From Miscanthus floridulus (taxonomy: Eukaryota; Streptophyta; Magnoliopsida; Poales; Poaceae): 64,000 nt of DNA. Location: NCBI RefSeq assembly GCF_019320115.1, contig NC_089584.1, positions 57,284,852 to 57,348,851 on the forward strand, given 5' to 3'. Position 1 is the first letter of the stretch; each line of letters begins with the position of its first letter. This document shows, piece by piece, positions 1 to 64,000 of the stretch. Both the position numbers and the translations under genes were made by a program. The notes under the pieces are model-generated. The model was not told the DNA's origin and ran no database searches. It saw only the letters and a program-made list of their open reading frames with translations.

Positions 1-2
1 TG

Positions 3-521
3 AATGAATAGCTCACATGGAAGAACCATGCGTGCAAGAATGGTAAGGAGCTTAGGATAGCTCAAAATGATATTGGTGGTCCTATGAGTGCTTTGGAAAA
101 CCGCAGGTAGCAGTTTGTATGTGTTGTCAGGGAAAGAGATGCTAACCATGAGTAGATCATGCAGTTGACTCATGAGTGAGATGATGCACTCCGTCTGGCT
201 CAAACCAGGGACAATGCTAGGATCATGATAGGAATTCGAGCTGAAATCAGAGAGAATGAACTCCTCCACCAAATTGAAGAACTGTAGATTGATGTTCACC
301 GTCTTAATAATCAGCTCAATTCGATTCCTCATCCTATTCTAGTGTACCCCGTGGTGGGAGGACCATAGGTGATCTTCGCTGATGATGATGGCATGGACTT
401 AGATGCCAATGTCGTCGTAGTACTAGAAGCTAAAGAAGATGAAGAAGAGGATGAACTCGATCCTACCAAGGATGAAGATGGTGAAGGAGTGATCGATGCT
501 AACACTGATGAAGATGTGTAG
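3..521 (+). pseudogene. ORF0 relic (pre-gag acidic coiled-coil protein), N-terminus missing
   Basis: One frame can be followed from the window edge to a TAG at 519-521, broken by several stops, mostly TAG. The middle part is rich in Glu, Arg, Leu and Asn with a heptad look (about 200-320), suggesting a coiled coil. The tail contains VIFADDDG followed by runs of Glu and Asp. ORF0 of Tk-4 has the same order, including a VIFADD motif before its acidic tail, so this is the C-terminal part of the same protein. It lies before gag, where extra ORFs are known in rice RIRE3/RIRE8-type elements (from memory). Its biochemical role is unknown. Whether this copy began with an H3-like tail cannot be seen. 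Confidence 0.6.
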
Positions 522-882
522 TTTAGCTGTAGCACTAAGCTAGATGCATTAGAGCTTATCTTTTGTTTTCTTCTGGAAGAACATGTAACTTAATTTCAGT
601 TAGAGACTTGGATGTAATCTCTCAAACTTGCATGTGGCTCCATATGGATGTGAGCTTTAAATAAAAGTCCAACTCTAATGTTGGCAACATTTGGCACATA
701 AGCGTATGTATCGTGAGAATGTGTAGAGTAAAGTTATTAGCGATGTTATAAGGATGAATTGTTGTGCCTCTATTTATTGTATGAAATTAATCTCTCCAAT
801 AAGTTTAGTTTGGCATAATTCTATAATTCATCTATAATGTATCTGACATCGCCCATCATTACTCACAAATGCACTTTTGCAG
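522..882. other. Spacer between ORF0 and gag of Tk-1
   Basis: AT-rich, stop-dense sequence with no coding signal. The equivalent spacer occurs in Tk-4 (57706-57882). It may hold signals for gag translation, but nothing specific is recognisable. Confidence 0.5.
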
Positions 883-1926
883 ATGTCACGCAATCTGTGT
901 TTAGGCCGTACTAGGGGTAGTGGTGATGATGATCTTCCACCGCCACCACCGCCCACATCGTCTGATCTATTAGCCATGCTCGTGGAAGGTGAGCGTGCGT
1001 TGGGGGATGCCATGCATACCCTGGCCCAGCATCAAGCATAGGGCCACAATCAACGATAGGGACCAGAGCCTAACTAGTTTAGTGATTTCAAAGAATTCTA
1101 AGATACCAAGCCACCAGTCTTCAAAGAAGCTAAAGAGGCGCTCCAAGCAGAAGAGTGGCTGAACACGCTTGAGCACAAGTTCCGTTTACTCAGGTTGACT
1201 GAGCAGATGAAGGCGGAGTATGCTTCACATCAGCTACAAGGACCAATAGGAATATGGTGGCATCATTATAGATCCACCTTACCTAAGAATGCCTAGATCA
1301 CTTGGAATCAATTCTAGGAGGCCTTCAAGAGTCATTATATTCTTCCCACGTTGATGGCCACAAAGCACAATGAGTTCATGAAGCTGGTGCAAGGCACCAA
1401 GACACTCACTGAATATCTTCATGCATTCAATCATCTGGCAAGGTATGCTCTGGAGTTTGTTGATTCAGAAGCAAAGAGAATCGCTAGCTTTAAGAGAGGG
1501 CTTAGTCCCAAACTGATGAAGTCCATGGGAAACAACAAGAGTGTCACTTTCAATGAGTTTGTAAGCGATGCTCTTACTCAAGAGAATAACAATAATGTCT
1601 ATGCTGCTTCCAAAAATCGCAAGAGGGCCTTTGAGGTAGGTGCCTCTTAGGCTAAAGCTCTAGTGGTGAAGACTTAGTTTTGCCCACCGGCTATAGCTGT
1701 TAGGTATTGGCTGTCATAGAAGAAGAATCAGGCAAAGACTAGTTTCAAGAAGGCATTTACTGTACCTCTTCCAAAGGGCACCGCATGACCAGGGAATTCT
1801 TTTGTTCCACCAGCTAACAGGCCCTGCTGGAATTGTGGCAAGATAGGTCATTGGTCCAAGAATTGTCCATATCCTCAGAAGAACAATCATAAGCAGGGGA
1901 ATTCTAGTGCTCATCAAGGACATGTT
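883..1926 (+). pseudogene. gag: gag of Tk-1 (capsid plus CCHC zinc knuckle), nonsense-riddled
   Basis: One frame runs from ATG at 883 into the protease with no frameshift but several in-frame stops. The start shows an acidic then proline-rich stretch (DDDLPPPPPP), as in gag of Tk-2. The capsid core includes EEWLNTLEHKF, GIWWHHYRST and FKRGLSPKLMKSMGN. The nucleocapsid knuckle CWNCGKIGHWSKNC is intact (C-x2-C-x4-H-x4-C). The stops are TAG or TAA, mostly where relatives have Gln or Trp, as expected from deamination of methylated C. The protein would form the virus-like particle and bind element RNA; this copy cannot make it. Confidence 0.88.
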
Positions 1927-2395
1927 AACTACACCAACATGATAGAGATACCCTCAGGAGAGGTGGTCACCGTGGGTAAGTTTCTTGTGAATCAACATTC
2001 GACAGTTGTCCTATTTGATTCCGATGCTTCGCATTCATTTATGAGTCTAGCTTTTGTATCAAAATACAATAAGAAGGTAATTACACTACCCATAGGTAGT
2101 TATTGCATTGTGCCACTGGAAGTAATATTTCTACCAATCAAATAGTACTGGATGTGAGTATCGAAATAGAGGGATTAGTGTATATGGCCGATCTGGTAGT
2201 TTTGCCGGGATTAGGTATAGATATAATCTTGGGGATGAAGTGGATGAGCGGCCATGGAATGCTCATCGATACTTCCACTAGGGTCGTTATGTTGAGGGAT
2301 CCTATCAGCAATGAAGCTTTCCTTATGCCACTTCCTAGAGATCTGGACCTCCACAACACTGCCAATGCTATCTAGACCCCGAGAATCGAGGATGT
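1927..2395 (+). pseudogene. pol: Aspartic protease region of Tk-1 pol
   Basis: Follows gag in the same frame. The active-site motif reads LFDSDASHSF where relatives have DSGAS; Gly to Asp in the catalytic triplet should inactivate it. A frameshift near 2105 moves the frame; the second half has DIILGMKWM, the conserved ILGM flap-side motif. Retroviral-type aspartic proteases cut the Gag-Pol polyprotein. The downstream linker leads into RT without a clear border. Confidence 0.82.
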
Positions 2396-3850
2396 TTTGG
2401 TAGTTTATGAGTTTCCAGATATATTTCCTGATGATTTACCTGGTTTACCGCCGGATCGAGATATAGAATTCAAGATCGAGTTAGTGCTAGGTACTACACC
2501 TATTTCTAGAAGGCCTTATAGGATGCCACCCAATGAGTTGGCAGAGCTTAAGGTGCAGTTACAAGATCTGTTAGAGAAAGGTCTTATCCAACCTAGTGCT
2601 TCTCCCTAGAGTTGTCCTGCTATATTTATGAAGTAGGAGGACAAGTCATTGCATGTGTGTGTGGATTATTGTCCACTCAATGCTGTGACAATCAAGAACA
2701 AGTACCCATTGCCCCGCATTGATATTTTGTTTGATCAGTTGTCTAAGGCAAAAGTATTCTCCAAAATTGATTTGAGATTTGGTTATCATCAGATAAAAAT
2801 TAGACTAGAGGATGTGCCTAAGACCGCTTTCTCCATTAGATATGGGTTATATGAGTATCTTGTTATATCTTTCGGCCTGACCAATGCTCCTGCATACTTT
2901 GTCTATCTGATGAATTCAGTATTCATGGAGGAACTGGACAAATTTGTAGTTGTCTTCATTGATGACATCTTGATCTTTTCTGCAAATGCTAAAGAACATG
3001 CCAAGCATCTAAGAGTTATTTTTATCCAGGCTATGAGAATATAAGCTTTATGCCAAGTTCAGTAAATGTGAGTTTTAGCTAACGAAAGTACCTTTCTTGG
3101 GTCATGTGTTGTTTGATGAAGGAATTTTGGTTGATCCATCTAAGGTGCAAGAAGTCATGGATTGGAAAGCACCAACTTCAGTGCATGAGGTTAGAAGTTT
3201 CCTTGGTTTGGTAGGATATTATCATCGATTCATCCTGGTTTTCTCTAAGGTAGCCAAACCCATGACCAGGTTGCTTCAAAAAGATGTAAAGTTTGTTTAG
3301 ACTCTATAGTGTGAGATTGCTTTTTGCACTTTACGGACCTTGTTGACATCAGCTCCTGTTTTGGCACAACCTGATATCGAGAAACCTTTTGATGTGTTTT
3401 GTGATGCATCCAGTATTGGTTTAGGATGTGTCCTTATGTTGGAAGGCCAAGTTATTGCCTGTGCCTCATGTCAGTTAAGGAAGCATGAAGCCAATTATCC
3501 AACTCATTATCTTGAGTTAGCTGCTATTGTTCATGCTTTGAAGATTTGGAGGCATTACCTGCTCGATAACGTGTCATATCTATACCAATCATAAAAGTCT
3601 CAAGTATATTTTCACTGAACCAGAATTGAACATGAGACAGAGAAGATGGCTAGAATTGATTAAAGATTATAATTTAGAAGTCCATTATCATCTAGGTAAA
3701 GCAAATGTTGTTGCTGACACTTTGAGTAGAAAATCTCATTGCAATTCTCTCTTGGAAGCAGATTATCATTTGGCACATCTGTTACATCCTGCTGTGTTGC
3801 ACAGTATTACCCTTAGTTGCTCTTTGGAAAGTAAAATCATCGAGCTTTAG
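2396..3850 (+). pseudogene. pol: Reverse transcriptase and RNase H of Tk-1 pol
   Basis: The RT start ([20 protein letters not shown]) is followed by the fingers and palm: [35 protein letters not shown] and the catalytic box [10 protein letters not shown] with both Asp. The thumb and connection contain VRSFLGLVGYYHRFI. RNase H begins [18 protein letters not shown] and ends near [14 protein letters not shown]. Frameshifts near 3040 and 3590 and TAG stops at 2607-2609, 2634-2636 and near 3300 break it into four open segments. RT and RNase H copy element RNA into DNA in the particle; this copy is dead. Confidence 0.88.
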
Positions 3851-4299
3851 AAAACCAATGTGGGTGTGTTCCACATCAAAAGGAAAATGAAGGAACAAGA
3901 AACAAAACACTTTTGTGTTGATGAGAAGGGTGTTCTATGGTTTAAGGATAGACTTGTAGTACCAAAGGACAAAGAGCTTAGAAACCAAATCTTAGAAGAA
4001 GCTCAGTCATCCAAGTTATCTATCCACCCGGGAAGTAGCAAAATGTATCAAGATTTGAAACCTCACTTTTGGTGGACCAAGATGAAGAAAGAGTTCCACT
4101 TAGAAATATCAAGTTGAAATCAGATCTATCCTACGAAGAAAGGCTAGTGCAGGTTATTGATATAAGAGAGAGAGTAACCCAGAACCATGTGGTCAAGTTT
4201 TACAAGGTTATGTGGAGTAACCAGGGTAGTAAGAGTGATGCAACGTGGGAACAGGAAGATTATTTGAAGGATGTATACCCTACCTTTTATTCAAAATAG
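3851..4299 (+). pseudogene. pol: Integrase lacking its catalytic core, joined to the chromodomain (Tk-1)
   Basis: The N-terminal part has the Zn-finger histidines (AQSSKLSIHPGSSK; the first His is replaced) up to FWWTKMKKE at 4090, then jumps to the region just before the chromodomain (RVPLRNIKLKSDL). Compared with the integrase ORF of Tk-2, about 318 residues are missing: the CxxC half of the Zn finger, all three DDE acidic residues and the GPF module. The junction also changes frame. The chromodomain keeps aromatic residues (KFYKVMW, DATWEQEDYL). The short shared AGAG at the join suggests an end-joining or slippage deletion. Confidence 0.85.
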
Positions 4300-4332
4300 T
4301 ACGCTTTTCAAATCTTGGGGTGACATTTTTAT

Positions 4333-4345
4333 AAGGGGGGAGGGC
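4333..4345 (+). other. Polypurine tract of Tk-1
   Basis: AAGGGGGGAGGG directly before the 3' LTR, the place where plus-strand DNA synthesis is primed. The same tract precedes the 3' LTR of Tk-2. The frame that encoded pol can be read through it as FYKGGGL. Confidence 0.85.
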
Positions 4346-7300
4346 TATAACACCCTAGGTGTTAGGCTTGCATAATTACACTTGCATTTCATAAGCATGA
4401 GCATCATTCATCCATGCATGAGCTTTGATTGTTGGAACATGCCTTTGAAACATTGCAACATATGTTTATATTCCATGTGTGTTTGTTTTATGAAATGGAT
4501 AGTGCGCAACACTCAAGTGCAACATGTTCAACTTACTCTTGAAACTTGTCACATACTTTAGTGAAACATGGTTAGTTAGTACTATGCAACAAACTCATGA
4601 AACCCATGAAGCATGGCTTTGAAACATAAGTAGCAATTCACTTGTTTTCCCTTGTTTCAATGCATGTGATGCTTGATTTTGGTATGATCAATGTGTGGTG
4701 TGGTTAATTATCACCTAGAACCCCTTAACTACACTTAGGGTACATAGTGGAGCACTGTTCATGTTAACTAAATTGACTAATTATGCCCCTAAGTGAGGTT
4801 TGACCAAATTGAAAACCCTAGAACCAATTTGTTTGACCTTTTAAAAAGTGTTACTTAGAAGCTTTGCATGTCTAAGAAACCTAAAGCAAAGTTGTAGCAA
4901 ATAATATGTGGAACAAACTTTGTTTAGAGGTCAAGTCATGAAAATTTGTGGAATAGCCCAAAACATGGCCCACAAGTCAGATTTGGGTGCTGATTCAGCA
5001 CTTTGAATTTTTCTAAGTCTTGCATTGAGTTTTAGTTTCATGTACTCGACTTGTCAGGCCTGTAGCTCCCAAACCAAGCCGAACCAGCTTGAGCTCCAAT
5101 TGGAAAAGTAGAAGATCTCACTTGGTACTACAACTTTGTCAACAACACCTTAACCGGGATCATCACGGATTTGGAGATTTTTCGTCGCCATGTATCGCTA
5201 TCAGGCTAGAATCATGGTTCTGATGGCGTTCAGCTTCAGGCCATCACCAAGTGGTGGCTGTACGACAGCACTACCCCTGCTCTTAGGCCATTGCTGCCAT
5301 GATGATGCCACGTGCCCATTGGCTCGCTTACTTGCTTCATCCGCGTCTCCTTGCCTCGCCAGTCGCTCAGAAGCACAGCACCGCGCCTCCGCCATTGCTG
5401 CCAAGCGCATCGCCGTTGCCTAGCTCCCTTGCCACTGCATCATTACCGCCTCCAGCTAGCCATGAGCTCCGCCATCTTCCTCCTTATCAGCTCGACGTGT
5501 TCGCTGGACCAAACAAGCTGTGGTGAGGGTGGATTTCGTCATTTTCCCCTCACCGGAGTTCATTGCCTCCTTGATCGCCGTCACGGTGAGTTCACCATCG
5601 CTCTACACCTTCACCCATTCCCTTTACTTCTTCATGATAGTACTAGCTTAGGGTGTCCTTTAGCTTAGGTGCTGACCTCATGGCGAGCCGTGACCTCACC
5701 GACGTCTAAAACGACAGACAGCGCCGCGCTCTCACCGCCGCGCCGCCTCACACCCGGGCAGCCTAACCAGTGCATCCTCACGAACCCTAGATAGACTAGG
5801 TAGGTCCATGTAGTCACCTTTGTGCTATTGCGCCGCTCGCTTGGTCTTGCCGTGGCCAGAGATGGCCAACGCACCATCGTGCCACGCCGCCGTGCCGCCA
5901 TGGCTAGCGACCAGTTGTCTTTGGTGCACCTCAGCCCCAACCACCTACATGTATAGATGCGGGAGAGAGAGAGGAACACCATGGTAGGGTTGCTTTCACC
6001 GGAGGAGTCACCGCCGACGAGATAGCGCCATCCCATGATGTGGCTCTGTTTTTGTTTCATTGACACACGGGCCCGTCTGACCGGTGGACCCCAGCTCTCA
6101 GCGACACAGATCTGAAAGAAAGTTCATTTATTTCCTGATTTACATGCATAATTGGAAAATCATAAGTGGAGTTTTACAGATCCAATTTTGGTGAACCAAA
6201 TTGTGTGGTGTTCCTCATGAAGTGTAGTATTTAGGAAAAATATAACATGAACACTTGTAATAAAGTTTCTAGAAGAATTAAATTGTAACTTAAAATGTGT
6301 TTTTAAATGAATGCAAACTTCTTTAATTCATATCTAAAGTTCCATTGCTCAAAAAATTATGACATTTGTATGGTGAGCTGTTCTTGATGAGTAGAAGCTC
6401 TGGTAAAAATTTGAGAGTCAGTGCATGAATGGTTTTTGAGTTATTAATTTCCCTTTTATAATTAGGTGATCCTTGTGTGAATTTTAATAATTAATCTATG
6501 AATCCAATGCTCATGAAATTTATTGGAAGTTGTCTTGGTACCTTAAGGATGCTAAGAAAAATATAAAATCTGTTGCTTGACACTTTTCACTAGGGTTTCC
6601 TATTTATGCTATTTTAAGCCCTGTTGGCTTGTCATTTTTGTGTAGGATGTTATACTTGTTAAAATGATGTGAAATTTATACAATAGTCTATTGGAGATAT
6701 GTATAAGCTACTATAATTTTTGTGAAAGTTTTTGTACACTTTGGATATGTGTTTATTATTTAACCTAATTATCTAAATAAATTAATAAAGGCATGAAAAT
6801 AATTTATTTAGGGATGGCCACTATGTTTTCTAGTGTTCATTTTATGTATGTTAACTGTTGGTAGCATTGGTAGTACTCATAGTACTATTCTTGTATGTAA
6901 TGAAATATTATTTTCACTATAATTCATTTATAGTGACTTTCTGGATAGATTTTAGAGTTAAGCAAATTAACTGACGAACTTGATGTTTGTTGTGAATTTG
7001 GTCAATAACAAAGTTGTAGGGAACTTGTTTATCTAGCCTGTGTTAAAATTTCAAGGCATTTGGCCTAGCAGTGTGAGAGTTATATCAGTTGGAAGTCAGC
7101 ACTCCCAACTGCCAACTCTCTGGAATCCACAGACAGTTTTGTAAGATCAGTCTGTTTGACCTAGTTTGAATTTGAATTAGACTTTGTTTATTAAACTAAA
7201 GTTGTAGATAATTTTATAAGCTTTCCAGATTATCTTGTTGCATGTCTTTTGGATTAGTAGAACTCCAGTTATGGGTAAAACTAGCTGCTGCTCTTTGCAG

Positions 7301-7398
7301 CCTGAAAACTATGATTGCTGTGAATAACTTGTTTGCTTGATATGAGTCGATGTGACAAGTTAGATGCTAGGCTAAATAAAATAACTTGTTAGTTGCAG

Positions 7399-7789
7399 GT
7401 GCTAGACCTCTTACTGAAGATGAACAACTTTATCTTAGGTTGTTAGAGCTTGGTGAGTGTGCCGTTCTTGTTTTCTAAAAGAGATACGCACCTACTCGGT
7501 AAAATAGATGTTAATCTTGTAGCATCGTGTGTTTCATGTGTCCATCTATACATGGAAGTACATTTCATCATCACCTTCCATCTCTTGTGCATGCATGATT
7601 CTTATACTATGCATATGCATGCAATAGGTGTTCCAGAGGGAGTCATGCTTCTGGAATTCAAGCAAGTACTTCTGGAGGAGCAGCAACAAGCATGAGGCGC
7701 AGGCCCCAGAAGAAGGAGCCAACGAAGAAGTTCTTGAGTGTCCCGATCACCAACCTTCATCTTTTCTAAAAGGCAAGCCCTGGAGCATT
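7399..7789 (+). pseudogene. Two-exon small acidic ORF inside the LTR of Tk-1
   Basis: Exon A is 7399-7452 (54 bp), preceded by TTGCAG and followed by GTGAGT. Exon B starts at 7628 after ATAG. Joined across the intron (7453-7627), the frame gives TEDEQLYLRL, then GVPEGVMLLEF across the splice. A frameshift near 7690 follows, then LECPDHQPSSFLKGKP. Both LTRs of Tk-2, a different subfamily, carry the same exons with the same 54-bp exon A and mostly synonymous differences. Function is unknown. An upstream exon is likely because exon A starts in phase 1; a good GTGAGT donor at about 5586 in the GC-rich part is a candidate. Confidence 0.5.
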
Positions 7790-7973
7790 CTAAATCTCCT
7801 ATGTTTTGAAAATGGTTACTTGTGTATCTTTATTTGTGATGCATTAAGTAATAGGAATTGGATGCAAACACTTGTTGCATATATATTTATTCCTTGCCCA
7901 GTAAACGTACCCTGAATCCTATTTCGGTCTAGGAGCGAATCAAAGCTTAGCCTTGCTTAGACCAGTAAAAGTC

Positions 7974-7992
7974 AGATGATTTTTTGTCACCT
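7974..7992 (+). other. LTR hairpin 1 (Tk-1 copy)
   Basis: AGATGA and TCACCT around a 7-nt spacer, a one-change version of the AGGTGAT/ATCACCT stem at the same place in the LTRs of Tk-2, Tk-3, E and Tk-4 (19915-19933, 30174-30192, 43571-43589, 42125-42143, 55596-55614). Confidence 0.45.
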
Positions 7993-8568
7993 GCAAGTTA
8001 GGATAATGTCTGGTCACTGTTGGCTATATTTGCTATTGTGGAAGATAACCATGTGTTAATAATGAATTGTGACCAGGGGGGATGTCAATAGAGAAGCAAC
8101 AAGGCAAGGAGGTCTTGGGTGTGGATCTATCCCCGTCTATGTCGATTAAGGACTGATTCGCTGTACGTCCTCTTGTCATGTTGAACGCATTCCTATCACT
8201 TAGTTGGCCAGATAACTCATTCCGACCGCGAAGCCGAGTAGCTCAAGTCAGGCCGGAAGTCTAGGAAGTGAAGTGCACACCCTGGTAGTAGTAAGGATGT
8301 GCGGGGAGCCATTGGCATAAGTCCTAGGTGAGATTGACCACCTGGCAAAGTAGACTCCCTAAGGGTGCGGCGCTACTCAGAACCGCGATTCCTGAGTTGT
8401 ACCAAAGGTGACCTAAAGTTACCTTCGTGCGGTATGCCTGAGTTTGTGTTAGGAATACCCCTCCAGCTGGATAGGAATCAATTCGAATCGCCGTCTCTCC
8501 CAGATAGTGAGAACTTGACTGAGTAGCGGCAACGTAGATGCACTTAATGGAACTTGATGGTTAAATCA

Positions 8569-8588
8569 ATGATGATGATGATGATGAT
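8569..8588 (+). repeat. ATG/GAT trinucleotide microsatellite
   Basis: About six and a half uninterrupted ATG units within the 3' LTR of Tk-1. The other LTRs have only one or two units at the matching place, so it is a local expansion. Confidence 0.7.
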
Positions 8589-8825
8589 ACAACATTATTC
8601 TGGATATGGTTACTAATGTTTGGAGTTAATCAATTGCTTGCTCTAGTACATGTGCTAATCTAGTTGACAGGTTAATATTGATAACTTGCTGCTTACTCAT
8701 AATTTAAATTATGCTCTTATATCATTAAAGCGCTTATGCAAAATGGTTGTCAAGCAAGATCCACCAATAAAGCCTTGCATACTCCTTGGTGTCATTGATT
8801 TTTGGTTTACGACGGGTAAGTCTAG

Positions 8826-8847
8826 CTGAGTACATTCTCATACTCAG
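8826..8847 (+). other. LTR hairpin 2 (Tk-1 copy)
   Basis: CTGAGTAC and ATACTCAG around ATTCTC: an 8-bp stem with one mismatch next to the loop. A GGTAAGTC block lies just upstream and TTGTTGCAG just downstream, both resembling splice sites. The same arrangement is found in the other chromovirus LTRs here. Confidence 0.55.
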
Positions 8848-9300
8848 GGTTTATTCCCCCTTGTTGCAGATGACGTGCTTTATAATGGCTACTGCAAGTA
8901 TTGTCTCCACCCTACGGGGGATGGACACTAGATCATTATCATGATCATCTATGTTATCTTATCATGTTGCTTTTGTGGGATATGACTATGGAACTGGCTT
9001 GTATTTGAACTAAGTATGTGTGATGGTCTCGAACTACTTTGCTTCCGCTATTTGTGAACTCGTTTTGTAATAATTATGTGAACTCTGATGTATGAGGTAC
9101 TTGTGAACTACTTGTGAAATGGATGTAACATGTGGCTTGTTATGTTGAATTATTATGATCTTGGTTGTATGCAAGTTGGTTTGAAATCCTTCGTGGTTTC
9201 AGTTGACTACCAGGTTTATATGGGTTCAAGTATGGCGGTTTGATCACTTCAGTGATTGCTTTCGTACTTGTGCTCTTATAAATTGGTCGGTTCTATTATA

Positions 9301-9868
9301 GTGATAGCCATGTCCATCCTTCATAATCCCCCACATTCAGATATGGTGTAGAGCTACAGGCCAGAGATGCTTTGCAGACCAAGCATAAGCCGGTGCCCAA
9401 AGTAAGTTTATGGCGACCAAAGCTACCTTAACTTAGGATCTCTAACCTTATTAATTCATGTATTTGTATGATTGTATGCTCATCTTAGCATAGCTATATA
9501 AGATAAGCCTACTCTAGTCTAGGTTTATTCTTTTATTCTTTATTCTTTCTTTTATGTTTATCATTAAGATTGGCTCAAGTGTGTGTCACACTATCTAACA
9601 TCTATCTAGAATTACCCTTATTATGAACTTTGGTCTACAATGCAGTAATGTTATATTGTTCATATCCTTAATAGAGACTTTTACACCATGCCATACTTTG
9701 GGAAAATATAAATGAACGATACCCAAATACTTCTAGGTAAAATGCTACAATGATATATCTATGTGCTTGTGGAATATTTCTGCATGTGTTCAGAAATATC
9801 ATCACAACATTTCTGGTGCCATTGCTAGCAAACACTAATTCTAGTGATTGCGCTAAGAAATGCCAACA
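9301..9868 (+). repeat. 5' LTR of B, last part only
   Basis: Aligns by eye with 14386-14941 of the 3' LTR, including the shared block TAAGTTTATGG...GACCAAAGCTA. It ends in CCAACA at 9868. The front part was separated by the insertion of Tk-1. Confidence 0.85.
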
Positions 9869-9965
9869 AGCATTTCTAGTGCCGTTGCCGGGGTAGATTC
9901 TACCTATATTCTTTGTAACGATGTTTAGAAATGCCAACAAGCATTTTTAGCACCGTTGCCAGGGA
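9814..9965 (+). repeat. Three tandem tRNA-Asp-like primer-site modules of B
   Basis: The tRNA-Asp type primer site of Athila/Tat elements appears three times in degraded form: 9814-9831 (inside the LTR), 9877-9894 (GCCGTTGCCGGGG intact) and 9948-9965. The last two follow AAATGCCAACAAGCATTT, a palindrome across the LTR end. The copy at 9877 directly follows the LTR end and is the likely functional one. The 3' LTR holds only the inner copy (14887-14904), as expected if the inner one is an old part of the LTR. Confidence 0.7.
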
Positions 9966-10102
9966 AGGCACTGGTTAAAAGAATCTATTAGGACATGCTC
10001 ATGATAATATGCATGTCTAGTAGCCATTGCTCATAACAGGATAACTTTGCTTGTTTTCTCCTATTGTGGATGAAAATAGGATAGTGTTAGACTAGTTTCC
10101 AT

Positions 10103-11515
10103 TTGCCGATGAACTTCACCAAAAATTTGGAGGCACTCCTGAGGAAGAACCGGTCTTGTGCCGTTTCCTCTTCTACCACTCCACTAACAAATGAACCAGT
10201 CACCCCCATACCATCTGCTACTACTGATATGGCCCAAAAGTCATTCTACAAGTACTCCATCCCCACTATTGCCATTGTGCCCATTAGGCCTGCTGTCAAC
10301 ATGAGCAACAGAAACTTTGAACTTAGGCTTGGGCTAATCATGATGGTGTAGGCAAACCCTTTCTATGGTTTTCCTAATGAGGACGCAAATGCCTGCCTTC
10401 AATGCTTCCTTGAGTTGTGCAACACCATTATCATCAAGGATGTTGCACCAGATGTCATCAGGCTCTATCTGTTTCCTTTCTTCCTCATGGGGAAGGTGAA
10501 ACATTGGTTCTACAAGGACAAGGAAGCTATTAGCACATGGAATAAGTGTTCCATACATTCCTCGTGAAATTCTTCCCCATGGGCAAAACCAATGGCATGC
10601 AGTGGTGAATTTCAAGTTTCTAGAAAAATACTATGGAATCCATCCCCAATGAGTGGGAGAGGCCGTAGGAATACATCCTTGCCTGCCCGCACCACAGGAT
10701 GAAAAACTAGATAGTCCTCTAGAACTTCTACAATGGGTTAACCCCCATGTCAAGAGGACACATTGATGTCGCTGCTAGACGAGCCTTTCTCTCGCTCACC
10801 ATCAATGGAGCTATAGCTCTCATTGAGAAAATGGTGTCCAATCAATGGTGGTGCGATGAGAGGTTCCAAGATGAACAACAAAAAGGCTTGCATACCGTGA
10901 AGGAGATAGATATGCTTGCCACAAAAATGGACCTCCTGATAAAAAGGCTTGATAAGTGTGCCCATGAGAAGGAGGCAATGTACGACACCATCAAGGCCAT
11001 GAACTTGCATATGACATGCGAGGTCCATGGTGAAAGTGGCATTCAATGAATGTTTGCCCTTAGACCCATGAGGATGATGCCTACATCAACAATAGGTTCC
11101 ATCCAGAAGGTGGTAATAATGGGTGGATCAATCAATCATGTCCACCATTCAAAGAAGGTAATTCGAAGTTCAATTCCAATTACAATTTGAATCAACCTTC
11201 CTTGGAAGATCTTGTGTTAGGGAAAGCTCAAATGAATGAAAACTTGACAAAGAAACTTGCCTCTAATAATGAAATTTTTAAAACATTAATTCAAATTTAG
11301 AAGGCTTAGATTTTTCCTTCAAAAATCAGTTAAACCTTCATAAAATGTTTGAAACCCAACTAGCTCAAATTGCTGCTACATTTCCTACATTAGATTTTGA
11401 AAAGATCTCAAGGCAACCCGAGATTTCATTTAAAAATGTCAATGCAGAAATCACAAGGGATGGTAAGTCCACTCGTGATCTACCATACCCTAACCATGCA
11501 GGAAAAGCCAAATAG
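10103..11515 (+). pseudogene. gag: gag of element B (Athila/Tat type), broken
   Basis: Reads from an ATG at 10103. The capsid core is recognisable: ANPFYGFPNEDANACLQCFLE, APDVIRLYLFPFFLMGKVKHW, FLVKFFPMGKTN, then NGLTPMSRGHIDVAARRAFL. Next comes a helical region (KEIDMLATKMDLLIKRLDK) and a start of a knuckle (MTCEVHGESG), where the usual Cys-His spacing is lost. The C-terminal part has NLNQPSLEDLVLGKAQ, a second helical stretch and DGKSTRDLPYPNHAGKAK. In-frame stops (10349-10351) and frameshifts near 10550 and 11045 prevent expression. The order matches grass Athila/Tat gag proteins; no protease follows. Confidence 0.82.
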
Positions 11516-13389
11516 CATGAAGGTAAAACCCTGAACCTTAGGCTTTGAGCTAGCTTAGGGGAGGACCCCCACAAGGTTACGTGTATCTTGCACTATCACC
11601 ACTTTTTATTACCTTGCATAAAAAGAAAAGAAGAAAAAAAACTTATCATTCTCCTATTCACCAATAAATGTTTTCACCACTGTTGGATGATTCTTCTTTA
11701 TCCTTTCATGCTTCCTCTCTCTATATTGGAATGTTTTGGTTTGGGAGTATTGATTATACATCTTTCAAATTAAGCATGGTGCTTAGTTTGAAGCTTTGAT
11801 GTAATGATCATACTTCTATAGGCTTTTTAATTTAAGCATGGTGCTTAGATTAATTAGCCTACCCTAATCAAATGGGACATGGTGTCTAGTTTGATCATTG
11901 AATTGAAACTGCTAGTATAGATATTGGTTGATTATATGGGCTAACCCTTGCAGGAATTTATCAACTCCATGAGGGTAAGTCTTTGAGATGACAAAAGAGA
12001 TGAAAATTTGTTTGGTGAACCTTGATTAAAATAAATATATATATACAATAATCAAAATAAATAGAAATGATGATAATAATAATAAAAATAGTAATATTAA
12101 TTCCACTCCACATATGTGTAGTAAAAATGTTTAGTTCATCCTTGTTGAAATGATGAATAGTTGCTCTGTCTTATATTTTGACTGTGCCTAGTTTATAACT
12201 TTGCTTTCCCCAAGATTTCATTTTATTGGCTAAAAATGTCTCATCCTAAAAACTTGAAACTTGTGGGTTGCAAATGCTTAAATCTAGTCTAAGTTGTGGC
12301 GGGGTATGATATGGTGCAATAGAATTTTGCTATGACTTTGTTCTAAGAAAGACTTGACATCCAGAGTTTTATTTTCAAAATGCTAAAATTAAAAGTTCTC
12401 CAATGACTAAAATTACTACCAAAGCCATATGACATGATACAAATACAAAACCATAGTCATATGCTGCTTGTTATCATCTTGAGATTTGTCAAATTGTTTT
12501 GTGACCCTTGTTGAGATTCTTGTCATGCACCACTGATCAAGACACACGTACACCCACAAATAAAACTACTGACTCTTACACTGAGAGTTATGCAAAAACA
12601 TGTTTTTCCGCCTACCAAATAATTACTCCATTCATTCATCATGAGTCTCTTCCTCTAAAGTTTTTCATATGCCAAAAGGAAGTGTGGGCTATGCTCAAAA
12701 ACAAAAAGAAAAAAATATCCATGCTAAAAAGCATGAGAAAAAATGCATGCCAATGAGCATAAAGAAAAAAGAGAGAAAAGAAAAGAAAGAAATAAGATAG
12801 CCCAAACTTTCAAATAAAAGGCATCCATAAAAAATGAAAGAGAGTGTTATGATTAAAGGAGTACAAAAAATATATTTTAGCATTAGGAAAATTATAAAAA
12901 ATCCACACACTTGCACATCTTGATCAAAGTGTATGACTTGCATCTCCTTGAGGTCTGGTTTTTTGACTTAGCAATATTATGTGATGCAAGTATGCCTTTT
13001 TTATTTCTATCCAAAGATCCACATAAGCCATTTAGTTGGTAGGATGAAAAGAAAGACAAACATAGAAAGCCTTTGGTGAGGATCATACAGTGCTAAGCGA
13101 CCGAGTGAATCATTTGAGGATATTAACTTTACTTTTTGCAAAACTTTCAAAACCTCTAGAAAGAAAGTCGATCAAAGAACGAATGATAAGCATTTTTGTG
13201 AACCATTCTATCTTGCAACCACCTAAGACTTGGAGAAGGCCAAAAAAGCCCCACAGGTAATGAGATAATAAAGGGTGGATAGAATGCCAATTTACTCATG
13301 CCAGGAAACAAAACTTTGTTATAGGCATGGCACTTTTAAAATATAATCAGCATAGTAGAAACTCCTAATCAACAACCAACATCGTAGCA
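11516..13389. other. Non-coding interior of element B
   Basis: AT-rich, stop-dense, with runs such as ATAATAATAATAAAAATAG near 12070 and A-rich tracts near 12700-12790. No pol motif was found in any frame. Autonomous relatives carry pol here, so the block marks either loss of pol or replacement by unrelated DNA. Confidence 0.6.
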
Positions 13390-13428
13390 TTTGCTCAAGG
13401 ATGAGCAAAGGGTAAGCTTAGGGGATTT
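13390..13428 (+). other. Hairpin and polypurine tract of element B
   Basis: TTTGCTCA-AGGA-TGAGCAAA is a perfect 8-bp stem with a 4-nt loop (13390-13409). It is followed at once by GGTAAGCTTAGGGGATTT, the purine-rich primer for plus-strand synthesis, ending at the LTR start. A similar hairpin directly precedes the tract of element D. Confidence 0.7.
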
Positions 13429-14941
13429 TGTTGGTGGTTCTTATCGACAAAATCTAACCGCCAACTATGATCCAAATAGGAGGAAACTACGTGTTTCTAC
13501 ACACATATACCTTTACTATTGACATAGTTCCACTTGTATTCTAGGATTACTGTTTTGTAGATCACATACATGAATACAAGGGAATTATAATCAAAATACG
13601 CCATCAAAAAAGTGTAATGCAGATCATACTCCAAAGAACGAGAAGACAACCCATCCAACATGCAAAACTAGGGCAAGCACCGATGTAGTGAGGACCTAGG
13701 CCTATCTAGGAGCCCACCTGTGCAAAGGCGGTGGTGAGGTAGGCCAGCACACCACCCCTAGCTCATCTTAGGCCCACCTTGCACAGGTGGTGCATTTAAG
13801 ACACCTAGGGTTGGTTTTGAGTGGTTTCCTATTTTATCTCCCAACAAACCAACCTTCAGCTAGTATAAAGAGAGGGGGAGAGCTCCCTCTCAACACACAA
13901 CACAAGAGCCTCTCTCCCTTCACACTTGTATTCCTTTTACTATTTTTAGTAGTTTAGTTAGAGTTAGGCAAGAAGCTTCATTAGAGAGCTTGAACCTTGG
14001 AGTATTCTTGGTATGAATAATATGAAGATTTCTCTTATGTTCTTGCTCTCATATTATCAATATAGTTATGCTTATGAATTAGAGCTAAGTTCTTATGCTA
14101 TTCATTTAGCATATATAGCTTTAAACTTAATCTTTCATACATACATGTTCAGTCCAAGACCTAAATTGAGGTAGTAGGTTCTACTTTAAGATTAGTTTTG
14201 GTCAGTATATTCTTGTGGGTTCGTCATCCGTCCCGTGGCAGATGCTCTAGTAAGTGGATTCCTGATAACGGTGGAAGTTCCTAGCCACCGCTAGAGTAGT
14301 AACTGATAGCGTAGATATGGTGTCTATGTTAGATGTTACCTTCATTTGCCTCATATCCTCCTGTTGAGGGGTAGGTAGCAGATGGTGACAGCCTTGTTCG
14401 TCCTTGATAATCCCCCATGTTTAGATATAATGTAGAGCTATAGGCCGGAGGTGCTTGATAGACCAAGCATAAGCTGGTGCCCGAAGTAAGTTTATGGTGA
14501 CCAAAGCTATCTTAACTTAGGATCTCTACCCTTAGAAATTCATGTATTTGTATGATCATCTGCTCATCTTAGCATAGCTATATAAGATAAGCCTACTCCA
14601 GTATAGGTTTATTCAACATCCAACATCTTTATCTTTGAGATTGGCTTGAGTGTGTGTGTCACACTATCCAACATCTATCTGGAATTACCCCTATTATCAA
14701 CTTTGGTTTACTATGCAGTCATGTTATCTTGTCCATATCCTTAAAAGAGAGTTTTACACCATGCCTTCCTTTGGGAAAATATAAATGAATGATACCTAAA
14801 TACTTTCGGGTGAAATGCTACAATGATATATCCATGCGGTTGTAGAATATTTTTGCATGTGTTCAGAAATATTATCATAGTGGTTCTGGTGCCATTGCTA
14901 GGAAACACTAATCCTATTGATTGTGCTAAGAAATGCCAACA
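13429..14941 (+). repeat. 3' LTR of element B (1513 bp)
   Basis: Starts TGTTGGTGG directly after the polypurine tract and ends GCCAACA. Its last 556 bp match the remaining 5' LTR. Near 13860 the text AGTATAAAGAGAGGGGGAG looks like a TATA box with a pyrimidine/purine start region; this promoter reading is by eye only. Confidence 0.85.
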
Positions 14942-15409
14942 AGGAGCAAAGAGCATGAGAGAGAAATACAAAGGAATATAGAATCCGATGAAGGAGCAGA
15001 TCTAATGCGGTTAGCTTAAATTCTAATGGAGCTAAGAAGCAGGGATGGCGTAGTGAAGATTTGTGTGCCAGTGAGGTTGGAGGTGAAGGAGCAGTGAGCA
15101 TGAAGGAGGCTGCCTTTCGTTCGATGCTAATAGGATAAATAGAGTAAGGGAGCAGAGTGGGGAATGGATTGGAGGAAGGTGTGGTAGGATGGTAGGAGAG
15201 TGTATATACAGTTCAAAAAATTGGTTGCCCCTATACCAGGGCCAAGCATTCGGGGAAGTAGGATGCCTCCAACACAGCAATTGATACTTGATGTACTAGC
15301 ATTTATAGTTCAATAAATGGAACACCTAGTTAATCAACTGGCATTTAGTTCAACAATAGTTGTACAAAAGTGATAGATTTTAGTCTGATACATAAATTGA
15401 TACTTGAAT

Positions 15410-16010
15410 CTATTGCGGTGATGAACTAAGTAATTGTCTAATGAACATGCCAAGAACTAAGGTAAGTGCAGAATAGGTGAAAGAAGAATAGGAAGCACAT
15501 TTATTTCTCAAAGGTACGAAATCTTCCATCATCTTTGTTAGAACCCTTGCCATTTCTTCAATTTGTGGTATAATCTTTTCCACCTCTTGTAACTTTTCTT
15601 AATTTGTTCTAACATTGGCCTCCACCTTTAGCTCCCAAATCTTGTTACATAAATCCAAAATCAATGTCCTCAGATATTTTCCATATGGGGGATCATACCA
15701 CTCATAAAACCTGCAATCTAAGTTGGACTACGAAAAAACCAAATTACCATAAGTACAGCAGGATTTTAGCACTTGCATTGCAAAAACAAAATGAATAAGA
15801 AAGAATTCAAGTTACATTATTTGCCCTACAACATCTGTGGTACCAACGTCCTGAGTTTCCATCAATCCATGAAATCCGCCAAGGCATCTTCAAGCCACAG
15901 CGACACAAAAGTGGTGGATGGTATGCGTAGGGGTGGTTCTTGACATGGCACGGGATGGGTGGCCCCTTCTTGTTGTAGCCTCCTCTGCTAGAAGCTAGTG
16001 TTCTTCTCAT
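15410..16010 (-). pseudogene. GRF-type zinc-finger protein with C-terminal membrane segment, transposon-associated
   Basis: Exon 1 (16010 to about 15816) encodes a GRF-like start: LLCRCGLKMPWRISW, then GRWYHRCCRAN. After an intron of about 100 bp, exon 2 continues DCRFYEWYDPPYGKYLRTLI, completing the Cys set and the aromatic FYEWYDP of the domain. Then comes a Glu/Lys-rich helical region (EKLQEVEKIIPQIEEMARVL) and a hydrophobic end (YSALTLVLGMF) before TAG at 15410-15412. Grass genomes hold many such GRF, coiled-coil, membrane-anchor genes; their function is unclear. A TAA at 15600-15602 interrupts exon 2, and the splice borders are degraded, so exact joins are uncertain. Confidence 0.6.
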
Positions 16011-17613
16011 GACGGCGCTTTGGGATGGTGCCGACCACTAGGAGGAGTTGGAGCTAGAGGTAGCTATGGAGTAGTCATGGTTCAAAGTGTTGCACACTCT
16101 GAGTGAAGAGGTCAGCATGGGTGTTTTGTCTACACTTTTGCCTCCCACCAAGGTGCCAAAATATCCTTTAAAACCCTCACACTCCAACCAAGATGAAATG
16201 TTGTGTCACCTGTGATTTAGGGTACTATTTGCTAGTAGAAGAAGGCTAGCTTTGGATCCTCTATGCTTACATAGAGGTGTACACGTGGAATACAATCTAG
16301 ACCAACTGACTCAATTAACATTTCAACCAAAGTAATAGTTCAATGATTATGTACTACTCATACATACTAATCTAGAGGCTTCATTAGTACATATAAACTT
16401 CATTAACATAAAAGTTTCACAAATTATAAGACTTAATGTCAGATGGGTAGGCAGTTGCTAATGTACTCAATTGGTTGATGCAGTCCTAAAAGCTAGAGGT
16501 AGTGAACCATAGCAAAGATGACAGCATCTCCATCCACATTAACATTGTATATATAAAGTATGTCTACTTATTGTCTAGTCCTACAAAGCATAAAAGTCTC
16601 TCCACAAATAGGGTCTTGAACGATTCTTGTCAAATTTTATGGTATGAGAAGGTGACAAACAACGGCTTCAACAATCAATAGTCGGTCCAAGTGAATGCTC
16701 CATCCCCAAGTATCAAACAACATCATCTGGGGTCCTAGTGCAACCCCTAGCCACCAAAACGCAAGGTTGCTCGCATTGAAATGGCTTCTTCCAAAGTAAG
16801 ACATATGTTGCAATGAAGAAATTCCTAATATGAACAAAACTAATACCGAACCTAAAACCAATTGTAATCAAATGCAAACAAGGGGTGACCGAATCCATCT
16901 AACCTTCATGGGGTGTTGTCCACAATGATAATGCAAGGTGGTCAAGGTAGGGCACGTACATGCGATTGGTCAAAATGATGATGAAGCAATGGGTGGGGAG
17001 AATGAAGATGAAGCAACAATGCGTGGGGAGAACTAATGGATTTGTATTTGGGTTTCTTAGTTGGTTGAACCACCACCAAGGCACCAAAAGGGCCTAAGGG
17101 GAGTTGGGAGTGGGCAGGGTGCTTCTAGGTTTGTTGCCAAATAGACAATCTAGATTGATTGGCAACGAGAATGGATGACACGGGATAAGCTAAACAATGT
17201 CCGTATCATGCCGACCAATGCCACTTAATCCAACACTATAATATGGCGATTGTAAGTGGATAAATTGCTTTTAGATTCTCCTAGAAACAACCTCAACTAT
17301 ACATGCTAGTTTTTTCCTTTTCATTCATTCATATATATATAGAAAAACAAAAAAACATTCATCGAGAGATCAAGTCCGTGCACTGGCATTTTGGAAGTAG
17401 TATTGGAAAGAACTTACTTTGCATTCCATATAAAAAAGGCGGCATTAAAGAGATCAAATCTGCTCGAATAGAATTTTTTTCATTGATTCATTATATATAT
17501 CTAACAAATAGGTACAATTTGGATGAGTATATGATTGTACTCATCCGTAAGCATAATAACTAACCTAAACTACTAAAATTACTTACACTAACTATAAACT
17601 ACTTAAGCCTTGC
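16011..17613. other. Interior of D without a recognisable gene
   Basis: Mixed AT-rich sequence with short, unconvincing open frames on both strands and ATATATAT stretches near 17330 and 17490. No family match. It may be the promoter side of the GRF gene and the 3' flank of the acidic ORF. Confidence 0.4.
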
Positions 17614-18639
17614 TCACTTGGGAGGAGGTGAGTCAAAGTTAGAGTCATAGTCAGACTCATCGTTGTCATCATCATCGTGGTTGGTGTCATCATCGTCCTC
17701 GTCCTCGTCATCCACCTCCTCTAGGTCCACCTTCTCGGAGCTCCATGAAGGACTATAATCATACATGCAGTCGTCAGAGGAGACGATCTCCTCGGAGGAG
17801 TGGTGGGAAGGCAAATCATCCTCACTAGAGATGAGCTACTTGGAAACCTGATGGGGTTGTCCGACATTTTTTTGTAGATTGGAAGAGAAAGGGACGATGG
17901 ATAAAGAAGAGAGGTCGTTTTAGAGGGCACCGGGCTTGAAGTATATGTAGAGCAGTGGGTACATGGCTCTTAGGTTTCAGGCAGCGGAAGTAATTGTGAT
18001 TTCATGGCCTTAGAAGTCGAGGCAATTCAACACTCACGCTGAATTTACCATTGGTTGACCATACGATACTTTAGGGCCGGTAGGCAAAATGCATATCCCA
18101 ATTGGCCTGGCTTTTCATGTGATAGAGCAAATGCAACCCCAATACCACTACCGCATCTATCATTAACTCATCGGTGGTAGAAGTCTGAACGAACGATTTT
18201 AGTCCTAGGAGGCCTCGCTATCATCCCAAATGAAGGTAGAAGTATCACACCATCGCTTCTATCGCTTAGGTAGTGAAAGTGGCAATAGAGATATATCAAT
18301 CTATAGTAGTGAATATTCAGGGGAACCCCATCACACCGCCCTCTAGGGCATTTAATGCACTACCTTGCAAAGGATGGGCCTAAGGTAGGCCCATAGGTGG
18401 CAGCCACCCCCATGGGCTAAAGACTAACCCCTCTCTATAGCTTGAGATGATGACGACTCCCCCCATGAAGAAATCCTTGTCGTTGGCATGTGGATGAAAG
18501 GATTTGTGCACTACTTCAGTGCCCTGGAAGGACACCTTAGACCTTATTAGCACCATGATGTAAGCCTGATAGGCCAAATCATTCCTCACCATGTGCTTTC
18601 ACTCCAGGATCTCCTCAACAAGGAAGTCAACCTAGTTCA
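17614..18639 (-). pseudogene. Acidic transposon-type protein of D, C-terminal half
   Basis: Reading leftward from the Tk-2 insertion: VDFLVEEILE, KHMVRNDLAYQAYIMVLIRS, HKSFHPHANDKDFF; then a non-coding-looking stretch 17880-18370; then an acidic tail (HHSSEEIVSSDDC, then long Asp/Glu runs) ending SNFDSPPPK at the TAG before 17614. It joins the half at 33615-34683 if Tk-2 is removed. The block of central motifs looks like the plant transposon-protein family often found in grass repeats (I think of Pfam PF20167, unverified). The stretch 17880-18370 may be an intron or an insertion. Confidence 0.45.
18635..18639. repeat. Target-site duplication GTTCA, left of Tk-2
   Basis: Identical to 33610-33614 on the other side. 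Five bp is the usual size for Ty3/gypsy integrases and fixes both ends of Tk-2. Confidence 0.93.
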
Positions 18640-19085
18640 TGTCATGGAACCGACCAATTTATAAGAGCACAAGTACAAAAACAATCGCCAAAATGATCAA
18701 ATTCTCGAACTTGAGCCCATATAAACCTGGTAGTCAACCAAAATCTCAAAGGATTTCAAACCAACTTGCATACAACCAAGATCACAGTAATCCAACATAA
18801 CATATCATACATTACAACATTTCGTAGACATTTGCAAATAGATTACACCATCACAGAGTCATCGTTATTACAAAACAAGTCTTGTAAAACTTGCGGAAGC
18901 AAATAGTTTAACTCACACACCGAGTTCAAATACACATACTGGTTTGCTGATCACAGACCGCAAAAGCATTCAGATAAGAGAAAGGAGATCATGCCCATGA
19001 TCTAGTCCTCATCACCCGTCGGGTGGAGACAATACTTGTAGAATCCCTGATATAGGAGGTCATCTACAACAAGAGGGAATAAACC

Positions 19086-19107
19086 CTGAGTACGGGAATG
19101 TACTCAG
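19086..19107 (-). other. LTR hairpin 2 (Tk-2, 3' LTR)
   Basis: CTGAGTAC-GGGAAT-GTACTCAG on the plus strand: perfect 8-bp stem, 6-nt loop. The stem equals that of Tk-3 while the loop differs. Confidence 0.6.
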
Positions 19108-20120
19108 CTAGACTTACCCGTCGAAAACCAAACAAATGACACCAAGGATTATGCATAGCTTAATGTAGTGGAGCTGGCTGACACTTTCTTTTTGCATAAA
19201 AGCATAAGTAATAATGATCAACTCTTAACCTGAACTAGCAGTAACTTTTTAGCCATTAACCTGTCATCTATATTAGCACCTGTACTAAGCAATCATTTTA
19301 TTAGAGTGCAAACATTAATAACCATATCAGGTATTCATTGTGGCAACCTTATCATCATCCATTTAACCATATCGTTAAGTTAATTGAATCTATGTTGCCG
19401 CTGCTCAGTCAAGTTCTCACTATCCGGGAGAGATAGTGATTCGAATCGATTCCTATCCAGCTGGAGGGGTATTCCTAAACACAAACCCTGCTTCCCCCGT
19501 CAGGGTCGCAACAAGTCACCTTTGGTACGATTCAGGAGTCGCGAGTCCGAACAGATCGACATTCTCAGAGAACCACTCTGCCAAGGTTGTTCGGGACTCT
19601 AACCCGCCTTGGACTTATGCCAATGGCTCTCCGCACATCCTTACTACCTCCAGAATGTTGCCACTGCTCGCGTCCCCGGCCTGAGTCGAGCTACTAGGCT
19701 TCGCGGTCGGAACGACTTATCCGGCCAGCTAAGTGTTAGGCTGCGTTCAACATGACATGAGGACGTACAGCGTATCGGTCCTTAAACAACTTAGACGGAG
19801 TCACTATGTTCTAACCTACACAAGACCCTGCCCGGTCTTAATTCATTATTCACATGGTTCTTTTCCACGATAGCAAATATAGCCAACCATGATCCACCTC
19901 ATCCTAAAGCTTGCAGGTGATAGGAAATCACCTGACTTCTACCGCACTAAGCATGGCTAAGCATTTAACCCGTTCCTGAACTTAAATAGGATTCCAGTGC
20001 GACATCTGGACAAGGAAGGATATATAATGCAGCAATTGGTTCCAACCAATTCCTATACTTAATGCATCATCAACAATAAAAGATACTCAATGTATTTGTA
20101 AAACATGGGAGGCTTAATAT

Positions 20121-20460
20121 GCTCCGGGGCTTGCCTTTCAGGAATGAGGAAGGCTGGTGGTCAGGGCACTCGGGCAATTCCTCCGCGGCGACTGCTTCAT
20201 TGGCTTCCTGCACCTTGGGTTCCTCCTCCTGGTTGGCTCCCTCGAACTCCAGCAACGTCACTCCCTCCGGCACACCTATTGCATGAATGCGCAAGATAAA
20301 TATCATGGATGCACATGTACGAATGTCGGGGATGCTCGGGGAATGCACATGTTCGCTGTAGTTAGCATATTCCAACTTAAGCCCTATTCAAATCACTTTC
20401 ACTTACCACGTTTATACAACCTAAGGTATAATTGCTCATCTTCTGTTAATGACCTAGCAC
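20121..20460 (-). CDS. Two-exon small acidic protein inside the 3' LTR of Tk-2
   Basis: Exon A 20460-20407 (54 bp) lies between a CAG acceptor and a GTAAGT donor; a 131-bp intron follows; exon B starts at 20275 after ATAG. Spliced, it reads TEDEQLYLRL...GVPEGVTLLEF, then a Glu-rich stretch (EGANQEEEPKVQEANEAV), AEELPECPDHQPSSF and LKGKPRS. Against Tk-1, changes in exon A and early exon B are mainly synonymous, including Leu codons swapped between CTT and TTA/TTG. That is what selection on a protein leaves. The first exon and true end are not known. No known domain; acidic and soluble-looking. Confidence 0.5.
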
Positions 20461-23333
20461 CTGCACCTATGCATATTCTCAAGTTAGGCTAACCCTAAAC
20501 AATCAACGAGAACATTGCAACCACATACACTCAAGCAATTGTATTTCAGCAAGATGAATACTATGTAGCGGTGCAGTAAACTAGCCATAACTGGAGATTT
20601 ATAAATCCAAATGATATGCAACAAGACAATCTGGAAAGCTTATAAAATTGTCTACAATACATTTTCAGACCTCAAAGCATGATTCAAACCTTTACCAGGT
20701 CGAACTCATCGATCAACAGAGGTCTATCCTCACAAGGCAGAGAATAAGCAAAAACTGCAACCTAACTTTAAACAGCTATAGTTTCTAAACTACTAGGCCA
20801 AATGCCCTCAAATTTTGATAGGAGCTAGCTACCTAATTTATCTACAACTCTTGTATTCATCTCATTCACAGAAAACCAAAATATCATGGGGAGCTTTCTA
20901 AAGTCCCCAGATCTGTCCAGAGGGACATAATGCAAACGAAATACTTAGTAACTCATGAGGTAAACATATAATTGGACAACACTAAATCTACTCACATGTC
21001 ACACATATCACAAGAACACCAGAAAGTAGGGTGTTCATCACCAAAACATTTCTTTTAATACATTTCTTAATTTATTTAATTAATTAGGGGAAATAGTAAA
21101 CATATATGAAAACTGCACCATTAATTCTACAAAAATTACAGTAGACATTACATGCTCTAAGTAGACTACCATAAAAATTTCACACCATTTAAGTAAGTAT
21201 AACAACCTACACAAAAATGGTAAGGCAGAATGACTTAAAATGGCATAATTAGGAAACCTTAGTGAAAAGTGTCAAGCAACAGATTTCATATTTTTCCTAG
21301 CATCTATAAGGTACCAAGATACTACCTACCAAGTTTCATGGCCATAGGATTCATAGATAATTTACAAAAATTCACACAAGTATCTACCAATGATAAAAGG
21401 AAAATCTATAACTCAAAAACTACACAAGAAATGACTCTCAAATTTTAACCAGAGCTTCTACTATACAATACTAGCTTACCCACAAAATTTCATAATTTTT
21501 GGATCACAGAAACTCAAGATATGATTTAAACAATTTTGCATGCATTCAAAAACACTTTTCAAGTTCCTATTTAATTCATCCAAAATTTCTACATAATATG
21601 CTCAAGACATATTTTTCTTAAATACTAGACCTAACTGTGAGTCTAACAAAATTGGAACCATCCAATTTGGATCTACAAAACAGGAGATACAAAAATATCA
21701 AATCAGCATTCAAAACTGCATTTTTGAACTAGCCCTATGACTACACAGTCACTGACGTGTGGGACCCGGCCGTCAGCCAGACCCACTGGTCAGCGACAAC
21801 GAAGCAGGGGAGGCGGCTGCGATGCATGGAAGATGGCATAGCTCGCCGGCGGCTACTTCACCGGCGATGCGGAGGGTACCTCCGTGCTCGCTATGACCTA
21901 CCGCGCCAAATGACCTACTAACTCTAAGCTCTAGCAGACTCGAGGTAGGGTGACCATGGCTCACGGCTGCTCGGCGGATCTTCGGTGGTTCGGCTCAACG
22001 GCGAGATGGCGACGGCGACCGGATTAGCACAATCTCAGGCTATGCTGAGTTTCCCCATCCCAATGTGAATCTAGTGCACCCCCCTAAGGACCCGCGATGG
22101 TCGGAGATGGGCCGGCCACGGTGACGGGCTACGGCGGCGACATTCCGACGAGGCTGTGCGCGGCAGGAAAGCTTACCGAGCGTGGCTAGCAAGCAACCTT
22201 GGGTGCGATGCGACGGTGGATACGCGGAGGAGCTAAGGCAGTGGCGAATGGGCAACGAGGCGCGAGCTTGCTCGACGAGGGCGGAGCTGATCGGCGGCAA
22301 TGGTGGAGCTACGGCTTCTCTATTGCTACGCTCGGTGGAGGCGACGGAGGAGCAGAGCACGCGGGCGAGCAGGCAGGCAGCAGTGCATTTCCCATTTCAA
22401 GACGGCCAGCGCGCGGCACGGTCAGGGCGAGCCGAGCACGTGGCAGACACGCGGCGGCCGGTCTCTGTTGCCGATCGGCCATGACCGGTCTGAAGCTCGC
22501 GTTTCAGCGTTCATCGAGTCTGACTAACAGGCGAACTTTGACACCGATTAACTCCTAAATCGTGACATATTAGAAGAAACAATGAACATGAAAGTTGTAG
22601 CCTGTACTTCCATCTTCAATTTCTATTTAAGTGCCAAGGACTAATTCTCAACGAATACACAGTAAAATCGAGCCAAAGTCAGCTCCTTCAAACTATAATT
22701 GCAATCAATACTTAGAAAAATTCTTAAGTGAAGAATCAGCCCTGATTTCTGGCTTGTGGGCCCAAATTGAACATGTTGTGCACATTTTCATGAGATGGCC
22801 ATAAATAACTTTTCTTCCTTACATAATTCTCTACATCTTTGCTTTAGGTTGCTTAGACATGCAAACATCCTAAGCCACACTTTTTAAACAGTCAAACAAA
22901 AGGTTCAGGGGTCAAATTTGGTCAAACCATGACTTGGAAACCTAATTAGTCAAAGTGACCAACAAGAACAATGTTCCAAAAGACATTCTATGTGTAACTA
23001 AGTTACTTACAAGTATTTCTAGCCGCACCATGCATTGATCACACAAGAATCAATCAAGGTATGTACTGAAACAATGAAAAACCCAAGAAATGTTGCAAAT
23101 GTTTCATGATCTTGTTGCATAGTATTAACTAATCTTGTTTCACTAAGTGAGTGGCACATGTTGCACTTAAGTGTTGCACACTTTACATTTCATAAAAGAA
23201 CAACACACATGAAATATACAACATGTTGCAATGTTTCAAAATTATGTTTCATGTGCTATAAGTTCACGAAGGGATGCATGATGCTCATGTTCATGAAATG
23301 CAGTGCAAATGTGGAAGCTAAACACCAGGGGTG

Positions 23334-24707
23334 TTATAGCCCTCCCCCCTTATAAAAATCTCGTCCCAAGATTTGAAAAGCGTACCATTGTTGATAGAAT
23401 TCCTTATAACCATCCCTCAAATAGTCTTCCCTTTCCCACGTTGCATCGCATTCACTACCCTGATTGCTCCACATGACTTTATAGAACTTGACTACCCGAC
23501 TCCGAGTCACTCGCTCACGAGTGTCAATCACTCGAACCAGCTTTTCTTCAAAGGTCAAATCTGAATTTAACTCGATATCCCCCAATGGAACTCTCTCTTT
23601 AGGGACGCGAAGACATTTCTTCAATTGGGATACATGAAAGACATTGAAGATAGCACTCATCTCAGGAGGTAATTGAATCTTGTACGCCACTTTACCACTT
23701 TGTCCAATGATTTCAAATGGACCAACGTATCTCGGCGCAAGCTTTTGCTTCACACCAAAGCATTGGACACTTTTCATAGGTGAGACTTTCAGATATACGA
23801 AGTCTCCAACTTTGAACTCAATAGGTTTTCTACGTCGATCAGCATAACTTTTCTGCCTAGCTTGAGCTGCGGCCATGTGGGTTTGGATAGTATGGACATG
23901 TTCTTCAGCTTCTTGAATGAAATCAATTCCATAATATCTCCTTTCACCGGCTTCTACCCAGTTCAACGGGGTTCTACACTTCCGGCCATACAAAGCTTCA
24001 AACGGTGCCATCTTTATGCTCTCTTGATAACTATTATTGTACGAGAATTCAGCTAGGGGTAACCATTTTTCCCATGAGCCCTTAGCCGAGATGACACAAG
24101 CTCTTAACATATCTTCTAAGATTTGATTCACCTGTTCAGTTTGCCCATTGGTTTGCGGATGATAGGCAGAACTTCTTACGAGCTTAGTCCCTAATAATCC
24201 ATGTAAGTGCTCCCAAAAGCGAGCAGTGAACTGTGGTCCTCTATCTGAGACAATAGTATGAGGGATCCCATGAAGTCGGACTATCTGGTTGAAGTACAAC
24301 TCCGCGTAGTCGGTTGGATGAAAGTCTATGCGGACAGGAATGAAGTGTGCCGACTTGGTCAGTCGGTCCACAATTACCCAAATTGAGTTAAAATTCCTCT
24401 GTGTGGTAGGGAGTCCAACTATAAAATCCATACTTATCTCTTCCCATTTCCAACCTGGAATAGAGAGTGGCTGAAGTAATCCAGCTTTCATGTGCACAGC
24501 CTTGACCCGACAACAAGTGTCACACCTAGCCACATAAGCGGCTATCTCTTTCTTCATTTTGGTCCACCAAAATCGAGGCTTTAAATCATGATACATTTTA
24601 CTACTACTAGGATGAATAGATAGTTTAGAGGAATGAGCTTCGGATATGATTTGATTTCTAAGCTCTCTATCCTTCGGAACTACCAACCTATCCTTGAACC
24701 ATAACAC
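23334..24707 (-). CDS. pol: Integrase with C-terminal chromodomain (Tk-2 pol, open part)
   Basis: An uninterrupted 457-codon frame. Zn finger: H25, H32, C62, C65. Catalytic core: D94 (SMDF), D155 (VSDRG), E191 (QTEQVNQ), a D-D-35-E spacing. GPF module at 329-331. Chromodomain about 385-437 with aromatic Y409, W413 and W424, the kind of residues that form a methyl-lysine cage in chromodomains. Integrase inserts the cDNA; the chromodomain is known to guide chromoviruses to marked chromatin. The frame then runs through the polypurine tract (FYKGGGL) and stops at a TAA inside the first bases of the LTR. The Met at 24707 is internal; the protein is part of a polyprotein. Confidence 0.9.
   Translation of the reverse strand: MLWFKDRLVVPKDRELRNQIISEAHSSKLSIHPSSSKMYHDLKPRFWWTKMKKEIAAYVARCDTCCRVKAVHMKAGLLQPLSIPGWKWEEISMDFIVGLPTTQRNFNSIWVIVDRLTKSAHFIPVRIDFHPTDYAELYFNQIVRLHGIPHTIVSDRGPQFTARFWEHLHGLLGTKLVRSSAYHPQTNGQTEQVNQILEDMLRACVISAKGSWEKWLPLAEFSYNNSYQESIKMAPFEALYGRKCRTPLNWVEAGERRYYGIDFIQEAEEHVHTIQTHMAAAQARQKSYADRRRKPIEFKVGDFVYLKVSPMKSVQCFGVKQKLAPRYVGPFEIIGQSGKVAYKIQLPPEMSAIFNVFHVSQLKKCLRVPKERVPLGDIELNSDLTFEEKLVRVIDTRERVTRSRVVKFYKVMWSNQGSECDATWEREDYLRDGYKEFYQQWYAFQILGRDFYKGGGL
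23339..23351 (-). other. Polypurine tract of Tk-2
   Basis: Reads AAGGGGGGAGGGC in element orientation, directly before the 3' LTR. Confidence 0.88.
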
Positions 24708-26203
24708 GCCTTCCTCATCTACTCAAAAATGTTTGGTTTCTTGCTCTTTCATCTTGCGCTTGATGTGAAACACACCTGTATCTGTCTTCTGTAGCTCAAT
24801 AATTCAACTCTATAGAGTACAACTAACAGTGATGTTGTGCAGGACTGCAGGATGAAGGAGCTTTGACAAATGGACATCACTCTCAATCAATGAGTGGCAA
24901 TGAGACTTTCTGCTTAAGGCATCCGCGATGATGTTTGCCTTACCAGGGTGATAGTGCACTTGAAGGTTATAATCCTTGATCAACTCGAGCCATCTTCTCT
25001 AACGCATATTTAACTCTGGTTGAGTGAAGATGTACTTGAGACTTTTATGATCAGTGTAGATGTTACACACATTACCAAGTAGATAATGTCTCCAAGCCTT
25101 CAAAGCATGAACAACTGCAGCGAGTTCCAAGTCATGTGTTGGATAATTCACTTCATGCTTCCAAAGTTGGTGAGAGGTATAAGCGATGACTCTACCCTCT
25201 TGCATAAGAACACCTCCTAACCCAATACCTGATGCATCACAGAACACATCAAAAGGTTTCTCGATATCCGGTTGTGCCAAAACCAGAGCCGATGTTAGAA
25301 GAGTTCGCAGGGTATGAAAAGCCGCATCACACTTAGGAGTCCAGACAAACTTCATGTCTTTTTGCAGCAATCGAGTCATAGGCTTGGCTATTTTAGAGAA
25401 ATCTGGGATGAAGCGACGATAATAGCCAGCCAACCCCAGAAAACTCCGAACCTCATGCACCGAGATGGGAGCCTTCCAGTTCAATACTTCTTGCACCTTG
25501 GTGGGATCAACCATAATTCCACCATCGGACAACACGTGTCCAAGAAAAGGTACCTCATGAAGCCAAAATTCACATTTGCTGAACTTTGCATACAGATGGT
25601 GTTCTCGCAATCTAGTAAGAACCACTCCGCAAATGTTCAACATGATCTTCTTCATTCTCAGAATAGACCTAGGATATCATCTATAAATACCACCACAAAT
25701 TTGTCCAACTCAGGCATAAACACTGAATTCATTAGATACATAAAATGTGCGGGGGCATTGGTCAATCCAAAAGACATAACCAGGTACTCATATAGACCAT
25801 ATCTTGTAGAGAATGCAGTTTTTGGGACATCCTCAGGCCAAATTTTGATTTGATGATACCCAGATCTCAAATCAATCTTGGAAAAGACTTTTGCCTTAGA
25901 CAACTGATCAAATAAGATATCTATGCATGGCAGAGGGTACTTATTCTTGATTGTAACTGCATTCAAGGGTCTATAATCTACACACATGCGTAGAGATTGA
26001 TCCTTCTTCTTCACAAAGATGGCTGGGCACCCCCACGGAGATGAACTAGGGCGGATAAGGCCTTTCTTTAGCAGTTCATTCAACTGGGTCTTAAGTTCAG
26101 CTAGTTCATTAGGAGGCATTCTATATGGCCTTCTAGAGATGGGAGCTGTACCAGGAAGCAACTCTATCTTGAATTCTACTTCTCGATCCGAGGGGCAATC
26201 CAA
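24708..26203 (-). pseudogene. pol: Reverse transcriptase and RNase H of Tk-2 pol
   Basis: The upper part (26203-25658) holds [49 protein letters not shown] and [10 protein letters not shown] with both catalytic Asp, then loses frame straight after. The next part (25655-24999) has [55 protein letters not shown] and a TAG where relatives have Gln (NMR-stop-RRW). The end of RNase H and the linker to integrase (24998-24708) carry further stops. Otherwise motifs are the best preserved in the window. Confidence 0.88.
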
Positions 26204-26723
26204 GGCAAATCATCGGGAAAAACATCCAGAAAGTCACACACGACAGGGATATCTGCTAGAGACTTTGCTTGCACCACATTGGTCGTGCAAGAAAGATTGA
26301 TGTCCCTGGGTAACTGTACTAGAAAACCCTCCTGATTGCTAGGATCTCTAAGCATAACTACCCTAGTCAATGTATCGATAAGCACTCCATGATGGCTCAT
26401 CCAGTTCATTCCCAATATCACATTCGATACCTAGCCCTCGGTAAAATTACCAGATCAACCTGATAACTTCGCCCCTCTATCACAAATTGTACATCCCCAA
26501 CTACCAGCTTGGTTGGGATAATACCACTGGCAGCCCTTATACAATAACCCTCACCCTCAATAGTATATGTTTTCTGCATAAACTTGGATGCAAATGATGG
26601 ACTAATGAAGGAATGCGAAGCACCTGAATCAAATAGTACAACTGTGGGGTGTTGGTCAATCAGAAACTTACCGGCAGTCACTACCTCTCCTGAAGGAATC
26701 TCAGTAATATTAGTGTGGTTCAC
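26204..26723 (-). pseudogene. pol: Aspartic protease of Tk-2 pol
   Basis: The active site LFDSGASHSF is intact, followed by FASKFMQKTY and a beta-rich part ending VDLVILP. A frameshift near 26420 precedes ILGMNWMSHHGVLIDTLTR. Another near 26190 leads into RT. It cuts Gag-Pol in the particle. Confidence 0.87.
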
Positions 26724-27752
26724 TTGTCCCTGACGGCCACCCTGGTAATTATTCTTCTTAGGGTAAGGGCATTCCCTTGCCCAGTGGCCTGTCTTGTTGT
26801 AGTTCTAGCATGGCATGTTGCTTGGTGGAGCCCTAGAACTGCCCTGACTGGTAGTGCCCTTGGGAAGAGCAACTGTAAATGCCTTGCGGAACCTCGTCTT
26901 GGCGGGATTCTTCTTCTGCGGTGGGCGAAACTTGGCGGCTGACGCTGGAGGATGAAATGGAGTCCTTTGTGCGACGGGAGCCTTAGATTGTGAGGCACCC
27001 GCCTCATAGGCCCTCTTATGACTTTTCGAAGCCGCATATACAGCATTGTTGTTCTCTTGCGATAAAGCATCACTTACAAACTCATTAAAATGAGCGCACT
27101 TGCAATTTCCCATGGTCTTCATTAGTTTGGGGCTAAGTCCCCGCTTGAAGCTTGCAATCTTCTTGGCATCTGTGTCCACAAACTCGGTAGCATACCTTGC
27201 AAGGTTGTTGAAAGCTTGCAGGTATTCAGTCAGGCTCTTGTTTCCCTGAGTCAGCTTCATGAACTTTGTATGTTTGATCGCCATAAGACCAGGAGGAATG
27301 TAATTTCCCCTGAAAGCAGACTTGAATTGATCCCAAGTGATTTGGGCATTAGCAAGCATAGTGGACCGATGATGACTCCACCAGATGCCAGCAGGCCCAT
27401 GAAGTTGGTGCGATGCGTACTCAGTTTTTAGCACCTCAGTCAAGTGGAGCAGATGGAACTTCTGCTCGAGAGTATTCAACCACTCATCAGCTTGTAGAGG
27501 CTCCTCAGCCTCCTTGAAGATTGCCTCCTTGAAGATTGGGGGTTTCGTGTCAAGGAAATCCTTGAAATCACTATATTGATTTGGATCTGGTCCTTGTCGT
27601 GGACCACGGCCATCACGATTCGCAATCGTACGGAGGGCCTCAGCCATAGTGCGCTGTCCTTCTACAAGCATTGCTATTAGTTCTGTTGGTGTGGGTGGTG
27701 GTGGCGGAAGATCATCATCATCACTCGCACCGGTGGAACGAGTACGAGGCAT
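26724..27752 (-). pseudogene. gag: gag of Tk-2, one stop in the zinc knuckle
   Basis: Begins MPRTRSTGASDDDDLPPPP; I prefer this Met because Tk-1 and Tk-3 start gag at the same place. Capsid motifs: ADEWLNTLEQKFHLL, GIWWSHHRSTML, NYIPPGLMAIKHTKFMKL and FKRGLSPKLMKTMGN. The basic linker (SKSHKRAYEAGASQSK) leads to the knuckle, where the second codon is TAG and the second Cys is Tyr; GHWARECPYP follows intact. Both changes are G-to-A, the opposite-strand trace of C-to-T. Confidence 0.9.
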
Positions 27753-28045
27753 CTGCACAATGCACAACCAGTAATTATTGATGATGTCAGCACATTGGAG
27801 AGGAACAATATAATCAGTGCCAAACTGTATTTACTGATGAGAATGAAAGCTTCATACAATAAACAGAGGCAATAATTTATTCTCCAATCACCACATCATC
27901 AAGTAGATTACTAGCGCCATACTGCAGTGCATTCCAACATGACAAGTTTTAAACTTCACCATATGATATGCATCCCGAAGGGAATGAATTAAAGTACATT
28001 ACAAGTATGACTGCAAAAGCTTAACTAGTGAGACTTGCTAACGAA

Positions 28046-28170
28046 CTACTCGTCGAAGTGATCACTGTCCACATCGGAGACACCTTGGACTTCTTCTGGG
28101 TATTCCTCTCCTTCTAACTTCTTGCCGAGAGATTTCACTTTATACTTGGGATAAGCAATTATAAGGGAGG
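28046..28170 (-). pseudogene. ORF0 remnant of Tk-2 (last about 30 codons)
   Basis: Ends GEEYPEEVQGVSDVDSDHFDE before TAG at 28046-28048, similar to the end of ORF0 in Tk-3 (acidic, then SNLDSEHVED). Just upstream the sequence is already the 5' leader (compare TATAAGGGAGGGAG here with the leader of Tk-3 near 53075). About 1 kb of ORF0 is therefore missing by internal deletion. Confidence 0.65.
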
Positions 28171-28877
28171 GAGTAATGCAATATGAATGTCATGAGTGAA
28201 TATGATGCATGCTCGTTCCGTACTTCCTCACAAACCTAAGAAAATTTAAGCTTTAGCGGACTATACGGTGGCATACATACGTTCTCTCAATTAGCGGTAA
28301 CTAGTCGATCTACACTGGTGCGTTGTTAGCGTACCTGCAGAAAAAACTTCATTGCAGCCCAATCCCAACAAGATATAATGCTAATTACACAAGTAGTACT
28401 AAGATACTCTCCATATATACATCCCCCGATATATATACTTCAGGCATCCCATACTACCCTAAGAAATGTACCCACAATTAAGTACTTTCATATATACATG
28501 TATGCAACATGTAAATACTCCTAGTAACCACAACTAAGCTCTCCCCTAGACCGACTGGTTGGACGGTCATGCCTCTCACAACTCACACTTACCTTAGCGT
28601 AGAGGCAATTGATCCATACATTACCATTCAAACGAATGGCATCCATGCAATATCACGCCGCATGGACGACGAAATAGAAACAATCAATTCCCCCAGTTAG
28701 TAATTATATATAAGCCACCTAGAAGTCCTTAAGTGGGCTATAAGGGATGTGATCACCAGTATACCATAAAAATTTTGATTTTTGAACACTTATATATAAC
28801 TATAAGTTTGAAAACCACTTTTAACAACAAAAGCTTTTGTTTTAAATAGCCGTAAGACATGTTTAATGTTGAATCTA
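28171..28877 (-). other. 5' leader of Tk-2
   Basis: Non-coding between primer site and ORF0 remnant. Shares the block CGGTGGCATACATA...GTTCTCTC with the leader of Tk-3. Packaging or dimerisation signals would be expected here but none is identifiable by eye. Confidence 0.6.
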
Positions 28878-28890
28878 GCTCTGAATACCA
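28878..28890 (-). other. Primer binding site of Tk-2 (initiator Met tRNA)
   Basis: TGGTATTCAGAGC on the minus strand, two bases after the 5' LTR end. It equals the usual initiator-Met site TGGTATCAGAGC with one extra T. Confidence 0.88.
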
Positions 28891-29340
28891 GCTGTCACGG
28901 AACCGACCAATTTATAAGAGCACAAGTACAAAAACAATCGCCGAAACGATCAAATTCTCGAACTTGAGCCCATATAAACCCGGTAGTCAACCGAAATCTC
29001 GAAGGATTTCAAACCAACTTGCATACAACCAAGATCACAGTAATTCAACATAACATATCATACAGTTACAACATTTTGCTAGACAGTTCGCAAATAGATT
29101 ACATCATCACAGAGTCATCGTTATTACAAAACAAGTCTTGTAAACATGCTGGAAGCAAATAGTTTAACTCACACACCGAGTTCAAATACACATACTGGTT
29201 TGCTGATCACAGACCGCAAAAGCATTCAGATAAGAGAAAGGAGATCATGCCCATGATCTAGTCCTCATCACCCGCCGGGTGGAGACAATACTTGTAGAAT
29301 CCTGATATAGGAGGTCATCTGCAACAAGAGGGAATAAACC

Positions 29341-29362
29341 CTAAGTACGGGAATGTACTCAG
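29341..29362 (-). other. LTR hairpin 2 (Tk-2, 5' LTR)
   Basis: CTAAGTAC-GGGAAT-GTACTCAG on the plus strand, the same stem with one mismatch. Confidence 0.55.
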
Positions 29363-30381
29363 CTAGACTTACCCGTCGAAAACCAAACAAATGACACCAA
29401 GGATTATGCATAGCTTAATGTAGTGGAGCTAGGCTGACACTTTCTTTTTGCATAAAAGCATAAGTAACTAATGATCAACTCTTAACCTGAACTAGCAGTA
29501 ACTTTTTAGCCATTAACCTGTCATCTATATTAGCACCTATACTAAGCAATCATTTTATTAGGGTGCAAACATTAATAACCATATCAGGTATTCATTGTGG
29601 CAACCTTATCATCATCCATTTAACCATATCGTTAAGTTAATTGAATCTACGTTGCCGCTGCTCAGTCAAGTTCTCACTATCCGGGAGAGACAGTGATTCG
29701 AATCGATTCCTATCCAGCTGGAGGGGTATTCCTAAACACAAACCCTGCTTCCCCCGTCAGGGTCGCAACAAGTCACCTTTGGTACAATTCAGGAGTCATG
29801 AGTCCGAACAGATCGACATTCTCAGAGAACCACTCTACCAAGGTTGTTCAGGACTCTAACCCGCCTTGGACTTATGCCAATGGCTCTCCGCACATCCTTA
29901 CTACCTCCAGAATGTTGCTCACTGCTCGCGTCCCCGGCCTGAGTCGAGCTACTAGGCTTCGCGGTCAGAACGACTTATCCGGCCAGCTAAGTGTTAGGCT
30001 GCATTCAACATGACATGAGGACGTGCAGCGTATCGGTCCTTAAATGACTCAGACGGAGTCACTATGTTCAAACCTACACAAGACCCCTGCCCGGTCTTAA
30101 TTCATTATTCACATGGTTCTTTTCCACGATAGCAAATATAGCCAACCGTGATCCACCTCATCCTAAAGCTCGCAGGTGACAGGAAATCACCTGACTTCTA
30201 CCGCACTAAGCATGGCTAAGCATTTAACCCGTTCCTGAACTTAAATAGGATTCCAGTGCGACATCTGGACAAGGAAGGATATATAATGCCAGCAATTGGT
30301 TCCAACCAATTCCTATACTTAATGCATCATCAACAATAAAAGATACTCAATGTATTTGTAAAACATGGGAGGCTTAATATG

Positions 30382-30721
30382 CTCCAGGGCTTGCCTTTCA
30401 GGAACGAGGAAGGCTAGGTGGTTAGGGCACTCGGGCAATTCCTCCGCGGCGACTGCTTCGTCGGCTTCCTGCACCTCGAGTTCCTCCTCCTGGTTGGCTC
30501 CCTCGAACTCCAGCAACGTCACTCCCTCCGGCACACCTATTGCATGAATGTGCAAGATAAATATCATGGATGCACATGTACGAATGTCGGGGATGCTCGG
30601 GGAATGCACATGTTCGCTATAGTTAGCATATTCCAACTTAAGCCCTATTCAAATCACTTTCACTTACCACGTTTATACAACCTAAGGTATAATTGCTCAT
30701 CTTCCATTAATGACCTAGCAC
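30382..30721 (-). CDS. Two-exon small acidic protein inside the 5' LTR of Tk-2
   Basis: Sister copy of the ORF at 20121-20460. Exon A 30721-30668 (54 bp) with GTAAGT donor; exon B starts 30536. Thr of the TEDEQ motif is Met here. The frame stays open through EGANQEEELEVQEADEAV and AEELPECP, then a small change alters the end. This copy sits in the 5' LTR, so it would be downstream of the element promoter in the genomic RNA. Confidence 0.45.
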
Positions 30722-33609
30722 CTGCACCTAAGCATATTCTCAAGTTAGGCTAACCCCTAAACAATCAACGAGAACATTGCAACCACATACACTCAAGCAA
30801 TTGTATTTCAGGCAAGATGAATACTATGTAGCGGTGCAGTAAACTAGCCATAACTGGAGATTTATAAATCCAAATGATATGCAACAAGACAATCTGGAAA
30901 GCTTATAAAATTGTCTACAATACATTTTCAGACCTCAAAGCATGATTCAAACCTTTACCAGGTCGAACTCATCGATCAACAGAGGTCTATCCTCACAAGG
31001 CAGAGAATAAGCAAAGACTGCAACCTAACTTTAAACAGCTGTAGTTTCTAAACTACTAGGCCAAATGCCCTCAAATTTTGACAAGAGCTAGCTACCTAAT
31101 TTATCTACAACTCTTGTATTCATCTCATTCACAGAAAACAAAATATCATGGGGAGCTTTCTAAAGTCCCTAGATCTGTCCAGAGGGACATAATGCAAATG
31201 AAATACTTAGTAACTCATGAGGTAAACATATAATTAGGACAACACTAAATATACTCACATGTCACACATATCACAAGAACACCAGAAAGTAGGGTGTTCA
31301 TCACCAAAACATTTCTTTAATACATTTCTTAATTTATTTAATTAATTAGGGGAAATAGTAAACATATATGCAAACTACCCCATTAATTCTACAAAAATTA
31401 CAGTATACATTACATGCTCTAAGTAGACTACCATAAAAATTTCACACCATTTGAGTAAGTATAACAACCTACACAAAAATGGTAAGGCAGAATGACTTAA
31501 AATGGCATAATTAGGAAACCTTAGTGAAAAGTGTCAAGCAACAGATTTCATATTTTTCCTAGCATCTATAAGGTACCTAGATACTACCTACCAAGTTTCA
31601 TGGCCATAGGATTCATAGATAATTTACTAAAATTCACACAAGTATCTTACCAATGATAAAAGGAAAATCTATAACTCAAAAACTACACATGCAATGACTC
31701 TCAAATTTTAACCAGAGCTTCTACTATACAAGACTAGCTTACCCACAAAATTTCATAATTTTTGGATCACAGAAACTCAAGATATGGTTTAAACAAGTTT
31801 GCATGCATTACAAAAACACTTTTCAAGTTCCTATTTAATTCATCCAAAATTTCTACATAATATGCTCAAGACATATTTTTCTTAAATACTAGACCTAACT
31901 GTGAGTCTCACAAAATTGGAACCATCCAATTTGGATCTACATAACAGGAGATACAAAAATATCAAATCAGCATTCAAAACTGCATTTTTGAACTAGCCCT
32001 ATGAACTACACAGTCACTGACGTGTGGGACCCGGCCGTCAGCCGGACCCACTGGTCAGCGACAGCGAAGCAGGGGAGGCGGCTGCGACGCGCGGAAGACG
32101 GCGTAGCTCGCCGGTGGCTACATCACCGGTGATGCGGAGGGTACCTCCGTGCTCGCTATGATCCTACCGCGTCAAATGACCTACTAACTCTAAGCTCTAG
32201 CAGACTCGAGGTAGGGCGACCATGGCGCATGGCTGCTCGGCGGAGCTTCGGTGGTTCGGCTCAATGGCGAGACGGCGACGGCAACCGGATTAGCACAATC
32301 TCAGGGCTATGCCGAGTTTCCCCATCCCAATGTGAATCTAGTGCACCCCCCTAAGGACCCACGATGGTCGGAGATGGGCCGGCCATGGTGACGGGCTGCG
32401 GCGGCAACATTCCGACGAGGCTGTGCGTGGCGGGAAAGCTTACCGAGCGCGGCTAGCAAGCAACCTTGGGTGCGATGCGACGGTGGATACGCGGAGGAGC
32501 TAAGGCAGTGGTGAATGGGCAACGAGGCGCGAGCTTGCTCGACGAGGGCGGAGCTGATCAGCGACAATGGTGGAGCTACGACTTCTCTATTACTGCGCTC
32601 GGTGGAGGCGACGGAGGAGCAGAGCGCGCGGGCGAGCAGGCAGGCAGTAGTGCATTTCCCATTTCAAGACGGCCAGCGCGCGGTGCGGTCAGGGCGAGCC
32701 GAGCGCGTGGCAGACACGTGGCGGCCGGTCTCTATTGCCGATCGGCCATGACCGGTCTGAAGCTCGCGTTTCAGCGTTCATCGAGTCTGACTAACAGGCG
32801 AACTTTGACACCGATTAACTCCTAAACCGTGACATATTAGAAGAAACAATGAACATGAAAGTTGTAGCCCGTACTTCCATCTTCAATTTCTATTTAAGTG
32901 CCAAGGACTAATTCTCAACGAATACAGAGTAAAATCGAGCCAAAGTCAGCTCCTTCAAACTATAATTGCAATCAATACTTAGAAAAATTCTTAAGTGAAG
33001 AATCAGCCCTGATTTCTGGCTTGTGGGCCCAAATTGAACATGTTGTGCACATTTTCATGAGATGGCCATAAAATAACTTTTGTTCCTTACATATAATTCT
33101 CTACATCTTTGCTTTAGGTTGCTCAGACATGCAAACATCCTAAGCCACACTTTTTAAACAGTCAAACAAAGGAGTTCTAGGGGTCAAATTTGGTCAACCA
33201 TGACTTGGAAACCTAATTAGTCAATGTGACCAATAAGAACAATGTTCCAAATGACATTCTATGTGTAACTAAGTTACTTACAAGTATTTCTAGCCACACC
33301 ATGCATTGATCACACAAGAATCAATCAAGGTATGTACTGAAACAATGAAAAACCCAAGAAATGTTGCAAATGTTTCATGATCTTGTTGCATAGTATTAAC
33401 TAATCTTGTTTCACTAAGTGAGTGGCACATGTTGCACTTAAGTGTTGCACACTTTACATTTCATAAAAGAACAACACACATGAAATATACAACATGTTGC
33501 AATGTTTCGAAATTATGTTTCATGTGCTATAAGTTCACGAAGGGATGCATGATGCTCATGTTCATGAAATGCAGTGCAAATGTGGAAGCTAAACACCAGG
33601 GGTGTTACA

Positions 33610-33614
33610 GTTCA
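33610..33614. repeat. Target-site duplication GTTCA, right of Tk-2
   Basis: Matches 18635-18639. Confidence 0.93.
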
Positions 33615-34683
33615 CTTTCATGCCATCAAAGATAGACCTGATGGCCACATAGTACTTCATAGTTAGAATTGCCACCCTTGGGCATCACGGTACAACATAG
33701 CAAACTATTCAGCACACTTGGCTCCATCTTCAGTCCCTTGCTCCAAAGGAACTCATAGTCATCGCTCGCATAAAACCATGCAGCTTCCTCCTCCTTCACC
33801 TTGGGAAACACATTCATCTGCTCTCCATTCTTCATGAAATTATAGTCAAGACAGCAAGCCACCACAAATTCATTGAAAGAGGCCTTGTACTTCCCCCTTC
33901 CAATCATCCACTTGATAGTCTCCTTTGCCATGTTCACCTCTAGAGTGGAGTAGAACTGTCGGACCATGGCTTCATTCTAGTTGTGCTATAACATCATCAC
34001 CTTCTCCAACCCTACTTCCTCAATCTTAGCCAACAAAGCATGAAGGCACTCAAACTTCATCATAAAACCCCAATCCAATCGCTTCTGACTTTGGCACATC
34101 TTGGGACACTCAAAATACTATAGAAAAGATCATATTGGTTTTGGGTATGAAAGAATGAGTTCAGAAAGTGACCTCTTGACTGAATTGCTTGATGTTGCAT
34201 ACCCTGTGGAACTCTTAGAACTGATCCATCTTCTAGTTTGCCCTTTTAGCTAGTGGACCGAACACATCAATGGGGGACACCAACATACGTGGGTTGTACT
34301 CCACATCATCATCATTAGACTCAGTCCTCTCCTCACCAAGCACTTCAACCTCACCCTTCGCATCACCCTCTTCATCACCCTCCTCCTCATCATCCCCATC
34401 ATCATTGGATTGTTGCTCCTGATCACCCACCTCATCTTCCTCATCCTCATCGTCATCCTCCCCATATTCATCCTTCAAGGTAGGTAATGTATGGATTTGG
34501 CACTACATTGCTAGCCCTCTTGGACCATGGCTTGTGTAGAGACTTCTTCTTGCTTCCCCTCTCCTCTTGCATCTCATAGTCACTGTCTACTAGATCATTA
34601 CCATCGGTGACCCAACGACTACTACTGCTAGTATCCCTCCTTGGCTTCTTCTTCTCTTGGCCACCACCACAAAGACAAAGCAC
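33615..34683 (-). pseudogene. Acidic transposon-type protein of D, N-terminal half
   Basis: From the right: basic start (KKKPRRDTSSSSRWV, KKKSLHKPWSKRASN), then a long Asp/Glu run (about 34330-34470), NPRMLVSPIDVFGPLAKRAN, a degraded stretch, and an open block 33967-33626: MVRQFYSTLEVNMAKETIKWM, FNEFVVACCLDYNFMKNGEQ, AWFYASDDYEFLWSKGLKME, PSVLNSLLCCTVMPKGG. The QFYSTL...FNEF...NSLLCCTVMPK...LL pattern is like putative plant transposon proteins found next to Ty3/gypsy elements. It lies antisense to D's polypurine tract and LTR. Role unknown. It continues at 18639 after Tk-2. Confidence 0.5.
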
Positions 34684-35782
34684 AACATGCCTACAACTAA
34701 AGAGTAAACAATGATTAGTGAAATGTAGGATGGAAATGCGAGTAAATGAGAAATTTGGGTAAATATAAGCATATACACAAGAATGGTATGATAGTGTGAC
34801 CTATAGCATGAACACTAGTTATATGAAGCATATGAGGAACATTTACAAGATTGGATAACATTTGGAACAAGATACAATCAAGTTAGCACTGGACAGACAC
34901 TAATGGAGCATCCACCAGGTCAAATTATAGAACTACCCAAGAGCAGTCTGTCACTACTAGAACATTCCACTAGGTCATCGGAACATTTTGTCAATCAACT
35001 GGATCTACATAGAGAGCAATTGCAAGTTATAAACTAGCCAGTGGAGCATCCATGATTTCACGTACCGTCCACCAACTCAATAGACAACATCAGATAGGCA
35101 TCAAAAATTTTTCTAAGTCATTCATGAGCCAATGGAATCTTCCGCCACAATGACGGACCATCCATCAAATGATCGATAGTGAAGAACAATGTACAATAAC
35201 TACCTTGGGTTCAATCCTCAACTCTCATGATTCAACCAATGCTAGCACATTGAAACTTGCACAAAGGTATATCTAAGCATGCTAAACAAGATCCCCATGA
35301 TGGATTTGAAATAACCCTGGCCATTAAGTAGATCGGGCAAACCCTAACTTTTCAATCATGGGAAATAAACTAAAATGAAAGAAAAGGGAACTTACTCGAC
35401 ACCCCACATCTTGGAGAAGCACGTGGATGAGCACGTGACCGTAGGATTCAATGGACAAGCATCCAAGGGCTAGCATCATGGCATGGTCATCAGTGTGGGC
35501 ACATGTGCATGGGGGACTGGCTGGTGGAAGAAAAGAAAAGGACATGTCAAGGGCTATTGGGCCTTTTGTAGCCCGGCATTTACTAGATAGTCCGACCTAG
35601 GTGGCGGAGCATCCACCAAATCAATGGGCCCAGTGGTCACATGATTTTGAATCCGATGTTCTATCGGACATTCCACCGAAATCATTGGATCATCCGTCAA
35701 AACCCAAAAAGCCAGCAAATATCTTAGCTGAATTTGAACCAAGCAAGTGAAGTGTGGAACCTTTGGAGAAACTCCTGAGTAT
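34684..35782. other. D interior before the polypurine tract
   Basis: No gene. Contains many degenerate copies of a GGAGCATCC / GGACCATCC / CCACCAAATC word (for example 34903, 35050, 35155, 35598, 35667), a decayed dispersed short repeat. Similar GGAGTGTCC words continue in the LTR of D. Confidence 0.45.
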
Positions 35783-35819
35783 GCCAAGGATGACCACTTG
35801 GCAAGCTTGGGGGAGATTT
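35783..35819 (+). other. Hairpin and polypurine tract of D
   Basis: TGCCAAG...CTTGGCA stem (7 bp from 35782, 8-nt loop) followed directly by AGCTTGGGGGAGATTT up to the LTR. Same arrangement as in element B but with unrelated stem sequence. Confidence 0.65.
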
Positions 35820-37840
35820 TGTAACAACCCGAGTTCGTTACAAGGTAGGTTTTATTTTTTGGACACCGCCAAAGCAACCTAACGAGCTTCTATAGAAATC
35901 CCTAGCACTAGAATTAATGGAATGGAAACCTTTTGGGTCAACTACTCAAGCTAGGTCAAATGGCAGTCAACTAAATTATCAACCGACCAAACACCCTCTA
36001 GAAATATCTCATAAAGACTTGATCAAAGACTCCTTATCTCCCTTGAAGCTACGTAGGATAAGTGTGGACCTTGAGATTAGCTCCTAAGCCAAGATCCTGG
36101 ATCCCTGATTCAATTGTGCAAAGATAGAGATATACCAAATAGTCTGACAGAGTTATCAGACCATCGATAGAAAGGTAGAAACAACAGAAGAGTGGAAAGT
36201 GAGTTGTTGTCCACTATGGGACATGGCCCACATGTTAGCATGAAATGGAGGCATTTCCCAATAGCTAAGCCTTAGCTCCACTCACTCCCCTTTCATTCCC
36301 CTCACTCTCTCTCTAGAATGAAGAATAAGAGAAAGGAAAGGATAAACTAGAGTGAGAAAGTGAAGAAGAAGAAGATGGAGAAGAGAATCAAGTCTACAAA
36401 GGATAGCAAGATCAGCACTAAATCAAGGTCTTGAGCTTCAACAACCTCTCATCTCATGGTTAGCTCAAGAACTCTCTCTTCTCATTATTTAGGATCAATC
36501 CTCAAATCCCTAATCTAAGTTTGTCCCTTTGCATGGTTGAATCATGAGGAATTCTTGGAGTTTTTCATCACATGGGTAAGAATCAAATATGCTACAACTC
36601 AATCTTCTCAAGATTACCCCTAGATATTCTCTCATTTGGATTTTTAGGTTGTGTTGCATGAGATGATGGAATCTCTCTCTAGCTTGGATGCAAGGATGTC
36701 AAGAGTTGGATCTCTAATATTGGTGACAAGGAACTCACCAAAACCCCAAGCTAAGTTGTCATGCTCAATCTCAAGATCTCAATCTTTTTTAGGTTTTTGA
36801 GTTGCTTAAGGAATCACTAGTTGCACTAGCTAGGTTCAAGCCAAAACCCTAAGTATTCTAAGCCTAACAAACTACCTTAGTCACTAAAGGAATACCATGC
36901 ACATGCATGGAGGCCTTAACCCAACATCTAGGCATGAATCCCTAAGCATTCACCCAAGAACACAAGAACATAGGTTCTGTTGCTGAACTAGCGTAGAGTC
37001 TGTCAAAGTTGTCGGAGCGTTTGCTAACCCTTTTATCGAGTCACCATAACCTTATACCCCTTCGATATTATTTAGCAGAGTGTCCACTAAATTATATAAC
37101 CTAGTATCTAGAGAACCCGAGAACACCTAGTTTGCACCAAAGTGTCCGTGACATCTCATGGTGTGTCTGATGATTTATTAGATTGAATAAATAGAAAAAC
37201 CCGAGAGCACCTTGTTCCCAACAAAGAGTTTGTCATCCATGACGAAGTGTCTATCAAACCAAACTAGGGGCAAAACAAAGTCTGTCAACCCTATGGCTAA
37301 ACCAGTGGAGTGTCTGCCTTGTATGTCGGAGTGTCCAATGGCTCACTGAAGTAGTGTGAGAATCATATAACCCTAGTCCCTAGTATAGTAAACCCAAGCC
37401 ACACTAGATAACTGTTAGTATGATATTAGAGCATAGTTAGATGTCTCTTCCCAAGTTCCAAATCAAGTTCTCAGACCTTATCTCATTATTGATCATGCGG
37501 CTATCTCCTTGAATCCTTCTTTTAGGTCCGGCTATCATGTGAGGAACCATGCATAAGTCATCATCATGATCCCTAATCATTGGGAACAGCAAACTAGGAA
37601 GGCACCCCACTACTATGAACCCTATTTTGGATATTTATTATGTTGCATTATGAGTTATGCATTTCATGTAGATTTAGTTAATAACTTAATGATGCTTCAT
37701 TAACTTAGAACCACTCATTAAGTAATTAGAGCCTTTCATTTATTTAATGGGGATTAGAATGCTTAATTGCTTATTTGCTTAGTAACATTAGAAGTCAAGT
37801 ATGAGAAGGGAACTCATCCTTGCACGGGTAGGTTGTTACA
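35820..37840 (+). repeat. 3' LTR of D (2021 bp)
   Basis: Starts TGTAACAACC and ends GGTTGTTACA, a perfect 10-bp inverted repeat, right after a polypurine tract. No second copy is in the window. Contains GAGTGTCC-type words (36990-37350) and no credible gene. The five bases after it are CCGAG, the predicted duplication. Confidence 0.75.
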
Positions 37841-40800
37841 CCGAGATAATTAACTATTAAAATGAATAAAACACCTCGGGTGTAAGCCACTTGCTAGGCA
37901 GTTGGTTTGAGCTCAAACATGACAGATCAAGAGGTAATCAGGAGCTTTAGTTCCTTATATCTGAAATTGTGATGAAGGTGTCGAGGTCAAATCTATGAAA
38001 ATGAGACCAATTTCAATTTGCACAACACACCATTACTTACATGTTGACCCTTTTCAAATGTATGCTTGAGTAGTGTTAAACATGGCTCTTTCATGAGCAT
38101 CACCTTAACATCTATCTATCTCCACCATTGGAAAAGTTTTATGGAGTATGGAGAAAAGTCACATGAAATGATAAGTTATAACCTTGCTTGAATTGCTTTA
38201 TTAAGTGAATGGGAATATGGGATGTCGACCAAACCTTGCTACATTGCCCAAATGACTCTAATTGAACTCTACAACAAAATTCATGGAAGGATCATGTTGA
38301 GCAAATTCCAAGAAAATGCCTCAATTGGTCTAAAACTGTAATTTGGGATTCACCGGGATGCTGCTTTGACCAAGATGAAACAATGATTTTGGTACCAGTG
38401 GTGAAGTTTGACCTTTAATAAAAGTTAAAGTTTGAGTGGAGTACAACAAACTTTATCTTTGTACCAAGCCCTGATTCAACTCCTAATTGACTCAAATAGT
38501 GGCCCCAAGTTTGAATGCAGTGCTCCTATGGGCTCTCAGAAATCTTTCTTAAGTCCTTGATCGGCAACAACAAGTTGACATGTTGTGACATTTTTATTTC
38601 CAAATTCATATGGTAACTCAACTAGATTCCTTAATATTAGTTGAAGTACACTTTGTGTAGGAAACAACAAAATAAGTCTTAGCAGATTTGGAGCTCATTT
38701 GGTCATTCAAAGGATCTCTCCAAAATGGCAAGTTCACTTAATTCAGTCACACTTTGCTGAAACTCTAAAATCTGAATTTTAGTTTCATCTACCTATCTTT
38801 GGAGATTTGTATCTTCCTAACCATGCTGAACCAATCCTAGATCCTTTAAGAAAAGTTGTAGTTTAAATTAAGTAGAACAACTTTTGTTTAAGTGCTAAGA
38901 CCTGGTTCAGCCTCTAACCTAGCCAATTAGGGACCCCAAGATCGAATCCAGTGCTGTTTTCGGGGTCCAAGAATCGACTAAGTCTGGAATTTTAGTGGCA
39001 ATGATGATTGGCATCCTGCGTTCTCCAAAATTTGTTAAGAAACTTGAGTTGAGCCAAAAATAAGAGTTGAAGCTAATTTCATGAAGAAGGTATAGGAAGA
39101 AGTTGGATCAAATTTGACCATGTTTTGACCAAGTAATTCAAGCTCAAGAGAGCAAGGCCTAACCATTGTTAAGTCATTGACACTATCAACTTGTGGCTTA
39201 ATTAGCGGCTAACAGAGAGTTATAATGGCTAAGCAACCTTAATGAGTTTTGTAGATTATCAAATGGCAACAACTTTGCTAGGGGCGCCTAGATTTGAATC
39301 CACATGGAATATGCTGAAATAAGGGCATGAACGTGTCCAGAATAGCGCCCACCAGGTGTTCGACGTAATGTCCACGCGTCCTCCATGCGCCGGCCATGCC
39401 CCCACCATGGCTGACGTGTTCCTCTTGCCTCTCCATGCGCCTAAGCTCCCTCTGCTCGCTATCACACTCGTGCTCTACTCTTTGCTCGCCCTGTCCTCCT
39501 CCTCCCTTGCCCTCAGCATCATACACACGTGCTAGAGCACGTCCGCCATGGCCGCCGTGGAAGCTCTGTGGCTATCGCTAGCTGTTGTGCCCTCGCATAT
39601 CCTGTGCCTAGCAGCCACCACCACCTCCTTCCCCTTGTAGGACCTTGCCTCCCTCGCTCCTCCTCCATGGCCCGCTATCGCTAGTGCTAGCCTACCATGG
39701 GTGGGCACGGTCATAGCCAGCCGGCGCTCATGGCCATGTCTCCTCTGGCCACACTAGGCCATGTCAAAGGCACTAGTGGGTACACCCGATAGTGGGCAAG
39801 CCATGGTGCCTCTCCCTTGCCGCTGGTGCCCTTCCTCTGGCCAGAACCACAAGCTCGAGCCCCCTCCCCTGCTCTTTGCCTGATGAAGAAGAAGGAGGAC
39901 CTCGCGCAAGAATATGAAGAAAGGGGAGGGCTTAAGTGCAAAGACTGTAACTCATGTGAATAGTGCCTGGAGGGACCTTTTTGCTAGAATATGTTTTTGT
40001 GGAAGTGTAGGGTCTTCTATGCAAATGTGTTTTTCTTTTTTCCTATTTTCTTTTCTAGAAAATGTGTCAAGCTTTGAAAATCGATATCTCATGCTAGGTA
40101 GCTCCAAAAATAGTGAAACTATTTTTGTTAGCTTTGTGATGAAAGACTCTACATGATAGAAGCATAAAATGGGATGTTTCATGAATGTTTATGTGCTGTG
40201 TAATTTATTCTTTCAAAGTGCTTTTAAAAATCCTTTTAAGTTGTCAGATACATATCTTGAAGTAGGAATGTCCTCAAAATGTGATTACAGTTTTGTTAGT
40301 ATTGTTTTGGCATGTGCTAGCTAAGAAAAATATTAAACATGTTGTTTGTACACTATTTTTATGATGTTTTGATTTAATCATAACTAATGGTGAATTTTAG
40401 CTTGCTCTGCTTGCTATCATCTTATATACTGTTGTATTGCTCCAAATGACCTAAAAATATTATGCTAGTATACTTATGGCATGTGTTAGCTCTAGTTAAA
40501 ATTCCATAATTTTTTGTGCTTTTATGATTGAGTTAGGAATTTAAAAATGGTCTTGAATGGTTTATAAATAATTTATATATGCAAAAATGTGAAATGTGGT
40601 TCCTTTGCCTTTGGATCGTAATATTGTGGCCTGAGAAACCCTAACATGGCTAGGTGTTTATAGAAAATGATGATCTTTAGATTTATCCTGCTCTTGCATG
40701 ATTTCTTGCAATGGCAATTTGTCTTTTTTATAGTAATTAAATTATAAAACCTGAGCATGCAATATTTCTACAATAGTCATGTTTTGTCATCACCTATCAC

Positions 40801-42270
40801 TTATAAAAATATTAGCCTCAAACTAAGTGATTGCAACGTCACCTATAATTAATATATATGTTGAATTATATAGTTGGATAATGAAAGTTTGCTAGTAAAT
40901 GCATGTAATTAGGTCATGTGATGTTATCTATGGTTGATGAGTAGCTATGTTCATAGTAGCTGCAAAGTAAGTGTCGGATTTGTGCCTAGGTGATTTTATT
41001 AGTGAACCAAGTGAAGAACTTGGTTAGGCATGTGTGCTGAAATGCTGCTAGAGTAGTGTTTGTTGTCGTGATGGTTTCATGATGCAAATGATGTCTTCTG
41101 TGAAGGTGGTGAATAGAAAAATTGTAGATAACTTGCTTATATTGCTTGTCCAAAAATTTCATGATTTTAGGGCAACAGGTGTGAGAGTTATAGATTTTAT
41201 AATTTCCCTATCAGGATTAGCTTATGTTCTGGACAGCGCTGCAATGTTATGCCTTTTTGACTAAGATAACTTTTGAATCACCCTTGGATGATAATAACAA
41301 AGTTGTATCTAACTTAATAATCTTTCCAAAAAGTTAAGAACCACATTTTTTGAATGGATAGAACCCTAGATTTGCATCTCTGAAGTTCATATCAGTTTTC
41401 TATCAATTGTTTGTGCAGACCTGATTCTTGGTGCATTTTGACTTGGTTAGCTTTAGAATCAGCTTTGTGTGTAAATAAAACAGTTGTAGAGAGTTTCATT
41501 AGCTTTCCAGAAAGTCTTGGATCATCTTTATTGGACATCGGGATCTCTGTTTATGACTAAAACAGGAGCCTTCTATGCCGCTGTCCAGATTCTGTGCATG
41601 TACTTTGAGTTGATTGCTTAACCTTGATATTACTTGTATACCTACAATAGCTTGACTTAAGTTAAACTTGTGTGCCATGCTATCTACTTGTCTTGATTGC
41701 TTTCTTATGATGCATCATCTATTGCACTTCCATGCATTCATGCATCTGCATTGTGCATGTCATCTAGGTACGCTAGATGAACCACGTGAAGGACGTGATG
41801 TTAGAACCAAACCCAAAGACGGTGTATGGTGAACCTATCCCAAAGATGGAAGGACTAAGCAAGTGCTAGGATCATAGATGTCACCAAGATGATGCAAGCT
41901 AACTGAACTGACTTTGTGTTGGATCCTATGCAAGCCCCAGAGCATTCTAAACCTCCTATATTTTATAAATATCAACTTGAGTCCTTTTATGTTTGATGCA
42001 TTAGGTATAGGAGTTGATTGGAAACTCTTGATGCATATAATTTCCTTGTCCAAACATATACCTTGAACCCTATGTAGGTCTAGGATCGAATATATGCTTA
42101 GCCATGCTTAGACCGGTAGAAGTCGAGTGATTTCCAATCACCTACGAGATATAGGTGGATACCGGAGCATGGTTGGCTATATTTGCTATCGTGGAAAAAT
42201 AACCATGGGATGTAATCTAAGTGGAGACTTTATGAGATTTCATTTGCAATGGTGTTGGGTTGGCTATGTT
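37841..42270 (+). repeat. E: Tekay-like LTR, cut by Tk-3
   Basis: Position 37867 starts TAAAACACC...GGGTGT, like the terminal palindrome of the other LTRs, though the first 26 bp after D are unexplained, so the exact start is uncertain. Plan: AT-rich start, GC-rich block 39330-39900, AT-rich middle, then 41760-42230, closely similar to the LTR of Tk-3 (GCATTCTAAACCTCC..., AGGTCTAGGATCGAATATATG). The short open frames here (for example near 39400 and 40000) have no domain. Interrupted at 42270 by Tk-3; the rest should lie right of the window. Confidence 0.72.
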
Positions 42271-42731
42271 TGTAGTAGAACCGACCAATTTATAAGAGCA
42301 CAAGTATAATGGTAGCCCGCAAGCGGTCGCACTGTCATACTTGAGCCCATATAAACCTGGTAGTCCATCGAGTACCACAACGAGTCTCGATTAACCATCA
42401 ACATACAACCAAGATCGTACATGATTCAACATACATGTCACATGTTATATAAGGTTCATAAATATAGTTCATTCATCAGAGTAAGAATTAAGGTTATTAC
42501 AAACCAAGTTCAGTAAATAGTAGCGGAAGCAAATTTAAAGTTTGAAACTAACATCTGCCATCATAGTTCAAATACATAGTGCTAGTTTGTGATCACACTC
42601 CCACAAAAGCATATAAGAAGGATTAATAAGAGATGCCTGCCTAGGGCTCACTCCTCATCCATGATGGGACAGAAGTAGTTCTTGCAATAGGCATGATAAA
42701 CTGTACCATCTGCAACAATAGGAATAAAACC

Positions 42732-42753
42732 CTGAGTACAAGAAGGTACTCAG
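42732..42753 (-). other. LTR hairpin 2 (Tk-3)
   Basis: CTGAGTAC-AAGAAG-GTACTCAG on the plus strand: perfect 8-bp stem, loop different from Tk-2. Confidence 0.6.
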
Positions 42754-43771
42754 CTAGACTTACCCGTCATAAACCAAAAATAATGTGACTCCAAGGATTA
42801 TGCAAGGCTTTATAAGGGGAGGTAGCTTGATAGCATTTTGCATAAAAAGCGACTAACTCAGTTGTACAATTATAATTCAATCATCAAATTAATTATAGCT
42901 ATTCATCTCTAGATTAGCAACTAACCTATGTCAAACATGTATTATATCATTTAGTAGCATACAATAGTAACCATAGCCGGTGTAGTAATTCCATGTTCAT
43001 CCGAACCATCACATTCCATAACACAGTTACTACGATGTTGAAGGTAGCCAAGTTTCTCACTATCCGGGAGAGATGGTGATTTGAATTGATTTCAACCAGC
43101 TAGGAATTTATTCCTAACACAAACCTAGGTCTACCAGCCATGGTAGCCTTAGGTCACCTTTGGTACAACTCAGATACATATTTCGCAGGTTTCGACCAGC
43201 GCCGCACAATTAGGGGCGACTAGCTACAAGGACGATCAGGAATACCCTGCCCTTAGGCTCATGCCTTGCTCCTTGCACATCCTTACTACCATCCTAGAGT
43301 GTGCACTTTTATAGAACAGGGCTTGGCCTAAGTTGAGCTACTTAGCTTTGTGGTCGGAATAAGTTATCCGGCCAGCTAAGTGAGAGGCATGCGTTCAATC
43401 TTGTCAGAAGTGCTTAATAATGGTACAGTCCTTAATTGGCATAGACAGAATCACTATGAGTCAACCTACACATAGACTCCGCCCGACCTTCATTTACATT
43501 ACCCCATGGTTCTTTTCCACTGATACCTAAATATAGCCAACCAGTGCTTCGGTATCCACCTATATCTCGTAGGTGATAGGAAATCACCTGACTTCTATCA
43601 GTCTAAGCATGGCTAAGCATATATTCGATCCTAGACCTACACAAGATTAAAGGTATTTGTATTCAGACAAGGTAGTTCCATGCATCAAGTGTTTCCAATC
43701 AACTCTTATAACCTAATACATCAAACATAAAGGACTCAAGTAATATTTTGTAAAACATGGGAGACTTAGAA

Positions 43772-43942
43772 TGCTCTAGGGCTTGCCTTTGAGGAAAGAG
43801 GTTGGTCAGGTGATACTGGCCACTCAGGTAGATCTTTGAGAGTTTGCTCCTCTTCTCCTAGAGCTATGGGCTGAGGCATCTCTTGCTGATTCTCCTCTTC
43901 TTCTTCATTAAACTCCAACAGAGTTATTTCTTTGGACTGATC
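43772..43942 (-). pseudogene. Acidic exon in the LTR of Tk-3 (relative of the two-exon LTR ORF)
   Basis: After an ATATAG acceptor-like site the frame reads EITLLEFNEEEEENQQEM, then LGEEEQTLKDLPEWP, and ends at the same GGCAAGCCC block as in Tk-1 and Tk-2. Only the TLLEF core, acidic stretch, LPE-P and position are shared; exon A is not clearly recognisable. Confidence 0.38.
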
Positions 43943-46900
43943 CTATATGGATGAGATTGAATTAAGATATCATGAATGCATATATGATGATATGTATAAT
44001 ATGATATGATGTAATGAATGCATCCTCATAAGTGTTTTCAAAAGCATGGCATTAAAGTAAACAACAAGTGCATCTTATTTTATAGAGTAGGTGCATATCT
44101 CTTATCTAATAACTAAACAAACACTTATATAAATCATTTTCTAGGACTATAAGACAGCAGCCAATTGTTTTGACCATAACTGGAGTTATACACATCAAAA
44201 TAATATGGTTATGGACATTATGGAAAGCTTATGAAATTTCCCACAACTTTCGTTTAATCATCTTAATGTGATTCAGTAGTTATCTAGGTGAAATAAATCA
44301 ATCCTTAAGATCTATCTAGAGAGCAAGCATTCTTGACTAGTAGACTTCTAACAGCCATAATTCTTAGACCATAAGTCCTATGACTATGAAAAATTAACGT
44401 AAGGTAGATTCAGTAAGTTATCTACAACTTTATTATTAATAAGTTTTACATAAAAAGACCATAATAATCATGAAATTATCAACTCGACCAAAACTATACA
44501 TGTAGCCATCTAGTTGAATTATAAAGCAATAATTAACTAGTTGCATACAACCCATTGCTTTTAAGCCTTACTAATAACATCAGCAGATCATATGTATGAC
44601 AAGCACCATAGAAAACATCATGGTTGAAAATAACTAACTTATTTATAGCCATTTATTATTTTCCTTAAACAATAGTGTGATTTAAAGGATAAATAATTCT
44701 AGTGCTTAATAAATTCTGATAAATTATAGTAGCCTACAAATGACGTCAATAGTCTACCGTATAAATTTCATGCCATTTGGATAAGTACAACTACCTCTAC
44801 AAAAATGACAAGTTATGTAGGCTTATTTTAGAAAAAATAGTTTAGAATAGTGAAACGTGTCAAACAACAGATTTAATATTTTCTTAAATTCCTTCATGCA
44901 TAAGAATATTTTGTAAAAATTTGCATGACCATATGTTATGTATTTTTACCCCAATTAATTTCAATAAAAACTAGTAATTAATTAGGATTAAATATGAAGA
45001 CCATATTCAAAGTATGATCATTACAAGTTTAGTATTTTTCCTAGCTAGAGCATGTCAACACAAGACCAGAAAATTTGAATCACAATTTTATCACCTTTCT
45101 AGCTCAAGTTATGCATTTAATAACATAGAAACCATTTAAAAAGCATTTATCTAGCTACATTTTATTCTCCTAGAAAAATACCATAAAGAGTGCATCTCAT
45201 ATTTTTATCAAATACTAAACTTCAAGATGAAACTAACAAAATTGGGTTCACCAAAATTGGACACTCCTAGCTTGAGATATGATTTTTTGAAACATGCATT
45301 CAAATCTATGAAATAATTCTAGAAAATTAGATATCATACACACTGGCAGCTAGGGCCCACGATCAACGGGGACCCACCCATTAGTGAGAAAAAAATAGAG
45401 GACGGCGCTGATCGGTGAGAATTTTCCAACGATGAGGTCTCCGGTGGTAGCATCTTCACCACTGGACTCTCCTCAACCACGCGCATCAAATGGTAGGCCT
45501 AGTTGGCCTAGTGGTTCACCGGAGCAAGCTCGACAACAGCCATGGCGGACGACGAAGGTCGGCGGATGGTATGCTGGCCATCTCTGAAATATGACACACT
45601 TAGGCAAGGATAGCTACACCATCCTAGTGACCTAGCAAAGCTACATGGTGTAGGTGAGGGCTCAAGGGTGGCATCGGTGAGCCCTGGCCGCGTGCATGGC
45701 TGTGCAGGCGACACATGGAGCATGGCGGTGCTCACTGCTGTTTCGGCTAAATGGCAATGAAAGGTGGGTCTCTGTCATGCCACTAGTGAGTCCTAGTGTT
45801 ACTCGACCTAAGGCACACTGAGAAAGGATGAAGATGGTGAACTAACTCGACAGTCGACGAGCTTGAGTGCCACTGTGGCCCTGGTAGGCGCACGTGGGGC
45901 TATGACTTGTTCTGGCATCGTTAACTGGTGGCGTCATCCCTAACTCTGGCCTAAGCTTCTATACTCTAGCATGGTGCTGGACCAAAGAAAATAAAGGCAT
46001 GTGATGTAGTGGGATGGTGGGCCATGGTGAGCCACGAGCGCGGCAGCGCTCCGATGATGACAACGGTTGCGGCGAGGCAAAATGCCGCACAACCTTGGGT
46101 CAGCAGGTGGTGCTAGTGGCTCGAGGAGGTGGAGGTGATGGTGTAGTAGCTGTGGCCAAGATGAATCAGCTGGTGGAGCTACGTTGGCGATGAGTAGCTA
46201 TGGCTGAGCTATGGTGGTGCTCGCTGAGCTCGGTGCAGCACCGTGGAAAGGCAGAGCGAGCAGGAGGGAGTGAGAGCAGACGAGGGGATGGAGTGGAGGG
46301 TGCATGGCATTTATGCGCGTGCACTAGCCTGACCAGCTAGGCCAATGCCAGCATGCTACTGCCATGCAGTGGCCACAACCTATGGCCGTTCAGCCACTAT
46401 CGGGCACGCAGGCATGGGTTCAGTCACCGCAATCGACGACTGATAGCATCACTTCAACCCCATGTAACTCCTAATCCGTTTATCCATTGCAAAAAACTTC
46501 CTTAATGAAAGTTGTAGAACTACATGAGATCTCCAACTTTGTTTAAAAACTATCATCTAATTCTCACTGGTTAACAAACTACATTGCTCCAAAGTGAGGT
46601 ACTTTGAAACTGAAAATGGTTTCAACAAAAGTTTACAAGTCTCAAAATAGCATTTTGTTGATACTTGTGAGCTATTTTTGAGCATGCTATGCACCGAATT
46701 AGGTCTTGACCCAAAAATAAAAGTTGTTACTCTAGTCAAGTACTACAACTTTGCTTAAGGGTGAACTACCATGTAAACAATCTATGCTATAGTTCAACTT
46801 AGGTCAAACATACAACTTGAAAATGAAAGCCTACACTATAACCATGACTAGAGGCCAAATGGGTCCAAGTCATGAATACCAAAGTTGTTCCATGTGACAT

Positions 46901-47115
46901 TCTAAACATGTTTAAGGTACTCCTAAGGTCCCACAAACATTTTATACATGGGTCACATGTAAATCCTAGCATATTACAAGCATTTAGTAACAAACACATG
47001 TGATATAAGCAATCCAAGAGATAAAATTGAGATGCTCATGCTCATGGATGATCAATGATGCTTGTGCTCATGCAACACCAATGCCAAATGCAAAGCTTAA
47101 CATAGGCGTGTTATA

Positions 47116-47128
47116 GCCCCTCCCCTTA
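47116..47128 (-). other. Polypurine tract of Tk-3
   Basis: AAGGGGAGGGGC in element orientation, next to the 3' LTR. Confidence 0.8.
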
Positions 47129-48540
47129 TAGAAATCTTGTCTCGAGATTTGCAAGACCTACCATTCTTCATAAAAAGGCATGATAAACCTCACGTAAGTA
47201 ATCCTCCCGTTCCCACATGGCATCTTATTCACTATGGTTATTCCACACCACTTTGTAGAACTCAATGACCTTGCTCCGTGTTACTCTTTCCATATCTTCT
47301 AACACTTAGATTGGTTTCTCTTCATACGTCAAATCCAATTGGAGCTTAATGTTGGTGGGTGCAATGGCTTCCTTAGGTATACAAAGACATCTGTTCAACT
47401 GAAGAAACATGGAAGACACCGAATATCGCACTCATTTCTGGAGGAAGTTGTAACTTGTAAGTGACATTTCCTTTCCATTCAATAATCTTGTATGGCCCTA
47501 CAAATATAGGCGCAAGCTTTCTTTCTACTCCAAATCTCCTGAACTCCTTTCATAGCTGACACTTTTAAGTATACATAATCTCCCACTTCAAAAGTTAGTG
47601 GTCTTCTTTTATTAGCTTAACTCTTTTGTCTTGATTGGTCTACTTTCATATGCTATTGGATAATGCGTACCCATTCTTCAGCTTCAGTGACAAAGTCAAT
47701 GCCAAAGTATCATCTTTCGTCGGGCTCAATCCAATTCAAAGGAGTTCTACATTTCCGACCGTACAAGGCTTTAAAAGGAGCCATCTTGATGCTTGCTTGA
47801 TAACTGTTGTTGTAGGAAAACTTGGCTAAAGGTAACCACTTCTCCCATGAACCCTTAGAAGATATAACACAAGCTCTTAACATATCTTCTAAGATCTGGT
47901 TCACTCACTCGATCTGTCTAGAAGTTTGTGGATGATATGATAAACTTTGGATTAGTTTAGTTCCCAAAGCTTGGTGCAAGTGCTCCCAAAAATGAGCTAT
48001 AAACTATGGTCCCCAATCTGAGATTATGGTCCTTGGTACTCGAAGTAGTCTCACAATCTGAGAAACATACAGCTCAGTGTACTTCCCTACGTGATACGCT
48101 ATGTTAACCGGTATAAAATGTGCTGACTTGGTGAGGCGATCTACAATGACCCATATGGAATCATGACCTTGTTGAGTCATCGAAAGGCCTGTAATAAAGT
48201 CCATAGTTATTTCCTCCCATTTCTAGCCTAGTTTAGGCAAAGGCTGAAGTAATCTAGCAAATTTAAAATAAATGACCTTTACTCTACTGTAATTATCACA
48301 CCTAATGACATAGGCGGCAATTTCTTTCTTCATCTTGGTCCACCAAAAATGGGTTTTCAAATCTTGATACATTTTGTTACTACCCGGATGGATAGACAAC
48401 TTAGATGAATGAGCTTCATCTAAAATTTGATTTCTAAGCTCACGGTCTTTTAGTGCCACAAGTCAGTCCTCAAACCACAACACAACTCTTTCATCTAACC
48501 TGAAATGCTTGGTTTCTTGTTCTTTCATCTTTCTCTTGAT
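47129..48540 (-). pseudogene. pol: Integrase with chromodomain (Tk-3 pol)
   Basis: Zn finger EAHSSKLSIHPGSNK...VIRCDNYSRVK, with the last Cys changed to Tyr. Catalytic positions remain visible: MDFITGLSM, IISDWGP (Arg to Trp after the Asp) and a Glu before a TGA stop and VNQILEDML. Then [21 protein letters not shown] and [13 protein letters not shown]. Chromodomain at about 47150-47320 (VIEFYKVVWNN, MWEREDYLREV). Many stops and frameshifts. Confidence 0.85.
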
Positions 48541-49800
48541 GTGAAATACACCAACATCTATCTTCTATAGTTCTATGATTTTGCTCTCAAGTGAGCAACT
48601 AACAGTGATATTGTGCAGCATAACAGGATGTAACAAATTAAATCCATCTTCCAATAATGCTTCCAAAGTGTTGCAATGAAATTTCTAACTAAGTGGATCT
48701 GCTACAACATTGGCTTTTCCTAGATGGTAGTGCACTTCTAAATTGTAGTCCTTGATTAGCTCTAACCATCTTTGATGTCTCTTGTTCAACCCAGGTTGAG
48801 TGAAGATATATTTGAAACTTTTGTGGTTAAGTATATATGTGACATACATTTCCCAACAAATAGTGTCTCAAAATCTTCAACTGCATGACCAACTGCTGTA
48901 AGCTCTAAATCGTGCGTAGGGTAATTGACTTCTTGCATGAGCACACACCCCAAACCTATACCTAATGCATCACAAAATACATCGAAAGGCTTTCTAATGT
49001 TGGGTGGTGCTAGAACAGGAGCTATACTCAACAAGGTCCTTAGGGTGTGAAAAAGCTACTTCACACTCTGGTGTCCAACTGGACTTTTCATCTTTCTGAA
49101 GTAGTCTAGACATGGGCTTAGCTATCTTGGAGAAATCAAGAATGAAATGATGATAGTAACTAGCTAACCCTAGAAAACTCCAAACTTCATGAACCAAAGT
49201 TGGGGCCTTCCAATCCATGACCTCTTGTACTTTAGATGGGTCTATAAAAATTCCATCTTTAGATAAGATGTGACCAAAGAAAAGTACTTTGCTCAACCAA
49301 AATTCACACTTACTAAACTTGGCATATAACTTATGTTCCCTCAATCTAGGACAAAACAATTCGCAGATGCTCTAGCATGGTCTGCCTTATTCTTCAAGTA
49401 AATCAAGATATCATCGATAAACACAACCACTAACTTATCAAGCTCAGGCATGAATACCAAATTCATCAAGTACATGAAGTAGGCAGGAGCGTTCGTCAGT
49501 CCAAAAGACATGACCAAATACTCATACAAGCCGTACCTAGTGGAGAAAGCTATTTTAGGTATATCCTCTTGCTTGATCTTAATCTGATGATAGCCTGACC
49601 TCAAGTCAATTTTGGAGAATACCTTTGGTTTTTCCAACTGATTGAACAAGATATCAGTACGAGGCAAAGGATACTTGTTCTTAATGGTCACATCATTAAG
49701 CAGCCTAAAATCCACACACATTCTCAAGGACTTTTCCTTCTTCTTTACAAACAAACTTGGACATCCCCACTGGAGATGAACTAGGTTGAATGAGACCTTT
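48541..49800 (-). pseudogene. pol: Reverse transcriptase and RNase H of Tk-3 pol
   Basis: [51 protein letters not shown] (catalytic Asp pair kept). Connection: VWSFLGLASYYHHFILDFSK. RNase H start [16 protein letters not shown], with about 20 residues deleted after GCVLMQE. Broken into four open pieces. Confidence 0.85.
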
Positions 49801-50470
49801 GTCCAACAGTTGTTGTAACTAAATTTTAAGTTTAGCTAACTCATTTGGTGGCATCCTATAGGGTCTTCTTGAGATAGGTGTCGTACCTAGCACTAACTCA
49901 ATCTTAAATTCCACATCCCTATCAGGTGGTAAACCAGGAACTTCATCTAGGAAATACATCAGGAAACTCACCAACCACTAGAATATCACAAAGGGTAGTG
50001 GCTTGGATAGCACAAGACAAGTTTTGGAGATCAAAACTTTGGGGAAGTGGTACTAAAAAAGCATTACCTCCCTTTGGTTCTCTCAACATATTTGTCCTAG
50101 TGCTAGTGTCAATGAGAACCCCATGATCACTCATCCATTTCATGCCTAAGATCACATATATGGCTAATCCGAGCAATACTATTAGATCCATCAGTGTACT
50201 CCCTCTCTTGTATAGAGATGAGCACATCTCTGACTATCTTATTTGTAGAGATAGTAGCCCCAGCCGAACTTATACTATAACCACCCTTGTTTACCTCAAT
50301 TACTTTCTGATCATACTTAGAGGCAAATACTTCGCTTATAAATGAATGAGAAGCTCCTAGAATCAAATAAAACAATGGCGGGATGTTTGTTAACAAGAAA
50401 CATACCGCCTATGACAACCTCTCCCATAGGAACTTCTTCAACTAATGGTGTAATGCATGTATCTAGGACA
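49801..50470 (-). pseudogene. pol: Aspartic protease and RT linker of Tk-3
   Basis: One extra base sits exactly at the active site: a frame giving VLFDS runs into a second giving GASHSFIS. The second half has VILGMKWMSDHGVLIDTSTR, then the linker ([10 protein letters not shown]) into RT. Confidence 0.8.
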
Positions 50471-51547
50471 TGCTTTAGGATTTGCCTGCCTCTGATTTCC
50501 CTAGCTTTGATTGCTGTTCTTCCTTAGGATGGGGGCACTCTTTGGACCAATAACCCAACTGATTATAGTTGAAGCATGATTAATTGCTCCTGGGTCCTGC
50601 TAAGCTTCCTTGCCCTCTAGTTCCCCTTAGGTAGGGCAATGGAGAATGCCTTATGAAACACCTTCTAAGGTCGGTTAGCCTAGGCTTTTGCTAGAGGAGG
50701 CCTAAACTTGGGCATAGGGTGGACGAAGCTGTGGCCTAGCTGCCACTGGAGCTCTAGGACTAGGAAGACCCTAAGGCGCTTGCCTCAGCTACTCTCTTGT
50801 GGCCTTTTGTTGCCACATTCAGATTGTTCTGATTCTCTTGAGTCAAGGCATCACTGATGAATTCATTGTATGTGGTACACCTCAAGTTGGCCATAGTTTT
50901 CATTAGCTTAGTGCTAAGGCCCCTCTTGAAGCTTTCAATCTTCTTTTCCTCTATATTGATGAACCTTGGGGCATAACGGGACAAATTGTTGAATGCATGC
51001 ATGTACTCCATAAGAGTCTTGGTCCCTTATGTGAGTCGCATGAACTCAGCTACTTTCATGCGCATTAGACTAGGGGTAATATGATGTCCCCTAAAGGCTA
51101 ACTTAAATTGCTCCCATGTGACCTGTGTGTTGGTACGGTAGGGATGATAGGAAATGGGTACACCATATTTCGGCCAGTGCCTGCAGCTGATGGGATGCAT
51201 ATTCTACCTTCTGATGTTCGGTAATCCTTAATAGATGGAACTTTTGCTCGATTGTGTTTATCCATTCATCCACCTAAAGTGGTTCTTCGACCACCTTGAA
51301 GATAGGAGGCTTGGTGTCCTAGGAAATCCTTTAAAGTGCTGTATTGATTTGGCTTAGGCCCCCAGTTCTTGCTGACGAGCACTGAGCAGTGTTCTATGCG
51401 TAATGAGGCATAGGGTTTCATCCATTGTTCTCTAACTACCCAAGAACTATGCAAAAAAATCATTCATAGACTGGTGGTGGCAGTGGTGGTAAGTCACTGT
51501 CATTGCCACCTTGGCCTGTTGCCTGCTCTAGTGCGAGTGAGAGTCAT
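50471..51547 (-). pseudogene. gag: gag of Tk-3
   Basis: Starts MTLTRTRAGN, aligned with the gag start of Tk-2, with a frameshift before the acid-proline stretch. Core: YMHAFNNLSRYAPRFI, FKRGLSTKLMKTMANLR. The zinc knuckle reads CFNYNQLGYWSKEC: the second Cys and the His are both Tyr, so zinc binding is lost. Confidence 0.82.
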
Positions 51548-51919
51548 CTACAAAGTTGCAACAATAAGAGATTATTGGATGATGTCAAGAGATTGCAGAT
51601 GAATTGTATAATCATGTCAAACTACAATTACTAGAGAGAATCTTGAATTCATACAATAAAACAGAGGCATAACAATTTGTTCTCGCAACGTGATATCACC
51701 CATTTGATCACTTATTAGGCTCATAGTGCGTTAACATGCATGTCATATCACTAGTAAGATAAAAATAGAATTTCATTAAAGTTCAACCCATCATGAAACA
51801 ACATACAGAAGTGCCCATATTACATGAAAGTCAAATCATGAATACCAAACTTCAAGCTACAAGTCCATTACATAAATAACAGGGATACATCTAGCGCTTT
51901 AACTAGTCACTAGGCGACA

Positions 51920-53033
51920 CTAATCTTCTACATGCTCGCTATCAAGGTTGGAGATAGGATTGTCCTCACCCTCTAGCTCTACTTCTGCTTCCTCCCAACC
52001 GTCATCCTCGATCAACATCTATGGATCTTCTTCTTCCTCATTAAGGATCAGGGTGTAGTTGGTTGTTTCAGGAAATGCACCTCATGCTAAAGATCAACCA
52101 CCATGTTCTGGGTCTGTGCAAGCTGCTGACTGTAAGTCCCTCTCCACATAGTCCTACTATATGCTCAAGCCTTGGTACTATCTTGTTCTGCTTCTGCCAT
52201 AGCTACATGGTTGTTTGCTAGGATCCGCTAGGCGCGTAGCTATGAATGCCTCAGCATGAGCTGGCCTCTAGCTGCTCCCATAGTCCTACTAACATTGCTT
52301 AATCATCCACTCTTGCCTCTTGGGCGATAGATCTCTACTAATCAACTTGCTCCATTTGGGTGTGAAGAGTTCCCAAAGCTACATAAGCATGATTAGTTTC
52401 CCATCGAGTCTCACTTGTTGCCTTTTCTGTGCTTGCGCACATGCTTCTTTTGCTTACGCTATGTAGCTTTGACTCTCATGAGCTTATCCATGCAAGTGGT
52501 ATAGGACTCTTGCTAGAAGTCCCTGGTGTCCTGATGAGTATAAAACATCTTCATTACTGCAAACATGGCGCTCATAGCAGGACTAGAACTGTCTGCCCGC
52601 TCATCTTGATCTTGCATCAACTGCATTGTTATTGCGCTGTGCCCACACTATCAGTGGATGGATCCACTTGAGGAAAAGTACTAGCGGCACTGCCGGTAAG
52701 CTCATCCCTGTGTTGCTGACAAATCTTACTTAGCACCTCAAAAGCCACTACTTGGGCAGCCTCCCAAGGAGTTCTTCCTTTGGATTTCACCTTCCATTCC
52801 TACCAGAAGGGTGCTTGGTTACAAGCTGGTATGGTCAGTTGTACTTCATACCATAGTTGTCCCTCTAGGTATACTTCATTCTAGTAATAGATGGGTGGTT
52901 TGTAATATCCCGCATAATGCAAGACTCTCCAAAGTAGGGTAGGAGTTCCAAACATCAACATTCACTTTTCACTTCTAGCTAGTGCTGCCATCTGTACCAA
53001 CAACATGGTGCAACTATCATGAGACAAAGTCAT
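51920..53033 (-). pseudogene. ORF0 of Tk-3: aromatic N-terminal domain, acidic C-terminus
   Basis: From Met at 53033: MTLSHDSCTMLLVQMAALAR, a stop, then an aromatic domain LLWRVLHYAGYYKPPIYY, NEVYLEGQLWYEVQLTIPA, EWKVKSKGRTPWEAAQVVAF, EVLSKICQQHRDELTG. A degraded helical part follows. The tail is acidic (EEEEDP, DDGWEEAEVELEGEDNP, SNLDSEHVED). The tail resembles the ORF0 end of Tk-2. The N-terminal part has no similarity to the H3-like start in Tk-4, so ORF0 comes in at least two forms. Function unknown; at least seven stops. Confidence 0.55.
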
Positions 53034-53215
53034 AATGGATAAGAGTTACATAACCGAGTAAGAGATTTATAAGGGGAGGAATAATGCAAGTATGTAATAA
53101 TGATGATTTATCATGATGCATTCACATTCCGTACATGCTCACAAACTTATAAAAATTAAAACTTCTATGGCATATGCGGTGGCATACATATGTTCTCTCA
53201 TATATAACAGTAACT
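53034..53215 (-). other. Part of the 5' leader of Tk-3, with the Tk-4 target duplication
   Basis: Matches the Tk-2 leader (CGGTGGCATACATATGTTCT). The last five bases, 53211-53215 (TAACT), are the left target duplication of Tk-4; Tk-2 has TAACTAGTCG at the same place, so the missing part should start with AGTCG or similar. Confidence 0.75.
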
Positions 53216-56200
53216 TATAACACCCCGGGTGTTTAAATATTAAAAACATGACATGTCATCATATGCATTGCAAGGCGATTGTTCATATTACAAACTTTGA
53301 GATGCATACACTAAAACAAGTTTATATTCATGTGGTATGTGGTGAATTGTATTGTTTGACTCAAGTTCAAAGTTTGTTTGATTTTGAATTTTTCGTGAAA
53401 ACCCCGATTTTCAGCATTTAAATCCTACCCTGAAAATCCATTTCAAAATCTATGCATATTTTGGGGTTGAGTCCAAAAGCAAAAGTGTAGAGCTTGACAA
53501 GTTAAGAAAAGTTTGTTTTTGGAATTTTCAAGTTGTTTAGTAAAATTTGGAGTAATTCAAAAAGGCGTAATTCATTAAATTTCCCCATTTGAATTCAAAA
53601 GTTCATTTCAAAATCTAAACCTGAATTAGGAGTTGGTTATAAAAGCAAAGTTGTAGAACTTTTGATTTTGAACAACTTTTGTTTTTGGAGATTTTTGAGT
53701 TGTTATGAAAATTTGAGAGTAATTTGTGAATTTTAGCGAAATGGCAAACTTGTAAATACTGTGAACAGTGTTCACCGCCGTAACTACACCGCCGGCGACC
53801 TTCGGTTCGCTTCAAGACACACGCGTGGACGTCCTCGGCTTCGCTGCTAGGGGTGGGAAAGGCTCCTGCGTGGCTTCCTTGTGCTTCTGGCCACTCCTTA
53901 AGGCCTAAGCCATCGCCGTTCTTCGCCGTTTCCCTCCCTCTGTTTTCCCGGCGCCGTTGCCATAGCTCCGTTGAGCTTTTGCCATCGAACCAGCACCCGC
54001 GCCATCACAGCAAAGCATGTCCCAGCTCTGCTAGTTCCTTACGTGTCCAGCAAACTAGTCCTTATGGCTTGTCCTCACCAGAAACTCGCGGTGCACGCTC
54101 TTCTTCCTCACGGCCGGCAGTGTCCCCATCGCGAGCGCTTCGCCGTGGCTAGCGTGTTACAGTGATCCTCTGCCCCTGCTGAGTCTTGTTTCAGCTTCAC
54201 CACAATGTTGTAGTCCTCCATGACCCATTGATTTCTCATTTTGACCACCACAGCTCTCGGAACATCGCCACCGACGATGATCTGCTCTGCCGTGCTTGCT
54301 CGGAACATCGACCCACCTCTCCATTGCTCCTCCGGCCTTATGCTCTACTCAGTCACGTTTGGGGTGAGCTGCTGTTGCTTCCTAGGCCTTCTGTTTAAGC
54401 TGTACAGGTCTCACATCACCGGCGTAGCGCTGCCATGCCACCGCGTCCACCATGGCCGACGACGGGCTAGTATAGGGCCGTAATCAGTGCTGATAGGGAC
54501 GTCAATCGATGCGCCTAGTCCTTAGGTGATCATTTTTGTACTTTGGCCATCGCCGTTGGACTCACCGTCGACTGAGTTTATGTCCGGTCAGCGCCGTCGC
54601 CAGTCGTGGTCAAACACGCTGAGGTTAGGGATGACAGGTGGGGTCGGGTTGTCAGTGACTCAGCGTTCAAATGGATTTTTTCTATTTTCATATTTGAATG
54701 AATAGTGATGTAATTTGTTATTTTTGTGTAGATTTATTTAGAGCTCCAAAAATTATGAAAATTTTTGTGTGACTTCTCTGTGATGTATATTATTTAAGAA
54801 AAATATGAAATAATATTTTTCAGGTAATTTTTGAATGTGATAAAAATTGCTCAATTTATTAATAAATGGATTTCCATGATTTTTCTAGGCTTATTTATTT
54901 ATCCAAAAATTATGAAATTTGTTTTGCCACTTAGTTATCATGTAATGAACATTTACTAAAATTTTGAGCTCAATTAGAATAAGTTGATTTATTTCATAAT
55001 TTTGAATTAAATAATTAATTCATAAAAGCAAATTGTAACATTTAATGAATTAGGTTTTTGTTTGAATTTTTGATTGAGTGATGTCCTTGGGTGATTAGTT
55101 GATAATGATCCTTAGCAATTAATTTGGGTGTTGCTGAAAAAGGTTTGATTAGTTTAACTTGCCGTTGTACCACGAAGGAAAGTTGTATTCAAATTCTTAA
55201 TTTTTGCATCCATCATCGTGCATCATGTTTTGTATTCCACATCATGTTAAACATGACATTGTTACTACGTGTAGTGAACGAAGGTGAGCACGTGGTAATT
55301 AATCAAGTTGTTGAGGAAGTTAATCCGTCTATTGAGGTCGGATCGAATACTTGTGAAACGTCGTAGGAACCGAACTTTTCCGTCAACGAAGGCAAGCCCC
55401 GGATGCATACAACCCTACCTTGTATTTTACTAAATTGATTTCGCTTTTGCTTCTTTTTACTACATTAAGTGATTAGGAGTCAAGTACAAGTCAAATTGGT
55501 ACATTACCCACCTTGTTATTCCATAATTACATATTACCAGTTTTAAATTCGTATATGCCTAGTTATGCTTAGCTATGCGTAGAACGATGAAAGTCAGGTG
55601 ATTACCTGTTACCTGTGAACTTTAAGCAGGATTTGATTAACTTATATTATCATGTGATATGGGAATGTGGAGTAATAAATCTAGACCGGGCGGACTCGGT
55701 GTGTGTGAGCCATAAGACATGGAGGTCTTGTGAGCAGGTTCTTTCCGCCTGTGTCGATTAATGCACGTTTGTTGTTGAACTGTGTGCGGTGAGACTTTGT
55801 AGTACTAACCACATACTCTGGTAAGCCTAAACTTGGCGATTCTATTACGAGAATGGCTACTCGCGCACTGGGAGTGGAGAGATGGCGGGAATAGCGTGTA
55901 CCCACGTGGCAATGGGCTAGATTGGTGGAGTACTATATTCTTGGGTGGCGCGGACCCATTCTTGCTTTAGAGGATCCGAGAGTAGGTTGATATATGTAGG
56001 TCGGGGACCTGCATATGTCATGTGGTCTGGAATCCCCAGCTGGGTTTAATTAGGTTCGAATCGTCATTGCTCCTCGGTTATGGAGACTCACTTCTCTGTT
56101 CATTCATCGTAGTACTAATAACTAGAACTCGAATAAGGCATGTGAAGGTGTTGGATATGAAGTTTCATGATCTCAACATAGGATCAGTGTCAGCTTTATA

Positions 56201-56789
56201 TATGATTTTATGAAGTTTTCTATATAAAGAATTTTGTTAAAGAGCTTTTACGCAAAAGAACTTTTATTATTGTTAAAGCCATACCTTGAATCCCATGAAC
56301 CGGCATTCCTAAGTTCTATCAGTTTTATTTCGGTTAAGTCTTGTTGAGTACTTTTGTACTTAGGGTTCATTGACCCTTGTTGCAGGTGAGCCTCATGAGC
56401 AGATCTGTTTTGGATCATGCTGCATGATAGTTGTACCTTGTGATGACGATGAGAAGTAAATGTGTGGCCCTTGGGTAAGGGCCGTTTCATTGTGTGTTTT
56501 GTATTATATTATAATGCCACTCCACTATTTCATTTTTTAATAAACATTGAACCTAGTTGTGAGGTTTGAAACTACTATTTTGTAAATTATGTTATTGTAA
56601 GACTTCCGTTGTTTTTACTCTGGTATTGATGTTTGAATAAATGTTGTAATACTGCAATGACTCTGTAACATGATCCTGCTTGGAAATCATGGATGATTCA
56701 GGATTCCCCGAGGACACCCGACAGTCTTCTTAAGTTACCAGGAACATATGCATAAATGTGGGCCCTATAACTTAGGAGGTTCTGCCACA
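53216..56789 (+). repeat. 5' LTR of Tk-4 (3574 bp)
   Basis: Starts TATAACACCCCGGGTGTT (the 3' copy starts TGTAACACC) and ends TTCTGCCACA. GC-rich block 53770-54660 with a few short frames that have no recognisable domain, then AT-rich to about 55240, hairpins at 55596-55614 and 56344-56363. A short coding-like piece 55260-55366 (VVNEGEHVVINQVVEEVNPS) precedes a GGCAAGCCCCGGA block, as in the other LTRs. Confidence 0.92.
56344..56363 (+). other. LTR hairpin 2 (Tk-4)
   Basis: TTGAGTAC-TTTT-GTACTTAG: 8-bp stem using two G-U type pairs, loop of 4, followed by GGGTTCATTGACCCTTGTTGCAG, as in the other LTRs. Confidence 0.55.
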
Positions 56790-56792
56790 GAA

Positions 56793-56804
56793 TGGTATCA
56801 GAGC
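56793..56804 (+). other. Primer binding site of Tk-4 (initiator Met tRNA)
   Basis: TGGTATCAGAGC, a 12/12 match to the usual site, three bases after the LTR. Confidence 0.93.
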
Positions 56805-57137
56805 GATCGTTGCAAGGTTTTTGTTGTATTGTTTTACAAAAGCTTCAAATTTATTTCTTTCTCCCTATTTTGTATTTGATTAAAAAGGTTTTGTGTGGTG
56901 TAGTAGTAATATTACTATGCCCTATATAAAAATAAATGTTGTTTATGTGCATTATAAACTTTGATGTTTTTGGTTCGTAAGAACGATTCATGCATCATTA
57001 TTAATTCACTCATTACTTCCTTCACCTCTTAGTCTAGAGTTGAGTAGTGAGACTGGTTTGAGTAATGTAATCCATCATAGCTGCTCTTTAGACTTTGATC
57101 AAATGGTCTTACTTGGATTAAATTGGCTTCCTACAGT

Positions 57138-57705
57138 ATGGCTCGTACCAAGATGATGCCCCATAAGTCCACTGGACTCAAAGGAGTTCCTCGTCACCAA
57201 CTTGCCCCTAGAAACGATGGTGCTAGCAGTAGCAATTCTAGGCCTGATCCCCAAGTAGAGATACAGATGATTTCTAGTAGAGTTAGCATAAGCTACTAGA
57301 GATAGGGCTTTGGATGCTATATAGCTAGGAGAATTACAGGATCAATTGAGGCGTCTCACTACCGCACATAGGAACTATGAAAGCATGTTAGTTCGTACAG
57401 TGGAGGGATGAAATGAGGCTTGGCATAGGGAAAATGTAGCTAGAGCTAGAACTCATGAGCTAGAATTCTATGTAGAAGATTTAGAAGAACATAATACTTA
57501 TCTGCATGAGGAAGTTCATAGGCTTAGTAATCTGCTAAATCCCAATCATGAGCCCCAAGCTGATGCCATGGACCCCAGTGTCATCTTTGCTGATGATAAC
57601 GAATCAGAAGAGGAAGAAGAAGATCATGAAGAATTAGTAATGATCAATGAAAGTGATGATGAAGGCAGTAATAATTCTAGAATGGATACCGAGCCTGAAG
57701 TTTGA
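57138..57705 (+). pseudogene. ORF0 of Tk-4: histone H3 tail-like N-terminus, coiled coil, acidic tail
   Basis: From ATG at 57138 the protein starts MARTK, then KSTG, K, PR and QLA. Without Met, A1 R2 T3 K4, K9 S10 T11 G12 and K14 fall at the exact H3 positions; PR-QLA is shifted by one residue. H3 R8 is His. A Ser-rich linker follows (GASSSNSRP). A TAG, then a frameshift near 57300, lead to a coiled coil (LGELQDQLRRL, ELEFYVEDLEEHNTYLHEEV) and an acidic end (SVIFADDNESEEEEEDHEE, TEPEV). Two further stops lie inside. Not a histone: no histone fold follows. The likely role, mimicry of an H3 tail for chromatin readers or writers, is inference. Confidence 0.75.
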
Positions 57706-57882
57706 AATAATCACGGAAAAGAGTAGAGTTGTATAATAGTTAGTTATAGTTAAGCTATGTATCTTTGTTTTAGTACTTACAGGTTGGTGTTTATATTAGT
57801 AAACCCTATGTAATGTGTCTAGAGTAAGCTTTTATGCAATTCAATAAAGGCTTGTGAATAAAGTTTGGTTTGTTATGAGTAG

Positions 57883-59085
57883 ATGCGTCGTACGTGGGGT
57901 TTGTATGTTCGTAGAACTTCGCAAGATGAGGATGGTATTCTAGATCCACCACCAGTTCCAACAAATCTAGCGGATGCTATAACAACACTTGTCAATGTGA
58001 TAGCTAAAAATTCCCGTTTGCTTCATGAGATCACTCTAAGTAATCAAAATCAGATGCAAGGAAACCGTGGTCATCACCTATAACAGACAGGAGGCTACAT
58101 ATGTTGAATTTTACAGACACAAGACCACCAGTGTTCACCAAGGCAGATGAACCATTGGAGGCTAATGACTGGCTTCGAACCATGGAGCAGAAATTTGACC
58201 TTATTCCATGCACGGAATATCAGAAACCTACGTTTGCCGCCCAGCATCTTAGAGGTGCAGCAAGTGCTTGGTGGGCGAACTTAGTGGCTATGCAACCAGC
58301 TGGCATTCCAATAACTTGGGCTGAGTTTCATACTACCTTCAGAGCCCATTATATCCCTGAAGGAGTGATGGCAATGAAGTTAGATGAATTCCTTACTTTG
58401 AAGCAAGGAGATCAAACCGTGATGCAGTATGTGGGAAGATTTAATTCACCTATCACAATATGCATCAGAACATGTCAATACTGATGCTAAGAAGAAGAGG
58501 TGGTTTATGAGAGGTTTGAATACCAAGCTGCAAACAATGATGATAACTTGCACCAATGTCACTTACCATGAGGCCGTAAATATTGCAATTGCTTCAGAGT
58601 CAAAGTATCGGCAGCATAAGGAGCTCAAAAAGAAAAAGAGTATGCCGTCTAGATCTTTTGGGGGAAATCAGAAGAGGCAAAGGGTGATTTATCATCCAGT
58701 ACATCATAATCGTCCTCCTTACCGTCCGCCACAGTCTTAAGCTGGGCAACAATCAAATGTCCATCCTACTATAACCTATCCGAACTCACAGTCAACCAAT
58801 GCTCCTGGTGGCAATGCTCCAATGTCCCAGGGTCACAACTATCCGTGTTACAATTGTGGAAGGACTAGTCATTTCTCCAGGGAATGTCCATATCCTAGGC
58901 AAGTTAATCAAAATTATCAGAAGGCCTCTGCCAATCAACAACAGGGTCAGGCACCAAACAAGAACCCCAATCAGAATGCTCAGAAGGGCAAAGATGAGAG
59001 GAAGACAGGATGGGTGTTCTATATTCAAGCTAGAGAAATTCCGAAAGGGGAGCCAGTGATGATGGGTATGTTTCCTATTGCCTAA
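57883..59085 (+). pseudogene. gag: gag of Tk-4
   Basis: Starts MRRTWGLYVRRTS, with a stop at 58081-58083, then ANDWLRTMEQKFDLIPCTEY, LRGAASAWWANLVAM, FRAHYIPEGVMAMKLDEFL; a frameshift near 58440; then FMRGLNTKLQTMMITC and a basic stretch (KELKKKKSMPSRSFGGNQKR). The zinc knuckle CYNCGRTSHFSREC is intact. More diverged from the gags of Tk-1 to Tk-3 than they are from each other. Confidence 0.87.
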
Positions 59086-59460
59086 TCATCCTGCAGTTAT
59101 ACTTTTTGATTCTGGCGCATCGCATTCATTCATCAATAGAACATTTGTCGTGAAGCATGAAATTTCAATTGGGGCAACAAAGGAAAGTTTCTTTATACAG
59201 TCGCCCGGGGGATGTCTGTGTACTAAGGAAATGGTATACCAGGTACCCATAAACCTAGGTGGGCATATTTTTCCCACTACCATGATTATCCTTAAGGATT
59301 AGGATATAGATGTAATCTTGGGAATGAATTGGATGTATCAGCATAAGGTTGTTATAGATGCTTTGAATAGGACATTAAGAGTAAGTTTGCCTGATAGTAA
59401 TTCTCAACTTCTCATCCAACTTCCAACCCTAAAGATCAGTGGGCAAGGTTTGTGCAACTG
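59086..59460 (+). pseudogene. pol: Aspartic protease of Tk-4
   Basis: Active site ILFDSGASHSF intact, followed by INRTFVVKHEIS. A TAG at 59300-59302 precedes DIDVILGMNWMYQHKVVIDA. A one-base shift separates it from gag. Confidence 0.85.
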
Positions 59461-60960
59461 CTGTCAAAGAGATTAGAGATATTCCGGTAGTGTGTGAATT
59501 TCTGGATGTGTTTCTAGAAGATATACCCAGGTCTACCACCTGATAGGGATGTCCAGTTTAACATAGAGTTGCAACCTGGAACAGCTCCAATTTCTTAGAG
59601 AGCTTATAGGATGCCACCTAAGGAATTGGCTGAGTTGAAGACTCAGTTACAAGAATTGATTGTGAAAGGATTTATTCAACCTAGTTCATCACCTTAGGGG
59701 ATGTCCGGCAATATTTGTGAAAAAGAAATATGAGACCCCTAAGGTTATGTGTTGACTATCATCCGTTGAATGAAGTGACCATCAAGAATAAGTATCCCTT
59801 ACCTTGGATAGATTTGCTTTTTGATCAATTGGCCGGAGCCAAAGTTTTCTCCAAGATAGATTTAAGATCAGGGTATCATCAAATTAAGATAAAGCCTGAA
59901 GATATTCCCAAACATGCATTTACCACAAGATATGGATTATATGAATACTTGGTAATGTCTTTTGGTTTGACAAATGCTCCTGCTCATTTCATGTATCTGA
60001 TGAACTCAGTATTCATGCTTGAGCTAGACAAGTTTGTAGTGGTGTTTATTGATGACATTTTAGTATATTCCAAGAATAAGAAAGAACATGCAGGAACATC
60101 TTAGGATTGTTCTGACCCGCTTGAGAGAACATCAACTATATGCCAAGTTCAGCAAGTGTGATTTTTGGCTTAAGGAAGTGCAATTTCTTGGACATGTCTT
60201 GTCAGCCAAAGGAGTTGTAGTTGATCCTAGCAAAGTGAAGGATAGTGCTTGATTAGGAAACCGCCAACCATAGTTCATCAAGTTCAGAGTTTTCTAGGAT
60301 TGGCAGGGTATTACCATCGGTTTATTCTAGATTTCTCTAAAATATCAAAGTCCATAACTGAATTGTTGAAGAACCAAGTTAAGTTTATCTGGTCATCTGA
60401 TTATGAAGAGGCTTTCTAGACCTTGAAAAGACTGCTGACTACTGCATCAGTATTAGCCCAACCTGATATTGAGAAGCCATTTGATGTGTATTGTGATGCT
60501 TTAGGTATTGGTATTGGATGTGTGTTGATGCAAGAAGGTCGAGTCATTGCCTATGTGTCCTAGACAACTTAAGCAACATGAAGAACACTATCCGACTCAT
60601 GATCTGGAGTTAGCAGCTATGGTTCATGCTCTAAAGATTTGGTGGCATTACCTGCTTGGTAATACTGTGCCATATGTATACAGACCACAAGAGCTTAAAG
60701 TATATCTTTACTCAGTCAAAATTGAACATGCGAACAAAGAAGATGGTTAGAACTGATTAAGAATTATGATTTGGAAGTACATTATCACCTGGGTAAAGCA
60801 AATGTGGTTGTAGATGCCCTCAGTCGCAAAAGTTATTGCAATTGTCTAGCAGTGAGAACAATGGGTTTGATGCTATGTCAAGAAATGGAGAAGTTGAATG
60901 TAGAAGTAATTCAACTAAGGTAGTTTGACCAACATAATTGTTGAAGCCACTATTCGAGAT
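59461..60960 (+). pseudogene. pol: Reverse transcriptase and RNase H of Tk-4
   Basis: RT open from 59730 to 60104: [18 protein letters not shown] (Arg to His in the first motif), [30 protein letters not shown]. Frameshift near 60095, then [17 protein letters not shown]. RNase [37 protein letters not shown], ending [13 protein letters not shown]. Several small indels, unlike Tk-1, where nonsense changes dominate. Confidence 0.87.
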
Positions 60961-62394
60961 CAAGTTATTGTTGCTTAGAAGGAAAACAAGGGTATAGCCC
61001 ATATCAAGGAAAGAGTCAAGAATGGAAAAGCAGAATGCTTCAGCATAGATGATGAAGATGTGTTATGGTTCAAGGATCGTCTGGTGGTACTAAAGGTTCC
61101 TGAGTTGCGGCAGTCAATTCTAGATGAGGCACATGCTACTAGGTTATCTATCCATCCTGGGAAAGTAACAAGATGTACCATGACTTGAAGCAAAGGTTCT
61201 GGTGGACTAAAATGAAAATAGAGATTGCTAGATATATAGCAAAGTGTGATACTTGTAAAAAGGTGAAAGCTATACATTTGAGGTCTGTTGGTGAATTACA
61301 ACCATTACCTATTCCATCTTGGAAATGGGAGGACATAAGTATGGATTTTATTGTTGGTCTACCCAAGACATCAAAGGGATTTGATTCAGTATGGGTTATT
61401 GTAGATCGACTAACCAAATCAGCACATTTTCTTCTAGTCCTAGAATACATATCCCACTATACGGTATGCCAAGATGTATTTAGAGCGAATTGTGAGTCTC
61501 CATGGAGTACCCAAGACTATTGTGTCAGATAGGGGTACACAGTTTGTCTCCAACTTTTGGAAACTAATTGCATTCTTCATTGGGTACCAAACTTCTGTAT
61601 AGTACAGCTTATCATCCACAGACTGATGGATAGACTGAAAGAGTCAATCAAGTACTTGAAGATATGTTAAGGTGTTGTGTCCTTAACTATTCCAATAAGT
61701 GGGATGAGTGCTTACCTTTGGCCGAGTTCTCATACAACAATAGTTATCAGGAAAGCATTAGAATGGCTCCATTTGAAGCACTCTATGGTCGTAGACGCAG
61801 AACATCATTGAGTTGGTCGGAGCCTGGGGAAAGAAGATTCTTTGGAGTTGACCTTGTGAAAGAAACAGAAGACAAGGTTAGGCAAATATAGAGTAATTTG
61901 AAAATAGCTCAGTCCCACCAAAAGAGTTATGCGGATAGAAGACTGGAGACCATTGGTATTTAACAAAGGAGATTTTGTATATCTGAAAGTATCACCAATG
62001 AAGGGAGTTAACCGTTTTGGTGTTAAAGGAAAGTTGGCACCCCGATACATTGGACCATATCAAATTTTGGAGAGGTATGGAAAAGTGACATATCGCTTGA
62101 AATTACCTGAACATCTCGCAGCTATGCATGATGTGTTCCATATTTCTCAATTGAAAAAGTGTCTCTGAGTGCCTGAACAAAATGTTGAAGTTGAAGGAGT
62201 GGAACTAGAACCAGATTTAACTTACTCTAATATCCTATCTGAGTGTTCAGATCAGAAAGATCAGTGTTACTCGAAGATGGACAATCAAGTTCTATAAAAT
62301 ACAATGGAATCAACATTTAGAAGAGGAGGCTACCTGGGAATCAGAAGATTACTTATTAGAAAAGTTTCCAGAGTTTCTAGCGTCAATATAGAAT
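60961..62394 (+). pseudogene. pol: Integrase with chromodomain (Tk-4 pol)
   Basis: Zn finger: DEAHATRLSIHPG...AKCDTCKKVK, all four ligands present. Catalytic: SMDFIVGLPK, IVSDRGTQF, and a Glu after a TAG (YHPQTDG-stop-TERVNQ). Then [20 protein letters not shown], the GPY module ([10 protein letters not shown]) and [10 protein letters not shown]. The chromodomain (62273-62394) reads TIKFYKIQWNQHLEEEATWE, then SEDYLLEKFPEF, and ends at TAG; Tyr, Trp and Trp are at the same places as in Tk-2. Frameshifts near 61440, 61560, 61950 and 62230. Confidence 0.86.
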
Positions 62395-62545
62395 AGAGTA
62401 ATGTTAGTTGAGCTCGGTTGCTACAAATTGTGTTTTGTAAAGGAACCTCAGCTATTTTATGGACAAGTTCTGGATGTTTTTGGACTGACACATTTCCTTT
62501 TCCATTACTTACTCTATGGCTTTGAATCTTAGGGGCGAGATTTCT

Positions 62546-62560
62546 TTTAGGAGGAAGGAT
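62546..62560 (+). other. Polypurine tract of Tk-4
   Basis: TTTTAGGAGGAAGGAT immediately before TGTAACACC. Purine-rich but different from the G-run tract of Tk-1 to Tk-3. Confidence 0.75.
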
Positions 62561-64000
62561 TGTAACACCCCGGGTGTTTAAATATTAAAAACATGACATG
62601 TCATCATATGCATTGCAAGGCAATTGTTCATATTGCAAACTTTGAGATGCATACACTAAAACAAGTTTATATTCATGTGGTATGTGGTGAATTGTATTGT
62701 TTGACTCAAGTTCAAAGTTTGTTTGATTTTGAATTTTTCATGAAAACCCCTGATTTTCAGCATTTAAATCCTACCCTGAAAATCCATTTCAAAATCTATG
62801 AATATTTTGGGGTTGAGTCCAAAAGCAAAAGTGTAGAGCTTGACAAGTTAAGCAAAGTTTGTTTTTGGAGTTTTTCAAGTTGTTTAGTAAAATTTGGAGT
62901 AATTCAAAAAGGCGTAATTCGTTAAATTTCCCCATTTGAATTCAAAAGTTCATTTCAAAATCTAGACCGAATTAGGAGTTGGTTATAAAAGCAAAGTTGT
63001 AGAACTTTTGATTTTGAACAACTTTTGTTTTTGGAGATTTTTAAGTTGTTATGAAAATTTGAGAGTAATTTGTGAATTTTGGCGAATGGCAAACTTGTAA
63101 ATACTGTGAACAGTGTTCACCGCCATAGCTACACCGCCGACGACCTTCGGTTCGCTTCCAGACAGCACGTGTGGACGTCCTCGGCTTCGCACTGGCGTGG
63201 GAAAGGCTCCTGTGTGGCTTCCTTGCGCTTCTGGCCGCTCCTTAAGGCCTAAGCCGTCGCCGTTCTTCGCCAGTTTCCCTTCCTCTATTTTCCCGGCGCC
63301 GTTGCCATAGCTTCGTTGAGCTTTTGCCTATCGAACCAGCGCCCGCGCCATCACAGCAAAGCATGTCCCAGCTCCGCTAGTTCCTTGTGTGTCCAGCAAA
63401 CCAGTCCTTGTGGCTTGTCTTCATCAGAAACTCGCAGTGCGTGCTCTTCTTCCTCGCGGCCGGCAGCGTCCCCGTCGTGAGCGCTTCACCGTGGCCAGCG
63501 TGTTACGGTGATCCTCTACCCCTGCTGAGTCTTGTTTCAACTTCACCACGATGCTTGTAGTCCTCCATGACCAATTGATTTCTCATTTTGACCACCATAG
63601 CTCCCGGAACCTCGCCACCGACGACGATCTGCTCCGCCGTGCTTGCTCGGAATGTCGACCCACCTCTCCGTTGCTCCTCCGGCCTTGTGCTCTACTCAGT
63701 CACGTTTGGGGTGAGCTACTGTTGCTTCCTAGGCCTTTTGTTTAAGTTGTATAGGTCTCATGTCACCAGTGTAGCGCTGCCATGCCACCGCGTCCGCCAT
63801 GGCCGATGACGAGCTAGTATAGGACCATAATCAGTGCTGATAGGGATGTCAATCGATGCACCTAGTCTTGGTGATCATTTTGGTACTTTGGCCGTCGCCG
63901 TTGGACTCACCGTCGATGAGTTTACGCCGGTCAGCGCCGTCGCCATCGTGGTCAAACACACGAGGTTTGAGGATGACAGGTGGGGTCGGGTTGTTAGTGA
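62561..64000 (+). repeat. 3' LTR of Tk-4, first 1440 bp
   Basis: Starts TGTAACACCCCGGGTG and follows the 5' LTR closely to the window end, with scattered C/T and G/A changes and small indels in the GC-rich block. Confidence 0.93.

Follow-up and report, generated by a model that had tools for sequence, protein, structure and literature searches.

A histone H3-like N-terminal tail on the 5' accessory protein of a Tekay-type chromovirus from Miscanthus floridulus

A degraded LTR retrotransposon of Miscanthus floridulus carries an accessory reading frame, ORF0, whose product begins like the N-terminal tail of histone H3. The resemblance had been proposed in an initial annotation of a 64,000-nt stretch of DNA (NC_089584.1, 57,284,852-57,348,851; hereafter the window), and it proved to lie where it had been placed, to go far beyond chance and to be present in relatives of the element. 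The ORF0 product is not a histone, but a retrotransposon accessory protein with a histone-tail-like N-terminus, and this resemblance to a host chromatin protein suggests that the element imitates host chromatin. Judged from the sequences, the tail, be it derived from H3 or an imitation of it, probably engages host proteins that bind the H3 tail.

The element is located on the forward strand of the window (Table 1). Its LTRs, compared over 53215-54658 and 62560-64000, are 93.5% identical, and the string TGGTATCAGAGC at 56793..56804 is presumably a primer-binding site of the tRNA-Met type. According to Pfam, gag, protease, reverse transcriptase and integrase follow each other in this order between 58044 and 62388 and end in a C-terminal chromodomain, i.e. 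the arrangement of Ty3/gypsy chromoviruses. ORF0 lies between the 5' LTR and gag on the sense strand, which is the position of the 5' additional ORFs (aORFs) of Tekay elements. The name Tekay stems from the initial annotation; on sequence grounds it is backed by one of the two motifs given for Tekay chromodomains in the accessible part of the source (PMC3350952), as EEXTWEXE is present as EEATWESE in the frame 62221-62388, whereas (K/R)-X-(L/T)-R-X-(k/r) was not found by eye in this decayed frame. Elsewhere in the window, an ORF0-body remnant (EVHRLNNQLN-like, E 0.037) can be seen at 255-365 in another chromovirus at the left edge, the start being outside the window. Direct repeats about 10.26 kb apart flank a minus-strand chromovirus (18831-33473); as they are 95-99% identical, this element is young and its LTRs are long. 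No H3-like tail was seen in the leader of either minus-strand element of the window.

Table 1. Features of the ORF0-bearing element, in window coordinates
Feature	Position	Strand	Basis or remark
5' LTR	53215..56792	+	3' end inferred from primer-binding site
Primer-binding-site-like TGGTATCAGAGC	56793..56804	+	exact string, single occurrence within the window
Splice-acceptor-like CCTACAG	57130..57136	+	directly 5' of ORF0 ATG; candidate acceptor
H3-like N-terminal tail of ORF0, 25 codons	57138..57212	+	translation, H3 alignment, PDB search
ORF0 first frame: tail, serine-rich linker, then out-of-frame run to stop, 53 aa	57138..57299	+	
ORF0 body, second frame, three in-frame stops, acidic end	57277..57705	+	
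Gag piece	58044..58481	+	Pfam Retrotrans_gag 1.3e-15
Zinc knuckle piece	58741..59082	+	Pfam zf-CCHC 1.7e-5
Protease piece	59063..59299	+	Pfam RVP_2 2.3e-16
Reverse transcriptase piece	59721..60101	+	Pfam RVT_1 6.9e-24
Integrase zinc-binding piece	61143..61529	+	Pfam Integrase_H2C2 1.5e-9
Integrase C-terminal piece	61908..62165	+	Pfam SH3_Tf2-1 1.4e-26
Chromodomain, type II-like, cage mostly lost	62221..62388	+	Pfam Chromo 8e-6; cage read by eye
3' LTR	62560..64000	+	LTR match; runs past window end

The tail-coding stretch 57138-57212 (+) reads MARTKMMPHKSTGLKGVPRHQLAPR. Its 25 residues align with H3 from Met1, with 15 of 24 residues identical (the Met included) and a single one-residue gap, caused by one extra residue at position 15. 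The alignment confirms that, once the Met is removed, K4, K9, S10, T11, G12 and K14 stand in exact H3 register and that the PR-QLA block behind them is shifted by one residue. The window copy itself is a pseudogene with one frameshift and three stops, the tail frame being open from 57138 to the stop at 57299. Searched alone against 177635 distinct PDB sequences, this copy matches two entries at E <= 10. Both are histone H3, and the better one, at 0.32, is not significant by itself; as, moreover, the earlier reader had scanned for oddities, the resemblance might be put down to chance. However, composition-preserving shuffles reached the observed H3 score in 0 of 100000 cases for each of five tails (window copy, the relatives P0006, P0162 and P0166, and a majority-type peptide), and relatives are closer to H3 than the window copy, with up to 18 of 24 residues identical. 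Residues 1-60 of P0006, in which the tail is better preserved, have 121 PDB matches (best 0.0069; the best 60 of the 121 all H3-type) and 140 were obtained with a profile built from 13 divergent N-termini (best 3.4e-7; the best 60 of the 140 all H3-type), whereas the reversed P0006 control has five, the best at 0.67 and none a histone. By shuffles, PDB profile and clean reversed control, the H3 likeness lies beyond chance, and chance resemblance is rejected as next to impossible.

Relatives were collected with the C-terminal ORF0 piece, read in one frame with X at stops (194 proteins, the best 120 of which were used), with residues 1-60 of P0006 (58 proteins) and with residues 1-50 of P0166 (five). 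By a fixed spacing rule, which leaves out relatives with other spacings, 53 of the 167 collected ORF0 proteins have the full tail; among the best 120 of the 194 matches to the C-terminal piece it is found in 11, and many of the others start at later methionines. The 53 tailed relatives have K9 in 52 cases, K4 in 51 (two Arg), T6 in 51, T3 in 48, R2 in 44 (six His and one each of Cys, Gln and Leu) and R8 in 40 (eight His, two Cys, two Tyr and one Lys). H3 positions 5, 7 and 10 are variable, Pro being usual at position 7. The residue after the Met is Ala, Thr or Pro in all 53 tailed relatives, which suits removal of the Met, as the enzyme responsible demands a small residue at this place. Two divergent relatives, P0159 and P0162, start with ARTKQTARK, i.e. 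H3 residues 1-9 letter for letter, and are thus nearer to H3 than the window copy (18/24 vs 15/24).

Across divergent relatives K4, T6, R8 and K9 recur and the neighboring residues vary; R2, T6 and K9 are invariant in the 13 divergent N-termini. When a tree of 13 proteins was partitioned by segment, the tail had a relative rate of 0.31, as compared to 0.75, 1.35, 1.08 and 1.14 for the other segments, a comparison that is biased, since the exact words by which the relatives were picked up are for the most part within STGPKGVPRHQLAPR. This bias does not explain T6, R8 and K9, because words across these residues are broken by the variable neighbors. The best conserved block of the tail, GVPRHQLAPR, is only partly H3 and is located where the search words lay. 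Among 28 close relatives the residue counts per site are lower in the tail (0.72 singleton, 0.48 shared) than in residues 43-100 (0.88 and 0.79), which is suggestive only.

The genome from which the window derives (2.68 Gb, 2420 contigs) was searched both with the 53-aa tail query and with a tail-blind query, i.e. the P0162 body alone. The former had 3983 first-look candidates and the latter 11330; 150 copies were scored for each query and all 150 matched in both cases (at 29-42% identity for the tail-blind query), i.e. ORF0 is kept in many copies, as is typical of the 5' aORFs of Tekay elements. The worry that other copies might lack the motif came to nothing, as the tail is recognizable in each of the 69 tail-blind copies that were read out of the 150 (30 loci plus 39 other copies that have long open frames). 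It is readable in 67 of them, L089 and L120 having a frameshift inside the tail; in L071, L077 and L084 the tail is in a different frame from the body, and eight of the 67 have a stop at residue 20. These 67 copies contain K4 (67), K9 (67), K14 (66), S10 (63) and G12 (62) almost throughout, T6 in 51 (16 Met), T3 in 41 (26 Ala), R8 in 40 (16 His, ten Cys, one Tyr) and T11 in 28 (26 Val, 12 Ile, one Ala). With 53 tailed relatives and 69 of 69 genome copies, a peculiarity of one copy is ruled out.

By their tails the tail-blind copies are of the P0006 type, i.e. one ORF0 family was sampled without tail bias, and it is this one family whose ORF0 DNA was analyzed; a search with the P0155 body had matches at 29-36% identity only and yielded no loci. 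The start ARAK, with Ala for T3, occurs in 28 of 51 tail-seeded copies (L010-L060) and in 22 of 30 open tail-blind copies (from L091-L129), and a large lineage in this genome has therefore moved off the exact ARTK start. In viral contigs 12 stretches fit the tail pattern, none of which was confirmed by tblastn, and the exact DNA pattern was not found there. The single match in prokaryote contigs (L001) was rejected as fortuitous, its frame being full of stops.

The mismatches of the window copy at H3 positions 6 and 8 had been ascribed to CpG decay, and the codon variants across copies confirm this. In 30 of the 39 fetched tail-blind copies the tail is in frame with an open body (the nine with broken frames were left out), and these 30 have ACG (19), ACA (3) or ATG (8) at position 6 and CGT (21), CAT (6) or TGT (3) at position 8. 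The 51 tail-seeded copies have ACG (30), ATG (15), ACA (4), TCA (1) and TTG (1) at position 6, and CAT (36), CGT (14) and TGT (1) at position 8.

In the same 30 open tail-blind copies the ORF0 body has a pS of 0.274, a pN of 0.069 and a pN/pS of 0.25 (0.24-0.27); ORF0 is therefore a selected protein, under purifying selection. For the tail the values are 0.123, 0.070 and 0.57 (0.43-0.72), with a pN/pS of 0.71 (0.50-0.97) over codons 2-13, of 0.32 over codons 14-25 and of 0.89 (0.54-1.79) at sites R2, T3, K4, T6, R8 and K9. It is largely via CpG-type changes that the tail pN/pS exceeds that of the body. Without these changes it is 0.62 over codons 2-13 and 0.33 at the six sites, and the body has a pS of 0.230 and a pN of 0.055, as compared to 0.083 and 0.030 in the tail, i.e. 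the pN of the tail is about half that of the body and its pS is reduced even more. The tail-seeded copies gave 0.46 (tail) and 0.21 (body), values that were set aside, as these 51 copies were ranked by similarity to the window tail; we rely on the 30 tail-blind ones. A general lack of constraint, which would have spoken against the proposal, is not seen: the body is under purifying selection and K4, T6, R8 and K9 recur in relatives. But the tail has a higher pN/pS than the body and a low pS, and selection on the protein is one of several possible causes of its conservation.

As the pS of the tail is reduced more than its pN, part of the constraint may be on RNA. Thus, the tail might be the relic of an H3 5' end captured in the past, which is now kept by an overlapping RNA element serving splicing, packaging or translation start. 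The low tail pS, with or without CpG-type changes, would agree with this, as would an acceptor-like AG that precedes the ORF0 ATG (positions -3 and -2) in 78 of 81 genome copies, in 68 of them as TACAG. Nevertheless, the leader just upstream of the ATG is more diverse than the tail (0.155-0.190, ungapped, vs 0.035-0.052 over all tail sites), and an RNA element would not favor the retention of K4, T6, R8 and K9 among divergent relatives while the residues between them change. We regard this explanation as unlikely. The same AG bears on the way in which ORF0 may be expressed. Nine proteins are extended in frame upstream of the Met, and the last residues of these extensions are Tyr-Ser, Asp-Ser, Tyr-Arg or Tyr-Arg-Asp, all of which are compatible with an AG directly upstream. 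Since there are, in addition to this acceptor-like AG, seven ATGs in the leader upstream of the ORF0 start, expression from a spliced message is plausible.

In intact relatives the predicted ORF0 product comprises about 188 residues, arranged as H3-like tail, serine-rich linker, helical middle, which in some families is predicted to be a coiled coil, and acidic end. The acidic C-terminus of the proposed body layout is clear, whereas the coiled coil amounts to sub-threshold Pfam coiled-coil matches and to a heptad periodicity clearly above shuffles in four of ten ORF0 proteins (P0146, P0154, P0155 and P0162, but not P0006). Among the Pfam matches listed for these ten proteins (for one of them the best 25 of 62 families) no family exceeds the cut-off in the body, and no histone family, and hence no histone-fold domain, is found there or among those listed for two N-termini.

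That a chromodomain is encoded in the same element as the tail was likewise verified, the Pfam Chromo match being a narrow pass (26.1 bits vs a cut-off of 25.1). Read by eye from six weak alignments to solved chromodomains (best E 0.22, the first cage site unaligned), the Trp of the methyl-lysine cage is kept and a His is found at the later Tyr site, and the window chromodomain is therefore not expected to bind a methylated H3-like tail as HP1 does. Its sequence agrees with the seed-plant type II chromodomains, the binding partner of which is called unidentified in the accessible parts of the literature (PMC6317226; PMC12786077; PMC3350952). With tail and chromodomain in one element and no partner of the type II domains named in these reviews, the tail might dock onto the integrase chromodomain of its own element. 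However, the methyl-lysine cage is mostly lost, both by eye in the window and, as far as the source could be consulted, in the type as a whole (PMC6317226), and type II chromodomains also occur in those sunflower Tekay groups that lack a 5' aORF (PMC11728184, in part), making such docking very improbable.

Based on these findings we tentatively propose, at somewhat less than an even chance, that the H3-like tail of a Tekay-type accessory protein occupies the H3-binding site of host proteins, as a hook or as a decoy. ORF0 is the 5' accessory gene of an abundant chromovirus of the Tekay type; removal of the Met would expose A1-R2-T/A3-K4, and the protein would act in the nucleus. There, the tail may sit where host readers, writers or erasers of H3 marks bind H3, either as a hook, in the way of SNAG domains on LSD1, or as a decoy, in the way of influenza NS1. 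The element would thereby be helped to attach to chromatin or to weaken the silencing directed at it. A captured 5' end from an H3 gene of the host is the likely origin of the tail, as the match continues from Met1 for about 22 residues, i.e. beyond the contacts of most H3 readers. The best-kept H3 residues (A1, K4, T6 and K9, to which R2 and R8 can be added once CpG decay is discounted) are among those that an N-terminal H3 binder would contact, while Pro at position 7 is expected to hinder HP1-type H3K9 readers and the loose position 10 likewise speaks against these. Functional mimicry is weakened by several observations: positions 5, 7 and 10 vary, T3 is often Ala, GVPRHQLAPR is H3-like in part, the tail has a higher pN/pS than the body, its low pS points to a possible constraint on RNA, and seven ATGs come before the start. 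In a more far-reaching version, a group of plant chromoviruses would have adopted the H3 tail as a signal. ORF0 would then display unmodified or host-modified H3-like tails, which would recruit or titrate silencing proteins that bind H3 tails, or would be the partner that type II chromodomains without a cage are lacking, an imitation histone of the transposon's own making thus steering silencing or targeting. This version appears rather unlikely to us.

H3 tails also serve in nuclear import, and the basic tail might be an H3-type import or nucleic-acid-binding signal for ORF0 and its partners, with no imitation of modified chromatin. Lys and Arg are indeed the best kept tail residues in relatives and tail-blind copies alike, and a nuclear location is predicted for further 5' aORF proteins of Tekay elements (PMC11728184, in part). 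For such a signal any basic stretch would suffice, however, whereas order, register, the non-basic T6, T11/G12 and QLA follow H3, and we consider this explanation unlikely, too. Nevertheless, mimicry has serious rivals in nuclear import and in a cause at the RNA level. If the tail does bind proteins that read H3, plant retrotransposons of a very abundant class encode an imitation histone tail of their own. It could then be tested with peptides how these elements encounter heterochromatin and silencing, and this would possibly show what type II chromodomains bind (PMC6317226; PMC12786077, as far as accessible).

Plant Tekay elements are already known to have 5' additional ORFs (aORF/eORF; PMC11728184; PMC6317226). 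In the parts of these papers that were accessible, such ORFs are similar to ORF0 in being sense ORFs between 5' LTR and gag with alpha-helical parts and without a known domain, and differ in length, ORF0 having about 188 residues as compared to about 400 in sunflower. No mention of an H3-like start was found there, and the tail may stand unremarked in published grass aORF sequences. The systematic survey (PMC6317226), so far as its accessible part tells, applied a lower limit of 250 codons to the extra ORFs that it counted. The word histone is absent from the main text of PMC11728184, and both histone and Tekay are absent from the accessible part of a review of plant aORFs (PMC7264820); in the literature searched, as far as it was accessible, there was no description of an H3-like tail in a retrotransposon protein.

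With histone H3 itself ORF0 proteins share a Met1-aligned tail, up to 18 of 24 residues being identical in relatives, and they differ from it in that their listed Pfam matches include no histone family. SNAG domains, which are found on host transcription factors, resemble H3 much less in sequence than the ORF0 tail does. The SNAG domain of GFI1/SNAIL is an H3 mimic in LSD1 and, like the ORF0 tail, an N-terminal tail that mimics the N-terminus of H3 (PMC5896174, in part). Influenza NS1 imitates the H3 tail with a short H3-like stretch in the protein of a genetic parasite, as ORF0 would do; in NS1, according to the accessible part of the source (PMC12937675), this stretch is C-terminal and its binding is known, whereas the ORF0 tail is N-terminal, longer, part of a retrotransposon and known from its sequence. 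Taken together, histone mimicry as such is already known, and its occurrence in a retrotransposon accessory protein looks new, provided that binding is shown.
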